NCBI GenBank assembly: GCA_009778715.1
Contig: WRFR01000007.1
Coordinates: 1-59,003 of the forward strand
Direction: 5' to 3'
Source: Coriobacteriia bacterium
GTDB lineage: Bacteria; Actinomycetota; Coriobacteriia; WRKU01; WQUG01
Length of the DNA: 59,003 nucleotides
The notes beneath the pieces are model-generated. The model saw only the letters and a program-made list of their open reading frames with translations, ran no database searches and was not told where the DNA came from. Shown piece by piece: positions 1-59,003 of this stretch. The translations under genes and the position numbers were made by a program. How positions within the stretch are numbered: the stretch's first letter is position 1; each line of letters starts with the position of its first letter.

Positions 1-3000
1 ATGGTAGGTAAGATTAGTTGGATCTGATCCTACATAGGCGATGTTATCGAAGGTCTTTCCATCCTCAAGGCCCGTATCTACTGTTACTGTTACCGTAACA
101 GTAGCTGGAAGCATTGAGTTAGGCACACTCCAGGTGACACTTTGGCCTGACACTTGCCAGGTGATCGCGTCATCTAAGCTGTCTGCGCTTTCAGTGCCAC
201 TGACAGACTTGATGCTTAACCCTTCTGGGATATCATCAGAGATCGTGGTCCAACCTCCGCCGCCAGAACCTGAAGCAGCGGGGGGCTTATAGGAATCCTG
301 CCAGTCTGTCAAAAAATCCCTCCAGGCGTCAGGGTCGGCGGGGTCATAGCTATCCATCCATGCGCTACCGGCGGGCTTATAGGAATCCTGCCAGTTTGTC
401 GGCTGAGGACGCAAGGCAGGGTCCGGGACGCTATCGATAACGATACCGCCTCCTGGCTGGGTTGACTGCGCCGCGACCCAATCCCGCGCGACGACGCTAC
501 CCACATGAACGGTCACCGTGTTATTGCTGAACCACGCCGGCTGAGTCGTAGTAAGCTGGTCCAAAGGCGCGCTTTCCAGATAAAGATCAGTGAGTTGGTT
601 ACAACCCTGGAACATAGTGGTCGTTGTAGCCGTGGCAACAGCGCCGAGCGACCAGTAGCTTAAATCAAGTGAAGTTAGTTGAGTGCAACTGGCAAACATA
701 GCATCGAACATATTGACCTTTGACACATCAAAGTGATTTATCGCCAAAGAGTTCAGGTTCTTGCAGCCAAAGAACATGTAGCTCATGTTCGTCACCGCTG
801 AGGTATTAAAGTTGCTCAGGTCAAGACTCGTAAGGTTGGAGCAGTCTCTGAACATGTAGCTTATGTTCGTCACCGCTGAAGTGTTAAAGCTGCTCACGTC
901 AAGACTCGTAAGGCTGGAGCAGCCATAGAACATGTTGGCCATGTTCGTCACCGCTGAAGTGTTAAAGTTGCTCAGGTTAAGATTCGTAAGGCTGGAGCAT
1001 TGGAAGAACATGACGCTCATATCTTTCACCGCTGAGGTGTTAAAGCTGCTCACGTCAAGGCTTGTAAGGCTGGAGCAGTAGCCGAACATCCAGCTCATGC
1101 TTGTTACCACTGAGGTGTTAAAGCTGCTCACGTCAAGGCTTGTAAGGCTGGGGCACCTGTAGAACATATAGCTCATGTTCGTCACTGACGAGGTGTTAAA
1201 GCTGCGCAGGTCAAGGCTCGTAAGACCAGAGCAGTAAGAGAACATGTAGCTCATGGTCGTCACCGCTGAAGTGTTAAAGCTGCGCACGTCAAGGCTCGTA
1301 AGACTGGAGCAGCCATAGAACATGCTGGCCATGGTCGTCACCGCTGAAGTGTTAAAGCTGCGCACGTCAAGGCTCGTAAGACTGGAGCAGCCATAGAACA
1401 TGTTGCTCATGTCCTTCACCGCTGAGGTGTTAAAGCTGCTCACGTCAAGGCTCGTAAGCCTGTTGCAGTTATTGAACATGCCGCTCATGTTTGTCACTGC
1501 TGAGGTGTTAAAGTTACGCACGTCAAGGCTCGTAAGGCCGGAGCAACCAAAGAACATGTTGATCATGCTCGTCACTGCTGAGGTGTTAAAGCTGCTCACA
1601 TCAAGGCTGGTGAGGCTGGAACAGTTGTAAAACATGCTGACCATGGTCGTCACCGCTGAGGTGTTAAAGTTGCTCACATCAAGACTCGTAAGGTTGGGGC
1701 AGTTGAAGAACATTAAGCTCATGTCCGTTACTGCCGCGGTGTTAAAGCTGCTCAGGTCAAGACTCGTAAGGCTGGAGCAGCCGGAAAACATCATACTCAT
1801 GTTCGTTACCGCTGAAGTGTTAAAGCTGCTCAGGTCAAGGCTGGTAAGGTTGGAGCAGCCATAGAACATGTCATACATATTTCTTGCGCTTGCGGTATTG
1901 AATTGATCCAGATTACAGGTACTCATGCGGCTGAAGTTGTTAAACAAGAATGAGAGAGCTGTCGACGCGCTCATCAACACCCCCGCCTGCCCGCCGATAT
2001 AAAGGTTGTAGCCACCCGAGCCGTCAGCGGTAATCCAGGCGATCACGCGCGAGGTCGCCACGTTGGGGTTAATGGTCGTATTGGTCTCGGTCGCGTCCCA
2101 GGCCTCTAAGATAGCCTGGCCAGCCCAGTCGCTGCGGTTTGCTAAAAACTGCTTGACCGCCGAGGCAGGGTCTGCCGCGCTATAGGTCAAATCGTCAGGC
2201 AGGTCGACAAAGGACGCGGAACTTATCTGGCCTTTTTGCAGTGGGCCAGAAAGTGTGCTGCCCGTAGGCCTTACCGTGGAAGTTCCTGTTTGGTTGAGCC
2301 AGTCTGTCGTCGTGGCCGCACCGCTTGAGCCCTGCATGATCATTGCGGTCGGCGTCGACGGCGCGTAGGCGGTAACTGTATAGTCGATCGTATCGCCTGC
2401 CGCCACTGATACCGGCGCATCGGGCGCCCCTGCGTCCCAGTCGCCTCCGTTGACCCGGGCGTCCTTGCGGGGCGGCTGGGACTTTAGGTCGGTAGCTGCG
2501 CTGTAGTACAGCGTCGTGACGTTACTTGCGGGGTCTGCGGCATAGCGGCGTGTGATATCACTTCTGTTGGGGCCAGAATAGTCGTTACCGACCAGGTAGT
2601 AGGTGATCCCGTCGTCTTTGCCAATGACCGTTAAGGGTTGGGTGATCTTATACTTTTGTCCGGCAACACCGTCTTCTGTCTCAGGGATACGCAGCACGGT
2701 GCCGGTACCTTGTTCGACAAAGTTGACTGTAGAAGTCGTCGGCGTTGGCGGGATAGCCTCGACGTTGATCGTAGCATCCTCATAAGAGATACGGGTCAAT
2801 ATATTGCAGTCATGGGCGTAATAGCCCGTATAGTAGCCAAAACCCTGAGGCCCGTTAGCCCCTCCGATGGGGTTTGTAACCGTTGCAACCAGCGTGCCAT
2901 CGACATAGACCTTAACCGCGCGGGTAGTAGGATCGATCTCAGTACTGACGCGAAATGGGGTAGGGTCCAGGTTATGGATCCCGGTCTTTATGGTGGCGAT

Positions 3001-3699
3001 CAACGTACGGGTCGTCGCGACTGTTCCCGGTGTAAAGTTTTCAGTATCCCAGCGTTCATTATTGATATAGTACAGGCGCAGAGACGCTGTATTCTGGGCG
3101 TTGGGGTCGCGTTCTTGCATACCGGCGTCATTGGCGCAGGAAAGGATGAGAGCATAACCTGTGTAGTAGGTGTTGGCGCCTTGTTGCGTCATCTCCCCGT
3201 TAAACAGGTAGCCCGTCTCAGAAAATGAGTGGAAGTTCATGTTGTCAGGGATCAGCGTGAAAGAGCTGCCCGAAGAGGTGGCGGCTTCTGCTGGCGCAAA
3301 GACATAGTCCATATAGGGCATGATGCCATAGCCATAAAATGATATCTTTGAACCTGACAGAACTACGTGATCGGGAGTGGCTACGCCACCGTTCCACTTC
3401 GCGGACTCTGCCTGCGTGTAGGCTTGCTCGTAGCCCTGTAGAGGCCTGCCGTCTGCTTGCAGCACGCTGGCGTCGTTGTGATCGACTTTGTTATATGCAA
3501 GCTCGTCTATAGTAGTGGCGTTCGTTGCCGGGTTATAGGGATAGTTGGAGATAACATCTCCCACGGGGCCTGAGGCTTGGGCGGTCTGCGGCGGCGCGGA
3601 CCCTAACACCTCACAAATCACGACCAGCGCAATCGCCAGGCTCAGGGCACGCTTCCAGGTTGCCGTTTTTCTTCCCTTGATTGCCAGTGCCCCCATCAT
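1..3699 (-). CDS. BspA/DUF285-family repeat surface protein, C-terminus cut by window edge
   Basis: The frame is open from an ATG at 3699 (SD GAGAAGGGG just upstream; a second ATG follows directly) to base 1, 1,233 codons without a stop. The N-terminus has a basic start and a hydrophobic segment (ALSLAIALVVICEVLG, near residues 18-33), which looks like a signal peptide. A LamG-like beta region follows (about residues 80-270), then a MucBP-like stretch (VNFVEQGTGTVLRIPE, near 315), then 16 repeats of 26 residues with consensus FNTSAVTNMSYMFYGC plus SSLTSLDLSS (about residues 598-1014). Such DUF285/BspA repeats are known from secreted adhesins of gut and oral anaerobes. After the repeats lie two copies of a DWQDSYKP motif and a Thr/Val-rich beta domain. 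The wall anchor, if any, lies outside the window. A role in attachment to host or neighbouring cells is inference. Confidence 0.9.
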   Translation of the reverse strand, partial: MMGALAIKGRKTATWKRALSLAIALVVICEVLGSAPPQTAQASGPVGDVISNYPYNPATNATTIDELAYNKVDHNDASVLQADGRPLQGYEQAYTQAESAKWNGGVATPDHVVLSGSKISFYGYGIMPYMDYVFAPAEAATSSGSSFTLIPDNMNFHSFSETGYLFNGEMTQQGANTYYTGYALILSCANDAGMQERDPNAQNTASLRLYYINNERWDTENFTPGTVATTRTLIATIKTGIHNLDPTPFRVSTEIDPTTRAVKVYVDGTLVATVTNPIGGANGPQGFGYYTGYYAHDCNILTRISYEDATINVEAIPPTPTTSTVNFVEQGTGTVLRIPETEDGVAGQKYKITQPLTVIGKDDGITYYLVGNDYSGPNRSDITRRYAADPASNVTTLYYSAATDLKSQPPRKDARVNGGDWDAGAPDAPVSVAAGDTIDYTVTAYAPSTPTAMIMQGSSGAATTTDWLNQTGTSTVRPTGSTLSGPLQKGQISSASFVDLPDDLTYSAADPASAVKQFLANRSDWAGQAILEAWDATETNTTINPNVATSRVIAWITADGSGGYNLYIGGQAGVLMSASTALSFLFNNFSRMSTCNLDQFNTASARNMYDMFYGCSNLTSLDLSSFNTSAVTNMSMMFSGCSSLTSLDLSSFNTAAVTDMSLMFFNCPNLTSLDVSNFNTSAVTTMVSMFYNCSSLTSLDVSSFNTSAVTSMINMFFGCSGLTSLDVRNFNTSAVTNMSGMFNNCNRLTSLDVSSFNTSAVKDMSNMFYGCSSLTSLDVRSFNTSAVTTMASMFYGCSSLTSLDVRSFNTSAVTTMSYMFSYCSGLTSLDLRSFNTSSVTNMSYMFYRCPSLTSLDVSSFNTSVVTSMSWMFGYCSSLTSLDVSSFNTSAVKDMSVMFFQCSSLTNLNLSNFNTSAVTNMANMFYGCSSLTSLDVSSFNTSAVTNISYMFRDCSNLTSLDLSNFNTSAVTNMSYMFFGCKNLNSLAINHFDVSKVNMFDAMFASCTQLTSLDLSYWSLGAVATATTTTMFQGCNQLTDLYLESAPLDQLTTTQPAWFSNNTVTVHVGSVVARDWVAAQSTQPGGGIVIDSVPDPALRPQPTNWQDSYKPAGSAWMDSYDPADPDAWRDFLTDWQDSYKPPAASGSGGGGWTTISDDIPEGLSIKSVSGTESADSLDDAITWQVSGQSVTWSVPNSMLPATVTVTVTVDTGLEDGKTFDNIAYVGSDPTNLTYH
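657..1906 (-). repeat. 78-bp tandem coding repeats (16 units)
   Basis: Consecutive units begin exactly 78 bp apart (for example GTTCGTCACCGCTGA at 787 and again at 865) and encode the 26-residue leucine-rich DUF285 units of the surface protein. Inner units are nearly identical in DNA and the outer ones diverge, as expected for copy-number change by recombination. They are direct and coding, so this is not a CRISPR array. Confidence 0.92.
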
Positions 3700-3732
3700 G
3701 CCCCTTCTCCCTCTTTACCGTGATCGCTCACG

Positions 3733-4374
3733 TCAGTACCTGATATGTGAGGAGGCGGTCGCCGTTTGGGCAACGCTTGCCCGAAGCGACGCGCGCGCGT
3801 CGTAAAGTCTTTTGTGGATCGTTGCCACAGAACTATCAAGGGTTTCCGCAACTTCTGCGACAGAAAGCCCCTGGTAGTAATGCAGAAAGACCGTGATCTT
3901 TTGGGTATCGGTCAGCCCGTTGACCAGGCGCAGCAAATGCGCGCGATTCTCTTTGGCCTCCAGAGACTCAAAGGGCAAAAGCTCAGTATTGGCGCACGCA
4001 GGCATCCTGTCGTCATTTTCTTGAAACGTGTCCAGCGAATCTATCAGCTCCGCAGGGCTATTCTTGCGCAGCCAGTCAAACGAGCGTCGGTAGACGATAG
4101 AGAAAAACCAGTTTTCAAAGCGCTCAGATTCACGAAGCGTATCAAGCTTGGTAAAAAGACGTAAGAATGAGTCCTGGGCTACGTCTTCTGCGGCGGACTC
4201 ATTGCGTAAAATCTTGAAGGCGGTAAAGTACGCGCGTTGATAGTAGGCGTTATAGAGTTTTGAGAATGCATCAGAGTTACCGGACCGTGCGCGGTCAACC
4301 ATAGAGGGAAGCTGCTTCAAATCAGTCTCCGAGAGGCTTCCTCTTTTCATTTTCCTATCATTATTATCAGCCAT
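3733..4374 (-). CDS. ECF-type RNA polymerase sigma factor
   Basis: The product is 213 residues from the ATG at 4374, chosen because GGAGGAACG sits directly before it; a longer open frame to 4437 lacks such a site. Sigma-70 region 2 is visible (FSKLYNAYYQRAYFTAFKIL, then AAEDVAQDSFLRLFTKL and FENWFFSIVYRRSFDWLRK), and region 4 with a helix-turn-helix (LTDTQKITVFLHYYQGLSVA, then EVAETLDSSVATIHKRLYDA). This is the two-domain plan and length of ECF sigma factors. It lies 33 bp upstream of, and in line with, the BspA-like gene, so it may drive or be co-transcribed with it. No anti-sigma gene is visible next to it, which is unusual; its control is unknown. Confidence 0.9.
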   Translation of the reverse strand: MADNNDRKMKRGSLSETDLKQLPSMVDRARSGNSDAFSKLYNAYYQRAYFTAFKILRNESAAEDVAQDSFLRLFTKLDTLRESERFENWFFSIVYRRSFDWLRKNSPAELIDSLDTFQENDDRMPACANTELLPFESLEAKENRAHLLRLVNGLTDTQKITVFLHYYQGLSVAEVAETLDSSVATIHKRLYDARASLRASVAQTATASSHIRY

Positions 4375-4859
4375 CGTTCCTCCTGACACACCGTCCACGG
4401 TATAATTTCGCGCATCCGAAAAAACGAAACGGCGCATCCCTTCATATAGGTAGACGCCAAAAGAATCGGAAACTTACAAACTATTTAATAATTCCTCGCA
4501 AATTGATCGGAAATTAATGAACTTTGTTCAATTCTTAACAGATTTGTTAGAAAATTATAGGCTTTTTTCGATTCTTAACATATTATCACTGATTGATTGT
4601 TTGAGGTCGATTGAGCCCTGAAATAAAGGACTCACGTGGTGGCGCTATCTATAGGGGAGATCCTAAGGTCTTGCCCGGGATGACGAGGGCGCCCAGAATG
4701 ACGAACTTGTGCTATCGATGTATTGCAGATAGAAAGAGGTACTCTGTCACTTCATCTGGCAAGGCGGGCAAACGAGCTGTGAGGGAGCGGGCTTTCGCCC
4801 GTAACCGAACAAGCGAGAGCAGCCCAACACCACCAGATGGAGCGACAGAGTACCGTAAC
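4375..4859. other. Gene-free AT-rich interval upstream of the sigma factor
   Basis: No convincing gene is present. On the minus strand a TATAAT lies at 4554-4559. The 10-mer ATTCTTAACA occurs twice, 40 bp apart (4531-4540 and 4571-4580), and a short palindrome TGAACTTTGTTCA lies at 4518-4530. These could be promoter and operator elements for the sigma factor. The right part (4738-4854) is a separate inverted-repeat element described on its own. Confidence 0.5.
4738..4854. repeat. 117-bp element with 22-bp terminal inverted repeats
   Basis: The left arm (4738-4759, starting GGTACTCTGTCACTTC) and right arm (4833-4854, ending GGAGCGACAGAGTACC) are complementary at 20 of 22 positions, and the other two can form G-U pairs in one of the two transcripts. 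The interior holds a smaller hairpin (CGGGC, loop TTTC, GCCCG near 4788-4801). It starts 5 bp after the stop codon of the export permease. It could be a MITE-like relic, a structured 3' RNA end or a terminator. No flanking target duplication is visible. Confidence 0.6.
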
Positions 4860-6047
4860 TTACTGATACCTCAGCGCGTCGATCGGGTCCAGCTTCGCCG
4901 CGCGGTGCGCCGGGTAGAAGCCAAAGACGATGCCAATCAGCATGCAGACTCCGACCCCCAGCAACACAGCAGAAGCCGTGACCTTCGCGCTGATAGTCCC
5001 GGTCGCGTTCACGATGACCGAGATCAGCCATCCAATGAACACGCCGATCACGCCGCCCAGGCTGGTCAGCACGATCGACTCGACCAGGAACTGCAAGGTG
5101 ATATTGCCCGGCGTCGCCCCAATGGCCTTACGCAGGCCGATCTCACGGGTGCGCTCAGTCACAGACGTCAGCATCATGTTCATGATGCCGATACCGCCCA
5201 CCACCAGAGAGATCGAGGCGATCGCGGCAAGCAGCGTGGTCAGGATGCTCGTAATAGAGCTCGTCAGGCTCAGCATCGACGACATGGTAGTCACATTAAA
5301 GTCCGGATCATCGGAAGCCGCGATCCCATGGCGCGACTTAAGCAGCGCGGTCGTCAGGTTCGATACGGCGGTCTGGTCCTCCATCGTCACCGTCGACATC
5401 ACCACAGAATACGAGGTCTTGCCCGTGAACTGAGCCGTCATCGTCGAGAGCGGGATGTAGCAGGCGTTACCGCTCATCGCCGCCGCCAAGCCGCCACTGC
5501 TGGAGCTCAGCACGCCGGTAACCACGAAGTTCTGCCCGGAGATCTGCACCGTCTGGCCCACCGCGTTATAACTCGCGTCGCCCCAGATGCTCTCGACCGC
5601 ATTGGAAGAGAGTACGATGGCGTGTGCCGCGATGCTGTTCTGATAACTTGTGATAAAGCTGCCGTGGGCCACGTCGCTCTTGATCGCCTTGATATAGTTT
5701 GCGTCAATGCCCGTCAGCTGCGCGTTGGTGCTCGTGTTGTTTGCGACAATGTATTCAGAAGTTGAGCGGGTCCCCGCGACAACGGACACGCCCTGTAGCT
5801 CGCGCAATGCCGCCAGGTCGCCATCGGTCAGGCCGTTGCCTGTCTGCGCGGTGCTCGTGATGCGGATGATGTTTGTGCCAGCATCGGTGATCTGCTGCTG
5901 CACGCTGGCAGAAGTGCCCTGCCCCACGCTGATCAGCGCGATGACCGAGCCAATGCCGACCACAATGCCCAGGATCGTCAGCGCGGTGCGTCCCTTGTTC
6001 GCCGTAAGCGAGCGGAACGTCTCGGAGAGGATATCAAGAAGGTTCAT
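4860..6047 (-). CDS. MacB/FtsX-type ABC transporter permease
   Basis: The product has 395 residues and starts at an ATG with AGGAGGTGAGCGC before it. A first membrane helix lies near residues 20-44 (RTALTILGIVVGIGSVIALI), followed by a large MacB-type extracytoplasmic domain (residues 45-270) and three C-terminal helices with the typical FtsX sequence GGIGIMNMMLTSVTERTREI. This is the four-helix plan of MacB permeases, which couple ATP hydrolysis to extrusion rather than classical transport. The ATPase and adaptor genes lie just upstream on the same strand, so the three form one export system. The substrate (peptide, antibiotic, lipid) cannot be told. A palindromic repeat separates it from the ATPase gene. 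Confidence 0.93.
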   Translation of the reverse strand: MNLLDILSETFRSLTANKGRTALTILGIVVGIGSVIALISVGQGTSASVQQQITDAGTNIIRITSTAQTGNGLTDGDLAALRELQGVSVVAGTRSTSEYIVANNTSTNAQLTGIDANYIKAIKSDVAHGSFITSYQNSIAAHAIVLSSNAVESIWGDASYNAVGQTVQISGQNFVVTGVLSSSSGGLAAAMSGNACYIPLSTMTAQFTGKTSYSVVMSTVTMEDQTAVSNLTTALLKSRHGIAASDDPDFNVTTMSSMLSLTSSITSILTTLLAAIASISLVVGGIGIMNMMLTSVTERTREIGLRKAIGATPGNITLQFLVESIVLTSLGGVIGVFIGWLISVIVNATGTISAKVTASAVLLGVGVCMLIGIVFGFYPAHRAAKLDPIDALRYQ

Positions 6048-6064
6048 GCGCTCACCTCCTGAGA

Positions 6065-6095
6065 TGACAGAATGGTGCCTGACCCCTTTTTGTCA
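6065..6095. repeat. Dispersed TGACA...TGTCA palindrome, copy a
   Basis: This 31-bp element lies between the ATPase and permease genes of the export operon. Its ends are TGACAGAA and TTTTTGTCA and its core is GGTGCCTGACCCC, the same core (opposite orientation) as copies near 30.9, 35.7 and 40.2 kb. Inside an operon it may form an mRNA hairpin that sets relative expression; that is inference. Confidence 0.75.
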
Positions 6096-6102
6096 TCGAA
6101 GT

Positions 6103-6831
6103 TCATGAGACCACCCCCTGGGCTTGCGCGGCAGCAACTGCCCGCTCGCCTTCCTCACCCTCGAAAAGCCGCCCGTCAAGAATGTGGATCGTGCGTCCCG
6201 CATGGCGCGCGATACCCGGATCATGCGTGATCAGGATGATCGTGCGCCCTTGCGCGTTGAGCTCCTGAAACATCTTCAGCACCGCCGCGCCGGTCCTTGA
6301 GTCAAGGTTGCCGGTCGGCTCGTCTGCCAGCAGTAACGCCGGATCGTTGACCAGCGAGCGAGCGATCGCGACACGCTGCATCTGCCCGCCCGAGATCTCG
6401 TTGCTCTTGTGCGTGAATACCTCCGGCCGCAGCCCAGCCGCGGTGAGCGCGGACTCCGCCCGCCTGCGCCGCTCTGCGCGCGCCACCCCGGTGTATTCCA
6501 TCGGCAGCGTCACGTTCTTCAGCACACTCGTGCGCGGGAGCAGATTAAACGACTGGAACACGAAGCCGATCGTGCGCGCCCGGAAAGCCGCCAGCTCTTT
6601 CTCTGTCAGCACCGAGGTATCCTGCCCCGCCAGCCAATAGCTACCGTAGCTTGGCCGGTCGAGCAGCCCGATGATGTTCATGAGCGTCGACTTACCCGAG
6701 CCCGACGGCCCCATGATCGAGACGAACTCGCCTTCTTCGACCAGTAGGGATACATCGTTGAGCGCGACCTGGTCGCCAGCCCCCGTCGTATAAATCTTCG
6801 TGACCTGTTGCAGGTCGACTGCGATCGCCAT
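6103..6831 (-). CDS. MacB/LolD-type ABC transporter ATP-binding protein
   Basis: The product has 242 residues. Walker A is GPSGSGKS (41-48), the Q-loop lies in FVFQSFNLLPR (90-100), the signature is ISGGQ (146-150), and Walker B with the following D-loop is LLLADEPTGNLD (166-177). The spacing and the LLDRPSYG stretch are those of the MacB/LolD/FtsE branch. The start codon overlaps the stop of the adaptor gene by one base (TAATG), so the two are translationally coupled. It would power the downstream permease on the cytoplasmic face. Confidence 0.95.
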   Translation of the reverse strand: MAIAVDLQQVTKIYTTGAGDQVALNDVSLLVEEGEFVSIMGPSGSGKSTLMNIIGLLDRPSYGSYWLAGQDTSVLTEKELAAFRARTIGFVFQSFNLLPRTSVLKNVTLPMEYTGVARAERRRRAESALTAAGLRPEVFTHKSNEISGGQMQRVAIARSLVNDPALLLADEPTGNLDSRTGAAVLKMFQELNAQGRTIILITHDPGIARHAGRTIHILDGRLFEGEEGERAVAAAQAQGVVS

Positions 6832-8612
6832 TAGTTGCCGCCCCGGTAGGTCTGGCCCTGGCCACCACCAGGGTTGCCACCCTGACCGCTGTCAATGCTG
6901 CGGTAGGTTCCGCCACCCCCGCCATTGGTTCGCATGCCGCCGCCAAGGCTGAACATGCCGCCGCTCGACGAGCTGGTACTTGATGATGAGCTGGTCGTAC
7001 CGGAGATGACGACCTCGCCAGCAGTCAGCCCGGACTTGATTTCCGTGTAGCTGTCGTTGGCAACGCCGACGGTAACGGTGACCGTCTTGAGGTTGGTCGT
7101 ATCTCCGTTTTGTGCCACCCGCACGGTGTAGGTACCGTCAGAGGCCTGATCAATAGCCGTGTTAGGTACCAACAGCACATTCTTGGCAGAAGCCGTCACG
7201 ATCTCTGCCGTGACACTCATGCCTGGGCGAAGCTGTTTGTCGGGATCCTTCAGGGTCATTGTGACCGTGAAGTCCACGAGGCTGCCCGAGCTGGTACCCG
7301 TCGGCGAGATCTGCGTAACCGTGCCGCTCGCCTCGAGGCTGGGAAACGCGCTGAAACTGAGGTTAACGCCCTGCCCCTTCTGTACTGAGGAGATATCGGA
7401 CTCACTGACGCTGATGTCAGCGGTCATCGCTGAGGAATAGTCGCTGATCTCGACCGCTGATGAGCTTGAGGAGCTGTTGCTCGAGCTATTGTTTGAGCTG
7501 TTGCTTGAATTGCCGAGCAGCGAATTCAGCGAGCTATTGGATGAATTGTTGTTGCTTGAGTTGTTGTTTGAGGAGGCACTGGAGCTGCTGCCCGTCACAC
7601 TGTCACCGTTTGAGACATTGAGTGCCGTGACGATGCCCGTAGCTGGCGCCGTAACAGCCGTCTCGCCTGCGTTTTTAACGGCAGTGTCGTAGTCTGACTG
7701 CGCTGAGGTCACCTGCGCCTGCGCCTGCTTGACCTGCGCCTGCGCAGAGGCGATCGCGGCTGCGCGCTGGGCGTTGGCCTGAGCCGCCTGCGCCTTTGCC
7801 TGTGCCGGCGTCAGGGCGCCGGAGGAACTTGTGCTTGAGGAAGTCGAGCTCGACCCGCCCGTCTTATTCTGGCCCATGCCGCTGCCAGAACCCAGAGAGC
7901 TGCTGCCCGTGTTGGATTGGGAAGTACCGGATTTCGATTGAGCCATCAGCTCCGCTGCCGTCGTCGTTGAGGCTGCCTGGGCCGACTTAAGCGACTGCTC
8001 CGCCGAAGTCAACGAGAGCTTGGCGCTGGAGAGGCTGTTTGAGGCGCTCGTCACTGCATCAGCAAGTGTGCCGTTATCATCGACCTTGAACAGCACGGTT
8101 CCGGTCGTGACCTCGCTGCCCAACTTGACCGACAGGTCGGTGACCGTCCCAGATACCTTGGCGCTGACCTCAGAAGTTGTCGCTGCCTGAAGCTGCCCAC
8201 TGCCGGAGATCGTCTTTTCGATCGAGCCGGTCTGGGCTTGAGCGGTCACATAATCCGATGCGCTGGTCTGAGCCGACGCGCGGCGGAGCATAAGAAACGC
8301 GACAACCAACGCAGCGACCACAACAACGCCGATAATGACGCCGATGATAACGTTACGCCGCTTTTTCTTCTTCTGTGCCATCTGCTGTTGCTCGGCATAT
8401 GACAGCGCGACCTGCTGGTTGTCCACCGTATAAACAGGAGCCGCCTCGGTGTAGGTCACCGGGGCTTGCTCGGAGTAGGTCGCTGGAGCCTGCCCGGCCG
8501 CTTCTGCTTCCGGGGATTGCGGGACCCCGGGGGCCTCTGTTGGAGCTACTGCTTCGCCCTGCCCAAAGTTTTGGTTTGGGTCAGGCGTAGGTTGAACATT
8601 CTTGCGAGCCAT
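6831..8612 (-). CDS. MacA/HlyD-type membrane-fusion adaptor with Ser/Asn-rich insertion
   Basis: The product has 593 residues. Residues 1-80 are a Pro/Ala/Gln-rich cytoplasmic tail, then KKKKRR and one membrane helix (about 87-109). Lipoyl-type halves flank a coiled coil (SEVSAKVSGTVTDLSVKLG near 148; APATGIVTALNVSNG near 322; Ala/Gln-rich helices 268-315), followed by beta-barrel and membrane-proximal domains, all as in MacA/HlyD-type adaptors. Two low-complexity parts are odd: a Ser/Gly/Thr stretch at 230-265 and an almost pure Ser/Asn stretch at 341-385. The C-terminus is Gly/Ser-rich. It is first in a three-gene export operon. In a single-membrane cell it would reach across the wall rather than a periplasm. 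The start ATG at 8612 has GAGG 11 bases upstream. Confidence 0.92.
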   Translation of the reverse strand: MARKNVQPTPDPNQNFGQGEAVAPTEAPGVPQSPEAEAAGQAPATYSEQAPVTYTEAAPVYTVDNQQVALSYAEQQQMAQKKKKRRNVIIGVIIGVVVVAALVVAFLMLRRASAQTSASDYVTAQAQTGSIEKTISGSGQLQAATTSEVSAKVSGTVTDLSVKLGSEVTTGTVLFKVDDNGTLADAVTSASNSLSSAKLSLTSAEQSLKSAQAASTTTAAELMAQSKSGTSQSNTGSSSLGSGSGMGQNKTGGSSSTSSSTSSSGALTPAQAKAQAAQANAQRAAAIASAQAQVKQAQAQVTSAQSDYDTAVKNAGETAVTAPATGIVTALNVSNGDSVTGSSSSASSNNNSSNNNSSNSSLNSLLGNSSNSSNNSSSNSSSSSSAVEISDYSSAMTADISVSESDISSVQKGQGVNLSFSAFPSLEASGTVTQISPTGTSSGSLVDFTVTMTLKDPDKQLRPGMSVTAEIVTASAKNVLLVPNTAIDQASDGTYTVRVAQNGDTTNLKTVTVTVGVANDSYTEIKSGLTAGEVVISGTTSSSSSTSSSSGGMFSLGGGMRTNGGGGGTYRSIDSGQGGNPGGGQGQTYRGGN

Positions 8613-8784
8613 GATGTCGTGGTCCTCACTTCCTCCTGAAAATTGCAGTTTTATTCTCCTCTTCTCCAGCGCTGCCTTAAACCAGAAAGAGAGAGTTTAC
8701 ACACTTGCTCTATATAGGTACGCAAAACTTACGCAAAAAAACTCGAACCCAGGAAAAGATGCTCGGCACTATTCTGTCGCTTGA

Positions 8785-10086
8785 TTATTTCCAATTCTTC
8801 ATATTCCCGATCGCAAAGAGAGGGATATTGTGCATCCAGCTCTCATTGCGATACCCCGAAAGTGAGAAGCGACGCGGATTCATGCCCTTGTATTTCTCGT
8901 TGAAAGCACGCAGGCTCTTGGAATGCAGGTTCTCTGCGGCTTTGACTTCAATAGGGTAGATTCGATCCTCATCCTGAACAAGAAAATCAATCTCGCCGCG
9001 GGAGTTTTCGGCAGACCAATAGAATGGCCGTAGCTCACAATCAGATATAAGCTGCTGACAGACAAACTGCTCTGTCAGAGCGCCCTTAAATTCCTCAAAC
9101 ACCTGGTTTCCACTTATCACGCTGCTCATGCAAAGCCCAGCCATGGCTCCGAGTAACCCCACATCAAGCGCAAAGAGCTTGAAAGCAGACTCGTCTACAT
9201 ACGCTGAAAGCGGAGCGCCTGGTTTTGAGACGCGGCGCACGCAGGCAGCAAGCCCAGCTTCTGTAAGCCAGGTGATCCCTGAGTGATAATTCTTGGCCCG
9301 AGCGCCTTCTTTAATATGCCCGAATATGAACTTCTTGTTCTCCTGCCCCAAATGAGCGGGAATTGAGTCCCATATAGCAAGGGCATATTCCGTCTCCGAC
9401 ACCGTGAGATGCTTGGTGATATCACGGCGATAGTCAAAGAGTATTTGGTTCTGTATGCTGCGTGCGTCATCAAGAACGCCGCTCTCTGCAAACGCCAGGA
9501 CAGCTTCAGGCATTCCGCCAACAAAGTAATACTGCCGCAACAAGGAAATAATCTTAGATGAGAATGCTGAGACAGCAGCAGCATCTGCAGCATCAATGAT
9601 CTCTCGAAGCGACTGATTGTCCGTCGCGTCAAGAAATTCACGGAAATTCAGAGGGTAGAGATCAAGTGTCGTGACATTACCCACAGGGTATCCCGTCCCC
9701 TGGTGAACAGCAAGTCCGAGAAGCGACCCAGCAGCAGCAATCATCTGCCCTGGAGCGTTCTCCCGAAAGTACTTGAGCGAAGTCAAGGCCTTCGGGCACT
9801 CCTGTATCTCATCAAAGATAATTAGGGTTTTGCCTTCGACGATGCGCTCATGCGCCTCTGCCTGCAACCCCGTGAGAAGACGCGCGCTATCATAACCCTC
9901 CTCAAACAATAGGTTCATCGCTTTGTTATTGTCAAAATTCACATAGGCAACGTTGTCGAAATACCGCGCGCCGAATTCCTTGAGCAGCCATGTCTTACCT
10001 ACCTGACGAGCTCCGTTGAGAATGATCGGCTTCTTGCGACGACTGCTTTTCCAGTCAACAAGCTTTGACATCAATTGACGTTCCAT
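8785..10086 (-). CDS. AAA+ ATPase with C-terminal DUF4143 domain
   Basis: The product has 433 residues. Walker A is GARQVGKT (25-32) and Walker B is LIIFDE (88-93), preceded by the sequence RQLMSKLVDWKSSRRKKPII usual at the start of this family. The C-terminal half carries a restriction-endonuclease-like DUF4143 domain (RGEIDFLVQDEDRIYPIEVK near 365-385, with the D...E-K pattern). These proteins are common, horizontally mobile and of unknown biological role; defence or nucleic-acid handling has been suggested. The gene stands alone with its own TATAAT-containing upstream region, and the export operon follows downstream. Confidence 0.9.
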   Translation of the reverse strand: MERQLMSKLVDWKSSRRKKPIILNGARQVGKTWLLKEFGARYFDNVAYVNFDNNKAMNLLFEEGYDSARLLTGLQAEAHERIVEGKTLIIFDEIQECPKALTSLKYFRENAPGQMIAAAGSLLGLAVHQGTGYPVGNVTTLDLYPLNFREFLDATDNQSLREIIDAADAAAVSAFSSKIISLLRQYYFVGGMPEAVLAFAESGVLDDARSIQNQILFDYRRDITKHLTVSETEYALAIWDSIPAHLGQENKKFIFGHIKEGARAKNYHSGITWLTEAGLAACVRRVSKPGAPLSAYVDESAFKLFALDVGLLGAMAGLCMSSVISGNQVFEEFKGALTEQFVCQQLISDCELRPFYWSAENSRGEIDFLVQDEDRIYPIEVKAAENLHSKSLRAFNEKYKGMNPRRFSLSGYRNESWMHNIPLFAIGNMKNWK

Positions 10087-10309
10087 GGCAGCCCTTTCAT
10101 CTGTATCAATACATCCTTATTATAGCCCAAGAGTGCTAAAATAAGGACGTATTTTAGCATATTTTGGCTATTTTAAGGACGAATGAGTTGTCATGCGTAG
10201 CTTAAGTGGTAGCCTGTAGCTATTTCCAAAGAAGAATTCTCCGCAATTTTTGTTATTGCACTGAACATATTTGAAGCCTGCCCAGCTCGTCGTAGCTGTA
10301 ATTGCGCTA
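10087..10309. other. Intergenic interval between divergent genes
   Basis: Apart from the inverted repeat and TATAAT of the ATPase promoter (10118-10158) I see no gene, RNA or repeat here. It separates the minus-strand ATPase from the plus-strand AbrB/PIN operon. Confidence 0.5.
10118..10158 (-). promoter_or_regulatory. Promoter region of the DUF4143 ATPase with a perfect inverted repeat
   Basis: On the minus strand a TATAAT hexamer lies about 35 bases before the ATG at 10086. Just upstream is a perfect 9-bp inverted repeat, GCTAAAATA (10135-10143) and TATTTTAGC (10150-10158), with a 6-base spacer AGGACG that recurs once more to the right near 10175-10180. This looks like an operator at the -35 region. 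No convincing -35 hexamer is seen. Confidence 0.45.
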
Positions 10310-10359
10310 TTGAATGGCTGCGGCAAATAGATGCTATAATCTAATAAGGTTATTAGATT
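10310..10359 (+). promoter_or_regulatory. AbrB/PIN promoter with a 22-bp perfect palindrome
   Basis: A -35-like TTGAAT (10310-10315) and a perfect -10 TATAAT (10335-10340) are 19 bases apart. Overlapping the -10 is a perfect palindrome: AATCTAATAA (10338-10347), GG, TTATTAGATT (10350-10359). A symmetric site on the -10 directly upstream of an AbrB-fold antitoxin is what is expected of the autorepression operator of a toxin-antitoxin operon. Confidence 0.75.
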
Positions 10360-10378
10360 TAGGAGATAGGTGAATATC

Positions 10379-10651
10379 ATGTCTGAAGCGATCATGGATC
10401 TCTCGACTGTGACAACCAATGGGCAAGTGACTATTCCGGCTGAGGTGCGGCGGCTTCTCGGCGTTAAGCCGGGCAATAAAGTCCTGTTCTTCCAACGCGC
10501 AAATGGTGATGTAGTCATCGACAACGCATCGGTAGCCGCTATTAAAAAAGCTCAAGCAGCTTTTGCTGGAGCTGCTGAGGAAATTGGCTGGAAAAGTGAT
10601 GATGATGTTGTTGAGACGGTTATGGAGCAACGCTACGGACGTAATGCCTGA
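10379..10651 (+). CDS. AbrB/MazE/SpoVT-fold antitoxin
   Basis: The product is 90 residues from the ATG at 10379 (AGGAGATAGG upstream at 10361-10370). A GTG at 10370 is in frame but overlaps that site, and an ATG at 10394 is a further possibility. The N-terminus has the swapped-hairpin signature STVTTNGQVTIPAEVRRLLG followed by VKPGNKVLFF, and the C-terminal half is a helical tail that would wrap the toxin. Its stop overlaps the toxin start (TGATG). It should bind the palindrome at 10338-10359 and neutralise the PIN protein. Confidence 0.88.
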   Translation: MSEAIMDLSTVTTNGQVTIPAEVRRLLGVKPGNKVLFFQRANGDVVIDNASVAAIKKAQAAFAGAAEEIGWKSDDDVVETVMEQRYGRNA

Positions 10652-11037
10652 TGCGGGTAATGCCTGATACTAACATCATCATTTCAGCTTTGATGTTTCC
10701 GGACTCAAAGCCTGCTGAGGTACTAACCCGCATTGCAAGTCGACATGAAATGGTATTGAGCAGTTACCTCATCAACGAGGTTGAGAGTGTTCTGCGTTTG
10801 AAGTATCCGAAGCTTCTTCCTGCGGCACAGGAGCTATTTAGCACGATGTCTTTTGAGCTGGCAGTAGAGAGCGACCAGGCTGATGTCGTTATCGCTGACC
10901 CAAAGGATCAGCCCATTCTTGATGCTGCTGTTTCAGGTGAAGCGGATGTCATTGTGAGCGGCGATAAACACTTCAAGAATCTAGATATAAAGCGACCAAA
11001 GGTGATGAGCCCGTCAGAGTTCCTGGTGCTGGAATAG
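10651..11037 (+). CDS. PIN-domain ribonuclease toxin (COG1569-like)
   Basis: The product has 128 residues, or 125 if the second ATG at 10660 is used. Acidic residues expected of a PIN nuclease are visible: D in MPDTNIIISAL near the N-terminus, E in INEVESVLR in the middle, D in DPKDQPILDAAVSG and D in IVSGDKHF near the end. This is the pattern of the 'putative toxin-antitoxin toxin component, PIN family'. It should cleave RNA with Mg or Mn. It is coupled to the AbrB-fold antitoxin by a one-base overlap. Confidence 0.87.
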   Translation: MRVMPDTNIIISALMFPDSKPAEVLTRIASRHEMVLSSYLINEVESVLRLKYPKLLPAAQELFSTMSFELAVESDQADVVIADPKDQPILDAAVSGEADVIVSGDKHFKNLDIKRPKVMSPSEFLVLE

Positions 11038-11227
11038 CGCCGACTGTCCCTTCTGAAAAATGGGACAAATTTGGGACAAATGCCTTGAAAAGTGCCGACT
11101 CCCAGTGATCCCTCATGATTTGTTTGCGTATACCTACGACAATAAACCACTAGCGTATTTTCAGCGCAGTGCAATTCTGATGCGGGAATTACCGCGCTTA
11201 TCGCTTCGCCTTTTACTATGTGCTTTA
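11038..11227. other. Convergent intergenic region
   Basis: This lies between the ends of the PIN toxin (+) and the M16 peptidase (-). A 6-bp stem TGTCCC (11045-11050) / GGGACA (11062-11067) and a short GCGG...CCGC hairpin near 11190 are the only structures seen; neither has a good U-tract. No gene was found. Confidence 0.4.
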
Positions 11228-12499
11228 TTACAATTCTTGCCAGATTTCCTGCACGTCAGCCTCGGTAAAAGGTATATTTTCAGACGCTATTGTTATTGTT
11301 GTATTTGAAGGGCGGAAGATCAGGCCAGCCACTTCCGTTAGTCGTTCACGAGTGATTGCATGGTTACGCTCTATCATGGTTTCTACATCAATGACCGGCT
11401 TACCCCTGACCGCCACCCATCCCAACTCTATATTGAGATCATCGCATTCATCAAGCCGATACCAAAGATTGTCAGTAAAAAACGGCGTGGTTACAGTAAA
11501 GTCTCTCGCCGAGATGCCGTGTTTGAGTTGATGGAGTGCGGCCACTATCTCCTTTTGAGCCAGAACCGCCTTTTTGTTTTCTACCGACAGCGCAACATTA
11601 AAAACAGCCTCATGAGCAAATATCTCCGCCGTAGCATCAATCTCATAGGACAAACCCAAATCCTCAGAAATGAGCTTGGGTAAAACAGAACTTCCCGAAC
11701 TTCCAACAAGATTACTCAGGAAGAGAAATTCGTTTTCGGCAATAACCGATGTATCAACATCAAATGATATACGAAGATCAGTGTCGTCATACTCCCACTT
11801 TTTTAATAAGACGTCGGGAGAACGGTTAAACTGTACAGAGCGACCACTTTCATCCGAAGCTTCAACAAGATGGTTATTGGGCAACGACAACCCGCCGAAC
11901 AGATCATCAATATAAGCGCAGTCATCGGCTGATATATCTCCCGTAACAACAAGCCATACATTTTCTTTGCAGAAGAACCGCTTCTTATGACGAACTATAT
12001 CATCCAGATTCAATGCCTTTATTGAAGCCTTTGTACCGAGTGGCAACAAAGAGAGCGGGTGCGACTTCCACATGGCCTTTGCCTCATCAATGTCTAAATC
12101 CCAGTCAGCTGGCTTTTCGCGCAGCTCATTAAGTATGATTCGCCGCTCTGCATTGAACTGCTGCTTACTCCAAGGGGTATCTTGAAAGATATGCTCAAAA
12201 AACCAGAGCGACTCCCTTAGGTAGTGCGGTCGTATTTGCATCAAAAAACGAAGCATTTCTTTAGAGGTCGCCCCGTCTAATGATCCGCCAATACGCTCAA
12301 CCTTATAGCGTATTTCATCTTGGGATATCGCACCCAATTGCTGGAAATGCATATGCTCCAAAAAGTGAGTTATCCCATTATTGGCAGGGGTCTCGAATCG
12401 CGAACCTACTCCTATATAAAGTCCAACAGTGACAGAGTGCGCCGTCGGTACGGGATAGTAAATTATCCCTATCTCGTTCTCTAGTTTTTTCACTTGCAT
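11228..12499 (-). CDS. M16-family (insulinase/pitrilysin) zinc metallopeptidase
   Basis: The product has 423 residues. The inverted zinc motif HxxEH is present as HFLEH (residues 45-49), and the third ligand fits E125 in IILNELREKP, 76 residues after H49, as in active M16 enzymes. The C-terminal half has the usual second lobe (LVGSSGSSVLPKLISEDLGL). There is no signal peptide, so it probably acts in the cytoplasm unless exported in another way. It starts 20 bp after the stop of the giant RHS gene and is probably co-transcribed with it; a role in processing or clearing that protein is speculation. Base composition is more AT-rich than the housekeeping genes to the right. Confidence 0.9.
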   Translation of the reverse strand: MQVKKLENEIGIIYYPVPTAHSVTVGLYIGVGSRFETPANNGITHFLEHMHFQQLGAISQDEIRYKVERIGGSLDGATSKEMLRFLMQIRPHYLRESLWFFEHIFQDTPWSKQQFNAERRIILNELREKPADWDLDIDEAKAMWKSHPLSLLPLGTKASIKALNLDDIVRHKKRFFCKENVWLVVTGDISADDCAYIDDLFGGLSLPNNHLVEASDESGRSVQFNRSPDVLLKKWEYDDTDLRISFDVDTSVIAENEFLFLSNLVGSSGSSVLPKLISEDLGLSYEIDATAEIFAHEAVFNVALSVENKKAVLAQKEIVAALHQLKHGISARDFTVTTPFFTDNLWYRLDECDDLNIELGWVAVRGKPVIDVETMIERNHAITRERLTEVAGLIFRPSNTTITIASENIPFTEADVQEIWQEL

Positions 12500-12518
12500 T
12501 GTTTAGCCTCAGTTCTCT

Positions 12519-15500
12519 TTACACATACTTGCTTTTTCGCACAAGCACCCACCTATTAACGTAGATAGGCCTGCGCACTGTTCTGGCGACACGAATGGTT
12601 CTTGCTCGTGGCACTCGAGCGACCACAACCGCAGGCGCGAAAAAGCAAGGTAAAAGATAGATCACGACCACATATACCACAACAATTGTGACTACAGCTA
12701 CAAACGTCATCCATACAATAGTACTTCTATGTTCCCAAACCCAAGTATACACTCGACGAGCCGCGCGACCACCCGTCCCTTGCTTTTTTCGATTGTGCAC
12801 CTCTGCTTCAGGGTGCGCATCATTTTTGTTTCGCCCATTTCGATTGTTGGGCTTTTTTGGCTTATTCTTTTTGGTGCTTTTTTTCTTGTGACCTGTTGGA
12901 TCAGTATTATTTATTGGATCATTTGAACAATACGAATACAAGTTATTAGTATCAGGATTTTCATTTTCACCTCTATAGGTGTCTTGAGTCAAGAAGTAAG
13001 CATTAATTGGGTTATAGTACCTGGCATTTAAGTAATATAATTTCGTGCTCTCATCATAGATGCCACCGGTATAGGCGATCTCGTTATAGGTGTCTGCATC
13101 TCCTGAACGCTTTGTTTCTCCAAAGTCAGAATAGGTGTAGGAAAGAAGGTCTGTGCCGTCATCAGCCAGTACGCTGCTCGTTGAGTTACGTATATCGGTT
13201 GTGTAGGTAAGATACTTGTCTGCCTGATCGCCACCATAGCGCTTAGAGGAGATAATCTCTCCACCGTCTCCGTAGAGATTAAAGCTTATCTTTTGCCCAG
13301 AACTATTGGTCGTGTAAAGAACTTGTCCTGATTGATAAGCGTAGTTGGTGGTCACATCCGCTTCGGTCTTTGAGATGCGTTGACCATCACCTCGATAAGC
13401 ATTGGAGTTAAAAATAGTGGAGCCCTGCTTTACCTGCGTCAGATGGTTATCTATGTCATAAGAGAAACTCTGGGTTATTCCTGGGCCTACTGAGGTAGTC
13501 TCATTACCGTCTTCATCAGTACTAGTCGTAATCGTCTTGTCTGTGATTTCAGCTATCTGGTTACCATTTGCATCATAACTGAAGCTTGCGGTTGCCGCCC
13601 CAATCTGTTTTTTCGTCATCTGGTTCAGGCCATTATAGATGGCATAGTTCTCTTCGCCATCTATGCCCTCCATCCTGCGGTTGCCGATTGCATCATAGCC
13701 ATACGTGAAAGACTCAGTGCTGCCTTCTATATTATCGGTGACATCAGAAGAGATAAGCCTGCCAAGTTCATCGTAAGTGTATTCACGTACCTGATCGGTG
13801 GTATCTTCTCCCGGATAGTTAGTAACATGCTCTTCAAAGATGATCTGAGAACTCTTGTTGTAAGAGTAGTCATAGCCATCTAAGTTATTACCAAAGCCCT
13901 CATAGCCAAGCGAGATTACTCGGCCAAAGTCATCATAGCTGTATTGCTTGATAAGATACTGACTGCTTCCCTTAGCAAAGCCGGGGTAATCTTTGAGATA
14001 AGATACTCTTCCCCAATCATCATAATTGTATTGACGAAGTGTCGCCTCTCTTGTAACGGTTCCTGTCTTCAGCACTGCCTTGATCTGAGAGATGCGCCCC
14101 TGGTTGTCATAGCTGTATTTCAGGGCTACCGGGGCATTGGTGCTATCCGCTACGTCTTCAGGATAATCGCGCTCGATTAGACGTCCCGCGCTGTCATAGA
14201 TATAGCAAGTCTTGTCTTTATCGGCGATATGCTCTGGATCTGCTGGTATTGACGTCCCCTCATAGCTGCCTGTAAGCTTGCCTGCTTTATCGTAATCGCT
14301 GCGCTGATAGTAGATAACCGTAGTGACAGATCCTTGATGGCGATAGTCCGTAATTGAGACTATGCGGTTAAAGCTGTCGTAAGTATTTACGCTGGAAAGC
14401 TCCAGCGTGCCATTGACGCGATACCATTTAGTCTCGGTCAGATTATCGCGCGTATCATAAGCGAAAGTCTTGTAGTCGCCATTGGAATAGGTTTCTTTTA
14501 CCTGCTGTTCTTTCCCGTTGTAGAGATAGCTTGTAGTAATCCCTGCCCCTGATGCAGCTGAAGCCTGCCCGAAGTCCGTAACAGAAAGTGTTTTACCTGC
14601 GGCGTCTTTAGTTGTCTTGCTCAGACGACCCAAGGCATCGGTGACCGTATCTGACGTCGTTTGATCTATCGGATCAATAGTATCGGTCATATAAGAAGTG
14701 ACAGGCGCGATCGTCTCCCGATTTTGATCTTGCGCCGAGAGACTTGACGAATTAATAATAACAGAGGTTTCAGGCTGGGTAACTGAAGCGAGTTCTCCTT
14801 TTGTATCGTACGTATAATGCGTCACCTGACCCAATGCATCGGTCTTCTCCTTTTCCTTGCCTTCGCTATCAAAGACCGATTGAGTGGTGATAGTATCATC
14901 GCCCAGATAGTAATGCCCGCCTGCATATAGTGGCTGCCGCACAGAAGCGATCGCGTTGCCGTTTTCGTCATAGAGGCTTAGATCGGTTTTTGCCTCTTGA
15001 CGGGAATGCGTCGCTGGCAAAGTGATCACGGCGAAAGCTTTTCCGTCTTTAGTATAGGTTGTATCAGAGTTAACCCCAACAGCGCTGTTGCGCACTTGCT
15101 GGTCAAGCTCATCGGTATAAGACTTCGTCACCACACCGGCAGGGTCAGTAGAAGTAGTAACGCCAGCGATAAGGTTCTTTGTCCCTGCCGGAACGTTCAA
15201 CGTGACATTTTCAAAGCCATAAGCAGTCGTGGAGACTTGCGCCGGACGCCCTTGGGGCACTACTGTCTTTGTCAGCGCCCTACCAAGCTCATCATAGAGA
15301 AAACTTGTCTGTGTTCCTAAATCATCAGTCTGATGATTGATGCTTCCGTCCTTGTTATATGTAGTCGTTGTTGTCTTGGCGTCGCTTCCTTCTTCCTGGG
15401 TGACTGTTGAGGTAGGCCTGCCCATAAAATCGTAAGTGTTGGTTGCCTTTATCCAATTTGTAAGCACACCAGAACTCAAAGTGCCGGTAGTATTTGAAAG

Positions 15501-18500
15501 TTCCCGAGCCAACCCGTCATAAGAGCTATCAGTCTCAGTGATGACATCCGGACTTCCGTAGGTGGTATCTACCTGTTTCGTAATATTGTCGTATTGGTCG
15601 TATTCGTAAGTTGTCTCGCTTTGGGGGACAGCGGCGCCTTGAGGAACTCCGTTGACATATTTCTGGAGAGAAGTAAGCGTACGTTTCAGATTGCCATTGG
15701 GATAATACTCACTTGTCATGGCAGATTCCTCTATACGATCCACATCTGAGGTTTCTTGGCCGTCAGCGTCATAATCCCACGCACCATCAGAAATAAGTAC
15801 GCCGTTTTCGTCATAAGTTTTCTCTGAGGTAACTTCCTCTTCGTTTATCGTGCCCGCGCTGTCATAGGTTGACTCAGTAATCGAACCGTTGTCTTCTACC
15901 GTTGTCGTTGGTAGATCCAAAGTATTGTATTCAGCCTTTGTGGTCTTTGGCACACTGTGAGTTTCAATTACTCCTGAACCGTCAATGCTGTGATAGTCGC
16001 TATCAGCTGTAGAAGACATCAGCAGGTAATCCTGATAGACATAGCTCGTATGACGTGCGGTCTGATTTGCAACCTCATCTGGAGTGCCGGCCCAGGTATC
16101 TGCCATAAGTCCTGCCGCGCCATAGGTTGTCTTCGTCTCGCGAGTAGGGGCGGCTAGCTCTGCCGGAGTATAGTAGCTAGAAGTGACTGGCTCTGTCATG
16201 TTCCCATAGACCAACTTGGTTATATCCCCGTGGGCATCTTCTGCGCCGGTTGCTTGCATTAGCGTGTCGAGCTGTCCGGCGGGGTTGTAGCTGATTTTTG
16301 TCCGCGGGGGCGCCTGCGTCTGTGAGTTTGCCACGCCATTTATAGCAGTCATATAGTAACGATCAATATCTGAGACTGGCTTCATGTAGTCATAAACGTA
16401 GGACACGTCATTATCTGACGTCTGTGGCAGATCCCCACTCACAAAGGCTTGCTCACTGAGATGTGTGGAGTAGTCGCGTACTTCTACTAAGCGTTTTTCT
16501 TGGTACGTGTAGCCGATCACCGTCTCATCGGGCAGCCAGACTACGCTGATAAGACCATCTGGATTGTGCGCAAAGCGTATTTTGCGCAGCCCCTTAGAGA
16601 CTACTTCCGTCAACTGCCCGCGCTTAGCGTCATAGCTTAGTACCAAGTTGGACTGGCTGTCATCTGCAAAGTAGGTATCCTGACCTGCAGGTAGCGCCTC
16701 ATCAAGCTGCTGAGCTTTTTCAGTAATATAGACCAGCTGCCCGCCTTGATTGAACCAGTACTCGCATTTCTTATCAAAGGTCACCACATATTTGACCAGT
16801 AAGACATCATAGGTATTTTCATTATTTCCTGACCCCTTTTGGGTCAAGACGCGTACTGGCTTTGGAGTGTCAAAGACTGTCAGGCGTACCCGTTTGGAAT
16901 CAGAGGTGAAGTAGGTCTGGTTAGGTTCATCCCAGGCAAAGGTGCGCAAAGTCCCTGTGTCATCTTTTAAGACATAGCCCTCTCCTGAGATCTGCTTGAG
17001 CAGCTCGACGTTATATGAAAAGTCGGTACCCAGCCCGAAGGGGAAAACAAGTGAGGACTGGGAGTTATAGGTACGCGTCACGCCATCTTTAAGCAGACTG
17101 TCAGACTCGATCGGTTTATCGGTTTGCGTGAAGACGAAGTTGCCCCAGCTTTTTTCGATCTGACCTGATCCGATAGGAGTAGTCACGCTCTCGTAGTCCC
17201 AGTAGTCCTGGGTCCCCAGACGTTTGGCAAGCTCATCGGAGTCTGCTACCGTAGAGGCGCTTACATTAGAGGGGGCGCCATAGTAGTTAACTGTTTTGCC
17301 AGCTACTTGCTCGGTTCTTACCGCGCGTACCCGATAATAGAGCGTCGTTGAGTAATCGGTATTAGGGGAAGCGAAGTAGTGCTCCTTAAGTCCCTCTGCT
17401 GAGCTCTTCCAGGTTCTGACTGGAGCGTTAGCATCAAAAGAGTACAGTACTTCATAGCTGATCTGTGGCAAGATATTTTCAGTTGAAGCACTATCCCAAC
17501 CCAGATAGGTTTTGTAGTCGAGCTTGTCACGTGCGATTAAGTTAGCAGGAGCTGCCTTCCCTAAGAAGTCGATCTTAAAGACATCAGGCGCGGTAAAGTT
17601 TGCAGTTACATTCAAGGAACTCAAGCTGGCTGTAGCCGTGCTGCCAACACTACGGTTGAGCACTACTTTAAAGCGGACGCTTGACACATAGAATTTACCG
17701 GTTTCACTATATGCAGACCAGCTATCTGCATCGATCTCTTTATAGGGCGCTCCGTCAACAGAGATATAGTACGAAATTGCTGCATCGCCGGTTACCTGCA
17801 CCTGATGCTGAAAAGAAAGTGAAGTAAAGGGCAAAGCCGAAGTCACTTCCTGGGTAACAAGTTCGGCAGAAGTGAAGTCGGCATCGAAGGTAAACGTGCC
17901 ATTTTCAAAATGCCCTCCGATGCAGTTGAAGTCTTGCTCATCGCTTAGGTTCGCTGCGTACAGGATTCCGGAGGCTTGTTTGGCAGTTGATGCGGCAATA
18001 GAGCTTGGAGTAGTAGTGCCAAGAATGGTGTAGTAATTGCCCTCGCCATAACGTGAGATGTCAGCAAAATCGTCAGCAAACGTTGGGTTTTGCGCAACAC
18101 TGCTGACATGCTTTGCTGGAATTCCATCAATATACCAATCAAACGCTGAAGAGCCATACGTCGAAGGATTAGCGAGAGCAAAGAGATCGCTTTTTGAGGT
18201 AATAGCGCCACCTGTAGGACAAGTAAGCCCTGAACCAGGCTGCCCGTAAAGCTCTGTTGAGGAGATTGGATTGTAGACATCAAGCGTAGTCTCGCTCACA
18301 TTGCCCATAAGGTCTTTAGCTTGAAGCTTGAAAGTGTAGGTCGCCTGTGCTGGGCGTTCTGAAGACAAGTCAAAGTAAGCAAGCGCACTATTAGTTTTTT
18401 CACTGTCCCCGCTACCGACAAGCTCGTAGCTGCTATCAGGATCTCCTGCCTCTTTAACGAAGACGTAGTAGCCAGAAAGATAGTCACTTAGTACGCTGCC

Positions 18501-21500
18501 TGCGAGAATACCAGCGCTCATCTGCGTAAGAGCAACATCTGGTCCTTCTGTATGCACGGTGACGGTAATAGAGCGTTCGTCACCAGGTATTCCCTCAGAT
18601 GACATTGCTCGCATCCAGATAGTGTAAGTACCTTCAATTGGAATATCGTGATCATCTACTGGGGTAAAGATGGTCAGGCTACCCATGTTAGAGGGGTCAG
18701 CGAACACTTCACTGTAGTCACTACGTTCCCCATCTTTCTCTATTGCATACTGGATACCTGTGCGTTCGCTCTGGCCTCCAAAAAAGATCCAGTTGATATT
18801 AAAAGCATTAGTGCTTTTTACAGTACTGTCAACGGTAAGAACTGGGGCCGCAAGTCGATTTGCGATTTGAAGATGAAGCGTCTTAGTACCGGCATCATTT
18901 CCGGCCTTGTCTTTACCGGCATAAATCAAATCATAGAGACCGTTAGGATAGGTATTGGTGATCAGAGAAAGCGTTGAGGACAGAGTTGCAGCAGGAGCAA
19001 TGACTGTTGAGCTTCCGTCTGTCGTATTTTCCAAAGTTAATGTGGCCACATCGATTCCACTGAGTGCCTCGGTCACCGTTGTAGCAATAGTGACCGTGTT
19101 GGTAACTACTGCCGGATTTGAAGAGGTACTCGTCGTGTCTGCAATGGGGTTTCCGGTGGGTCCGTCAGAAAGTTTGAAATCGAGTACCGGCGCCACCGTA
19201 TCTTTCCAATAGTTGATCAGGTAGGCTGTGCCAGTGTTTCCGGCCTTATCAACCGAGCGCACTCTAACCTCGTATTTCCCGCTGTCGGGAAAAAGACTTG
19301 CTGGAAGGGCTGTCGTGCCAGAAGTTGTGGCTGCAAGAGCTGTCAGATCACTATAAGCGCCAGCTGTCGCCCCTGCTTTATTGGTCTCTACCTGCAACTT
19401 GAAAGTATTGCCGCTATAAGCAGGAGCATCGCTCAGCCCTGACCAGACAATGGCAGGCGGCGTAGCCGCGTTATACCAGCCAAAAGAGTTTGCCGCAGGA
19501 CTCAGTGTCGGCGTATTCATTTTTGGCGCCGTCGCATCATAGTAGTACGCATAGCTTTTTTCGGCGCTCAGGTTGCCTATCCGATCTTTAGCACGAAGTA
19601 CCAGGGTATGAGCACCGGCAGTGGTCGAGATAAAGTCTGCTGCGGTAAATGTGTAGGAGCCACCAGGGAGGGTAAAAGAGTTAGTTTTGGTAACCGGCAC
19701 ACTGTGTACAGCAGAAGTAGTGCCATCAGGACGTTTAACATAGGCTTCCAACGTAAATGCGCCTGCATTACAGACTGGTTTGTCAGTGGCTGAAGTCCAT
19801 GAAATGGTAGGAAGCGTTTTTGAATATGAGCTTGCTGTCGTAGCAGGACTTACCGGAGACGTTGGCATATTAAGAGTAGGAGCGGTCGTGTCAACATGGA
19901 ACCAGGCCCCTTTACCCGTACCTACCGCCCCATTTGAGTCATGTCCTCTGATATAGACCGCGTAGCAACCCTGGGTATAGCTTGTGATAGGTAGACTGTA
20001 GCCAGAGGTTGCGACACTGTTGGAAGTATAAGGTGAAGTAGCGTATTCCTTGACGTTGGTAGAGGCTGTACTGTGGGTTCCCGCTGCGTCCGTCGTTCCA
20101 TTGGCTATCCGGAGCTCTACTCTGTCCAGATAACTTGAGCTGATGCCTGTCCAGGTAATCTTAGGAAGAGGATTGCCGGGCTTCCAGGTACTTGGCGTTA
20201 TGGTTAAGGCTGTAGCTGTGGTAGGTGGATCAGTATAGGTCACCGTAAGCTTAGGACGATAGGAAGCGGTCGCTGTAGACTGACCGCAAAATTGAGTGTA
20301 ATTGCTTAAGGTCTCATCTGATTGTTTGAGCATCAGGCCATATCCGGGAATAGTCCCGTTTGCTACCCCCTGTACCCAGCTTTTTACATCAAAGGAGATA
20401 TCATAGCTGGTAGTCCCTGTTGCCTTGCTGGCAACAGCTGTTGCGGCATAGCCTGGGCGGGTGTTCCAGCACAGGTCTCCGTAAGTATTGGTCTGCCCGG
20501 TTCCGGGGGTAAGCACCTGATGGACGGCGACCGTGATGTTTTTGTTATACGATGAGTTATTGACCTGGCGAAGTGTTAACGTGGCGCCTGTTACTGACTT
20601 TCCCTTAACGTCGCTATTGAAGTTTTCTCCTTTAAGGAAAGAACGCGAAGTCCCTTCGCTCCCCTTGCCAACCGCCATCACGGTGCCATAACCAACTATG
20701 CTGGCAAAAGATGACCCGCTTCTGATGAAGGTAGTAGCAAGCCCGGTACCGGTAGTGGTATTTGCGTAAGTACCCTGCCAGGTCAACGTGGGATCTACGA
20801 TGACTGGATAGATACGATCAGGACTCTGGAGATAGTCATTATCTACCACCAAAGTAAGCAGGTAGCTGTCCGGGTCATTCTCTTTCTGGGCTAACGTAAA
20901 ATAGAGCGCATCTGAAGATGCGCCATCTTTTGAACTATCCTTCATCGACGCTGCGGGAATTACAGCAACCACGTTAGTGGTGTCACGTGAATCAAGAAGC
21001 ATCACCGAGCGTCCGTCTTCTGAAAGCTGAGGGATTGTTCCTTTCAAGTTGAGATTATAGACAAAGGTATTGGCGTCTGGAACATCATCTAATACGATCT
21101 CTTCTTTAACACCAATATCCGAGGAAGTGTATTCAAGATGGGCTGAGTCGTTCAGGTCATAACGAGCCTTCAGAGGTACCTGTTCAGTATTGTTATAGGC
21201 ATCGGTGTAGCTCTCTTTAACTGATTCCGGGTTTGTTGGAATAGCCGGATATGCACTCTTCTTGATGTCTAAGTCATAGGCGCTATCAGCTGCAATAAGA
21301 TCAGTTTTTGCATCAGTAATCGTTTTTCCCGTGACAAGTCCATCGGCCTTGTTTGCTATCTCGCCAACGTGCGTTAAGTTTCCAAGATTCTGTGTTATGA
21401 AATCTGTATTCGTAACAGGGGAAAGATCGATCGTGTAATCGCCGTTGGTAAGAAGGAGCGGAGTTGAAGCATCTATCGTCTCGGGGAAGTATTGCTTCAT

Positions 21501-21890
21501 GTCTCCCGCAGCGTTTTCGTACCGGTAGCCAGCCCTATCACTTGATTTCAGCGTTGGGTCATAATCAACAAGCTTGCCGTCTTTATCAGCAAAGCGCACC
21601 GGCGAGGAAAAATACTCTGCGGTAGTCTGACCAGCAGCATCGGTATAGAGATTTGCGTCGGTCTCTTTCTTCAGTGTCGGAGGCGCCATAATCGCCGGAG
21701 GTTTTATCTGGGAAGCGAGATCTGACGTGAGAAGCGCATCAGTGGAAAGACTGCCTACCGCCATAACTGATGTTGGAGCAATAGCTAAAATCAGCACGAC
21801 TGAGAGCAGAAAACAAAGCGATCTGCTAAAAAGATTAGTTGAGTAGTTAAGGTTCTGCGGTGATGTCAACGATTGACTTGCCTGCTTCAT
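12519..21890 (-). CDS. Giant RHS/YD-repeat surface protein with a toxin-like C-terminal tail
   Basis: The product is about 3,123 residues from the ATG at 21890 (AAGGAAAG upstream; an in-frame ATG 12 codons earlier lacks a site). A signal peptide is evident (SLCFLLSVVLILAIAPTSVM, near 20-45). Then come a pro-region, a DNRLRE-like domain with paired secondary-structure repeats (about 390-570; AVHQVLTPGTGQTNTYGDLCW), several Ig/FN3-like modules beginning TAPT, a carbohydrate-binding-like part and a long array of YD repeats (YDxxGR/L, about 1,600-2,950). The RHS core is clear (YYLNARYYNPINAYFLTQDT, then NLYSYCSNDPINNTDPTGH). The 122 residues after DPTGH form a different, very basic tail with one long hydrophobic segment, in the place where WapA/RHS proteins carry exchangeable toxins. 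Three palindromes lie immediately upstream. Confidence 0.92.
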   Translation of the reverse strand: MKQASQSLTSPQNLNYSTNLFSRSLCFLLSVVLILAIAPTSVMAVGSLSTDALLTSDLASQIKPPAIMAPPTLKKETDANLYTDAAGQTTAEYFSSPVRFADKDGKLVDYDPTLKSSDRAGYRYENAAGDMKQYFPETIDASTPLLLTNGDYTIDLSPVTNTDFITQNLGNLTHVGEIANKADGLVTGKTITDAKTDLIAADSAYDLDIKKSAYPAIPTNPESVKESYTDAYNNTEQVPLKARYDLNDSAHLEYTSSDIGVKEEIVLDDVPDANTFVYNLNLKGTIPQLSEDGRSVMLLDSRDTTNVVAVIPAASMKDSSKDGASSDALYFTLAQKENDPDSYLLTLVVDNDYLQSPDRIYPVIVDPTLTWQGTYANTTTGTGLATTFIRSGSSFASIVGYGTVMAVGKGSEGTSRSFLKGENFNSDVKGKSVTGATLTLRQVNNSSYNKNITVAVHQVLTPGTGQTNTYGDLCWNTRPGYAATAVASKATGTTSYDISFDVKSWVQGVANGTIPGYGLMLKQSDETLSNYTQFCGQSTATASYRPKLTVTYTDPPTTATALTITPSTWKPGNPLPKITWTGISSSYLDRVELRIANGTTDAAGTHSTASTNVKEYATSPYTSNSVATSGYSLPITSYTQGCYAVYIRGHDSNGAVGTGKGAWFHVDTTAPTLNMPTSPVSPATTASSYSKTLPTISWTSATDKPVCNAGAFTLEAYVKRPDGTTSAVHSVPVTKTNSFTLPGGSYTFTAADFISTTAGAHTLVLRAKDRIGNLSAEKSYAYYYDATAPKMNTPTLSPAANSFGWYNAATPPAIVWSGLSDAPAYSGNTFKLQVETNKAGATAGAYSDLTALAATTSGTTALPASLFPDSGKYEVRVRSVDKAGNTGTAYLINYWKDTVAPVLDFKLSDGPTGNPIADTTSTSSNPAVVTNTVTIATTVTEALSGIDVATLTLENTTDGSSTVIAPAATLSSTLSLITNTYPNGLYDLIYAGKDKAGNDAGTKTLHLQIANRLAAPVLTVDSTVKSTNAFNINWIFFGGQSERTGIQYAIEKDGERSDYSEVFADPSNMGSLTIFTPVDDHDIPIEGTYTIWMRAMSSEGIPGDERSITVTVHTEGPDVALTQMSAGILAGSVLSDYLSGYYVFVKEAGDPDSSYELVGSGDSEKTNSALAYFDLSSERPAQATYTFKLQAKDLMGNVSETTLDVYNPISSTELYGQPGSGLTCPTGGAITSKSDLFALANPSTYGSSAFDWYIDGIPAKHVSSVAQNPTFADDFADISRYGEGNYYTILGTTTPSSIAASTAKQASGILYAANLSDEQDFNCIGGHFENGTFTFDADFTSAELVTQEVTSALPFTSLSFQHQVQVTGDAAISYYISVDGAPYKEIDADSWSAYSETGKFYVSSVRFKVVLNRSVGSTATASLSSLNVTANFTAPDVFKIDFLGKAAPANLIARDKLDYKTYLGWDSASTENILPQISYEVLYSFDANAPVRTWKSSAEGLKEHYFASPNTDYSTTLYYRVRAVRTEQVAGKTVNYYGAPSNVSASTVADSDELAKRLGTQDYWDYESVTTPIGSGQIEKSWGNFVFTQTDKPIESDSLLKDGVTRTYNSQSSLVFPFGLGTDFSYNVELLKQISGEGYVLKDDTGTLRTFAWDEPNQTYFTSDSKRVRLTVFDTPKPVRVLTQKGSGNNENTYDVLLVKYVVTFDKKCEYWFNQGGQLVYITEKAQQLDEALPAGQDTYFADDSQSNLVLSYDAKRGQLTEVVSKGLRKIRFAHNPDGLISVVWLPDETVIGYTYQEKRLVEVRDYSTHLSEQAFVSGDLPQTSDNDVSYVYDYMKPVSDIDRYYMTAINGVANSQTQAPPRTKISYNPAGQLDTLMQATGAEDAHGDITKLVYGNMTEPVTSSYYTPAELAAPTRETKTTYGAAGLMADTWAGTPDEVANQTARHTSYVYQDYLLMSSTADSDYHSIDGSGVIETHSVPKTTKAEYNTLDLPTTTVEDNGSITESTYDSAGTINEEEVTSEKTYDENGVLISDGAWDYDADGQETSDVDRIEESAMTSEYYPNGNLKRTLTSLQKYVNGVPQGAAVPQSETTYEYDQYDNITKQVDTTYGSPDVITETDSSYDGLARELSNTTGTLSSGVLTNWIKATNTYDFMGRPTSTVTQEEGSDAKTTTTTYNKDGSINHQTDDLGTQTSFLYDELGRALTKTVVPQGRPAQVSTTAYGFENVTLNVPAGTKNLIAGVTTSTDPAGVVTKSYTDELDQQVRNSAVGVNSDTTYTKDGKAFAVITLPATHSRQEAKTDLSLYDENGNAIASVRQPLYAGGHYYLGDDTITTQSVFDSEGKEKEKTDALGQVTHYTYDTKGELASVTQPETSVIINSSSLSAQDQNRETIAPVTSYMTDTIDPIDQTTSDTVTDALGRLSKTTKDAAGKTLSVTDFGQASAASGAGITTSYLYNGKEQQVKETYSNGDYKTFAYDTRDNLTETKWYRVNGTLELSSVNTYDSFNRIVSITDYRHQGSVTTVIYYQRSDYDKAGKLTGSYEGTSIPADPEHIADKDKTCYIYDSAGRLIERDYPEDVADSTNAPVALKYSYDNQGRISQIKAVLKTGTVTREATLRQYNYDDWGRVSYLKDYPGFAKGSSQYLIKQYSYDDFGRVISLGYEGFGNNLDGYDYSYNKSSQIIFEEHVTNYPGEDTTDQVREYTYDELGRLISSDVTDNIEGSTESFTYGYDAIGNRRMEGIDGEENYAIYNGLNQMTKKQIGAATASFSYDANGNQIAEITDKTITTSTDEDGNETTSVGPGITQSFSYDIDNHLTQVKQGSTIFNSNAYRGDGQRISKTEADVTTNYAYQSGQVLYTTNSSGQKISFNLYGDGGEIISSKRYGGDQADKYLTYTTDIRNSTSSVLADDGTDLLSYTYSDFGETKRSGDADTYNEIAYTGGIYDESTKLYYLNARYYNPINAYFLTQDTYRGENENPDTNNLYSYCSNDPINNTDPTGHKKKSTKKNKPKKPNNRNGRNKNDAHPEAEVHNRKKQGTGGRAARRVYTWVWEHRSTIVWMTFVAVVTIVVVYVVVIYLLPCFFAPAVVVARVPRARTIRVARTVRRPIYVNRWVLVRKSKYV
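12522..12887 (-). other. RHS C-terminal tail: basic linker plus hydrophobic segment
   Basis: These bases encode the 122 residues after the DPTGH boundary. The first 50 are Lys/Arg/Asn-rich (KKKSTKKNKPKKPNNRNGRN), then comes a hydrophobic stretch of more than 30 residues (STIVWMTFVAVVTIVVVYVV, then VIYLLPCFFAPAVVVARV), then an Arg-rich end. No nuclease or deaminase motif is recognised. A pore-forming or membrane-active tip, or a simple membrane anchor, would both fit. Confidence 0.55.
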
Positions 21891-21942
21891 AAGCTTTCCT
21901 TCCTCGCTCTCCGGTAATACAGACAAGATAGCAAGGATAACT

Positions 21943-22026
21943 CATGTGTTTTCACATGAATTGGGAAATTGAGCAAACTCATGTGATTTCACATGGTAGA
22001 TATCATCTCTCATGTGGATTCACATA
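21943..22026. promoter_or_regulatory. Three palindromic operators upstream of the RHS gene
   Basis: The 16-mers CATGTGTTTTCACATG (21943-21958), CATGTGATTTCACATG (21980-21995) and CATGTGGATTCACATA (22011-22026) share the form CATGTG-N4-CACATG. The first two are perfect in both arms and the third differs by one base. Start-to-start spacing is 37 and 31 bp. They fill the 154-bp gap between the LuxR-type regulator and the RHS gene, so they are candidate binding sites of that regulator. Confidence 0.8.
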
Positions 22027-22044
22027 TACTGTGAAAAGTGCCGG

Positions 22045-23463
22045 TTAAAACCTTAGATGCCGATACTTTGCAGCCAACACTCCGTGCGGTCGCACTCCCA
22101 TTTTTGACATAATATCCCCGATATGGTTTTGCGCAGTGCCCACATCAATAGTCAGCTCCTGTGCAATCTGCTTTGCGCTCATGCCCTCAACTATTAATTT
22201 GAAGACATCTATCTGCCGGGGAGTAAGCCGATACTTGGTTACAATACCTTGCAGAGACTCATTGGTTGTATCATCTGCCCGGTCATCTGGCTCAGTAATC
22301 TGATTGCTTTGCACGCGCGTAGCCAAGTAAAACAAAAACAAGAAAACAAGTAACGCAACAAGAACGATCGTCAGCGTTAGGGGAAACCCCCACCGTCTGT
22401 CAAAGTTCGTCTGTGAAATACCGAGCATATGCAGATTTAATAATCCCTCGCTGGCAAAGTAGACGAGCAAACCAAATCCCGCAATGAACCCCTTACGAGG
22501 ATGTCGTGCAGCCGCCATCATACAGAGGATGCAGACAAGAAACACGCAGCCCTTTTCTCCAAGATTGAGTACAATATAAATCATTGCATTTCCTGTAAAG
22601 GTACCATCGAGAAAAAGAGCGGCAAGACAGCCCAGCACCATCAACGCGATCGGAATAGCCAAATTCAGCACACTGAGTCGTCTATCAATCCAATACCCCA
22701 GAAGAGCAGCAAACGGGATCCGTAGGATGATTACCGCAAAATAAAGCCAAGGCACCTCTACTAAGCCACCTGGTATTTCCAGGTTTCCAGAATTCATCAG
22801 CTGGCCCAAAGCGATCAACAACACAAACCCCATCAAAAGGATAATCAGGTTACGCGAGGCAACGACCCGGCCTTTAGCAAGGTCTGCCGTTTTATTATCT
22901 CTACTGCTTTTTGGCCAACAAAAAAATATGACAAGAAGAAGCGCCATGAGGATCAGAAACCCTAATGTCGTAATGGACATCCTTGGAAGAAGATCTGAGA
23001 AATAATGGTAACCCATGCTAAGGGGAAACACCGCAACCGAATAAAGGCTTGCTGATATACCAGCTTTAAGTCCTAAATTTTTGATCGGGCCGCTTTCGAG
23101 AAAACTCACCAGGGACGCACAGATAAACAACCCGATCAGAATGCCAAATAGTGCACCCATGGGAAGCGAGAACGGCACCCTATCGACAACTAGCATCCCA
23201 ATGCTATAAAGCAAGAGAAGAAGTGGGGCTAAACTGCGAGAGGTACGACAAAAATCAGAAAAGAAATGCTCCAGCGCGCCATACAGCATAATTCCCAGAG
23301 GAATCATCAATAATACGCTGGCCCCTACCGCGCTGAATCGCCCACTGGTAGCGTAGATGAGTTCTGCAGCAATGCCAACCGCCACCATAGAGAGGCAGAG
23401 CATCAAAAATGGATAGGGTTTCCTGTTCTTTAATAAAGCCGGAGAAGATTTATCAAAATCCAT
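22045..23463 (-). CDS. Multi-membrane-helix LuxR-family transcriptional regulator
   Basis: The product is 472 residues from the ATG at 23463, 8 bases after GGAAGG; an ATG two codons earlier is only 2 bases from it. About 12 hydrophobic segments fill residues 15-385 in an MFS-like arrangement, and the C-terminus is a LuxR helix-turn-helix (LTPRQIDVFKLIVEGMSAKQ, then IAQELTIDVGTAQNHIGDIM). This one-component, membrane-anchored plan is abundant in Coriobacteriia, where few members have known ligands. It lies directly upstream of and in line with the RHS gene, with three identical-type palindromes between them, so it probably controls that gene. The inducer is unknown. Confidence 0.93.
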   Translation of the reverse strand: MDFDKSSPALLKNRKPYPFLMLCLSMVAVGIAAELIYATSGRFSAVGASVLLMIPLGIMLYGALEHFFSDFCRTSRSLAPLLLLLYSIGMLVVDRVPFSLPMGALFGILIGLFICASLVSFLESGPIKNLGLKAGISASLYSVAVFPLSMGYHYFSDLLPRMSITTLGFLILMALLLVIFFCWPKSSRDNKTADLAKGRVVASRNLIILLMGFVLLIALGQLMNSGNLEIPGGLVEVPWLYFAVIILRIPFAALLGYWIDRRLSVLNLAIPIALMVLGCLAALFLDGTFTGNAMIYIVLNLGEKGCVFLVCILCMMAAARHPRKGFIAGFGLLVYFASEGLLNLHMLGISQTNFDRRWGFPLTLTIVLVALLVFLFLFYLATRVQSNQITEPDDRADDTTNESLQGIVTKYRLTPRQIDVFKLIVEGMSAKQIAQELTIDVGTAQNHIGDIMSKMGVRPHGVLAAKYRHLRF

Positions 23464-23624
23464 TGACATTACCTTCCATAATACTGGATAAATTCTAATT
23501 TCACTTTTTATAGTATAACAATTCTCAACCAGCAGAAATGCATGATCGCATTCAACCTTAGGGTAGAGCTTAGAAGCTGAGAAAGGCTAAAATAAGGGCG
23601 CAAAAGAGCCGTTTCAGGCTATGA

Positions 23625-24782
23625 TCAGGCGATATAGACTTTCTCGAGGCGACGACCGAAGCCGATCGTGATCTCGTGTTCTATCGAGTCGGCCGCTTTC
23701 GCATACTGCTCGACCGTGATCTCGTCGGTGTGGGCGGGATGCAGAGCGACGCCTGGGACCTGCGCCTGGCCGATGATGACGAAGGTATCCCCCACCTTGA
23801 CCTGCTCGTCAGCGGGAACCTCGGCCATCATCTGATCCATGCAGATCCGCCCTACCTGTGAGACCCGGCGCCCGTCGCGCTCCAGCAGGAACCCGGCCCG
23901 ATTGCTCAGCCGTCGAGGCATGCCGTCAGCGTAGCCTAGCGGCAAGGTTGCTATCCGGGTCGGCACAGCAGCGCGCCAGGTCAGCCCGTAGCTGACGCCT
24001 TCGCCGGTGGCGATCGTCTTGACCAGCGTCGTGCGTGCCTTGACAGACATGACCGGGCGGAGTTTAATGTGGCGCGGTGTGTCCTCGCTCGCATACAGAC
24101 CGTAGAGCGAGATGCCCACGCGCACCATATCGTAGCGGGCCTCGGGGATCAGCACGGTTGCGGCTGAGTTGGCCGCGTGCACCAGGGGGATGTCAATGTC
24201 CGCGTCGCGTATCGCGGCAAGCGCTTTCTCGAAACGGCGCAGTTGAATGTCCGCGTCCCAGTCGCCTTCGACGTCGGCTGTAGCGAAATGAGTGAAGACG
24301 CCCGCCAGCTCGAGCGCAGGCAGGTCTTCTGCTTCCAGCAGAACACGTGTCGCTTCTTCCGGCGCCACACCGATGCGGTGCATGCCGGTATCGATCTTCA
24401 AGTGATAACGCGCCGGGCGGTCCAGCCGGGCGGCCTCACGCGACGCCGCGCGCAAAAAACGCAAGCTGCTCGCGCACAGGTCGACGCCTGCTTCGATCAG
24501 CTCGGGCAGCGCGGCCTCGGGAACTTCCGCAAAGATCAGGATCGGCGCGCCGATGCCAGCCGCACGCAGCTGGAGGGCTTCATCGGCCGTGGCCACACCC
24601 AACCAGGTGGCGCCTGCTTCCAGCGCCGCACGGGCGCAACGCAGCGCGCCATGCCCGTAGGCGTCGGCCTTGACCACCGCCATGAACTGTGTCGCCGGTC
24701 CGATGAGCTCGCAGAACGTACGCACGTTGGCTTGAAGAGCTCCCAGGTCAATCTCTGCCCAGGCGTCACGATGTGTGGTCAT
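23625..24782 (-). CDS. alr: Alanine racemase
   Basis: The product has 385 residues, the usual length. The PLP lysine is K38 in AVVKADAYGHGALR, and the second catalytic base is Y265 in GEGVSYGLTWRA. Also typical are HLKIDTGMHRIGV, VRVGISLYGLY and RICMDQMMAEV. It makes D-alanine for peptidoglycan in the cytoplasm. It begins 11 bp after nnr and is last in the run acpS-nnr-alr, an order also known from Firmicutes. A weak hairpin downstream (AGCC...GGCT then CTTTT) may end the transcript. Confidence 0.97.
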   Translation of the reverse strand: MTTHRDAWAEIDLGALQANVRTFCELIGPATQFMAVVKADAYGHGALRCARAALEAGATWLGVATADEALQLRAAGIGAPILIFAEVPEAALPELIEAGVDLCASSLRFLRAASREAARLDRPARYHLKIDTGMHRIGVAPEEATRVLLEAEDLPALELAGVFTHFATADVEGDWDADIQLRRFEKALAAIRDADIDIPLVHAANSAATVLIPEARYDMVRVGISLYGLYASEDTPRHIKLRPVMSVKARTTLVKTIATGEGVSYGLTWRAAVPTRIATLPLGYADGMPRRLSNRAGFLLERDGRRVSQVGRICMDQMMAEVPADEQVKVGDTFVIIGQAQVPGVALHPAHTDEITVEQYAKAADSIEHEITIGFGRRLEKVYIA

Positions 24783-24793
24783 AGCAGCTCCCT

Positions 24794-26383
24794 TTACGCA
24801 TAGTTTTCTCCGCGCAAACTCTGCATCACCACGCGCGCGGCATCCGGGATGTTCTCGATCACATCAAGCGCCGTGACCGAGAGCGGCGTCAGGTCCTCAG
24901 TTGCCAGCGCGGCGCTGTGAGCCTGAAGACGCACCGCAAGCGCGGCCGCGACACGCGGATCCAGCCCTTGCGCCAGCAGCGCTGCGATCATCCCGGCCAG
25001 CACGTCGCCCGTGCCAGCTGTGGCCAGGGTCGGCGGGCCCTGGCTGTCGATGATCGTTGCAAATGAGCTGGCGATCACCGTCGAAGGTCCTTTGAACACG
25101 CAGGTGACCAGGGAGCTCGACAGCTCTTTAGCCAGGCTGACTGCCTGGGACAAGGCTTCCTGCGCTGTGATGAGGCGACCAAGCAAACGCGCCATCTCCC
25201 CGCCATGTGGGGTCAGGATCATCTCGCGCCCGATCATCGGCGACAGTAAGAGCTCCGAATGGCCCGCGAATGCATAGAGCGCGTCAGCGTCGATGACGAT
25301 CGGTATCTCTACGATCCCCTCCTGGCGATCAAGAACCAAACGCCGTACCAGCTCGAGCAGGCGCTCGTCTCGTCCCAGGCCCGGCCCGATCAACACGCTA
25401 TCCGCCTGAAGGCTCAACTCGAGCAGCACATTCAGCGCCTTGGGGCCGTTGATGAGGCCTCCACGTGTCTCGGGAAGTTCGACAACCGGGGCGGTCAGCA
25501 GGTGAGTGCGCGCCAACGGTGCGATGCTGGCAGGCGTTGCCAGCTGAACATAGCCCGCTCCGCAGCGGCAGGCCGCCAGCGTTGCCATGACCGCGGCGCC
25601 CGGATAATCCCGGCTCCCCGCGATGATAAGCGCCCGCCCCCGAGAATACTTGTTAGCGTCAAAAGCAGGCAGGGGAAGCTGGAGCGCGTACTCCTGATCG
25701 ACATAGACCGCTGGCATGCTATCGCGATCTGCGACCTGATCGGTCTTGACCCCCAGGTCCGCCACGACCACATCTCCCGTGTGGCGCGCCGCAGGCGCCA
25801 GCGCCAGGCCCACCTTAGCCGCAAGCATCGTGACGGTGGTCTCGGCAAGGATGGCGTTCTCATCGACCTGGCCGCTGTCCCCGGACACCCCGGAGGGCAC
25901 GTCAACTGCCACGACGGGAGAGCGCGACTGGTTCATCATCCGGCACCAATAGCCCAGCTCCCCCGGCTCGGCGCCCAGCGGTATCCGACAGCCGATCCCC
26001 AACAGAGCGTCGACCAGCACCCCATAGGTGTTAAAGACCTCAGGACCCGGGCTCACCTCCCAGTATTCCCAATGCACGCCCGCGCTGGTCGCCTCATAGA
26101 TGATCTCTGCCAGAAGCCCTTCGGCCTTGTTGGGGTGTTGTGTGGTATAGACCGTGACCTTGTGGCCCCGGCTATGCAGAACGCGCGCGGTAACCCAGCC
26201 GTCTCCCCCGTTCTTGCCCGGGCCGCAGACCACCGCCACGGGCGCCTGGTACGAGTTGTTGGTGATGAAGTCGGCGACCGCGGTGCCGGCGTCAAGCATC
26301 AGGCGTTTCTCGGTGATGCCCTGCTCACGGACCGCGTGGTCTTCAAGTGAGCGGATCTGCGCGATCGTCATCAGGTTATACAA
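24794..26383 (-). CDS. nnr: Bifunctional NAD(P)HX epimerase/dehydratase
   Basis: The product has 529 residues. The N-terminal YjeF epimerase half has VVCGPGKNGGDGWVTARVLH (near 49-68) and DVPSGVSGDSGQ. The C-terminal ribokinase-like dehydratase half has GRALIIAGSRDYPGAAVMAT, LTPHGGEMARLLGR and the nucleotide-binding AGTGDVLAGMIAALLAQGLD. It repairs hydrated NADH and NADPH. Both halves look intact. Its start overlaps the end of acpS by 8 bp, so the genes are coupled. Confidence 0.96.
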   Translation of the reverse strand: MYNLMTIAQIRSLEDHAVREQGITEKRLMLDAGTAVADFITNNSYQAPVAVVCGPGKNGGDGWVTARVLHSRGHKVTVYTTQHPNKAEGLLAEIIYEATSAGVHWEYWEVSPGPEVFNTYGVLVDALLGIGCRIPLGAEPGELGYWCRMMNQSRSPVVAVDVPSGVSGDSGQVDENAILAETTVTMLAAKVGLALAPAARHTGDVVVADLGVKTDQVADRDSMPAVYVDQEYALQLPLPAFDANKYSRGRALIIAGSRDYPGAAVMATLAACRCGAGYVQLATPASIAPLARTHLLTAPVVELPETRGGLINGPKALNVLLELSLQADSVLIGPGLGRDERLLELVRRLVLDRQEGIVEIPIVIDADALYAFAGHSELLLSPMIGREMILTPHGGEMARLLGRLITAQEALSQAVSLAKELSSSLVTCVFKGPSTVIASSFATIIDSQGPPTLATAGTGDVLAGMIAALLAQGLDPRVAAALAVRLQAHSAALATEDLTPLSVTALDVIENIPDAARVVMQSLRGENYA

Positions 26384-26834
26384 GGTCGCGCGCCTCCTTG
26401 AAGCGCCGCGCCAGTTCTTCGCGCTGGCTTTCAGGATCGTCGGCTGGGACCGGGCGCGCTTCTGGCGTCAACACGACAGCGCTTGCCACGGCTGTGGTAT
26501 GAGTGAATGAGAGCGAGAGGTGGATCTCTGTGACGCCCAGCTCGGCTGCGCGTGCCTCAGCGCCGCCACGTAGAATTGGATAGGGGCGGCCCTTCTCATC
26601 GCGCGTGACCTCGATATCGCGCCAACGCATGCCGGAAAACCCCGTGCCGAGCGCCTTGACGACGGCTTCCTTGGCGGCAAAACGCAAGGCATAGTGAACC
26701 TCGGGGCGCGCTTTCTGCTCACAGTAAAGGCGCTCTTCCTCAGAGAACAGGCGCCCGATCATGCGAGGCCTGCGCTGAAGCGCCAGCCGCATCCGCTCGA
26801 TCTCAACAATATCTACTCCAAGGCCAACTACCAT
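26376..26834 (-). CDS. acpS: Holo-[acyl-carrier-protein] synthase
   Basis: The product is 152 residues from the ATG at 26834, where homology to the family begins (MVVGLGVDIVEIERM). Mg and CoA ligands D8 and E56 (RFAAKEAVVKALG) are present. It transfers phosphopantetheine from CoA to the acyl carrier protein. It is about 30 residues longer than usual, because of a charged C-terminal tail after SAVVLTPEARP. It starts 26 bp after the PIN toxin gene, so the toxin-antitoxin promoter may also transcribe acpS-nnr-alr. Confidence 0.94.
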   Translation of the reverse strand: MVVGLGVDIVEIERMRLALQRRPRMIGRLFSEEERLYCEQKARPEVHYALRFAAKEAVVKALGTGFSGMRWRDIEVTRDEKGRPYPILRGGAEARAAELGVTEIHLSLSFTHTTAVASAVVLTPEARPVPADDPESQREELARRFKEARDLV

Positions 26835-26859
26835 ATCTTCTGCTGCTCCTTGCTCGTCA

Positions 26860-27264
26860 TTATTCGCCGTAGCGCTTCCAGAACTCTGCGGGAGTAATAA
26901 TTGGGTATTTCTGCGCCAACGCAAGCAGATCCTTATCCCCAGTAATCAGGTAATCTGCCTCAGAAGCAAGCAATGTTCCCAGTACCGGGAGGTCATTTCT
27001 GTCGCGCACCTCTTTGGCCGATACCTTGACAGGTTCTACAACAAGCGCCAGAAACAGAAACAGATCCGCGAGCTCTCTGATCTCTGCAACTGTTAATGTG
27101 CAGCGTGAGAGACGGGGAAGAACACGTTGCATCTCATCAAGGATGTAGCGTGAGAGCGCGACATCAAGCCTGCCCGCACGCCAGGCAGTGACGATGTGTC
27201 CGGGAGTGCTTGCGGGGTACACGACGCCAGACACAAGCACATTGGTATCAAGTACGACGCGCAT
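26860..27264 (-). CDS. PIN-domain ribonuclease toxin (COG1569-like), second copy
   Basis: The product has 134 residues: MRVVLDTNVLVSGVVYPAST at the start (first Asp), ILDEMQRVLPRL (Glu in the middle), RDRNDLPVLGTLLASEADYL and ITGDKDLLAL (late Asp residues). The order of acidic residues is that of active PIN nucleases. Its ATG overlaps the stop of the upstream Phd-like antitoxin by one base (TAATG). It is related in fold to the PIN protein at 10.7 kb but paired with a different type of antitoxin. Confidence 0.88.
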   Translation of the reverse strand: MRVVLDTNVLVSGVVYPASTPGHIVTAWRAGRLDVALSRYILDEMQRVLPRLSRCTLTVAEIRELADLFLFLALVVEPVKVSAKEVRDRNDLPVLGTLLASEADYLITGDKDLLALAQKYPIITPAEFWKRYGE

Positions 27265-27551
27265 TAAGAAGCTTTCTTACGCGAAATGGCACGCTCTTCT
27301 GACACAAGCGCGTCGATCTCAGCTAGTCCTTGCTCCTCATCGACCAAAGCGTAGTCATTGGCAAGGTGTCCAGTTAACTCGTCAAAACGCTCCCTCATCA
27401 GGCGGATACGAGCAAAAAGATCCCCATCAATGAGTGCGGCTACAGATTTTCCGTCTTTTTTGATCAGGATACTGTCGTTGCGGTATTGTACCTGCGAAAG
27501 CATCTCTCCCAGATTCTGCCGGAACTTAACGGCGCTTACTTCTGTGACCAT
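27264..27551 (-). CDS. Phd/YefM-family antitoxin
   Basis: The product has 95 residues. The N-terminus has the Phd/YefM DNA-binding form (VTEVSAVKFRQNLGEMLSQV, then DSILIKKDGKSVAALID), and the C-terminal half is charged and helical, as needed to block the toxin. The start has GAGG 7 bases upstream. It should repress its own promoter through the palindrome at 27583-27605. Confidence 0.86.
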   Translation of the reverse strand: MVTEVSAVKFRQNLGEMLSQVQYRNDSILIKKDGKSVAALIDGDLFARIRLMRERFDELTGHLANDYALVDEEQGLAEIDALVSEERAISRKKAS

Positions 27552-27582
27552 TTTGCTGCCTCACTTACTCGTTACTGATATC

Positions 27583-27606
27583 ATAATGATCATATCAATC
27601 ATTATA
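27583..27606 (-). promoter_or_regulatory. Phd/PIN promoter-operator
   Basis: A perfect 8-bp inverted repeat, ATAATGAT (27583-27590) and ATCATTAT (27598-27605) with a 7-base spacer, overlaps a minus-strand TATAAT at 27601-27606, 50 bases before the antitoxin start. Overlap of -10 and palindrome fits autorepression by the antitoxin. No clear -35. Confidence 0.65.
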
Positions 27607-27694
27607 CTATCATACCATGAAGTAGCAGGGGGAGCATTCTTTGGCGCCTCGCAGCCTGCGCATGAGTTGCGGTTCACTGCAAACAGGCGCGTTG

Positions 27695-29569
27695 CTACTC
27701 CACGGTGACGGATTTGGCCAGATTGCGCGGCATGTCGGGGTTGTAGCCCCGTTGCTTTGTCACGTAGTAGGCCAGCAACTGCAACGGAACAACCGCCACG
27801 ATCGGCGAGAGCAACTCGCTGGCGCGGGGCACGTAGAGCACGTGGTCGGCGAGCGCCGCCAGGGCCTCGTCGCCCTCGGTCCCTACCAGCAGGACGCGCG
27901 CATTGCGGGCGCGGGTCTCCTGCACATTGCTGAGCACCTTGTCATGCGTGGCGCTGTCAGTCGCGACGGCCACGACCGGCACCTGCCCTGTGATCAACGC
28001 GATCGGCCCGTGCTTCATCTCGCCTGCCGGGTAGGCCTCGGCATGGATGTAGCTGATCTCTTTGAGTTTGAGCGCGCCCTCCATAGCCACAGGTACGCCG
28101 ATGCCGCGCCCCAGAAACAGCGCATCCTGTGCGCCAGCAAACAGGCCAGCCGCCGCGATGATGTCGTCAGTGTCGGCGAGCAGGCGCTCAAGGAGGTCCG
28201 GCACCCGGGACAACTCGGCAAAGGCCGCCTCGATCTCTGGCTGCGGCAGGGCGCCGCGCACCTGCGCCAGTTTCAACGCGAGCACGGTCAGCGCAGCGAT
28301 CTGCGTTGTGAAAGTTTTGGTCGCCGCCACGCCGATCTCCAGGCCGGCCGCCGTCAACAGGATGCCGTCGGCCTCGCGCGTGATGCGCGAGCCGCGCACG
28401 TTGGTGATGCCGATGACCTTGGCGCCCTTGGCGTGGGCCTCGGTCACGCCGGCCATCGTATCGGTGGTCTCGCCGCTTTGCGTGATAGCCACGATAAGCG
28501 TATGCGCGTCGACCAGCGGCTGGCCGTAGCGAAACTCGCTTGACGCGACCACCTCGACCGGGAGCTGCGCCCAACGCTCGATGAGTGTCTTCGCGATGAC
28601 GCCCGCGTGATAGCTGGTGCCGCAGGCAATGATGTAGACGCGCCTCAGCGCGCGGATCTCGTCATCGCTCAGCATCAGCTCTGAGAGTTGGATAGTCCCA
28701 TCTGCCCCGCAGCGCCCCTCCAGGGTCCGGCGCAGGGCACGCGGCTGCTCGAAGATCTCCTTGAGCATGAAGTCCTCATAGTCGCCCTTCTCCGCGTCGG
28801 CGAGGTCCCACTCGACTTCCATGCGCTCCGGCTCCTGGCACTCGAGCGAGAGGTTGCAGATCTCAAGCCGGTCCGCATGGACCAGGGCCAGCTCATCGTC
28901 GTGCAATATGATGACCTCGCGCGTGTATTCGAGCACCGCCGGGATATCAGAGGCAATGATGTTCTCGCCGTCGCCGCGCCCGATGATGAGCGGGCTGTCC
29001 TTGCGCGTCGCGATGAGCACGTCGGGAAAGTCCGCGTGCGTGATGATGAGCGCATAGGCGCCGTCCAGGCGCATGACGGCTTGCGCGACCGCCTGCAGAA
29101 AACTTTCTTCGGTGGGCTGGGTCGCCTTGTCAAGGTAGTGCTCGATGAGGTGAGCGACGGTTTCTGTATCAGTAGCCGAGACAAAGGTATGTCCGTGAGC
29201 CTGGAGCTGCTCGCGCAGCTCTGCGTAGTTCTCGATAATGCCGTTGTGGACGACGCCGAGCTTGCCCGTGCAGTCCAGCTGCGGGTGCGCGTTGACCTCA
29301 TTGGGCGCGCCATGGGTCGCCCAACGCGTGTGGCCGATGCCCGTCGTGCCCTGCACCGGATCTGCCGCGAGCAACTGCCGCAGGTTCTCAAGCTTGCCTT
29401 CGGTCTTGCGCACGTGCAGGCCGCGAGGCGCCAAATCGCTCGCGTCCGCGTCTACGTCACAGACCGCCACTCCGGCACTGTCGTAGCCCCGGTACTCAAG
29501 GCGGGCCAGGCCGCCCATCAACACCTCTGCCGCCTGGCGCGGTCCTACATACCCGACGATTCCGCACAT
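27695..29569 (-). CDS. glmS: Glutamine-fructose-6-phosphate aminotransferase (isomerizing)
   Basis: The product has 624 residues. The N-terminal nucleophile Cys2 opens the glutaminase domain (MCGIVGYVG), with GIGHTRWATHGAPNEVNAHP and the YDSAGVAV motif. Two SIS domains follow (IIACGTSYHAGVIAKTLIER; SQSGETTDTMAGV; VPVAMEGALKLKEISYIHAE), ending with NLAKSVTVE. It makes glucosamine-6-phosphate for peptidoglycan. A MobA-like nucleotidyltransferase gene ends 2 bp before its start. Confidence 0.97.
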   Translation of the reverse strand: MCGIVGYVGPRQAAEVLMGGLARLEYRGYDSAGVAVCDVDADASDLAPRGLHVRKTEGKLENLRQLLAADPVQGTTGIGHTRWATHGAPNEVNAHPQLDCTGKLGVVHNGIIENYAELREQLQAHGHTFVSATDTETVAHLIEHYLDKATQPTEESFLQAVAQAVMRLDGAYALIITHADFPDVLIATRKDSPLIIGRGDGENIIASDIPAVLEYTREVIILHDDELALVHADRLEICNLSLECQEPERMEVEWDLADAEKGDYEDFMLKEIFEQPRALRRTLEGRCGADGTIQLSELMLSDDEIRALRRVYIIACGTSYHAGVIAKTLIERWAQLPVEVVASSEFRYGQPLVDAHTLIVAITQSGETTDTMAGVTEAHAKGAKVIGITNVRGSRITREADGILLTAAGLEIGVAATKTFTTQIAALTVLALKLAQVRGALPQPEIEAAFAELSRVPDLLERLLADTDDIIAAAGLFAGAQDALFLGRGIGVPVAMEGALKLKEISYIHAEAYPAGEMKHGPIALITGQVPVVAVATDSATHDKVLSNVQETRARNARVLLVGTEGDEALAALADHVLYVPRASELLSPIVAVVPLQLLAYYVTKQRGYNPDMPRNLAKSVTVE

Positions 29570-29571
29570 AG

Positions 29572-30393
29572 TTAGCTCCCCAAAATGCTCTCGACTGGCG
29601 CGATGTCGGCAGGTTTGTCCACGTCAGCGCCGATACTCGCATAATGCGTGTAGATCGCCGCGCAGGGAGCGTCCATAATATGAGAGAGCCTTTTTTCTAC
29701 GTCCACCGGCTCAAGGCGCCCGCTCAAAAGCTTGATCGCAAACGCCGGGCCAATCAGCTGCAGCATCTTGACCGGGCTTTTGCGGGTTTCGAACAGCTGT
29801 TGGGTAAGGTCATGGAGCGGCGCGTAGAGGCGCGGATCGCCCAGCATCACGTTACCACCGGTGTAGCGCCCGGACTTCAGCTTGAAAAACGTCCGCACGC
29901 TGTCGGGGAATTGTTCTGTCATGTCGGCCTCGGAGATGAGCGGGTAGCACACCGCCACTTTACGCGCGAGGGTCTGGGCCACCAGGTCATCGACGGCTTC
30001 CGGCGTCAGGGCCGGGATGTCTCCCGTCACGCCCACCAGTTGAAGATCCTTGGGGAGCGCGCCGATGCCAGCCCCCAGGTTCTCAGAGAAACTGCCGTCA
30101 TAGACAACCACCGCATCGACCAGCTTGGTCCAGTCGCCCAGGTCTTTATCAGTTGGAACCACGACCGCGATCTTGCGGATAGACTTCGCCTCACGCAGCG
30201 CAGCGGCAACCCATGCCACAAGCGGACGGCCGGCAACCGGGAACAAGCCTTTTGCAGGACACTGCGGATCAAGCGCTTCAGCGCTGCCGCCCGCCAGGAT
30301 GACAGCATCGACCTGCCCGCTCTCCTGTGAATTGCGAAGCGGATCGACCTCGGGCCCGGGAGAAGGGATCGGATTTTCCGAGGGAAGGCTCAT
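29572..30393 (-). CDS. MobA-like nucleotidyltransferase-fold protein
   Basis: The product is 273 residues from the ATG at 30393, whose ATGA overlaps the ispE stop and which has AGTAGG 6 bases upstream. The nucleotide-binding start AVILAGGSAEALDPQCPAKG with LFPVAGRPLVAWV fits the NTP-transferase (MobA/GlmU-like) fold, and a GDIPALTP motif supplies the metal-binding Asp. The second half (TGGNVMLGDPRLYAPLHDLT) is typical of stand-alone members of unknown substrate. Its place between ispE and glmS suggests sugar- or polyol-nucleotide synthesis for the envelope. GlmU is not a match: no hexapeptide-repeat acetyltransferase part is present. Confidence 0.8.
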   Translation of the reverse strand: MSLPSENPIPSPGPEVDPLRNSQESGQVDAVILAGGSAEALDPQCPAKGLFPVAGRPLVAWVAAALREAKSIRKIAVVVPTDKDLGDWTKLVDAVVVYDGSFSENLGAGIGALPKDLQLVGVTGDIPALTPEAVDDLVAQTLARKVAVCYPLISEADMTEQFPDSVRTFFKLKSGRYTGGNVMLGDPRLYAPLHDLTQQLFETRKSPVKMLQLIGPAFAIKLLSGRLEPVDVEKRLSHIMDAPCAAIYTHYASIGADVDKPADIAPVESILGS

Positions 30394-31343
30394 TTCCAAC
30401 CTACTTTCTGATCAGGGGCAATCTGCCCTGAAAGCATACTTGTACTGCCGGCCAGCTCAGTCGCGCAGGCAGACAGGCCAGCGTCGCGCGCGTCGCGCGC
30501 GAGCGTATCGCGCCCGTCCGGAGAGGCACAGAGAGCAAAACTCGCGCCGCCCGAACCTGAAAGCGCTGCCGCCAAAGACTGAGGGGCGCCATCCAAAAAC
30601 TCAAAGACCTTGCGCGCCGCAGGGCTGACCGAAAACGCCGCAGCACTAAGATTATTGTAAAGGTGTGAGGCTACCTGCTCAATATCGGCACATTTCAACG
30701 CACTGGCCAGGGCCGCCTCACCAGCAGTATCGACCGGCGCCAGATGCTGGTCGAAGGCACGATAGACCTCCGGTGTCGACACGGGAGCAGCCGGGTCCCA
30801 GGCAACAACCACCGGCAGTCCCGCAGCCGGACGCAACGCCGCGCGCAGCTCGTCGCCTGCGCCGCCCATCAGGCAGGCAGCGCTTTTTGCCAGGAAGAAC
30901 GCGACGTCAGCGCCGAGGCTGGCCGCAAGTGATGACAAAAGGGGGTCAGGCACCGTTTTGTCAGCGCGCGCCAGCAGCAGCAACACAGCCGCCGCATCCG
31001 CCGAGCCGCCGGCCAGGCCGGCGCCCAAAGGAATGTGCTTCTCGATGTGGATGTGGATGGCGGGGAGCTCACGCCCGGTGGACTTTGCAAACGCCTGGGC
31101 AGCTCGCCAGGCCAGGTTCTCAGACAGCGGCAAATCTTCCACGCCAGGGCCGGTGCAGCTCAGGCCAAAACGCCCGTCTTGCGCGGACCCCCAGCTGACC
31201 TCATCAGCCAGCTCGATCAGGTGAAACACACTGGACAGCTCATGATAAGGAGAAGCGACCCGCTGGCCTGGATCCGAAGACCCCGACAGCGGGCGCACAT
31301 TCAGTGTGAGGTTAATCTTCGCGCGGGCGCGGATAAAGCTCAC
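30390..31343 (-). CDS. ispE: 4-diphosphocytidyl-2-C-methyl-D-erythritol kinase
   Basis: The product has 317 residues. GHMP-kinase motifs are present: ARAKINLTLNV at the start, PLGAGLAGGSADAAAVLLLL (105-124) and, near the end, AALSGSGGASFAL. It phosphorylates CDP-methylerythritol in the non-mevalonate isoprenoid pathway. It overlaps veg by 4 bases upstream and the nucleotidyltransferase by 4 bases downstream. Residues 127-137 are encoded by a copy of the dispersed palindrome found elsewhere in intergenic DNA; total length there is close to that of other IspE proteins, so function is probably kept. Confidence 0.95.
   Translation of the reverse strand: MSFIRARAKINLTLNVRPLSGSSDPGQRVASPYHELSSVFHLIELADEVSWGSAQDGRFGLSCTGPGVEDLPLSENLAWRAAQAFAKSTGRELPAIHIHIEKHIPLGAGLAGGSADAAAVLLLLARADKTVPDPLLSSLAASLGADVAFFLAKSAACLMGGAGDELRAALRPAAGLPVVVAWDPAAPVSTPEVYRAFDQHLAPVDTAGEAALASALKCADIEQVASHLYNNLSAAAFSVSPAARKVFEFLDGAPQSLAAALSGSGGASFALCASPDGRDTLARDARDAGLSACATELAGSTSMLSGQIAPDQKVGWK
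30933..30963. repeat. Dispersed TGACA...TGTCA palindrome inside ispE, copy b
   Basis: Ends are TGACAAAA and TTTTGTCA, and the core is GGGGTCAGGCACC, differing from the intergenic copies at 35.7 and 40.2 kb at a single base. It lies wholly within the ispE frame and is read as ADKTVPDPLLS. This is the only coding copy that is nearly perfect. Confidence 0.85.
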
Positions 31344-31633
31344 CCGGTAAACGTGATCCAGGGAAAGATCGGTTCTTCCGTCTGGGTAGCGATCAACTCG
31401 ACCGATCCGGTCAGAATATCAACATACTGGTAGGATACCCGCCCCCGGCGCGAGCGTTTCTCAAACACCTCGATCACGAACAGCGACGGATAGCACTGCA
31501 GAATCATGCCCTCGCGCTCGACCACTTTCGAGCGACCCATGTTTGCGCGGACTTTAACTGTTTCGCCCTGGCGGTCTTCAAGCATCTCGCGAATGTGACC
31601 GATCGTTTGTACTGGTTGTTGCATACTTTCCAT
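31340..31633 (-). CDS. veg: Veg family protein
   Basis: The product has 97 residues, or 94 if the second ATG is used. Matches to Veg include TIGHIREMLEDRQGETVKVR, ANMGRSKVVEREGMI and LFVIEVFEKR followed by VSYQYVDILTGSVEL. Veg influences biofilm formation in Bacillus, and its gene usually stands beside ispE, as here; the stop overlaps the ispE start (ATGA). A minus-strand TATAAT lies at 31682-31687, about 50 bases before the start. Confidence 0.9.
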   Translation of the reverse strand: MESMQQPVQTIGHIREMLEDRQGETVKVRANMGRSKVVEREGMILQCYPSLFVIEVFEKRSRRGRVSYQYVDILTGSVELIATQTEEPIFPWITFTG

Positions 31634-31681
31634 GTGTTTTTACCTTTTGATCTTATATGAAGCCGATAGCTCGCCCAATTG

Positions 31682-31687
31682 ATTATA
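31682..31687 (-). promoter_or_regulatory. Probable -10 element of the veg-ispE operon
   Basis: A perfect TATAAT on the minus strand lies about 50 bases before the veg start and after a gene-free stretch. The -35 is weak (no better than CGTCAG). Transcription from here would cover veg, ispE, the nucleotidyltransferase and perhaps glmS, which are overlapping or nearly so. Confidence 0.45.
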
Positions 31688-31826
31688 GCATGGATGCCTC
31701 CCCTCTGACGCCCCGGATTTGACGGGAACCGCCAATGGGTTGAGTGAAAATCCGCGCACTGGAACTCCCGATGCTAAGCCCTGCTGAAACCCTTGAGCTC
31801 AATTGAAAACCCCCGATTAGCCCTAC

Positions 31827-31861
31827 ATTAATTGGAGGTTATAGCAAAACCTCCAATTAAT
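31827..31861. terminator. Strong 14-bp hairpin between amidohydrolase and veg
   Basis: The arms ATTAATTGGAGGTT (31827-31840) and AACCTCCAATTAAT (31848-31861) are perfectly complementary with a 7-base loop. It lies 48 bp beyond the amidohydrolase stop on the side of veg, so for both flanking minus-strand genes it is upstream DNA of one and far upstream of the other. There is no U-tract, so a classic intrinsic terminator is not certain; it could be an operator or a palindromic repeat. Confidence 0.45.
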
Positions 31862-31908
31862 ACAATTAACTCCTATTCACTTATGTAGGCACTGAAGGGG
31901 GAGAAATC

Positions 31909-32703
31909 TTACAAAGCTTGGTGAAGGAGATCTTCTGCGTTGCCATGGAAGAGGGCCTCAATGTCTGCGCCGGAGAGCTCGTCGCGCGCCATGAAGAAGG
32001 CGATTTCCTGCGCCAAGTCGGTCCAGGGGCTGTCGGTACCGAAGAGGATCTTGTCCATGCCATGACTCAGCATGATGCGCAGCAGTTGGTCGGTGGGCAT
32101 CTCCCCCCTGCAATAAGCGGTATCGAAATAGACATCGCGCCCGATAAGGCGCTCTTCAACTTCATCCCACATGCGCCAGCCACCTAAGTGCGCCAGCACC
32201 ATCTTGATGCCCGGATAGGAGTCGAGCACCGTTGTGAATACCTCCGGCGAGCCGTGGCAGGTATGCGGTTGCACATCATCACCGGCATGGAAATAGCAGA
32301 TCAGACCAAAGTCCATCGCCGCGTCATAGATCGGCTGCATGCGAGGATCAAGCGGGCTGACGTCCTGGTAGTCGAAGTGCATCTTGAAACCAGGGAAACC
32401 GAGCTCCTTGTAGGTGGAGAGCAGCTTGTAGGCGTCCTCGACATCGGGATGTATCGCGCCAAACGGCAGAAAGTAGTGCCGGTCCTGGGAAAGCGCATAC
32501 TCGTTGATGGTCGCCACCTGCGAAGCCCTCGTCGCTACCGGGATCGTCCAGCTGCATGAAACGCCCACCTGCTGCATGCGCGTACGGGCAGCATCCAGCG
32601 TACCAGGGATCTGGGCGCCTCGCCCGGGGACCGTCAGCGCTTCGATCGCCCGTGGTTCCAGGGCATCAGGAAAAACATGAACGTGAGTATCGATGATCTT
32701 CAA
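31909..32703 (-). CDS. Amidohydrolase-family metal-dependent hydrolase
   Basis: The product has 264 residues. The N-terminal metal motif is DTHVHVF (H7, H9); further candidate ligands lie in ICYFHAGDDVQPHTCHG, VLAHLGGWRMW and the late Asp in ILFGTDSPWTD. This is the amidohydrolase-2 (TIM-barrel) pattern with FGTDSPW typical of decarboxylase- or TatD-like members. The substrate is unknown. It stands alone, downstream of relBE. Confidence 0.85.
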   Translation of the reverse strand: MKIIDTHVHVFPDALEPRAIEALTVPGRGAQIPGTLDAARTRMQQVGVSCSWTIPVATRASQVATINEYALSQDRHYFLPFGAIHPDVEDAYKLLSTYKELGFPGFKMHFDYQDVSPLDPRMQPIYDAAMDFGLICYFHAGDDVQPHTCHGSPEVFTTVLDSYPGIKMVLAHLGGWRMWDEVEERLIGRDVYFDTAYCRGEMPTDQLLRIMLSHGMDKILFGTDSPWTDLAQEIAFFMARDELSGADIEALFHGNAEDLLHQAL

Positions 32704-32727
32704 ACTAACGGGCCTTCTTTTTTGTTG

Positions 32728-32991
32728 CTAGTCATACACCTTATCGCGATTATCTACATCGAGGACATATATGATCAGATCTCTATCCTGAATATCGCAG
32801 ATGATACGGATGTTGGTCCATCGATAGCACCAGAACCCTCGCAGGTTACCTTTAAGCGCATGGCCTCTCGACCGCGCGTCCTCAAGTTGGGCCACTTCTT
32901 CCAGGTAGTCAAGGATCTTATGCGCGACGGAAGGATCGAACTTCTTGAGTTGCTTTTTTGCGACAGCGTCAAACCTAATCTGATGCGCCAA
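32728..32991 (-). CDS. relE: RelE-family mRNA interferase toxin
   Basis: The product has 87 residues and starts at a TTG (32991), which has AAGGAAGAG just upstream and lies inside the end of relB (17-bp overlap). The RelE fold is seen in IRFDAVAKKQLKKFDPSVAH, LKGNLRGFWCYRWTNIRIIC and DLIIYVLDVDNRDKVYD, with the conserved basic residues that cleave ribosome-bound mRNA. The order antitoxin then toxin is that of relBE. Confidence 0.9.
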   Translation of the reverse strand: MAHQIRFDAVAKKQLKKFDPSVAHKILDYLEEVAQLEDARSRGHALKGNLRGFWCYRWTNIRIICDIQDRDLIIYVLDVDNRDKVYD

Positions 32992-33202
32992 GGCTCTTCC
33001 TTACCTCCTCAAGCGTATAGGTCTCGGCCTCACCAGAACGAACCTTCTCCGCCCTACGCAAAAGATCATACTCCCACTCAAGATCAGGGAGTGATTTTTC
33101 TATTGCTTTGCGCAGATAAAAAGCCCGGGTGCGACCCGTATCACGAGCAAGACGCGTAAGTCTTTCTTCAGTCTCTTTATCAAGGCGAATGGTTGTTGGC
33201 AT
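32975..33202 (-). CDS. relB: RelB-family ribbon-helix-helix antitoxin
   Basis: The product is 75 residues from the ATG at 33202 (AAAGGAGAGAAC upstream). The ribbon-helix-helix part is PTTIRLDKETEERLTRLARD followed by TGRTRAFYLRKAIEK; the tail YTLEEVRKSLGASD would bind the toxin. An 18-bp perfect palindrome lies 13 bp upstream. Confidence 0.9.
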   Translation of the reverse strand: MPTTIRLDKETEERLTRLARDTGRTRAFYLRKAIEKSLPDLEWEYDLLRRAEKVRSGEAETYTLEEVRKSLGASD

Positions 33203-33214
33203 GTTCTCTCCTTT

Positions 33215-33232
33215 ATGAATACGTGTATTCAT
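33215..33232. promoter_or_regulatory. relBE operator palindrome
   Basis: ATGAATACGTGTATTCAT is a perfect 18-bp palindrome, 13 bp upstream of the relB start codon and beside TAATAC on the minus strand. Ribbon-helix-helix antitoxins bind such symmetric sites, so this is the likely autorepression site. Confidence 0.75.
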
Positions 33233-33331
33233 TGTATTACATACTCTGGCAGAACGAAAGTACCACCATAAAAGTGACAAGAGTTGTGGGGGCTGCTCAC
33301 ATGGCAGGAAGACAGCACAAGCAAGCGTGAC

Positions 33332-33363
33332 AAAAAAATGAGAGGCACTTCGGTACCCCTCAT
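33332..33363 (-). terminator. Intrinsic terminator of tRNA-Arg
   Basis: On the minus strand, ATGAGGGGTAC and GTGCCTCTCAT pair over 11 positions (two G-U) around a CGAA loop and are followed by seven T residues. It lies 12 bp past the tRNA CCA end. Confidence 0.85.
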
Positions 33364-33375
33364 CTGCGGGTTTTT

Positions 33376-33452
33376 TGGTGCGCCCTACAGGATTCGAACC
33401 TGTGGCGTTCTGATTCGTAGTCAGACCCTCTATCCAGCTGAGGTAAGGGCGC
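33376..33452 (-). tRNA. tRNA-Arg(ACG)
   Basis: Read on the minus strand, GCGCCCT pairs with AGGGCGC to form the acceptor stem, with discriminator A and encoded CCA (33376-33378). The anticodon arm is CTGACTACGAATCAG, anticodon ACG, and the T arm is ACAGGTTCGAATCCTGT. It reads CGU/CGC/CGA after A34 is deaminated to inosine, which needs a TadA enzyme. It lies 37 bp after the histidine kinase stop and has its own terminator. Confidence 0.96.
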
Positions 33453-33488
33453 ACGCAGTCCGCTCAAACGCGGATTTCTATCGTAGCG

Positions 33489-34964
33489 CTAACGACGCTT
33501 AAAGGTCAAGGTGAAGGAAGCGCCGGCGGCGTCGCTTGCTGCCTCGATCGTGCCCTCGTGGCGATCGACTACCGACTTCACGATGGAAAGTCCAATGCCG
33601 TGCTTGCCGTCTGCTCCCTTACTGAAGCGCTCAAAAAGATGCGGTTGCACCTCCGGGTCAATTCCAGGGCCGTCATCGGCGACGATGACCTTGATCACCT
33701 CGCCCTCCTGTTTGCAGCTCAGGGTCACCTTGCTGCGCCCGTAGCGTAGCGCGTTCGATATCAGGTTGGAAAACGCGCGCTGCAGGGTCTTTTCATTGGC
33801 CCAGAGCATGACCGGCGCCTCATCAAAGTCGAAGACCAACTCTATTTGGTTACGCTCGGCCACCGCGCGTTGCTCGTCGGCGGCGGCAGACAGCAACTCG
33901 CGTAAGTCACACATCGCGGAGCGCTGGTCACCGGCGATGGTATCGATGCGCGAGACCGCCAGCAGGTCCTCGACCATCTCGCTCAACCGGTCAGTCTCAG
34001 ACAGAATCGTGCCGCTCGCCTTCTTCGCGTCCATGACGTCGTAGACGATGCCCTCGGCATAGCACTTGATGGACATAAGCGGCGTGCGCAATTCGTGGGA
34101 GGCGTTCTGGAAAAAGGTCTTCTGGTCCTTGTCGTAAGAGTCGAGCTGCACGGCGGCCTGGTTCATACTATGGGCCAGCGTCGCGAGCTCACGATCATGG
34201 AAGCTCTCCGTGCAGGGTGTGAAGTCGCCCTGGCCGATCCGCGCGGAGAACTCCGTAAGGTCAGCGAGCGGGCGCGTCATCCGCCGCGTGATGAAGAATG
34301 TGACAAGGAAGGTGATGATGATCGCGACCACCATGATCAGCATGAGGAACAAGTTGACGCTGGCGGCAAAGTTGGCGATGCCGGTCACATCCACGTAGAA
34401 CACCAGGTACTCGACAGCGCCTGAAGGGATAGCGGCTGCAGCGGTCGCCGTGTCTGTGCCCGCGACGCTCTCCAGCACCTTGCTCTGGACATAGAAGGTG
34501 CTGGCGCCCGCGCGCACTTTGTGGCCACCGAGCGTGGCTGGCTCCACATGATGGGCCCTGAGCGTTGCCACAATGGCGCGCGCTGTGCGGGCCTCTTGCG
34601 CCGAGACATTGCGGGGGAGCGTGACCTCGTAGTCGTCGTTCATCGTAAAGACCGCGGGATGAATGTTGAAGCGGCTGGCTGGCGCCTTGCTCAGGTCCGG
34701 GATCTGGATCCGAACGCCTTGCCCGTTAACGTCCTGGCCCTGTTGCTGCGGGAAGAAGTGCTGCTGCGCGACCGCGGCCGAGAGCTGAGCGGTGGCGGTT
34801 CGTCCGATGTAGTTGTCCATCAACACGTTAAAGATCGTCGTGATGCTGACAAAGACGACAAGGAACACTCCCAGGACCACGATCAAAAGCCGGGTCCGCA
34901 GGCTCATCAGGCGCCGGGGCTGGGGGTGGGGCCTGGGCTGGGGCTGGGTCCGGGGCCTAGGCAT
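33489..34964 (-). CDS. Membrane sensor histidine kinase
   Basis: The product is 491 residues from the ATG at 34964, with GAGG 6 bases upstream. After a Pro/Arg/Gln-rich start come membrane helix 1 (about 24-46), an extracytoplasmic sensor domain (47-200), helix 2 (about 203-226), HAMP, the phosphoacceptor H290 in ASHELRTPLMSIK, and the ATPase boxes NLISNALRYGRS, VADDGPGID and KHGIGLSIVKSVV. It overlaps the response regulator gene by 8 bp. The stimulus is unknown. Confidence 0.95.
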   Translation of the reverse strand: MPRPRTQPQPRPHPQPRRLMSLRTRLLIVVLGVFLVVFVSITTIFNVLMDNYIGRTATAQLSAAVAQQHFFPQQQGQDVNGQGVRIQIPDLSKAPASRFNIHPAVFTMNDDYEVTLPRNVSAQEARTARAIVATLRAHHVEPATLGGHKVRAGASTFYVQSKVLESVAGTDTATAAAAIPSGAVEYLVFYVDVTGIANFAASVNLFLMLIMVVAIIITFLVTFFITRRMTRPLADLTEFSARIGQGDFTPCTESFHDRELATLAHSMNQAAVQLDSYDKDQKTFFQNASHELRTPLMSIKCYAEGIVYDVMDAKKASGTILSETDRLSEMVEDLLAVSRIDTIAGDQRSAMCDLRELLSAAADEQRAVAERNQIELVFDFDEAPVMLWANEKTLQRAFSNLISNALRYGRSKVTLSCKQEGEVIKVIVADDGPGIDPEVQPHLFERFSKGADGKHGIGLSIVKSVVDRHEGTIEAASDAAGASFTLTFKRR

Positions 34965-35682
34965 GGTCGGCCTCAACTTTGAGCCGGAAGCCGTAGCCCC
35001 ATACCGTGTCGACGGTCACGTTGCTACCCGCGATCTTCTTGCGCAGGCGGCGCACCGTATCATCGACCGCGCGCGTTTCAACCTCGCTCCCAAAGCCCCA
35101 GAGGCTCTCGAGCAGCTCTGCGCGAGAGATCGCCTTGTCAGAGTTTTCTATCAGGTAGCCGAGCAAGTTGAACTCATTGGGAGTCAGATCGATCGGTTTT
35201 CCCTTGACCGTAGCCATTTTGCTGCCCGGGTCTACCATCAGATCGCCGAGCGTCCGGGGCTCCGGCCGGACGCGCGCGCCGGAGGATGCGCGGGCCGTGT
35301 CGAACTCGATGCGCCGAAAGATCGCCTTGACGCGCATCACCAGCGACATGGGGGAAAAGGGCTTCGTGAAATAGTCGTCACTGCCCAGGCTCAGGCCCGT
35401 GGCGTAGTCGAGATCGCTGTCGCGCGCGGTCAACATGATGATGGGGACGGTACTGGTCTTGCGAATCGCCTTGCAGATGGTAAAGCCGTTGGAGCCCGGC
35501 ATCATCACGTCGAGGATGCAGAGGTCGGCGGGGTCGGTGCTAAACTGCGCAAGCAGCGCGTCGCCCGTCTCAAACGCACAGACCTCGTAGCCGTCGTTTT
35601 CCAGAAAGGTCTGGATCGCTTCGCGGATGTTGGTCTCATCATCAGCGATATAGATGCGTTTTGTTTCACTCGCGCCGTCCAT
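34957..35682 (-). CDS. OmpR/PhoB-family response regulator
   Basis: The product has 241 residues. The receiver has the acidic pair in IADDE (13-15 region), phosphoacceptor D58 in LCILDVMMPG, then T in MLTARDSD and K in YFTKPFSP. The C-terminal winged helix is complete (LTPNEFNLLGYLIENSDKAI, then VDDTVRRLRKKIAG, and VWGYGFRLKVE). It should be phosphorylated by the kinase encoded immediately downstream. Target genes cannot be told. Confidence 0.96.
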   Translation of the reverse strand: MDGASETKRIYIADDETNIREAIQTFLENDGYEVCAFETGDALLAQFSTDPADLCILDVMMPGSNGFTICKAIRKTSTVPIIMLTARDSDLDYATGLSLGSDDYFTKPFSPMSLVMRVKAIFRRIEFDTARASSGARVRPEPRTLGDLMVDPGSKMATVKGKPIDLTPNEFNLLGYLIENSDKAISRAELLESLWGFGSEVETRAVDDTVRRLRKKIAGSNVTVDTVWGYGFRLKVEADHA

Positions 35683-35699
35683 CGCGGCCCTGCCTTTCC

Positions 35700-35730
35700 T
35701 GACAAAATGGGGTCAGGCACCGTTTTGTCA
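35700..35730. repeat. Dispersed TGACA...TGTCA palindrome, copy c
   Basis: The ends are TGACAAAAT and GTTTTGTCA and the core is GGGGTCAGGCACC; it is identical base for base to copy d at 40208-40238. It fills the gap between the alarmone synthetase stop (35733) and the response regulator start (35682). Confidence 0.85.
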
Positions 35731-35732
35731 TC

Positions 35733-36374
35733 TTACTCATTGATCAACTCTACCAGCTCATGGATCAGGAACATGCGCTCGTCAAGCTCGTGGGACTTCT
35801 CCGCGCAGACCTGAAGCTCCTGGCTCAGATGCTCCGGGATCTCGCCGCCGTACTTGTAGCGGACCTTATGTTCCAGGCTTGCCCAGAAGTCCATCGCAGC
35901 CGTCCGGATCTGGATCTCGACCCGACAGGCCTGCGTCTCAAACGGCAGCCCGGGACTGAGCTCGACGACCAGATGATAGCTGCGATAGCCGCTCGGCTTG
36001 GGGTGCGTGAGATAGTCTTTCTCGCTGACGACCCTGAGATCATCCTGCGCCTTGATGACATCGACCAGCTCGGTGATGTTGCTCGCGTAGGAGCAGATGA
36101 TCCGCGCGCCAGCGATATCAGAGAGCTGGGCGGCGGCGCTGGCTGTAAGCGGCAAGCCCCGGTCGCTCAGCTTGCCAGCGATGCTTGCCAGCGACTTGAT
36201 GCGGCAGTTGATGTGTTCGATCGGGTTGCTCTCGCCGAGCGTTGCGTAGTAGTCGTTGAGATTGGTGAGCTTGGTCTCGACAACCTTCAGCGCGCAACGA
36301 TACGGCAGGAGGCTGCTCTCCAGCTTCTCTTGCTCATCTATGCTGAACCGCTCTCTTTCACGTGTTTGATTCAG
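35733..36374 (-). CDS. Small alarmone synthetase (RelQ-like GTP pyrophosphokinase), CTG start
   Basis: The product is 213 residues if translation begins at the CTG at 36374, which has AAGGAAGAGG 6 bases upstream. The frame has a stop at about 36400 and no ATG, GTG or TTG before homology begins. The first ATG is 73 codons further in and would cut off conserved sequence. Synthetase motifs are LPYRCALKVVETKLTNLNDY, NPIEHINCRIKSLASIAGKL, DIAGARIICSY, DYLTHPKPSGYRSYHLVV, VEIQIRTAAMDFWASLEHKV. The YRSYH and VEIQIRT motifs mark pyrophosphate transfer to GDP/GTP; there is no hydrolase (HD) domain, so this is a small synthetase. It would raise (p)ppGpp under stress. Confidence 0.88.
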   Translation of the reverse strand: MNQTRERERFSIDEQEKLESSLLPYRCALKVVETKLTNLNDYYATLGESNPIEHINCRIKSLASIAGKLSDRGLPLTASAAAQLSDIAGARIICSYASNITELVDVIKAQDDLRVVSEKDYLTHPKPSGYRSYHLVVELSPGLPFETQACRVEIQIRTAAMDFWASLEHKVRYKYGGEIPEHLSQELQVCAEKSHELDERMFLIHELVELINE

Positions 36375-36405
36375 AGCTTTCCTCTTCCTTTCCCATTGCT
36401 ACCCT

Positions 36406-36436
36406 GGTGACAAACATCCCTGGGGTATCTGTCACC
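36406..36436. repeat. TGACA...TGTCA-type palindrome in the alarmone synthetase leader
   Basis: GGTGACA (36406-36412) pairs with TGTCACC (36430-36436), and inside it ATCCC pairs with GGGGT around a single T. It has the 31-bp size and layout of the dispersed family but a different core. It lies 31 bp upstream of the proposed CTG start. Confidence 0.55.
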
Positions 36437-36533
36437 TTAAGTATGACAAAAAAGGGAGGGGAAGTCCCCGAAAATCCTCAGCAAAACTGCGGTAAAACTG
36501 CGGTAAGGGCACAGGCCTTAAGTGACAAGAACT

Positions 36534-36584
36534 AGCAAGGATCAGGTACTTCGTCGTCTGATGACAAAATACCTGATCCCTTGC
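36534..36584. terminator. Hairpin between lipoprotein gene and alarmone synthetase
   Basis: GGATCAGGTA (36539-36548) pairs perfectly with TACCTGATCC (36570-36579), and outer GCAAG/CTTGC pairs extend it past one bulged base. It encloses another TGACAAAAT half-motif. It is about 30 bp past the stop of the small lipoprotein gene, so it may end or protect that transcript. There is no U-tract. Confidence 0.5.
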
Positions 36585-36612
36585 CGCTGCGTTACTATCA
36601 AATCTGGCGCGT

Positions 36613-37062
36613 TTACTGCGCAGCCGTGACGGTGACTGAGGCGTCATTGGTATCGTGGCTGAAGGTAACGCTTACTGAATAGGCGCTGCCTTTTAAAGAC
36701 GCCGCATAATCGCCACCCTCATCAAGCACGGTTCCGCTCTTATAACCCTGTGATACCAGCTTATCCGCATAAGCCTTGACAACACTTACATCCGACACGC
36801 TCAAAAAAACGCTCAGTCCAGTATTTGAGTGTACGTCGGTACTAACCGAAGACTTGACCTTGCCATCAAGCTTGGGGATGTCCGTTGGCCAATTGGCGGG
36901 CCAGGCTTGGCCGGTTTCCACGCTACTTCCGCCAACGTTCACTTTTGTGTTGCCTGTGCCACCTGCGTTGCTTGTGCCACCGGTGTTGGTGCTCCCGCAT
37001 CCGCTGAGCATCGTGAGTGCCAACAGCGCCGCGATAAGAATTGCAAATGCCCGTTTTTTCAT
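36613..37062 (-). CDS. Small secreted lipoprotein
   Basis: The product has 149 residues. A lipoprotein signal peptide with lipobox LSGC is clear (MKKRAFAILIAALLALTMLS then GC, Cys 22). A Gly/Thr/Asn linker follows (STNTGGTSNAGGTGNT), then a compact domain beginning WPANWPTDIPKLDGKVKSSV. The start has GGCAAGGAGGAG upstream, inside the first unit of a 31-32-bp tandem repeat. The function is unknown; the WPxxWPxDxPK phrase resembles one in the preceding zinc-ribbon protein (ATSWPPVWNKGDASISLVLN), so the two may be related. Confidence 0.8.
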   Translation of the reverse strand: MKKRAFAILIAALLALTMLSGCGSTNTGGTSNAGGTGNTKVNVGGSSVETGQAWPANWPTDIPKLDGKVKSSVSTDVHSNTGLSVFLSVSDVSVVKAYADKLVSQGYKSGTVLDEGGDYAASLKGSAYSVSVTFSHDTNDASVTVTAAQ

Positions 37063-37068
37063 GTGCTC

Positions 37069-37194
37069 CTCCTTGCCTGTTGAAACCTGTTGTCTCGTAC
37101 TCCTTGCCTGTACCGCTCGCTCTATCTCATACTCTTGCCTGTGCCGCCTGCCCTATCTCATACTCTTTGCCTGTGCCGCCTGCCCTACCTCAGA
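37069..37194. repeat. Four 31-32-bp tandem repeats carrying a ribosome-binding sequence
   Basis: Units begin at 37069, 37100, 37132 and 37163, each with CTCCTTGCCTGT or a one-base variant, followed by a CCGCCTGCCCTATCTCATA-like part. Read on the minus strand each unit contains GGCAAGGAG, GGCAAGAG or GGCAAAGAG; the unit nearest the lipoprotein is its SD. The last unit runs into the stop region of the zinc-ribbon gene. Confidence 0.75.
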
Positions 37195-38492
37195 GAGAAT
37201 GATTCGATCATGCTATCTATCTCTGTTGAGGTTTGCTCTGAAGCGCTTACCGGGAAGAAAGCCGTGATCTCATACATGTCCTTCCCGTCCGCGTCAAAGA
37301 TATATACTTCGCGAAACGCCTGAGTGCCATTGGTGTAGCTGAACTGCCAGGCCTCCTGGCCCCCCAGGGTCCCCTGGTATGCGTCGCTTATCTTGTCAGC
37401 CCCGTATACCGCCTTCATGTCATCCATGCGTGCCTGTACGTACTGTTGGTGAGTCTGCGTGACGCCGCTCACGTCGTTGAGTACCAGAGAGATACTCGCG
37501 TCGCCTTTGTTCCAGACCGGCGGCCAGCTGGTCGCGTCTTTTACCCACCCGCTTGCAGGGGTAATGCTGGGTGATTTGGCGCCCGTTGTCGAAGAGCTCT
37601 GGTCGCCGCCCGACGTGTCACCGCCGCCCGACGTGTCACCGCCCGAGGTGTCACCGCCCGACGTGTCTCCCCCACCGTTGAGCGTGACTTCTCCCTTCTG
37701 CTTGACGATCGTGATGGTATAGCCACTGGTGTTATATTCGATCTGCACCAGCAGTTCCTGTCCGCTGTCCTTTGAGTTGCGGCCCAGGCCACCCGTTGCA
37801 GACGCAGTGCTGAAATCGATGTTAGTCAAGGTATAAAAGCCATCTTTGTCATGCAGATAAACCATGTATTTCGACATATCCTTGTTCTGGCTGGTCCCGC
37901 TGACCTGATACTTGATGACCTTCGTGGTCACTCCATTCGAGATCGAAGTGTTTATGCCGGTCACTTTACGTGTCTCGCCCAAAGCAAGCTTCACCGAAGG
38001 GATCTGGTCCGCGCCGATAGTGTAGTAGTCTGCTTTGGCCGTGTTATTCAGCGGGATGGCCACCGCCAGCACGACGCCCACGATGCCGAGCAATATCACA
38101 ACCACAATAGGGACGATGATCTTGACCGCCAGCGGCACGCGACGTTTCTTTTTTGGGGCGGCGGGAGCGGGAGCTGGCGCTCCGGGTGCAGGCGCGGGAG
38201 CTGGCGCTCCAACTGGCGCTACTGGTTGCGGGATGGGACCCGGCTGCATCGGCGGAACCGGAGCGGGCTGCTCTGGCACAGCGGCAGGTGCTGGCGGAAC
38301 TGGCGCAGGTGTCGGCTGCTCTGGCTGGGGAATGGGAACAGGAACCGGCTGCTCTGGCGCGACGGGTGCTGATGCAACAGCCGGTGCCACTGACGCAGCG
38401 GCGGGCGCCTGTTCGAAAGGATGACCACAGACGGTGCAGAATCCCGCATCGTCAGGACTCTGGGTTCCGCAGGATGAACAAAACTTTGCCAT
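37185..38492 (-). CDS. Zinc-ribbon membrane protein with Pro-rich linker
   Basis: The product has 435 residues. An N-terminal zinc ribbon has two CxxC knuckles (CSSCGTQSPDDAGFCTVCGH). A Pro/Ala/Val-rich linker follows (about 28-132), then KKKRR and one membrane helix (about 138-168; VKIIVPIVVVILLGIVGVVL). The external part has a beta domain (YYTIGADQIPSVKLALGETR), a repeat of GGDTS units (encoded by 15-18-bp DNA repeats near 37611-37670), and a C-terminal domain ending MYEITAFFPVSASEQTSTEI. Such zinc-ribbon membrane proteins are common in Actinomycetota and of unknown role. It probably shares a transcript with the lipoprotein downstream. Confidence 0.82.
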   Translation of the reverse strand: MAKFCSSCGTQSPDDAGFCTVCGHPFEQAPAAASVAPAVASAPVAPEQPVPVPIPQPEQPTPAPVPPAPAAVPEQPAPVPPMQPGPIPQPVAPVGAPAPAPAPGAPAPAPAAPKKKRRVPLAVKIIVPIVVVILLGIVGVVLAVAIPLNNTAKADYYTIGADQIPSVKLALGETRKVTGINTSISNGVTTKVIKYQVSGTSQNKDMSKYMVYLHDKDGFYTLTNIDFSTASATGGLGRNSKDSGQELLVQIEYNTSGYTITIVKQKGEVTLNGGGDTSGGDTSGGDTSGGGDTSGGDQSSSTTGAKSPSITPASGWVKDATSWPPVWNKGDASISLVLNDVSGVTQTHQQYVQARMDDMKAVYGADKISDAYQGTLGGQEAWQFSYTNGTQAFREVYIFDADGKDMYEITAFFPVSASEQTSTEIDSMIESFSLR

Positions 38493-38584
38493 ATTGACTC
38501 CTCCTGGTTACATGCGCGCTCCCAGATAATCTCCAGGTCGGCACCTTATCTCTGAAGCAGCTCTGACTATGACAAAAGTGTACC

Positions 38585-38636
38585 CCCGAAAAAAGTGAAA
38601 GAAAAGGGTGAATTTTGGCACAAAAACTCACCCTTT
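38585..38636 (-). terminator. Possible terminator downstream of serS
   Basis: On the minus strand AAAGGGTGA (RC of 38628-38636) pairs with TCACCCTTT (RC of 38603-38611) across a 16-base loop, followed by TCTTTCACTTTTTT. The stem is 9 bp and the U-tract is interrupted. It is about 125 bp past the serS stop; the rest of the 38,493-38,759 gap shows no gene. Confidence 0.4.
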
Positions 38637-38759
38637 ACGCACTTAAGCACGTAACAACGTGACCCATGCCACGCTAATTACGCAGCCATAAGCACGCTAT
38701 TTTGACAAGCTAGTTTGCCGCAGATGTTGATGGGGAAAGATCGCTACGCTACTGCGCTC

Positions 38760-40112
38760 CTACGCTGGATCCGGCATGATCCGCTCCTGGCCACCCAGAT
38801 ACTGGCGTAGCGCCTCGGGGATGATCACCGTGCCGTCGGCCTGCTGGTAGTTCTCCAGCAGCGCAGCCAGGGTGCGCCCCACCGCAAGGCCGCTCCCATT
38901 GAGCGTGTGCACAAACCGTGAGCCCTTAAACGAGCCCGGATCGCGATACTTGATGCTGGCGCGGCGCGCCTGAAAGTCGCTACAGTTGCTGCATGACGAG
39001 ATCTCCTTGTAGGCGTTGTAGCAGGGCATCCAGACCTCCAGGTCGTAAGTCTTGGCCGCTCCAAAGCCCATGTCGCCGGTGCAAAGCACGATCCTTCGGT
39101 ACGGTAGCCCCAACAGTTCCAGGATCTTCTCGGCCTCAAGCGTCATGCTCTCCAGCTCATCGGCGCTGGTCTCAGGCGTGGCGAACTTGACCATTTCGAC
39201 CTTGTCGAACTGGTGCACGCGGATCATGCCGCGGGTGTCGCGCCCGGCGCTGCCCGCCTCCTCGCGAAAGCAGGGCGTATAAGCCGTATAGTGCAGCGGC
39301 AGCTGGGCAGCTTCGAGTACCTCGCCGCGGTGGATATTGGTCAGCACGACCTCGGCGGTCGGGATCATGTAGAGCTTGCCAGCGGTCTGGCAAGCCTTGT
39401 CGCCGATCGAGCAGCCCTCGTTGGCGTCGCTCGTCGTGGCCGTCTTGTAAAGGTCGTCTTCAAACTTAGGGAGCTGGCCTGTGCCAAACAGCGTGTCGGT
39501 GTTGGCGAGCACCGGAGGCCACCACTCCTTGAAGCCAGCGGCGGCGTGCGTGTCGAGCATAAAGTTGATGAGCGCCCGCTCCAGGCGCGCGCCCGCGCCA
39601 CCCAGCAGCACGAAACGCGACTCGGCCAGTTTGACCGCACGCTCAAAATCGATGATGCCGAGCGCCGGGCCCAGGTCCCAGTGGGGACAAGCAGCGAAGC
39701 CCTCGGCGTCAAAATCGCGCGGCGTACCCCAGCGCTTGAGCTCACGATTCTCAGTCTCATCGCAGCCGGTCGGCACCGAGGGGTCAGGGATGTTGGGCGC
39801 GGTCGAGAGCAGCTCAAAGCCCTCCGCATCCACGACGCGCTGCTTGATCTCAAGCGCCGAAATCTGCTCGTTGATAAGGCGGACCCGCTCTTTAGCCGCC
39901 TCTGCCTGGTCGCACTCGCCCTGCTTCATGAGCGCGCCGATCACTCGCGAACTCTCGTTGCGACGAGCCTGCAGAGCCTCGAGCTCGGAAACCACGCTCC
40001 GCCGCTTGAGGTCGATCGCCAGAAACGCATCGACATCCCACGCATTGTTGCGCGAGCGCATGGCGTTGCGTACAAGTTCAGGGTCATCGCGGATGAGTTT
40101 TACATCGAGCAT
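38760..40112 (-). CDS. serS: Seryl-tRNA synthetase
   Basis: The product has 450 residues. It opens with MLDVKLIRDDPELVRNAMRS and the antiparallel coiled-coil arm (residues 30-105) that holds the long arm of tRNA-Ser. Class II motifs are present: motif 2 as TPCFREEAGSAGRDTRGMIR with VHQF, and motif 3 as LNGSGLAVGRTLAALLENYQ. An insertion with several Cys (ACPHW; EISSCSNCSDFQARR) is usual. A gene for tRNA-Ser lies 178 bp upstream on the other strand. No T-box leader is seen. Confidence 0.97.
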   Translation of the reverse strand: MLDVKLIRDDPELVRNAMRSRNNAWDVDAFLAIDLKRRSVVSELEALQARRNESSRVIGALMKQGECDQAEAAKERVRLINEQISALEIKQRVVDAEGFELLSTAPNIPDPSVPTGCDETENRELKRWGTPRDFDAEGFAACPHWDLGPALGIIDFERAVKLAESRFVLLGGAGARLERALINFMLDTHAAAGFKEWWPPVLANTDTLFGTGQLPKFEDDLYKTATTSDANEGCSIGDKACQTAGKLYMIPTAEVVLTNIHRGEVLEAAQLPLHYTAYTPCFREEAGSAGRDTRGMIRVHQFDKVEMVKFATPETSADELESMTLEAEKILELLGLPYRRIVLCTGDMGFGAAKTYDLEVWMPCYNAYKEISSCSNCSDFQARRASIKYRDPGSFKGSRFVHTLNGSGLAVGRTLAALLENYQQADGTVIIPEALRQYLGGQERIMPDPA

Positions 40113-40207
40113 CTGGGGGCTCCTTTATCAACTTAGTTCTTGTTGACCATTTTAGCAGGAGAGCGGACAGCGCCATACACTCTCCGTGACTGACAAGAGG
40201 TACCAGG

Positions 40208-40238
40208 TGACAAAATGGGGTCAGGCACCGTTTTGTCA
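40208..40238. repeat. Dispersed TGACA...TGTCA palindrome, copy d
   Basis: Identical to copy c at 35700-35730, with core GGGGTCAGGCACC. It lies between serS and tRNA-Ser. Partial motifs (TGACAAG, GGTACCAGGTGACA) precede it at 40191-40210, as if a second, decayed copy abutted it. Its right end supplies TTGTCA upstream of the tRNA. Confidence 0.85.
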
Positions 40239-40290
40239 CAACATCTGTTCTGCTATCATTAAGAGCGCGCCGCGCCTGAGGCACACATGC

Positions 40291-40383
40291 GGAGAGGTGG
40301 CAGAGCGGCTGAATGCGGCGGTCTCGAAAACCGTTAAGCCGGCAACCCCGGCTTCGGGGGTTCAAATCCCCCCCTCTCCGCCA
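40291..40383 (+). tRNA. tRNA-Ser(CGA)
   Basis: The acceptor stem is GGAGAGG with CCTCTCC, discriminator G and encoded CCA (40381-40383). The anticodon loop CTCGAAA gives anticodon CGA for UCG codons. A long variable arm (GCCGGCAACCCCGGC) and T arm GGGGGTTCAAATCCCCC are present, as in class II tRNA-Ser. A TATCAT at about 40252-40257 may be its -10. Confidence 0.96.
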
Positions 40384-40685
40384 GGCTCAATTACGACGCT
40401 TTGGCACATCCTTCTAACTTTTTGCATCAAAATTTGACTTGTGTGGTTGTTTTCTTGCTCATTTTCTCCAAAATTGGCTCTCCAAGCCATAAAAGCGCCT
40501 TGAACCCACCGCACGACTGGAAATTTGATACAAAAATTACCAGAATAGTGCCCTAGTGACTTTCATCAGTCAACACGCGCCAGGGCGCCTCCATTACGCA
40601 GTTGTAAACATCAGGTGGCTTGTACAAATACGGCATGTAATAATCTAATAGTTACCAAGTCCTATTGTCACCACCCGCACTAGCA
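40384..40685. other. Gene-free interval between tRNA-Ser and the CPBP gene
   Basis: AT-rich DNA with no reading frame, palindrome or RNA structure that I can support. It must hold the promoter of the CPBP gene, but no convincing -35/-10 pair stands out. Confidence 0.4.
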
Positions 40686-41702
40686 ATGGAGCACATTACG
40701 TCGAAGATAAAACGAACCTACCTGTTTGTGATTGGGATACTTCTCCTGGGGATATCTGTTCAACTGATATTTTATTTCTTTCACATCCCAAAAAACCATC
40801 TGACCACATTACTCGTCGACTTCCGGGAAGTAACCGTACTTGGTATCCCGCTCCTGTTGTTTTTTCTCATCACAAAAGAAAAGCCTCGCGATGTTTTCTT
40901 ATTCCATAAGATCAGCTTTCGAAACATCATCTATGTTGTGCTATTAGTTTTATTGTTCGTCCCCCTCTCCATAGCGATTTCTACAGTTACACGAATCATA
41001 TTCCCAAATCCCATCCTGCAGAGTCCAGCAAGGACCTATACTTCCACTGCTTTCTGGTTCATGTTAATCGCCATCGCACTTCAGCCAGCCCTTTTGGAAG
41101 AGCTGGCATTCCGCGGGATCGTGCACGACGGCTTCAGTGACTATCCTTTAAAAAAGCAAGCGCTTCTAGTGGGGCTTTGTTTCGGTTTTTTCCACCTCAA
41201 TTTCAATCAGTTCTTTTACACGGTGGTGCTCGGTTTCCTTGTAGTCTTCATTCTCTACTACACGCAATCGATCATCGCTACGATGTTGTTTCACTTCTTG
41301 TATAACGGCATCGCCACTCTTGCCTCCTTTCTTTCGCGCGCGCATCTCGCTTCAAACGCTCCTACCACCACAAGCACAACTCAGATCGCAAGTTTGACGA
41401 GCGCGCTTGTTCTCGCCGTCTTTGCTGGTGCTCTTTTCTGGTGGATCTATCAATCATTCGTGAAATATAACCGCAAGAGACTCGGCATGAACCCTCCGGT
41501 CAGCGTGCCCGTGGTTCCCATATATTATCCAGGGGCGCCTGCTCCCATCGTCGGGCCACCCGCTCCACAACCGTCAACCAATTTTTTGGAGCCGACCCCG
41601 AAGAAACAGCGTCTGTTTACCCCGCTCCTCATAGTCACCATGGCCATAGCTATCGGTTTTGCAACGTTCGTGCAGATATATGACACACTCATCATCAGGT
41701 GA
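40686..41702 (+). CDS. CPBP-family intramembrane glutamic endopeptidase
   Basis: The product is 338 residues from the ATG at 40686; a TTG at 40665 is also in frame, and neither has a clear SD. Eight or so hydrophobic segments are present. The CPBP motifs are EELAFRGIVHDGF (EExxxR), FFHLNFNQFFYTVVLG (second motif) and MLFHFLYNGIATL (third). Such proteases act within the membrane; in Gram-positive bacteria they are linked to prenyl-protein-like processing and bacteriocin self-protection. The C-terminus has a Pro-rich loop (VPVVPIYYPGAPAPIVGPPA) before a last helix. No bacteriocin gene is visible nearby. Confidence 0.9.
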   Translation: MEHITSKIKRTYLFVIGILLLGISVQLIFYFFHIPKNHLTTLLVDFREVTVLGIPLLLFFLITKEKPRDVFLFHKISFRNIIYVVLLVLLFVPLSIAISTVTRIIFPNPILQSPARTYTSTAFWFMLIAIALQPALLEELAFRGIVHDGFSDYPLKKQALLVGLCFGFFHLNFNQFFYTVVLGFLVVFILYYTQSIIATMLFHFLYNGIATLASFLSRAHLASNAPTTTSTTQIASLTSALVLAVFAGALFWWIYQSFVKYNRKRLGMNPPVSVPVVPIYYPGAPAPIVGPPAPQPSTNFLEPTPKKQRLFTPLLIVTMAIAIGFATFVQIYDTLIIR

Positions 41703-41738
41703 ATTTTTTCGCCAACTAAAGATCTAAGGAGGCCCCGC

Positions 41739-42203
41739 ATGACACTGTGTACTGAGTGCTATATCCAACAAGACGACAAGACGCTCATGCTCTATCGCAA
41801 TAAGAAGGAGCATGACATCAACGAGGGTAAGTGGCTGGGCGTCGGCGGCAAGTTCGAACCGGGGGAAACACCCGAGCAATGCCTGCTGCGCGAGGTCCAG
41901 GAAGAGACCGGCGTCACGCTGACGGAGTTCAAACTCCATGGCGTGATGACGTTTGTCACGCTTGATGGCTCAAGCGAGCCGCTCTATATCTTCATCTTCA
42001 CCGCGAGCGCCTACACCGGCGTGGTCGGCGACTGCGATGAGGGCACGCTGGCATGGATCGACACGGACAAAGTTCCCGAACTTGAGCGCTGGGAGGGCGA
42101 CCACCTGTTCTGGGAGTGGATCGTCGACGGCGCGCCGTTTTTCTCCGCGTACTTCGAGTACGACGGCGATGTCCTCAGCAAGCACTCCGTCACCTTCTAC
42201 TGA
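41739..42203 (+). CDS. NUDIX hydrolase (MutT-like)
   Basis: The product has 154 residues with AAGGAGG upstream. The NUDIX box is complete: GGKFEPGETPEQCLLREVQE followed by ETGV. The opening MTLCTECYIQQDDKTLMLYR and the C-terminal WIVDGAPFFSAYFEYDGD match the 8-oxo-dGTP diphosphatase group. It probably cleans oxidised nucleotides. It starts 36 bp after the CPBP gene on the same strand. Confidence 0.93.
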   Translation: MTLCTECYIQQDDKTLMLYRNKKEHDINEGKWLGVGGKFEPGETPEQCLLREVQEETGVTLTEFKLHGVMTFVTLDGSSEPLYIFIFTASAYTGVVGDCDEGTLAWIDTDKVPELERWEGDHLFWEWIVDGAPFFSAYFEYDGDVLSKHSVTFY

Positions 42204-42292
42204 CTTGGTGACAAAACTACCCCAAGGGAGTTACTGCCACATTATGAGACAGGGGGCGGTTCTCTTGTCTCACCCTGTCTCGCCCGATGCCC

Positions 42293-43141
42293 CTAAACTG
42301 ACTTCAGGTAGTCGATGACCTCACGGTCGATCTTGCCATAGTCGCAGATGCGCTCCTCAAAGTTCTCAGTCGAGTAGAAAGTGTTGAGCGCTTCCTGCGC
42401 CGTTTCATTCCAGGCGTCACTCGCAGCGCCCGCGTAATAGCCGCCCTTGATTAGCTCAGCAAGCATGAAGGCGCTTGTGTCACCCTCAAGCGTGATGATG
42501 TTTTCGGGCTTGGTCTTGTAGAACAGGATGCGATACATCTTGAGGATGCGCCGCAGCTCTACGATGGGGTCGGGGTTCTCATCCACGCGGATGTCAACAT
42601 AGCGATCGTTGTTGCTCAGGTATCCGCCGTTCTCCTTGGCGATGTAGAGCGCCGCCGCCTGCATGCCCCGGCTGTCACCGCCAGCCTCAGCCGCGGCCAT
42701 GAGCGCCATGGTGAGCCGCTCCGCCAGATCCCCCACGGTCTCGGTAAACGCGCGCGCCATCGCCTGAACGGTCGCCTCGCTCACCAGGATATTGCCTTGG
42801 CAGGCGAAGTTCTCGCCCACGATACCCCCGGCCCAGTCCATACAGCCTGAGCCCGTAAACGTGGCCGCATGCCCCTGCGCGTCAATGACGCCGAATTGTC
42901 GGTCCTCAGCGCCCGGGTCAGCCGCGGTCAGGAGCTTGACTACCTCATCGACCGAGTGGCCCTCTTCCAACAGACGTAAGCCATCGGGGCCATACTTCGG
43001 GTTGGCCCAGGCCTGAGTCGCTATGGCGCCCACGCCCGCTTTGGCCCACGGCACGACGTTTCCCACGCAGGGGAACTTCGACTGGACGGCAACGCCGACC
43101 TCACCAGTTTGCGGGTCAAATCCAACGATCGAAAATGTCAT
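42293..43141 (-). CDS. DUF1028 family protein
   Basis: The product has 282 residues with AAAGGAGATACTC upstream. It matches DUF1028: TFSIVGFDPQTGEVGVAVQS, CVGNVVPWAKAGVGAIATQA, NPKYGPDGLRLLEEGHS and DAQGHAATFTGSGCMDWAGG. The family has an Ntn-hydrolase-like fold and often neighbours peptide transporters or amidohydrolases, as here (the ABC operon ends 107 bp upstream). The reaction is unknown. Confidence 0.92.
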   Translation of the reverse strand: MTFSIVGFDPQTGEVGVAVQSKFPCVGNVVPWAKAGVGAIATQAWANPKYGPDGLRLLEEGHSVDEVVKLLTAADPGAEDRQFGVIDAQGHAATFTGSGCMDWAGGIVGENFACQGNILVSEATVQAMARAFTETVGDLAERLTMALMAAAEAGGDSRGMQAAALYIAKENGGYLSNNDRYVDIRVDENPDPIVELRRILKMYRILFYKTKPENIITLEGDTSAFMLAELIKGGYYAGAASDAWNETAQEALNTFYSTENFEERICDYGKIDREVIDYLKSV

Positions 43142-43209
43142 GAGTATCTCCTTTGATTTCTTGAAACAGAAAAGCGCTGGCGCCCACGCTCTCTACCCAG
43201 CTATTACTT

Positions 43210-43238
43210 GATGACAAAGTACCAGGTACTTTGTCATC
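43210..43238. repeat. Perfect 29-bp palindrome of the TGACA...TGTCA family, copy f
   Basis: GATGACAAAGTACC and GGTACTTTGTCATC are exact complements around a single A. The outer arms match the dispersed family while the core is GTACCAGGTAC rather than GGGGTCAGGCACC. It starts 10 bp after the stop of the last ABC permease gene, where it could form the transcript's 3' hairpin. Confidence 0.8.
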
Positions 43239-43247
43239 CTTTGCCAC

Positions 43248-44267
43248 CTAGTTCTTCAGGTTCGGGTCGAGCGCGTCACGCAAGCCGTCACCCAAGAAGT
43301 TCAGGCACAGCACCACGATAAATATCATCATGCCAGCAAGCAGTGAGATATAGGGCGCGTTCTGGATATACTGCTGCCCATCTGAAAGGATCACGCCCCA
43401 CTCAGCGGTTGGCGGCTGTGCGCCCAAGCCCAAAAATGAGAGGCCAGCTGCCATCACGATCATCCAGCCCACATCAAGTGTCGCCGCGACAATGATCGGT
43501 GAAATACAGTTTGGCAGAATATGGCGCGTGATGATTCGCCAATCGCTCGCGCCTAAGGCACGCTCCGCCTGTATGAAGTCACGTTCTCGGAGCGAGAATA
43601 CTTGCCCACGCACAATACGGGCGTAGTACGGTATCCCCACGATCGAGATAGCGATCATTGCATTAGTAAGTCCCGGCCCCAGCGCCGCGATGATCGCAAT
43701 CGCCAGCAGGATGTAAGGAAACGCGTTGAGCACGTTTAACCCGAATATCGAAACGGTATCGACAAAACCCTTGTAGTATCCGGCCAAAAGCCCGATCACG
43801 ATGCCAAAAGCCAAGGCGACCAGCACCGCTGCTACACCGATCGTGACCGAGATACGTCCGCCGTAAATCAGCCGGGAAAGTACGTCACGACCCAGTTGAT
43901 CGGTACCGAATAAATGTCCCGGCGTGAAGGGCGGTTTAAGCCGATCGGTCAACACGACCGTGTAGGGATCATGCGGCGCGATCAAAGGAGCTAACGCAGA
44001 TATGACAATGACCGCTAACAAAAGGATCGCGCTTGCTACCGCCAACTTATCACGCCGCAAGCGACGCAGCGTATCCCTCCACATCGAGACGGTCTCGATA
44101 TCTTCTGCAGCCTCTGGCATCGCGCCATCGCTGCGTTGCGCAAACTGATCCGCTGCCAGATCCTCTTCCAAATCATGCTGGAGAAGAGCGTCTTCGTAGG
44201 TCTGCGCGTCTTCGGGCGCAAGGAACTCTTGCTCGCCTTCGCCTAGAACAACTTTCTCATCATCCAT
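43248..44267 (-). CDS. Oligopeptide/dipeptide ABC transporter permease (OppC/DppC-like)
   Basis: The product is 339 residues from the ATG at 44267 (GGAGGAGAG upstream). An acidic cytoplasmic tail of about 70 residues precedes the first helix (LAVASAILLLAVIVISALAP). The OppC family sequence DPYTVVLTDRLKPPFTPGHL followed by FGTDQLGRDVLSRLIYGGRI is present, as is the EAA loop REERALGASDWRIITRHILP-like stretch (AERALGASDWRIITRHILPN). The acidic N-terminal extension is longer than usual. It is last of the five-gene operon. Confidence 0.94.
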   Translation of the reverse strand: MDDEKVVLGEGEQEFLAPEDAQTYEDALLQHDLEEDLAADQFAQRSDGAMPEAAEDIETVSMWRDTLRRLRRDKLAVASAILLLAVIVISALAPLIAPHDPYTVVLTDRLKPPFTPGHLFGTDQLGRDVLSRLIYGGRISVTIGVAAVLVALAFGIVIGLLAGYYKGFVDTVSIFGLNVLNAFPYILLAIAIIAALGPGLTNAMIAISIVGIPYYARIVRGQVFSLRERDFIQAERALGASDWRIITRHILPNCISPIIVAATLDVGWMIVMAAGLSFLGLGAQPPTAEWGVILSDGQQYIQNAPYISLLAGMMIFIVVLCLNFLGDGLRDALDPNLKN

Positions 44268-44289
44268 ACTTTGATCTCTCCTCCTTTCC

Positions 44290-45234
44290 TCAGTACGTGA
44301 TACGTGGATCGAACGCGGCATACAAGAGATCGACCCCCAGGCTGACTAACACATAGACAGTCGCCACAAACAAAATCGTCCCTTGCACCAGGGGGAAGTC
44401 ACGATACAAGATCCCGCTCACCATCAACGATCCCAAACCAGGCCAGTTGAACACGACTTCAAGCAACACCTCACCAGATAGCAGGTAGCCAAACTGCGAA
44501 CCGACCACCGTGATAACGGGGATCAGTGAGTTGCGCAGCGCATGCTTATAGGCGATATTGTGTTTCGAGACGCCCTTGGCCTTCGCGGTGCGAATGAAGT
44601 CCTGCCGGGTGACTTCAAGCATGCTCGAGCGTGTCATACGCGCGATCGTCGCCATCGAGGCGATCGCCAGCGTGAATGCTGGCAAAATCAGATGCAGCAG
44701 CGTATCGCCCAGGGCGGTCACCCCCGGCGAGTGCATGTCAGAGACCGGCAGCCAACCTAATCGGATACCGAAGAACAGTTGGAGGATCAGCCCCAACCAG
44801 AACACCGGCAGGCAAAAGCCTACAAGCGAGGCAGTCATCATGAAGCGGTCGGCGAAGGAGTACTGCCGTGTGGCAGAGACAACACCGGCCAGAACGCCAA
44901 AGACTGTCGCGATGATCATCGCGGCTGCCGTCAGCAACATGGTCGCGCCAAAACGCTGCAAGATCAAGTCGAGCACCGGTTGCTTATAGTGAATCGAGTA
45001 ACCCCAGTCGCCACGGAAGATGTTCGTGATCCAACGCAGATACTGCTGCCAGATCGGCAGGTCAAGCCCAAGCTGGTGGCGGATGGTGGCAAGCTCTGTC
45101 GCTGTGGCCTTCGGCCCCAGCATGATAAGGGCAGGGTCTCCCGGAGTAAGCTGCATGATAAGAAAGACAAGTATTGAGACCCCCAGCAGCACTGGGATCA
45201 GCCCTAATAGTCGTTTTCCTATGTACTTAAGCAT
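44290..45234 (-). CDS. Oligopeptide/dipeptide ABC transporter permease (OppB/DppB-like)
   Basis: The product is 314 residues from the ATG at 45234 (GAGAGGC upstream). It opens MLKYIGKRLLGLIPVLLGVS with TPGDPALIMLGPKATATELA, the usual OppB start, and has the EAA loop TAKAKGVSKHNIAYKHALRN. Six membrane segments are expected. It pairs with the OppC-like protein encoded 22 bp downstream. Confidence 0.95.
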   Translation of the reverse strand: MLKYIGKRLLGLIPVLLGVSILVFLIMQLTPGDPALIMLGPKATATELATIRHQLGLDLPIWQQYLRWITNIFRGDWGYSIHYKQPVLDLILQRFGATMLLTAAAMIIATVFGVLAGVVSATRQYSFADRFMMTASLVGFCLPVFWLGLILQLFFGIRLGWLPVSDMHSPGVTALGDTLLHLILPAFTLAIASMATIARMTRSSMLEVTRQDFIRTAKAKGVSKHNIAYKHALRNSLIPVITVVGSQFGYLLSGEVLLEVVFNWPGLGSLMVSGILYRDFPLVQGTILFVATVYVLVSLGVDLLYAAFDPRITY

Positions 45235-45303
45235 ATGCCTCTCAAATCCTGCCTGGGGTGGGGAGGGGCGCAAAAGCGTCCCTCCCCCTCATGGTAACGA
45301 TAG

Positions 45304-46896
45304 CTAGTTCGACCAGCTTGCATCCTGGAAGCGGAAGAACCCACGTGGATTGACGACCACGCCGGTCAGACCCTTGTCATAGACAACGATCTGCTTCTCA
45401 TGATCGACCGTCACATACGGTACCTGCTCCATAATGATCTGCTGAGCCTTCTTGTAAGCAGCCGTACGAACCGCCGGATCTGAAGACTGCATGCCCTGCT
45501 TCAGGGCAGCGTCAAGATCAGCGTTCTTGAAGTACGCGCTGTTAAAGCCCGCGGCTGGCCATTGGTCGCCGCCACAGAGTACGCGCAGGAAGTTATCCGC
45601 GTCGCCGTTATCAGACATCCAGGACATCTGCCCCAGCAGCATGTCCTGACCCTTGGGATCACGGAACATCTTGTCAAGATAGGCGCCCCACTCAAGCTTC
45701 TGTATCTTGAGCGTTACTCCGCACTTGGCCATATCGGACTGAATGGCGGTTGCCATCGTATCAGCCTGCTGCATACCAGAGCCGGACTCAGGTACGTAGA
45801 AGTCGACAGTGAGATTGCTCTGCCCCGCCGCGGCCAAAAGCTCTTTGGCCTTTGTAGGATTGTAGTCATACTTCGGCACATCGTCGGTGTAGAACGGAAT
45901 CGCCGGAGGAAGCAGGTTGTCTGCCAGCGTACCGGTGTTGAGCAAGATACCATCTACGATCGCCTTGCGGTTGATGCCATACATGAACGCCTGGCGTACC
46001 CGAACGTCATTGAAGGGCTTCGTGTAGCAGTTCAGCGACAGGTACCAGGTGTGCAGGGACTCGCCCTCTTCGACCACATAGTTCTTGTTTGCCTTCAGGT
46101 TGGCAAGGTTATCCGGAATGATATCAACCATGAAGTTGAGCGTACCGGACTCAAACTCGTTCTGACGAACGTTGTCGTCCTTGATGAAACGATAGATCAG
46201 CGTCTTGATCTTAGGAGCGCCGCGCCAGTAATCCGGGTTAGCCTCAAGGTCAACCTCGGTGCCGGTCTTCCAGCTCTTGAATTTGAACGCGCCGGTCCCG
46301 ACCGGGTTCTTCGTGTAGTCCTTGCCATACTTCATGACAGCGGTGGGACTATTGATCGAGAACTGCGTCATAGCCATCATCGACAGGAAGGGAGCGAAGG
46401 GCTCCTTCAGTGTGAAGACCACGGTCTTGGCGTCAGGCGCCGTGCAGTCCTTGACCTCGCCAAAGATCGTCTCGGCATAGCCGTAGGTGCCGGTGTCATA
46501 GCCCGGGGCAGTCTTATCGGTCATGCGCTTGTAGTTCCAAACGACCGCCGGCGCGTCAAAGGCGGTGCCGTCCTGGAACTTGATGCCATCACGAAGATGG
46601 AACGTGTAGGTCAGGCCATCTGTTGAGATGTCCCAGGAAGTCGCAAGATCTGGCTCAACTTCCATGCTCTTGTCCTTGAAGCGCACCAGCGTGTCGTAGA
46701 TCTCGCTGGCAACACGATCAGAGTTGTAGTCAGTGATCTGCTCCTCATCGAGTGAGGTCGGTTCTGACGAGATACCGACGACTACCTGGTCCTTCGTCTT
46801 GTCGGCCGTTGTATTGCCGGAAGTCCCGCAGCCCGCAAGGGCCAGACTCCCTGTCAGTACGACCGCAAGCGCTACAAGTAGTACTTTTCTTTTCAT
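45304..46896 (-). CDS. Peptide-type ABC transporter substrate-binding lipoprotein (family 5)
   Basis: The product is 530 residues from the ATG at 46896 (AAGGAGG upstream). The signal peptide ends in lipobox ALAGC ([20 protein letters not shown], Cys near 24). SBP-5 signatures are ATSWDISTDGLTYTFHLRDG with IKFQDGTAFDAPAVVWNYKR, VGTGAFKFKSWKTGTEVDLE and VRVRQAFMYGINRKAIVDGI. Its start overlaps the upstream ATPase stop (ATGA). Peptide, dipeptide or nickel substrates are possible; sequence alone does not decide. Confidence 0.95.
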   Translation of the reverse strand: MKRKVLLVALAVVLTGSLALAGCGTSGNTTADKTKDQVVVGISSEPTSLDEEQITDYNSDRVASEIYDTLVRFKDKSMEVEPDLATSWDISTDGLTYTFHLRDGIKFQDGTAFDAPAVVWNYKRMTDKTAPGYDTGTYGYAETIFGEVKDCTAPDAKTVVFTLKEPFAPFLSMMAMTQFSINSPTAVMKYGKDYTKNPVGTGAFKFKSWKTGTEVDLEANPDYWRGAPKIKTLIYRFIKDDNVRQNEFESGTLNFMVDIIPDNLANLKANKNYVVEEGESLHTWYLSLNCYTKPFNDVRVRQAFMYGINRKAIVDGILLNTGTLADNLLPPAIPFYTDDVPKYDYNPTKAKELLAAAGQSNLTVDFYVPESGSGMQQADTMATAIQSDMAKCGVTLKIQKLEWGAYLDKMFRDPKGQDMLLGQMSWMSDNGDADNFLRVLCGGDQWPAAGFNSAYFKNADLDAALKQGMQSSDPAVRTAAYKKAQQIIMEQVPYVTVDHEKQIVVYDKGLTGVVVNPRGFFRFQDASWSN

Positions 46897-47933
46897 GTGT
46901 CCTCCTTGCATGTCGTTTCCGTCTCTGCGAAAGCGGAACTTGATCTCTCAGACGTGATGGTTGATGTATCGACTTTGTGACAGGCCACCCAATGGCCAGG
47001 CGCAAGCTCAGCCAAATCAGGACGACGGGTACGACATATCTCATCGCTGTACGGGCAGCGCTCGCAGAACGCGCAGCCTTCGGGCGGGTCGATCGGGGAT
47101 GGAACGTTGCCCTCCAAAATGAAGCGCTCACGTTCGATCGTAGGATCAGGTATGGGGATAGCAGACAGCAAAGCTTGGGTATAAGGGTGGAGCGGGTCTT
47201 CGTAGAGCGCATGGGCCGGGGACAACTCAACGATCTGCCCCAGGTACATGACGCCCACCCGGTCGCTCATATGCTTGATCACGTTGAGCCCATGGGCAAT
47301 GAACAGGTAAGTCAGCCCTAACTCGCGCTGCAGGTCTTTGAGCAGGTTGAGCACCTGGGACTGGACCGAGACGTCCAAAGCGCTGACCGGCTCGTCACAG
47401 ACGATGAACTGCGGGTCGACCGCAAGCGCGCGGGCGATGCCGATACGCTGGCGCTGCCCGCCACTGAATTCATGCGGAAAGCGATCTGACTGCGCGACCG
47501 AAAGCCCCACATAGCCTAAAAGCTCGTTGACGCGATTATGCAGAGCCTGGCCTTTGGCAAGATTGTGAATGATAAGCGGTTCTGCGATCGTGTCCCAAAT
47601 CTTCATGCGCGGATCAAGCGAGGCGTACGGGTCCTGGAAGATGATCTGCATCTTGCGGCGCAACGCCTTCTTCTGGGGGCCTTTGGCCGCAAATATATCC
47701 TGGCCTTCCAGCTTGACCATGCCGGAGGTCGGCTCAAGTAGATTGATGACGAGGCGCCCGGTTGTTGACTTGCCACAGCCAGATTCACCAACCAGGCCAA
47801 GAGTCTCGCACCGGTCAATCGTAAAAGAAATGTCGTGAACAGCACGGAGGATGGCCTTTTTGCCGTTAGCCTTGACGTTAAAGTTCTTTGAGAGATGCGC
47901 CACCTCAAGGAACGGCGCGGTGACTTCAGGCAT
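46893..47933 (-). CDS. Oligopeptide ABC transporter ATP-binding protein (OppF/DppF-like)
   Basis: The product has 346 residues. Walker A is GESGCGKS, the signature is [15 protein letters not shown], and Walker B is [16 protein letters not shown]. The C-terminal oligo_HPY segment has the Cys cluster [19 protein letters not shown]-like part ([20 protein letters not shown]), which holds an iron-sulfur cluster in some members. It begins 1 bp after the OppD-like gene. Confidence 0.95.
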
Positions 47934-47934
47934 G

Positions 47935-48993
47935 TCAGTTCCCCCCGTTCTGTTCGGCAGCGGCTTGTGCGGTAGCGTTAACGTTTAGATCAGCAAAATG
48001 GCAGCGCACGAAGTGTTCAGGCGCCAGCTCACGCAGAAGCGGCATCTCTTCACGGCATCGTTGCTGGCAAATCGGGCAACGGGGGGCAAACCGGCATCCC
48101 GCAGGATAACGCGCGGCGTTAGGCACGACCCCTTTGATGACGTAGAGCTCCTGCCCCTGCTGGTCAAGGCGTGGTATTGAGAGAAGCAAGCCCTGCGAGT
48201 AAGGGTGTGAAGGATGCGCAAAGATATCATCGACCGGCGCGGTCTCGACAATTTGGCCGGCGTACATGACGCCAACACTGTCGGCATTTTCTGCCACGAC
48301 GCCAAAATCATGCGTGATAAGCAGAATAGCCGTATGGAACTCATCCTGCATCTGCCGCAACAGGCGCAGGATCTGAGCCTGGATGGTCACATCAAGGGCA
48401 GAAGTAGGCTCATCAGCGATGATGAGCTTGGGATGGCAGACTAACGCCATGGCGATCATGACACGCTGGCGCATACCACCGGATAGCTGATGCGGATAAT
48501 CGCGTGCCCGCGTGGCAGGGTCAGGAATCCCGACCGCCTCAAGCATCGCGATGGCTTGTTCCTGAGCTTTGCGCTTGCGGGCGCGCTTGCCCAGAGGTTT
48601 GCCAGAGGCGTCGCACAGCTCCTGATGGAGCAGGATGGCCTCTGCGATCTGGTCGCCAATGCGAAACACCGGGTTAAGGCTCGTCATCGGCTCCTGGAAA
48701 ATCATCGAAATAGAGCGGCCGCGAATCTCACGCATTTGCTCGTCAGTGCGCTCAAGAAGATTCTCGCCCTCAAAGAAGATCTCGCCGCCAACGATCTTGC
48801 CGGGCGGGTCAGGAACGATCTGAAGGATCGATGAGGCCGTGACGCTCTTGCCGCTGCCGGATTCGCCGACCAACGCAAGGGTCTCTTGAGCGTGGATAGT
48901 GAACGTCACCCCGTCGACTGCCTTGTATATGTCTTTGCCGATAAAGAAATGCGTTTCAAGATCACGCACTTCAAGCAGCGGTCTTTCTTGCAC
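47935..48993 (-). CDS. Oligopeptide ABC transporter ATP-binding protein (OppD/DppD-like)
   Basis: The product has 352 residues and starts at a GTG (48993) with GGGGCC upstream. Walker A is GESGSGKS, the signature is [15 protein letters not shown] and Walker B is [16 protein letters not shown]. The C-terminal Cys cluster is [20 protein letters not shown]. It is first in the operon D-F-A-B-C. A minus-strand TATACT at 49032-49037 may be the promoter. Confidence 0.95.
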
Positions 48994-49031
48994 CCTGGCC
49001 CCACTATCCGGACTGGTTTTTGATTTAGCTC

Positions 49032-49037
49032 AGTATA
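49032..49037 (-). promoter_or_regulatory. Probable -10 of the peptide ABC transporter operon
   Basis: TATACT on the minus strand lies 38 bases before the OppD-like GTG start, with a weak TTACGG 16 bases upstream of it. No other -10 candidate is as good between the two genes. Confidence 0.4.
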
Positions 49038-49071
49038 GCAGATTGGCGCATGCCCGTAAGCTGTTTTTGCG

Positions 49072-49986
49072 CTATTGCTGCTGGATAGCCTGTACAACCG
49101 GGGACTGGTCAGAAAGCGTCACATAATTCACGAGCACGCTTGAATTGATCCAAAGGGTATCACCGACGCCCCGTGCGATATCCTTCTGCGGGATCAGTTG
49201 CAAGTCATTCAGTGAAGTAATGGGCTGGTCCGCTTTTGCAGAAGCATCTTTGCGCATCATGACAAAAGCGTTCTTGATCCCGACCTGAGTCCCATTACGA
49301 ACGATCGTCCCATAAAGCACCGACTGGTCCGTAAGAAACACCGCCGAGTACTTTGCGTTCTTGATGTCGGCTGCCTTTGGCTCGACCACGTCAGTATACC
49401 CTGCTGTTATCTTGATCTCCTGAAGAACACTGGAGGAAGCAGGAAGTTCTTGCCACGTATAAAGGTTCTGGGGGTTGATGACCATATAGGGGAGCGGTTT
49501 GTAGAGCTCGCTGCCAACTTTGCTGTAGGTAGTCGGCCCAGTAGTGGCGCCCTTGCTGTCCGTTGGGGTATTGGCCCACCAGGCATTCCAGAGCAGGTAG
49601 GCCCTCAAAGATCGGTCATAGGTAAGGCGCCCGTAATAGTGATTGCCCGAGGCAAGATTGGCCTGCACCCATTGGCCATGCAGGAGAGTGGCGTCCTTTG
49701 CGGGAGCATTGATATCTAAGGGAGCAGCTTTCGAGGCTTTCACTTGCTGATAGATCACAAACGCGCTTGCTGCCCCTGCGGCAACCGCTATCACCAGCGC
49801 GATGAGTGAGAAGACCAGCGCTACCCGGGAAGCGCCTTTTCGCGGCGAAGGGTCACTTGCTTTTTCGCCCGCCTCTACCTTTGCGGACGTCTCTGCTTTC
49901 TTGTCTGTCGCTTTTACCTTTGCGGGCGTCTCTGCTTTCTTGTCTGTTGCTTTTACCTGCGGCTGCTCTTCATCATGTTCAGGCAT
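49072..49986 (-). CDS. Membrane-anchored protein of unknown function with KKAET repeats
   Basis: The product is 304 residues from the ATG at 49986 (AAGGGGAG 9 bases upstream). A longer frame begins at 50055 but its extra 23 residues are a translation of the palindrome at 50008-50038, so it is rejected. Two copies of VKATDKKAET, rich in Lys/Ala/Glu, fill residues 10-45. One membrane helix follows (about 53-78; VALVFSLIALVIAVAAGAAS). The external part contains ATLLHGQWVQANLASGNHYY and SVLYGTIVRNGTQVGIKNAF, resembling no family I know. It lies between metA and the peptide transporter. Confidence 0.75.
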   Translation of the reverse strand: MPEHDEEQPQVKATDKKAETPAKVKATDKKAETSAKVEAGEKASDPSPRKGASRVALVFSLIALVIAVAAGAASAFVIYQQVKASKAAPLDINAPAKDATLLHGQWVQANLASGNHYYGRLTYDRSLRAYLLWNAWWANTPTDSKGATTGPTTYSKVGSELYKPLPYMVINPQNLYTWQELPASSSVLQEIKITAGYTDVVEPKAADIKNAKYSAVFLTDQSVLYGTIVRNGTQVGIKNAFVMMRKDASAKADQPITSLNDLQLIPQKDIARGVGDTLWINSSVLVNYVTLSDQSPVVQAIQQQ

Positions 49987-50007
49987 TATATCGATCTCCC
50001 CTTCGCG

Positions 50008-50038
50008 TGACAAAATGGGGACTGTCCCCATTTTGTCA
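50008..50038. repeat. Perfect 31-bp palindrome of the TGACA...TGTCA family, copy e
   Basis: TGACAAAATGGGGAC and GTCCCCATTTTGTCA are exact complements around one T: a 15-bp stem. The outer arms match copies c and d, and the core is GGGGACTGTCCCC. It lies between metA and the membrane protein downstream. Confidence 0.85.
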
Positions 50039-50061
50039 TCCCCCTTGCGTGACATACGTTC

Positions 50062-50997
50062 TTATTCTATCCCGGTACGCGCCTGCAGCTCTGTCAGGTC
50101 GTACGGTGTTTCCTGGTAAACACAGTAGTTGAGCCAGTTCGTGAACAGCAGGTCGGCATGCGCGCGCCAACGTACGACCGGTGGCTTGCCCGGGTCGTCA
50201 TCGAGAAAGTAATGCCGGGGTGGCTCGATCACCAGGCCACTGGCACGGTCGCGCTCGTATTCCTGTTTGAGCGTGTCAGCCTCGTACTCCGCGTGTCCGG
50301 TCACAAACACCTGGCGCCCGTCCTTGCTTGCCGCAAGATAGGCGCCCGCCTCATCGGAAGCCGCCAAAAGGTCCAGGGCGTCGCAGGCTTTGATATCGTC
50401 GGCCGCGACCGTCGTATGGCGCGAGTGTGGCGCATAGAATACATCGTCGAAACCGCGCGTCAACTTGTTCATGGGATCGGTAACGGTGTGTTTGAACACC
50501 CCGAAGCACTTACGGGCCAGGGGATGCTTGTCGATGCCGTAGTAATGAAACAGCGCCGCCTGGGCTCCCCAGCAGATGAACAGCGAGCTGAAGACGCTGC
50601 GCTGTGCCCACTCAAAGATCGCCGCCAGCTCAGGCCAGTAATCAACCTCAGTAAAACCCAGGGTCTCGACCGGGGCGCCCGTCACGATAAGCCCGTCCCA
50701 ATGGGCGTCGGCGACCTCATCAAACGTGCTATAGAACACCGAGAGATGCTCGGGCGCGGTATGCTTTGCCTGATAGGTGGCAGTGCGCAGGAACGTCACT
50801 TCGACCTGCAAGGGCGAGTTGCCCAACACCCGCAGCAGTTGGGTCTCGGTCGTCTCTTTGGTCGGCATGAGGTTGAGTACCAGGATGTGAAGCGGGCGGA
50901 TATCCTGCTTCGCCGCGCGCACATCCGTCATGACAAAGACGTTTTCCTGCGCAAGCGTCGCTTCCGCGGGCAAACCATTCTTGATCTTGACCGGCAT
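50062..50997 (-). CDS. metA: Homoserine O-acyltransferase (MetA family), probably acetyl-CoA-specific
   Basis: The product is 311 residues from the ATG at 50997, where family homology begins (MPVKIKNGLPAEATLAQENV). The nucleophile is the Cys of SSLFICWGAQAAL, and the His and Glu of FVTGHAEYEADTL complete the site. In the GAPVETLGFTEVDYW stretch a Glu stands where MetA enzymes shown to use acetyl-CoA have Glu and E. coli (succinyl-CoA) has Gly, so O-acetylhomoserine is the likely product. It feeds methionine synthesis. No SAM riboswitch or other leader is visible; it starts 5 bp after the deacetylase gene. Confidence 0.94.
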   Translation of the reverse strand: MPVKIKNGLPAEATLAQENVFVMTDVRAAKQDIRPLHILVLNLMPTKETTETQLLRVLGNSPLQVEVTFLRTATYQAKHTAPEHLSVFYSTFDEVADAHWDGLIVTGAPVETLGFTEVDYWPELAAIFEWAQRSVFSSLFICWGAQAALFHYYGIDKHPLARKCFGVFKHTVTDPMNKLTRGFDDVFYAPHSRHTTVAADDIKACDALDLLAASDEAGAYLAASKDGRQVFVTGHAEYEADTLKQEYERDRASGLVIEPPRHYFLDDDPGKPPVVRWRAHADLLFTNWLNYCVYQETPYDLTELQARTGIE

Positions 50998-51001
50998 TCT
51001 C

Positions 51002-52219
51002 TTACTTGCCTCCAGAAAGCCGATACAGCTCATCGACGGTGACGAACGTGTAGCCCTGCTTTTTCAAGGCTGCGATGATCTTTGGGAGCGCTGCGACGGT
51101 CTGGCTCCGGTCGCCACCACCATCGTGCATGAGGATGATGGCCCCCGGACGGGCGCCACTGACGACGCGTGAAACGATCTTGTCTACACCCGGGCGCCTC
51201 CAGTCATTAGGATCGACCGTCCAGTAGGCAAGGCGGAAATTCCGGGAGGTGAGCTGGCCGTCGATCGTCAGCGTCGAAGCCCCATAGGGCAGACGGAACC
51301 ACTGCGTAGCCTGGCCAGTAGCCGCTTTGTAAGCGGCTTGTGAATCACTCAATTGCCCGCTGATCTGGCTTGTGCTCAGTTTGGTGAAATCCTTGTGATC
51401 CCAGCTGTGCAAGCCCACCAGGTTCCCACCACTCACAACAGCCCTTGTCAACGCTGGATAACGTTTGATATTGATACCCAACTCAAAGAAGGTGGCTTTG
51501 ACATTCTCTTTTTTCAGCGTCGCAACGATCGCCTGTGTCTCGCCATCGTTGGGACCATCATCAAAAGTCAGCGCGACCGCGCGCGCTTTGATTCCGGTAG
51601 TCGTAAAGGCCTGCAGGCGGGTATCGATCGCAGAGGTAGCTTCTTTCGAGGACAGCACCTTGCCCGTCACGGTATCGATCGTTTCCAGCACCGTCCCCGG
51701 CCTGCCCGCGCGCAGAAGGCTGATCAGGCGACCATTGCCCCCTTGAAGGCTTACCTTTGGCGCAATGGCCACCGACTTCTGTGCAGTCGGATGGATGACG
51801 TCGGCCCCGCGCGCCAGTTTAATGGCATTACCGCCAAACCTGATCCGCTCACCACTATGCAGGGGGTGCCCGTCAACGGTGATCACGGCTGGTTTTCCCC
51901 CACGGGGATCAAGCACTTGACCGGTATCGACCTTCAGTTTTCCCTGGTATGAAGCCAGGCCAAAGGTATCATCTAAAAATGTATGGATCTTAGTTCCTGA
52001 ATCGACCTTATAAGGCCGGCTATTGACGGTCACAGAGACCGGCAGGTGAAACCACACGGGCACCCAGACATAGGCGCCGTACGCTGCCATCGCCAGGACC
52101 ACGGCGACGCCAATCAAAAGAAATGGCACCCATCGCCTGTGCGCTGGGTGAGGACTCTTCCTCATCACGATCCGGCGTGGCTCTGGAGCGCCTTTATGTT
52201 GATGCGCCTCAGGTGTCAT
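51002..52219 (-). CDS. Membrane-anchored polysaccharide deacetylase (NodB domain)
   Basis: The product is 405 residues from the ATG at 52219 (TGAGG upstream; it overlaps the PRC gene by 11 bp). One N-terminal helix (about 32-52; VPFLLIGVAVVLAMAAYGAY) precedes a beta-rich domain with SVTVNSRPYKVDSGTKIHTF, then the NodB domain (from about 215): motif 1 ALTFDDGPND, motif 2 NLVGLHSWDHKDF (metal His pair), motif 3 WFRLPYGAS, and later WTVDPNDWRRPGVD and ILMHDGGGDRSQTV. All catalytic motifs are there. It probably removes acetyl groups from peptidoglycan or another wall sugar outside the cell. Confidence 0.92.
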   Translation of the reverse strand: MTPEAHQHKGAPEPRRIVMRKSPHPAHRRWVPFLLIGVAVVLAMAAYGAYVWVPVWFHLPVSVTVNSRPYKVDSGTKIHTFLDDTFGLASYQGKLKVDTGQVLDPRGGKPAVITVDGHPLHSGERIRFGGNAIKLARGADVIHPTAQKSVAIAPKVSLQGGNGRLISLLRAGRPGTVLETIDTVTGKVLSSKEATSAIDTRLQAFTTTGIKARAVALTFDDGPNDGETQAIVATLKKENVKATFFELGINIKRYPALTRAVVSGGNLVGLHSWDHKDFTKLSTSQISGQLSDSQAAYKAATGQATQWFRLPYGASTLTIDGQLTSRNFRLAYWTVDPNDWRRPGVDKIVSRVVSGARPGAIILMHDGGGDRSQTVAALPKIIAALKKQGYTFVTVDELYRLSGGK

Positions 52220-53114
52220 CGTCAGCCTCATTGAGCCCTTGCTGGTAACCCTCGGAGAACCCGCTCAGCATCTCCTGGGCACGCTTCTTCGCGGCCTTGG
52301 CGGTATCGCTCTGTATCGCTTTCTTGGCAGTCTGCTGGGTCCCCGCGATCACTTTCACGGTCGCGTTCGTCATTGATTCGCCCGCCTGGGCCGCTATCGG
52401 ACGGCCTTTGGCGCCCCAGACAGTCGAGGCTGCGTTTACAACATGGCCGGCGACAGCTCCCGCCGCCACCGCCGCCTTCTCTGCCGCGATGTTTGCTTTG
52501 CCGGAAATCGTGCCGACCAGCGATGCCAGCCCTCCCGCGTAGCCACAGGCCATCGATGCGTTATCGACCAGCAATACATGCGGCACATCGTCTCGCTGCG
52601 CCTCAACAAACTCGCGCACATAACTCGCGGGGAGCGTCCGCTTGCCCAAAGTAGCATCACTTGCCGTACCCGCGCTCACTTCAAGGCCACCCAGACGACC
52701 GTCTGTCCAGCGGATCAACGCATCGCTGACCTTGCCCAGACGCTCAAGGTCGGTCGTATAGACCGGCATCCCATAGAAGATGACCGTACGATCCCAGCTG
52801 AAGCTGCGGTCAGCACCGGCCGGTGGTTGCCCCGCCTTTGCGCCCGGCGCAAGGGTGAAGACGTGATTTCCTTCTCCATCGATTGTCGCGACCAACGCTT
52901 CGCGCGCCAGGTAGCGGTGCTTGTAGCGGCGCGGCAAGATCGGCCCGGGCCAGGAACGCTTGACCGAGAACCCTACCGCGTAGAGTCCCTCAAGATCGAA
53001 GAGCACGTCATCGACCTTCCCGAGAAGTTTGATCTTGCCATTGGGCTTTTCAAACAGAACGGGCGTACGATAGATCTCCCGAAGAGAGATCTGTGGCGCA
53101 GGCGTTACAGGCAT
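52209..53114 (-). CDS. PRC-barrel domain protein
   Basis: The product has 301 residues. Two PRC-barrel-like units are seen: SLREIYRTPVLFEKPNGKIK with KVDDVLFDLEGLYAVGF, and FYGMPVYTTDLERLGKVSDA with RWTDGRLGGLEVSAG. The C-terminal third is Ala-rich and helical (AAEKAAVAAGAVAGHVVNAA; AKAAKKRAQEMLSGFSEGYQ). PRC barrels bind RNA or protein partners; no specific role can be given. It precedes the deacetylase and metA and follows the YtxH gene. Confidence 0.8.
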   Translation of the reverse strand: MPVTPAPQISLREIYRTPVLFEKPNGKIKLLGKVDDVLFDLEGLYAVGFSVKRSWPGPILPRRYKHRYLAREALVATIDGEGNHVFTLAPGAKAGQPPAGADRSFSWDRTVIFYGMPVYTTDLERLGKVSDALIRWTDGRLGGLEVSAGTASDATLGKRTLPASYVREFVEAQRDDVPHVLLVDNASMACGYAGGLASLVGTISGKANIAAEKAAVAAGAVAGHVVNAASTVWGAKGRPIAAQAGESMTNATVKVIAGTQQTAKKAIQSDTAKAAKKRAQEMLSGFSEGYQQGLNEADDDT

Positions 53115-53180
53115 CGCGTGAAAATCCGGTTATCTGAGGGCGCGTTGCGCGTTGGCAGCGCGACTCTTGCAAAGCGGCGT

Positions 53181-53585
53181 TTACTGAGCGGCGTCTGCGG
53201 CTGGAGCTGGCGGCGCAGGCGGCTCTTCATCAGCGCTCGCAACTTTCGCCACTTTTTCACCAGCAGCCTGCAGCCCATCAGCAGCCGTACCCGCTGCGGA
53301 AGTCACCGCGGCGTTGAGGCGCGCGCGCGCGATCTCGATCTTCTCGCGGATCTGCGTATTGGCCACGCCCGCACGATCACTGGCGGTCGAATAGAGCTCA
53401 ACAGCCTTATCCTTGCCGGTTTCATAGATATCGCCGGCGTTGTTGATATAATCTTTGGCCTTCTCTGAAAGGAATTCGCGGGTCTCCTTGCCCGGCTTAG
53501 GCGCGAACAGCAAACCAGCCGCCCCGCCGATCAGGGCGCCCAGTACGAAACCACCAAGCCCAAATCCTGCACTCTCTTTTGACAT
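53181..53585 (-). CDS. YtxH-domain small membrane-associated protein
   Basis: The product is 134 residues from the ATG at 53585 (TAGGAGGTATAAAG upstream). The YtxH signature is a Gly/Ala-rich membrane segment followed by a basic motif: FGLGGFVLGALIGGAAGLLF then APKPGKETREFLSEKAKDYI. A long amphipathic helical region follows and the tail is Pro/Ala-rich. Such proteins are linked to general stress responses. A TATAAT on the minus strand lies at 53641-53646. Confidence 0.85.
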   Translation of the reverse strand: MSKESAGFGLGGFVLGALIGGAAGLLFAPKPGKETREFLSEKAKDYINNAGDIYETGKDKAVELYSTASDRAGVANTQIREKIEIARARLNAAVTSAAGTAADGLQAAGEKVAKVASADEEPPAPPAPAADAAQ

Positions 53586-53640
53586 CTTTATACCTCCTAT
53601 ATGGTTGATTGTCATTTATCGTCTTTTAACGCTTCTTTCT

Positions 53641-53646
53641 ATTATA
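53641..53646 (-). promoter_or_regulatory. Probable -10 of the YtxH gene
   Basis: A perfect minus-strand TATAAT lies 56 bases before the YtxH start and just before the stop of the upstream gene. No -35 is recognisable. Confidence 0.4.
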
Positions 53647-53647
53647 C

Positions 53648-54097
53648 CTACAGTTCCTGGCTCCCCAGCAGGAGCAATGCTTTCTCTATACAATCTTCAG
53701 CTTGAGCGACATTCACCCAGCCACTCACCTTGATACGATAGCGCCGAGGGGCTTCGTCGAGGTTCGTTGCACCCTGTATCTGGCAACGCGGACACCCGCT
53801 GGTCGCCAGAAGCTCGATGAGCACATGTTCGAGCAGGTGAGCGACCTCAGTATGGCGCGCTTCATCAAAAAAACTCCGGTGCCGCCCATTGTCACAACGA
53901 TGGCGCCGCAAACCGGGCAGCGCTTCAAAGAGCGATGTGACATCGACATTAAGCTCGTCTGTCATAGTTGGCGCCATTGGCTGTGGCTCGTAGTAGAGGC
54001 GTAGCGTGTTGCCGGAATAGGAGTGGAGCGTGACCACCGCAAGGCGCGACGTCCAGCGTCGGGGGGATCGTAGCGCCGCTGTTTGCGGGGCGCTCAT
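53648..54097 (-). CDS. Small protein resembling the cyanophycin-synthetase N-terminal domain
   Basis: The product has 149 residues. The stretch LFEALPGLRRHRCDNGRHRS followed by FFDEARHTEVAHLLEHVLIE and LLATSGCPRCQIQGATNLDE is like the N-terminal, non-catalytic domain of cyanophycin synthetases (LPGL..H.C ... HLVEHVALEL). No ATP-grasp or ligase domain accompanies it. The rest is SGWVNVAQAEDCIEKALLLL. The match is by eye and unproven; no function is assigned. It lies 20 bp downstream of the DPBB protein gene. Confidence 0.6.
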   Translation of the reverse strand: MSAPQTAALRSPRRWTSRLAVVTLHSYSGNTLRLYYEPQPMAPTMTDELNVDVTSLFEALPGLRRHRCDNGRHRSFFDEARHTEVAHLLEHVLIELLATSGCPRCQIQGATNLDEAPRRYRIKVSGWVNVAQAEDCIEKALLLLGSQEL

Positions 54098-54117
54098 GAG
54101 CTCATCTCGTCCCTGCC

Positions 54118-54894
54118 TTAACGAACAATTGCCCAGCGGATGGTCTGCACGCCAGAAAAGCCCAGAGCCTTGGCCAGACCTGCGGACAGGTCGAAGTCAC
54201 GCCCCGCCACATACGGCCCGCGGTCCTTGACCGGAGCAATGACCGTGCGCCCACCATAGCTGATCGCAACTTTCGTGCCAAGAGGAAGCGTTTTATTGGC
54301 GACCAGGATGATCGTGTCGTTATAGGTAGTTCCATCCGCTGTATGGTGGTCAAAGAAACCCGGCCCATACCAGCTGGCTTTCGCTGTCTGCCAGCCCGTG
54401 ATGGCGGCGACCTGCGCCGGCGTCAGGTAATCAACGCCGCCGACCAAAGAAGAATCCCCCGGCTGCCCAACCCCGAAGAGCATCGCAGAGAGGTCGCCTT
54501 GTCCCAACAGCGCCGTTTGCGCGTCTTTTTGCTGCTGCGCCAATTGCTGCTGGATCTGCGCATAGTCGCGATTGGGAGCTTGCCCGACCGCTGTGCGCAA
54601 CACCGGGGTGTCCAGGCTCCGCAAGAAAGTATAGCCTGCCACGCGAGCCTCGCCGAGCGCAGCCTCATCAGGCGCCGTCGCACTCGTGACTGGCAGGAAG
54701 TTTTGCAAGTTGAACCGTTGCTCTGTTGAAAGTGGGGCTGAGAGACGACGCGTATGGCCAGCGCGCAATCCCAGCAGGCCGCTGGAGGGCGCAGGGGTCA
54801 CGGCGCCAGCAAGGGGAACCGACACCGCAAAAAGCAAGGCCGCCGCACCAAGAAGCGCCAGCGACCGGCCGCAGAAATAATCAGTTCTCATCAT
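54118..54894 (-). CDS. Secreted RlpA-like double-psi beta-barrel protein
   Basis: The product is 258 residues from tandem ATGs at 54894/54891, overlapping the end of the CNNM gene. A signal peptide is evident (SLALLGAAALLFAVSVPLAG). A helical region with Gln-rich QIQQQLAQQQKDAQTALLGQ (about 105-140) follows, and the C-terminal DPBB domain has KASWYGPGFFDHHTADGTTY, NKTLPLGTKVAISYGGRTVI and PVKDRGPYVAGRDFDLSAGL. In RlpA proteins this domain binds or cleaves denuded peptidoglycan; here it is placed outside the membrane without a lipobox. Confidence 0.88.
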   Translation of the reverse strand: MMRTDYFCGRSLALLGAAALLFAVSVPLAGAVTPAPSSGLLGLRAGHTRRLSAPLSTEQRFNLQNFLPVTSATAPDEAALGEARVAGYTFLRSLDTPVLRTAVGQAPNRDYAQIQQQLAQQQKDAQTALLGQGDLSAMLFGVGQPGDSSLVGGVDYLTPAQVAAITGWQTAKASWYGPGFFDHHTADGTTYNDTIILVANKTLPLGTKVAISYGGRTVIAPVKDRGPYVAGRDFDLSAGLAKALGFSGVQTIRWAIVR

Positions 54895-56227
54895 CAACAC
54901 CGGCCTCGTCGTCACAGGCGTCCTCACCGGCATCCGGCTCCAGCTTCTTGACCTGAATGCGGCTGATGCGCCGCCTGCGCATGGCGATCACGGTAAAACG
55001 GTAGCCCTCATGCTCAAGCTGCTCCCCAACGTGCGGGATATGGTCCAGCATGTCCAGCAGCCAGCCGGCGATCGTATCATACTCGTCGCTTTCTTCCAGG
55101 GGAAAGCCCAGATCCTCAATGGCGTCAGAGACGTCGAAATCGCCGGGCACGAGCCACTCGTCCGGGCCGACCTCGCGGATCTGCACCGTGTCGCGATCGA
55201 ACTCATCGTCGAACTCGCCCACGATCTCTTCTGCGATATCTTCCATCGTCACCATGCCGGACGTGCCGCCGTACTCGTCGACCACCACCGCCAGCTGGTA
55301 GTGATGCTGCTGCATTTCTTTGAGCAGCGCAATGAGGTCCTTGGTCTCAGGGACAAACACCGGCTCGTGCAGATAGGCGGCGATCGAATCATTGCCGCGC
55401 TCATTTGAGAGCGGCAGGACCAGGTCTTTGAGCACGAGGATACCGATCACCTTGTCGAAGTCCTCATGAAAGACCGGCGCGCGGGAAAATCCCGTGGCGT
55501 GCAGGTATTCCGCCGCCTCGCGCACGGTTTGTGTGTCCTCAACAAACATCATGTCGACACGCGGGACCATGACCTCGCGCACGACCGTATCACCAAAGTC
55601 GAAGATCTCATTGATCATGCGTTTTTCTTCGTCTTCGAGCGTGTCCTGCTCAGCGACCATCAGCTGGATCTCTTCCTCGCTGACGCCGGACGCCTCGTCC
55701 TCCGGCTTGATGCCAAAGAGGCGGCTGACCACGTTGGTACTTGCCGTCAGCAGCCACACGACCGGACGCGCTGCCGCCGCCAGGAATGCGACCGGGCGCG
55801 ACACCGCGCTGGCAACCCCGTCAGCGCGCTGCAAGCCCAGGCGCTTGGGTACCAGCTCGCCAAGCACCAGGTTGAGGTAGGCGATGACCAGTGTGACTAA
55901 GACCAACGCCAGGCCGCTCGCGATGCGCGAGAGCGGGGCCCATCCCAGGCTGACAAACCAGTTCTTCAGGGGCGTGGCAAGCGCCACAGCCGCGGTTGCG
56001 GACGCCAGCATCCCGACCAGCGTGATCGCAGTCTGGATGGTCGCCAGAAGCCGGGTCGGGTCTTCGGTGAGCTTAAGGGCTGCCGCCGCGCCCTGCTTGC
56101 CGTCTTCAGAAAGCTGTTGCAGGCGCGATCTGCGCGCAGAGATAAGCGCGATCTCGGCTGCCGCGAAGTAGCCGTTGATCACAACCAGAACAATGATGAA
56201 GATGATCTCTGCGACAGGGCCCTTCAT
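54881..56227 (-). CDS. CNNM/CorC-type membrane protein with CBS pair
   Basis: The product has 448 residues. The DUF21/CNNM part has four membrane segments (start EIIFIIVLVVINGYFAAAEI with ALISARRSRLQQL), followed by two CBS domains (MVPRVDMMFVEDTQTVREAA; YLHEPVFVPETKDLIALLKE) and the CorC_HlyC domain (LAVVVDEYGGTSGMVTMEDI with EEIVGEFDDEFD). Often annotated as hemolysin; metal-ion (Mg/Co) export is the better-supported role of the family. The C-terminus is acidic. It starts 3 bp after the small membrane protein gene. Confidence 0.93.
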   Translation of the reverse strand: MKGPVAEIIFIIVLVVINGYFAAAEIALISARRSRLQQLSEDGKQGAAAALKLTEDPTRLLATIQTAITLVGMLASATAAVALATPLKNWFVSLGWAPLSRIASGLALVLVTLVIAYLNLVLGELVPKRLGLQRADGVASAVSRPVAFLAAAARPVVWLLTASTNVVSRLFGIKPEDEASGVSEEEIQLMVAEQDTLEDEEKRMINEIFDFGDTVVREVMVPRVDMMFVEDTQTVREAAEYLHATGFSRAPVFHEDFDKVIGILVLKDLVLPLSNERGNDSIAAYLHEPVFVPETKDLIALLKEMQQHHYQLAVVVDEYGGTSGMVTMEDIAEEIVGEFDDEFDRDTVQIREVGPDEWLVPGDFDVSDAIEDLGFPLEESDEYDTIAGWLLDMLDHIPHVGEQLEHEGYRFTVIAMRRRRISRIQVKKLEPDAGEDACDDEAGVDDEN

Positions 56228-56230
56228 AGG

Positions 56231-56671
56231 CTAGAGCGTCTGACCTTCCTCTGGCAAAGGAGCAGGAGGAGCGACTGGCTCAGGGGGCACATCCTGCGGA
56301 ACAGCTGGAGCAGGAGGAGCCGGAACAACCGGAGCAGGCGCCGGTTCAGGCGCTGCCGGTTGATCAGGCATAAATGTCCCCTCACCAAAACCAGGCAACA
56401 CGCATCGCACGGCTGACTCATCTTGCTTCTTCTTTGCTGGCCACGTATCAAACGCCAGGATACACAGACAAATCAGCGTGCCAAAACCAGGAATCAGGGA
56501 CAGCAATCCCAGCCAGCCGCTATAGCCAGCCCGATGAAAAATACGATAGAACAACACGACAAAAAACGCCGCGATAAGCAGTACGAACAGCACTGAAAAA
56601 AGGACTGCTCCCAAAGCGTTCGCCAGGTCAGCTGACGTGAGTCCTCCAGTTAAGTAAGTGTAGTTTCCCAT
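56231..56671 (-). CDS. Small membrane protein with Pro-rich tail
   Basis: The product has 146 residues with GGAGGCGATC upstream. Two or three hydrophobic segments (ALGAVLFSVLFVLLIAAFFV; WLGLLSLIPGFGTLICLCIL) surround YRIFHRAGYSGWLGL, a phrase seen in many small actinobacterial membrane proteins. The C-terminal 45 residues are Pro/Ala-rich (PAAPEPAPAPVVPAPPAPAV). It is coupled to the CNNM gene. Function unknown. Confidence 0.75.
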   Translation of the reverse strand: MGNYTYLTGGLTSADLANALGAVLFSVLFVLLIAAFFVVLFYRIFHRAGYSGWLGLLSLIPGFGTLICLCILAFDTWPAKKKQDESAVRCVLPGFGEGTFMPDQPAAPEPAPAPVVPAPPAPAVPQDVPPEPVAPPAPLPEEGQTL

Positions 56672-56854
56672 GATCGCCTCCCGTACCGCCGTACTTCATG
56701 CAGTACTAATGATACATATGTTAGCAGGAGCCTCTACCGTTACAGCAAAACGTCATAGAGATGCGAAATTACCCGATTGAGTATTGCACCTGAGTTGGCC
56801 CACGAGTCCACGCATCGGGAACATAGGTCTACACTTTCAGGAACGCTAACAAAT

Positions 56855-57949
56855 TTACTGCTGCTTACGAAGATAAGTTCGCAGTAAAGGAAGCGAGAAC
56901 TGAAGTTTCCCCCTTCCGTAGGGCTCAATAATTCCTTGCTTGATCAAGCGCAAGCGGTACTGACCCGCCTTCGCCGAACTAATCTGCATACGGCTTGCGA
57001 CATCACTGAGGCGGCTCACTGTATCGTCCTGAGCCATCGCCATCACAAAAGCAAGATCTGTATCTGACAGCTCTTTAACCGTCGTCTCAAGGATCATCTG
57101 ATCCATGGCCTCCTCAGAGCTTCGTATCCCTGCCTTGACGTTTTGCATGGATATCTCATTTTCATCAGGCGACTGTCTCCAGATGTGATAGCCGACCAGC
57201 TGTATGAGGAAGGGAAAACCTTCGGTAAAGCGTGCGGCCTTTTCAAGCGCTTGACCTGAGATAGTTCTGCCAGATGCCTCGATGGTCTTTTCCATAGTGG
57301 TTTTGACGTCTTCTTGAAGAACCCTCTCAAGTTTATGCTGAAACGCTCTTCTAATAAACGAAATTGTATCGTCAGTAAACATCTGCAGCACCTTGCCCGG
57401 TAATCCAGCCATAAGTAAGGCGACATTACGTTTTTCGCGAACAAAGTGTTGGTAGCTTGAGACCAAGACGATCATATCTTCAAATCGTGCGTCGACCTCA
57501 TCAACTGTTATAAGCAGGCCTATATCGCGAGCGTTGAGCTCTTCAAGGATCTCTGTCATTTGCATACGCCAGCTCTGTTCTGGCTGCTGCACAAGTGCCG
57601 TGTCGATCCCAACCCCAAAAGCACTAAGACCTGTGAGTTTCTGTTTTGTCTTGTAGGGTAAATAATTAGAGCCATTTTTTGCTGCCTGTTCGATAATACT
57701 TTCCAGCATTCCCTTTACCGCTGTGACGTTAGCTGAAATCCAGCCGATCTGTTCTGCTTCCTCAGCGATCCTTGACAGGAGAACAGTCTTGCCGCTCCCC
57801 CTCGGACCAATGATCACAGAAGAGCGATTGGGATCCCCTGGCCCGTTCTTAAGACCTTGCAATATCTCATGTATGATATGTTCGCGTCCTGCAAAGAAGA
57901 GAGGTTCGCTCCCGAAGGCAGGGGTAAACGGATTGCGTGTGCTGTTCAT
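56855..57949 (-). CDS. AAA ATPase with C-terminal winged helix (ORC1-like)
   Basis: The product has 364 residues. Walker A is IGPRGSGKT near 47-55, Walker B is LLITVDEVD near 145-153, and sensor-type arginines follow. The C-terminal end is a winged helix (VSRLSDVASRMQISSAKAGQ, YRLRLIKQGIIEPYGRGKLQ). It opens MNSTRNPFTPAFGSEPLFFAG, usual for a family of stand-alone STAND/ORC1-like ATPases common near mobile genes. The cell role is unknown. It lies between the membrane protein and HigBA. Confidence 0.87.
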   Translation of the reverse strand: MNSTRNPFTPAFGSEPLFFAGREHIIHEILQGLKNGPGDPNRSSVIIGPRGSGKTVLLSRIAEEAEQIGWISANVTAVKGMLESIIEQAAKNGSNYLPYKTKQKLTGLSAFGVGIDTALVQQPEQSWRMQMTEILEELNARDIGLLITVDEVDARFEDMIVLVSSYQHFVREKRNVALLMAGLPGKVLQMFTDDTISFIRRAFQHKLERVLQEDVKTTMEKTIEASGRTISGQALEKAARFTEGFPFLIQLVGYHIWRQSPDENEISMQNVKAGIRSSEEAMDQMILETTVKELSDTDLAFVMAMAQDDTVSRLSDVASRMQISSAKAGQYRLRLIKQGIIEPYGRGKLQFSLPLLRTYLRKQQ

Positions 57950-58068
57950 AACGCTCCTTGGTGTATGCGATAATGCTGAGCCCTCAGCTCATGTTCTGTC
58001 GTCGATTATAACATGAGCAAGTATTAGCAAGTATTCTTTAGCATTAGCAAGTATTCTTTAGCATTTGC

Positions 58069-58386
58069 CTACAGGGATACCATAATTGCAGCAATCTTTT
58101 GCCACGGCGTGATTTTTGCAAGCTCGCCTGCTAGCTTTTCGTGGGTGATCTCAGTATCATAAGCAGCCTGTGCCCGCAGCCAATATCCTTCAGAAAGTCC
58201 GAAGAAGCGAGCCAGTCGCAAGTCGGTATCTGCCGTAATGGAACGCTTACCAGCAACGATCTCTCCGATACGCTGCGCCGGTACGCCAATCTCTTTTGCA
58301 AGGCGGTACTTGGTAATGCCCAGAGGAACCAGGAACTCCTCGTTTAAGAGCTCCCCCGGACTAATTGGATTCAACTTTTTGGCCAT
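58069..58386 (-). CDS. higA: HigA-family antitoxin (XRE helix-turn-helix)
   Basis: The product is 105 residues from the ATG at 58386 (GAGGTGAAAGGT upstream). HigA signatures: LNPISPGELLNEEFLVPLGI, TKYRLAKEIGVPAQRIGEIV with GKRSITADTDLRLARFFGLS and EGYWLRAQAAYD. It lies 10 bp downstream of higB, in the toxin-first order characteristic of hig loci. It should repress the promoter at 58.7 kb. Confidence 0.93.
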   Translation of the reverse strand: MAKKLNPISPGELLNEEFLVPLGITKYRLAKEIGVPAQRIGEIVAGKRSITADTDLRLARFFGLSEGYWLRAQAAYDTEITHEKLAGELAKITPWQKIAAIMVSL

Positions 58387-58396
58387 ACCTTTCACC

Positions 58397-58678
58397 TCAA
58401 TCGTGATAGTCAACGATCTCAACATCATGCGCTTCTGTGCCAGCCCAAGTAAAGCAGACCCGATATTGATCATTAATACGGATACTGTACTGCCCTTTTC
58501 GCTTACCTTCAAGTCCTTCCAAGCGGTTCCCTGGTGGCACTTTCAGATCGGCAAGACAAGAAGCAATCTCAAGTTGACGTAGCTTCCTCCTGGCTACCGA
58601 CTCAAACGCCTGAAAGCGCTTCACGCGGTATCCACACGCCAGCGTTTCAGTATCTTTATCAGCGAAGGAAGCTATCAT
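58397..58678 (-). CDS. higB: HigB-family mRNA interferase toxin
   Basis: The product has 93 residues. It begins MIASFADKDTETLACGYRVK, matches HigB through RRKLRQLEIASCLADLKVPP, GNRLEGLEGKRKGQYSIRIN and QYRVCFTW, and ends with VEIVDYHD, as RelE-fold HigB proteins do. It should cut ribosome-bound mRNA and be held by HigA. Confidence 0.93.
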   Translation of the reverse strand: MIASFADKDTETLACGYRVKRFQAFESVARRKLRQLEIASCLADLKVPPGNRLEGLEGKRKGQYSIRINDQYRVCFTWAGTEAHDVEIVDYHD

Positions 58679-58682
58679 GTAT

Positions 58683-58723
58683 CAATAATAACGTGTTGCA
58701 ATAATAACGTCAAGCGTTATTAT
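58683..58723. promoter_or_regulatory. higBA operator with repeated half-sites
   Basis: CAATAATAACGT occurs twice in direct order, 16 bp apart (58683-58694 and 58699-58710). The second copy also forms a perfect inverted repeat with CGTTATTAT (58715-58723) over a 5-base spacer. The group starts 5 bp upstream of the higB ATG. It is the likely HigA binding site. Confidence 0.7.
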
Positions 58724-58982
58724 ATGGTAATAAAAGCAAGGACACCCACCATAAGATTATTCAATTTCCAAGATTTTTATTGCCTTAAACATTATATAGT
58801 TCGCTATAGCATCTCCTACAAGCCCTACCGTAGGTACCCCCTAGCGTAGATATCCCAACAACACAATCGAAAGAATTAGTGGTAGCGTCAAAAAAGTTCT
58901 GTAAAATCAGATAGCCATCGACAAGGATGGCCATTGTCCTTCAAGATTGTTTGTTGTAACGACAATCGAATAAGGAGGAACA
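58724..58982. other. Gene-free interval before the right-edge gene
   Basis: No gene is seen. A short inverted repeat GACAA...TTGTC lies near 58928-58948 and GATTGT...ACAATC near 58954-58977, close to the start of the following gene; they could be operator or leader structures. No reliable -35/-10 pair. Confidence 0.35.
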
Positions 58983-59003
58983 ATGGCCAAGTCAAATGCT
59001 ACC
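58983..59003 (+). CDS. Start of a gene cut by the right edge
   Basis: An ATG at 58983 follows the near-perfect SD AAGGAGGAACA, and seven codons are visible (MAKSNAT) before the window ends. The strong SD makes a real start likely; the product cannot be identified from seven residues. Confidence 0.7.

What the first reader, a model, noticed from the sequence alone, without database searches (positions are those of the whole stretch)
12522..12887. RHS C-terminal tail looks membrane-active and has no obvious immunity gene
After the DPTGH boundary the last 122 residues change to a Lys/Arg-rich linker, a hydrophobic segment of over 30 residues and an Arg-rich end. In WapA/RHS systems this place carries exchangeable toxins with an immunity gene directly downstream. 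Here the next gene is an M16 peptidase. Either the tail is an anchor, or it is a pore-type toxin whose protection comes from elsewhere, perhaps the peptidase.
Basis: partly seen in the sequence, partly recalled or inferred. Interest (0 to 1): 0.6.

Follow-up and report, generated by a model that had tools for sequence, protein, structure and literature searches.

The report
Orphan membrane-inserting RHS toxin-slot tail
A giant bacterial surface protein of the RHS weapon family ends in a one-of-a-kind greasy, positively charged tail that looks like a swapped-in warhead or a membrane anchor, and the gene that follows, where the antidote usually sits, is a protein-cutting enzyme.

Summary
After DPTGH the last 122 residues are a Lys/Arg-rich linker, a hydrophobic segment (36 residues without charge) and an Arg-rich end. 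The tail is a separate, exchangeable cassette: relatives matching the RHS core at 43-53% stop matching at the boundary and carry other tails. The tail has no relative in 396 class or 366 phylum genomes beyond weak composition-type hits. A same-genus genome shares the first ~1,685 residues (78%) but ends in a phospholipase-C-like piece.

The M16 gene is not an ancestral neighbour: the low-GC block LuxR-RHS-M16-TA-AAA is absent from a same-genus genome where alr and macA are adjacent. M16 starts 19 bp after the RHS stop, keeps its zinc motif, and has only distant relatives (20-30% identity). A gene follows 53 of 57 other surveyed RHS tails (-20 to +200 bp); 44 of those 53 products have a membrane-like segment. 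M16 has none.

Most likely a membrane-inserting polymorphic-toxin cassette (0.5). A Sec stop-transfer anchor is the main rival. M16 as proteolytic immunity is possible but untested.

The parts
12519..21926 (-). RHS (WapA-like) gene; the sister's ORF suggests that the real start is the ATG at about 21890
   Evidence: ORF, translation, RHS_repeat 5 stretches, DNRLRE and Rhs_assc_core; sister ORF starts with MKQ
12888..13133 (-). Rhs_assc_core, residues 2932-3013, ending in DPTG-H; first Asp motif is DTYRG, Asp-Asp spacing 27
   Evidence: TIGR03696 E 9e-17, 76 of 76 positions; spacing
12522..12887 (-). the tail: orphan 122-residue C-terminal cassette
   Evidence: no relatives beyond weak hits; core alignments end at its start
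12726..12887 (-). basic linker of the tail
   Evidence: residue counts; predicted mostly unstructured
12618..12725 (-). hydrophobic segment, 36 residues without charge
   Evidence: Kyte-Doolittle 2.89; helix, mean pLDDT 86-96 per 10-residue block around it
12522..12617 (-). Arg-rich end of the tail
   Evidence: 10 K/R and no D/E in the last 31 residues
11228..12499 (-). M16 metallopeptidase gene, in the immunity position
   Evidence: Pfam; HFLEH at residue 45 and Glu 76 residues after its second His; +19 bp; no orthologue
22045..23469 (-). LuxR-type regulator with a membrane-like N-terminus, travels with RHS
   Evidence: GerE E 9e-12; 70% identical and next to RHS in the sister
8785..23469 (.). 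inserted low-GC block (edges somewhere in 8613-8784 and 23470-23624)
   Evidence: GC and GC3; alr and macA adjacent in G003

Best explanation
The tail is an exchanged C-terminal cassette of a WapA-like RHS polymorphic toxin, and it acts on membranes. Shown: core and tail have different distributions; the tail is one hydrophobic helix between basic arms; M16 is the next gene, same strand, 19 bp on, inside the same inserted block. Inferred: the protein is exported by Sec, the RHS shell holds the tail, the core's Asp protease cuts after DPTG, and the released cationic hydrophobic peptide inserts into a competitor's membrane, perhaps as an oligomer, and depolarises it. How the producer is protected is unknown; M16 and the producer's own topology are the candidates.
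For: Alignments of relatives end at the tail boundary: 14 of 19 places besides the window reach the boundary and end at query residues 298-312, the tail starting at 300. Different tails on related proteins, including the same-genus sister. Tail absent elsewhere. Other tails of the class include toxin or lytic-type domains: Ntox44, AHH, Amidase_6, CHAP/NlpC, Zn_dep_PLPC. 18 of 57 other tails also have a membrane-like segment. Arg codon CGA 7 of 16 in the tail against 4 of 84 in the rest of the gene (Fisher p 1.6e-4), a codon picked after seeing the counts.
Against: Only one helix, in a low-confidence single-sequence model (mean pLDDT 63), while Tse5-CT and CDI ionophores have several (PMC9637101, PMC11630599, passages). 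No homologue with known toxicity. The neighbour lacks the membrane segment that 14 of 17 neighbours of membrane-like tails have. No gene recognisable as a known immunity family.
Confidence: 0.5

Rival explanations
1. Anchor: the tail is a Sec stop-transfer segment that keeps the RHS shell on the producer's surface, with the basic linker outside and the Arg-rich end in the cytoplasm. M16 is a bystander.
For: One very hydrophobic helix, higher than in all 57 other tails, with an Arg-rich end carrying no acidic residue. No known toxin domain. Sec should insert such a segment (established knowledge).
Against: The linker on the outer side is just as basic. The tail is not shared by any other RHS protein found, odd for a structural anchor. 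No LPxTG motif in the tail (sequence). The position is the exchange slot. Cleavage after DPTG would free the shell.
Confidence: 0.28
2. Decay: the cassette is a remnant or read-through left by recombination, with no present function.
For: Tail scores low in a codon model trained on RHS, LuxR and M16 (-0.07 against a minimum of 0.121 in RHS windows). Abrupt, apparently damaged fusions occur in the sister.
Against: 122 open codons where 0 of 5000 shuffles stay open, and an ordered basic-hydrophobic-basic layout. Its synonymous codon score (-1.254) lies inside the RHS range (-1.291 to -1.029). The codon model is biased by amino-acid make-up.
Confidence: 0.14
3. Toxin with a protease guard: M16 is the immunity protein and destroys the tail peptide in the producer's cytoplasm. 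This is a special case of the best explanation.
For: Immunity position. Zinc motif kept. Accessory gene inside the inserted block, no orthologue. Recalled, from no call: M16B enzymes such as the mitochondrial processing peptidase act on short Arg-rich amphipathic peptides.
Against: None of the 50 other complete downstream proteins matches an M16 family at E 0.001. The 2012 survey names Imm-ARG as the only enzymatic immunity protein then known (PMC3482391, passage). No membrane segment. The pairing is seen once.
Confidence: 0.1

Closest known systems
WapA/RHS polymorphic toxins of Gram-positive bacteria (for example S. suis WapA, PMC12704120, passages read)
   Same: DNRLRE, RHS repeats, Rhs_assc_core, variable tail, a gene directly behind the tail; orphan tips in the same genome and family
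   Different: No recognisable toxin or immunity family; M16 in the immunity position
Tse5-CT of P. aeruginosa, an RHS pore-forming tail (PMC9637101, PMC10684867, passages read)
   Same: Hydrophobic membrane-inserting tail behind an RHS shell
   Different: Tse5-CT is predicted to have several membrane helices and its immunity protein Tsi5 two; here one helix and a soluble neighbour; no sequence relation was tested
Tox-W-TIP (PMC3482391, passages read)
   Same: Small hydrophobic RHS-linked tail; an RxxR (RAAR) precedes the helix
   Different: One helix instead of two, no Wx[ST]IP motif, not a proteobacterium
CDI ionophore toxins (PMC11630599, passages read)
   Same: Proposed depolarising action
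   Different: Five-helix bundle and membrane-located CdiI there; one helix here
YfmH/YfmF-type M16 proteins
   Same: Best NCBIfam matches of the M16 protein (E 5e-11 and 8e-7)
   Different: Far below the curated cut-offs (42.6 of 250 bits; 28.4 of 285)

Membership tests
WapA-like RHS polymorphic toxin | DNRLRE, RHS repeats and Rhs_assc_core | tested here: met
WapA-like RHS polymorphic toxin | N-terminal Sec signal peptide | tested here: inconclusive
   Basic then hydrophobic stretch read by eye in the translation; no predictor was run
WapA-like RHS polymorphic toxin | Aspartyl protease motif DPXGX18DPXG (form given in PMC10684867) | tested here: not met
   Second DPTG present, first motif DTYRG, Asp-Asp spacing 27 instead of 22. 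Relatives in the family show similar departures, such as DSVLG. The motif is described there as found in many Rhs proteins of Enterobacteriaceae, so I do not take it as defining for WapA types
WapA-like RHS polymorphic toxin | C-terminal tail differs while the core is shared | tested here: met
WapA-like RHS polymorphic toxin | Cognate immunity gene directly downstream | tested here: inconclusive
   M16 at +19 bp, no known immunity family
WapA-like RHS polymorphic toxin | Tail is toxic and the neighbour protects | not testable with these tools
   Needs expression in a laboratory strain
Tox-W-TIP | Two membrane helices and Wx[ST]IP | tested here: not met
   One hydrophobic segment, motif absent
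CDI-type ionophore | Five-helix bundle | tested here: inconclusive
   The model shows one long helix and one poorly predicted helix, mean pLDDT 63, no alignment
Sortase-anchored surface protein | LPxTG before the hydrophobic segment | tested here: not met
   Absent from the tail sequence
M16 metallopeptidase | Both M16 domains and HxxEH(x)75E | tested here: met

The most novel reading that the evidence does not exclude
The RHS warhead is a single-helix cationic membrane peptide and its immunity protein is a cytoplasmic M16 protease that destroys it: proteolytic immunity in an RHS system.
Probability: 0.1. Interest if true: 0.75.

Novelty: new member of a known kind. Interest (0 to 1): 0.38.

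Why it matters
RHS tails are a large store of untested antibacterial activities, and single-helix tails are easily passed over as anchors. This one sits in a slot where exchange can be seen, next to an accessory protease inside the same inserted block, so two small experiments would decide between anchor, membrane toxin and protease-guarded toxin. If a protease proved to be the immunity protein, it would add another kind of enzyme to immunity, for which the 2012 survey knew one case (PMC3482391, passage read).

Tried and rejected
Homologue hunts for the tail: own family 1 of 9 genomes, itself; order 5 of 14 at E<=1, itself plus four weak; class 12 of 396 at E<=0.01, itself plus 11 weak, of which the 9 held as loci L058-L066 are not at an RHS end by a motif check and 2 were not looked at; phylum 1 of 366 at E<=1e-4, itself; plasmids none; viral contigs none, with core plus tail as query; PDB only flavivirus M/prM membrane segments at E 0.0009-0.007 and an EcfT segment at 6.4; Pfam Orf78, Sec62 and RIFIN below their cut-offs; PHROGs and PADLOC none for the tail. 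The weak Pfam and PDB matches cover the helix or the basic stretches, so I read them as composition, not kinship.

M16 as a housekeeping neighbour was rejected: near genomes have only a 20-23% identical M16 elsewhere, and the site without the block exists. A lost stop codon joining tail and M16 was rejected: the two are in different frames (coordinates). The coding-score test was not decisive, because its training set carries the amino-acid make-up of RHS. The promoter and terminator scan found fewer sites than the shuffles gave on average. No fold search was made: the model is one long helix of low overall confidence. Literature: five papers read by passages only (PMC10684867, PMC9637101, PMC11630599, PMC3482391, PMC12704120); all others were seen in search listings. 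Searches aimed at a protease or M16 as immunity listed no such case in the rows shown; this covers the open-licence library only.

Full report
Observation. The minus-strand ORF 12519-21926 encodes an RHS protein of up to 3135 residues with a DNRLRE domain, RHS repeats and a full-length Rhs_assc_core. They consist of a basic linker, 36 residues without charge, and an Arg-rich end. The single-sequence AlphaFold2 model (mean pLDDT 63) has one long helix at about tail residues 39-91, well predicted only around the hydrophobic segment, a poorly predicted helix after it, and an unstructured first third.

Is only the tail different? As far as could be seen, yes. In the family, 5 of 9 genomes (the window's own included) match core plus tail. 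Of the 19 places besides the window itself, 14 reach the boundary and end at query residues 298-312, where the tail starts at 300; 5 end earlier. By BLASTP the core is 48% identical to G299 and 43% to G006, ending at residues 298 and 299 (the genome search gives 53% and 48%). Their tails are a zincin-looking domain (HEFGH, read by eye) and an unrelated segment. The core has relatives in 63 of 396 class genomes at E 1e-5. The tail has weak hits in 11 of 396 besides itself, and none besides itself in 366 phylum genomes at E 1e-4. The nearest named relative, contig WQYT01000026.1 of a Coriobacteriia MAG, lies in a genome whose matches have the same coordinates as those of the same-genus genome G002. 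It has the LuxR gene (70%) and the first ~1,685 residues (78%), then changes abruptly into a stretch whose last 122 residues match Zn_dep_PLPC (E 1e-4, below the curated cut-off) and are 66% identical to an orphan tip tail of the window's own genome. So N-terminal part, core and tail behave as recombining units in this lineage. That sister protein lacks the RHS core altogether, so it shows exchange or deletion, not a clean tail swap.

The next gene. In this class a gene usually follows the tail closely. I fetched 60 regions chosen by me from the hits, not all hits, and used 7 earlier loci; a motif script found 57 distinct tails besides the window's. Regions in which the motif was not found gave no row, tails under 20 residues or running off the end were left out, and identical tails were counted once. 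An ORF of 60 or more codons starts from -20 to +200 bp after 53 of the 57, and 44 of the 53 products have a Kyte-Doolittle segment of 1.6 or more. These are mechanical ORF calls and some will be wrong. Pfam finds toxin or enzyme domains in some tails (13 families over 57 tails) and two immunity families, Imm-NTF2-2 and Imm11, once each among 50 complete neighbours. The place is thus that of immunity genes. In the window it holds M16, at +19 bp, with the zinc motif intact and no membrane segment.

Where M16 comes from. LuxR, RHS and M16 have GC3 of 0.45-0.49 against 0.76 for alr and 0.71 for the macA-like gene; GC is low from about 8.5 to 23.5 kb. In the same-genus genome G003 the macA-like ORF starts 281 bp from the end of alr with no gene between. 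In G002 alr has other neighbours and the LuxR-RHS pair lies at another site. Hence the block was most likely inserted, M16 included. M16 has no orthologue in what was searched: 20-23% identity in near genomes, best class match E 4e-29 at 24%, up to 30% over a part, best phylum match E 4e-31 at 25%. The window's genome also has a second, ordinary M16 elsewhere. So this M16 belongs to the cargo.

Mechanism. I consider a membrane-inserting toxin cassette most likely (0.5), because the slot, the different tails on related cores and the neighbour pattern are those of toxin tails, and 18 of 57 other tails are membrane-like too. An anchor is the main rival (0.28): one very hydrophobic helix with basic flanks is what a stop-transfer segment looks like, and known pore-type RHS or CDI tails have more helices (PMC9637101, PMC11630599, passages). 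Against an anchor stand the absence of this tail from every other RHS protein found and the lack of a sorting motif. Decay (0.14) cannot be excluded. That M16 is the immunity protein (0.1) rests on position, on shared arrival and on what M16B enzymes are recalled to cut; one unreplicated pair is weak evidence.

Comparison. It works like a WapA-type RHS polymorphic toxin and meets that family's domain make-up and its variable tail; the immunity gene and the toxicity are open, and the exact DPXGX18DPXG form is not met here or in its relatives. It is not Tox-W-TIP. What is new is an orphan tail type with an unusual neighbour, not a new system.

Noticed in passing
L002 9998-15427 (WQYT01000026.1): Sister RHS: after ~1,685 shared residues it jumps into the middle of a Zn_dep_PLPC-like toxin tail, without repeats or core; an internal deletion, a pseudogene or a misassembly. 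Three small ORFs follow, the first two or all of them with hydrophobic stretches.
   Followed up: partly
window 10370-11037: MazE/AbrB-type antitoxin plus PIN-domain toxin pair on the plus strand inside the inserted block.
   Followed up: partly
window 8785-10086: AAA_14/DUF4143 ATPase, PADLOC candidate PDC-S01 (E 9e-168). The same Pfam pair occurs once among the 50 genes behind other RHS tails.
   Followed up: no
L107 (G015 C1), L112, L088, L118-type loci and others: Rows of orphan RHS tips with different tails, each with its own small, mostly membrane, neighbour gene: a large untested set of toxin-immunity pairs in Coriobacteriia.
   Followed up: partly
L073 and L080 (G118): RHS tips with ~100-residue tails made almost wholly of two or three hydrophobic segments and membrane neighbours of similar size: likelier pore-type toxin pairs than the one examined here.
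   Followed up: no
G299 C19 and C15 (L067, L068): A genome of another family of the class has the RHS core closest to the window's (53%), closer than family members (48%), which points to horizontal transfer of the core.
   Followed up: no

Follow-up and report, generated by a model that had tools for sequence, protein, structure and literature searches.

Some members of the Coriobacteriia encode large sets of LuxR-type proteins with 10-12 transmembrane (TM) helices, and in Eggerthella lenta three of these, DadR, HcdR and CadR, each respond to a specific catechol by activating a neighbouring enzyme gene (PMC9734109). The TM domains of these proteins are less than 20% identical to one another, and no operator motif for the DadR/HcdR/CadR type is reported in that study (PMC9734109). 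A search of the open-access journal literature likewise found no operator motif for LuxR proteins of the 10-12-TM type. The second group of known systems that bears on the present locus is that of the YD-repeat polymorphic toxins of Gram-positive bacteria, the WapA/Rhs proteins; in Bacillus, WapA is under the control of global regulators.

The locus described here, in which a gene for a membrane LuxR protein directly precedes a giant RHS gene, lies in a stretch of 59,003 nucleotides of Coriobacteriia DNA (the window), where the following features were located:

8613-23624, no strand: low-G+C island carrying the luxR-RHS unit, G+C 37-50% versus 61-65% in the flanks
11228-12499, minus strand: M16 peptidase gene with a visible HFLEH zinc motif, 19 bp beyond the RHS gene; a neighbour outside the conserved unit
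12519-21890, minus strand: RHS/YD protein, 3,123 codons from ATG, with signal-peptide-like start, DNRLRE region, RHS repeats and RHS core
21888-21904, minus strand: RHS ribosome-binding site and ATG, kept in the alignment of all three units
21943-21958, minus strand: proximal operator-like palindrome, CATGTG-AAAA-CACATG, its right half broken in both units of the congener G002
21980-21995, minus strand: middle operator-like palindrome, CATGTG-AAAT-CACATG, perfect in the window and in both G002 units (CAGGTG-CACCTG in unit b)
22011-22026, minus strand: distal operator-like palindrome, TATGTG-AATC-CACATG (one mismatch), decayed in both G002 units
22045-23469, minus strand: 12-TM LuxR-type regulator, 474 aa, with twelve hydrophobic helices and a GerE helix-turn-helix (HTH) at residues 415-460 (PF00196, E 9e-12)

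From comparisons of these sequences we propose, with a probability of roughly 0.75, that the LuxR protein is a dedicated membrane one-component regulator of the WapA-like RHS gene and would act through the inverted repeats that separate the two genes.

The C-terminal HTH of the regulator is closest by sequence to the solved domains of GerE, DesR and NarL (structures 1fse and 1je8). The N-terminal part has twelve hydropathy segments and forms twelve long helices in a low-confidence structure model, whose mean pLDDT is 45 (three sequences) and which is reliable for the HTH alone. When compared with 59 TM-LuxR proteins from three genomes, the TM domain showed no phmmer similarity, and a strong similarity was found to one protein of the genome G346. 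Since TM domains of this type can be less than 20% identical to one another (PMC9734109), the phmmer result leaves membership in the 10-12-TM LuxR type possible. The original prediction had treated membrane LuxR proteins as numerous, a picture that does not fit the source genome, which has only three ORFs with PF00196; the numbers of matches in three genomes from a different Coriobacteriia family are 37, 83 and at least 150. Searches of viral contigs and of plasmids found no relatives of the regulator in either. The three genomes of the genus (G000 C29 L066; L064 G002; L067 G001) also share a further LuxR protein, which is about 600 aa long and contains two HTH domains in tandem; its flanks, where seen, are without an RHS gene.

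The longest reading frame of the RHS gene (12519-21926, minus strand) begins at a TTG. The start whose ribosome-binding site is conserved in both G002 copies (AAGGAAGGAAAGCTTATG) is the ATG at 21890, and placing the start there yields the 3,123 codons and the 154-bp gap that had been given at the outset. The protein contains RHS repeats (PF05593), an RHS-associated core (TIGR03696, E 9e-17) and a DNRLRE N-terminal region (NF033679, E 3e-19), and its start, as read by eye from the sequence, is hydrophobic and signal-like. Its last ~120 residues are rich in Lys and Arg, with one strong hydrophobic stretch, and this C-terminus matched no family in the searches, toxin families included. The predicted RHS protein is probably exported and would act at the cell surface.

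On the gene strand, the luxR stop is followed by the distal, middle and proximal sites and then by the RHS ATG at 21890, the site starts being 31 bp (distal to middle) and 37 bp (middle to proximal) apart and the proximal site lying 52 bp from the ATG. Re-reading of the sequence agrees with the earlier description of three CATGTG-N4-CACATG sites, two perfect and one with one mismatch, within the 154-bp gap. Such an arrangement is not readily produced by chance, in that 20,000 intergenic sequences simulated under a first-order Markov model included none with three sites and 6 with two. The palindrome is also not widespread: the genome-wide search that had been suggested as a check, allowing one mismatch, found five sites in 1.73 Mb (48 contigs), three of them at the luxR-RHS locus. 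Of the two near-matches elsewhere, one lies within a coding frame and the other overlaps a coding-frame start; this second one is found again in G002, probably because the site spells the beginning of a conserved protein. The centres of the half-sites are 10 bp apart, equivalent to one turn of DNA, which suits a symmetric HTH dimer. The region upstream of luxR contains no such palindrome, which agrees with the earlier view that the regulator does not seem to control its own gene from here.

Across the class, 398 genomes were searched, and the regulator proved to have close relatives in the congener G002 only, in two copies; G346 has a distant relative. When species genomes were scanned, the two G002 loci and no others came up, in the Coriobacteriia MAG Emb289P4bin29 (G002), whose name suggests an origin in the gut of an Embiratermes termite. 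Both G002 luxR copies directly precede an RHS gene, at two chromosomal places other than that of the window unit, and the order LuxR, sites, RHS is thus the same in all three close members of the lineage (three units in two genomes, both draft assemblies). The comparison of neighbours proposed beforehand therefore finds the LuxR-RHS adjacency kept wherever the sites are kept. The distant G346 relative does not adjoin an RHS gene. No LuxR neighbour occurs, within the stretches read, beside RHS genes found elsewhere in this family of bacteria (in G005 and, twice, in G007) or beside the third RHS gene of G002; a further copy, in G008, sits at a contig end, so that its upstream neighbour is outside the data.

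In unit a of G002 the LuxR protein is 70% identical to that of the window and the RHS protein (L013:745-6150) is 78% identical over 1,678 aa, after which it jumps to a different C-terminus that is without YD repeats and has a weak, below-cutoff match to Zn-dependent phospholipase C. The missing repeat region may reflect either a natural deletion or an assembly chimera. In unit b the LuxR protein is 56% identical and the RHS protein (L018:8492-15721; 2,409 aa) is only ~24% identical in the best local segment, with a C-terminus that carries a peptidoglycan-binding domain and a further unassigned stretch; both its ribosome-binding site and its signal peptide are nevertheless similar to their counterparts in the window and unit a. 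Downstream of the RHS gene of unit b is a lipoprotein-like ORF of 285 aa. The RHS C-termini differ among all three units, and no immunity gene was recognised after RHS, where small unassigned genes follow in both G002 units and the M16 peptidase in the window. By analogy with the RHS family, and given that both the C-termini and the downstream genes differ between units, as would suit polymorphic RHS effectors, the protein likely has a role in competition with other bacteria.

These comparisons also separate the M16 peptidase from the unit to which it had originally been assigned. The place directly after RHS is taken by other genes in both G002 units, and the M16 relatives in other genomes lie elsewhere and are 20-29% identical, so the peptidase was rejected as a conserved member. 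Its co-transcription with RHS in the source genome alone is possible.

A further hint at a connection between the regulator and the palindromes comes from a difference between units. The middle site reads CATGTG..CACATG in the window and unit a and CAGGTG..CACCTG in unit b, and is a perfect palindrome in every case; the left half of the proximal site is CATGTG in the window and unit a and CAGGTG in unit b. This one change is present in every intact half-site of unit b, three in all; one of them, the proximal left half, has a broken partner, and a change in such a half-site fits a shifted preference of the binding protein and not RNA pairing. The recognition-helix stretch of the regulator is GTAQNHIGD in the window and unit a and TTVQNHVNS in unit b, with one changed position corresponding to the DNA-contacting Lys192 of NarL. 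Compared with the window, the half-site bases of the middle site are identical at 12/12 positions in unit a and 10/12 in unit b, and the rest of the intergenic region at 71/115 and 63/114 positions, respectively. This pattern, with one informative change between units, is suggestive of half-sites and recognition helix changing in concert.

The unit occupies a sharply bounded island of ~15 kb. In the congener G001, homologues of its flanks (alr on one side and a MacA-like gene with ABC and FtsX partners on the other) are direct neighbours with ~0.3 kb between them, implying that the island was gained in the lineage of the window or lost in G001. Both G002 units are also low in G+C (46-49% versus 63%) and have other neighbours, and luxR and RHS are both of low G+C in all three units. 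The luxR-RHS locus is most likely an acquired cassette, and the shared composition, the island missing from a congener and the common gene order all favour the earlier claim that LuxR, sites and RHS form one unit. No tRNA was found at the island ends, and no integrase was seen among its ORFs. In G002, alr is followed by a different sequence than in the window, and a repeated and inverted GACAGAATTACCCC / TGACACA-type run (L203:5980-6400) lies after alr where the window genome has the island. The rest of the island (8785-11308) holds a gene for an AAA_14/DUF4143 ATPase, small unassigned ORFs and, on the opposite strand, a PIN-domain ORF; the similarity of this ATPase to one beside RHS in G005 was too weak for use. 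At the window edge (1-4437), which cuts it, is a gene for a large signal-peptide-bearing protein, beside a gene of the same orientation for an ECF-type sigma factor.

We infer that the regulator binds two or three of the inverted repeats just upstream of RHS, probably as dimers via its C-terminal HTH, and that the RHS gene would be switched by a signal that the protein perceives at or within the membrane. On the model of DadR, HcdR and CadR, a compound sensed in or at the membrane would lead to activation of RHS, and we weigh activation against repression at about 65:35, activation being favoured because the tested members of the 10-12-TM LuxR type are activators. If the protein is a repressor instead, it would cover the RHS promoter until a signal lifts the repression. 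In the three-unit alignment, a weak -10-like TATCTT was judged by eye ~20 bp past the proximal site and would place that site over the -35 region, and several sites upstream of one gene suit repression too. However, this guess finds no support in a sigma-70 promoter scan, whose matches in the region were no better than chance, with none in the RHS upstream gap, and the tested 12-TM LuxR proteins all point the other way (PMC9734109); we consider repression by LuxR the less likely direction.

The sites might instead belong to another DNA-binding protein, the adjacency of LuxR being incidental. The restriction of the sites to this locus (the two near-matches in coding frames or starts aside) argues against a host regulator, and at all three locations of this LuxR lineage the sites are present too, with a different sequence in the unit whose recognition helix is different, which makes this reading improbable. 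Finally, the palindromes could form RNA hairpins in a luxR-RHS read-through transcript and control RHS mRNA or its translation, and the 157-nt stretch does fold far better than shuffles (z -4.3, as would any such palindromes), with a hairpin possible over the ribosome-binding site in the window, but in both G002 units that hairpin is hardly more stable than in shuffles, the left half of the proximal site changed along with the other half-sites despite its broken pairing partner, an Rfam search gave no match and the spacers are A/T-rich and not stable tetraloops, so that we give this reading very little credence.

The preferred reading, direct regulation by the membrane LuxR protein, applies to one lineage. 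Beside the 59 TM-LuxR genes of the three genomes from another family, inverted repeats of several half-lengths with spacers of 0-15 gave no excess of the N4 layout, singly or as repeated pairs. A family-wide operator rule was accordingly rejected, and the findings are not, as they stand, transferable to the Eggerthella regulators. More tentatively, and with the odds against it, the membrane LuxR, operator and RHS start could be a spreading mobile, self-contained and orthogonal switch, in which each copy evolves its own half-site and helix and thereby avoids cross-talk between paralogues in one cell. We also speculate that, with the operator right behind the regulator's own gene, the membrane-inserted regulator may reach its site in cis while both proteins are being made at the membrane.

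The closest parallel remains DadR, HcdR and CadR, which share with the present regulator an N-terminal 12-helix membrane domain, a C-terminal LuxR HTH, very divergent TM domains, a gene adjoining the likely target and membership in the class Coriobacteriia. Unlike in those systems, the predicted target is a giant RHS surface protein and not a metabolic enzyme, and the unit lies on a low-G+C island with a candidate palindromic operator visible. The RHS protein resembles the WapA/Rhs toxins in its signal-peptide-like start, DNRLRE region, RHS repeats and core and C-termini that vary between copies, and is unlike them in having a membrane LuxR gene in front, a C-terminus (in the window) without a toxin-family match and no recognised immunity gene. 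The sites resemble NarL/GerE-type operators in having symmetric half-sites that suit the same HTH fold, and differ from them, as far as is known, in their 6-4-6 layout and their CATGTG or CAGGTG half-sites. The regulator type is thus known, while the RHS target, the operator and the co-variation are new as far as we could find. The locus thereby offers a concrete predicted operator for one LuxR lineage, along with two naturally occurring half-site variants that go with different recognition helices, and the proposed target would extend regulators of the DadR/HcdR/CadR kind beyond metabolism, with a hint as to how expression of the RHS surface proteins in this group is turned on.
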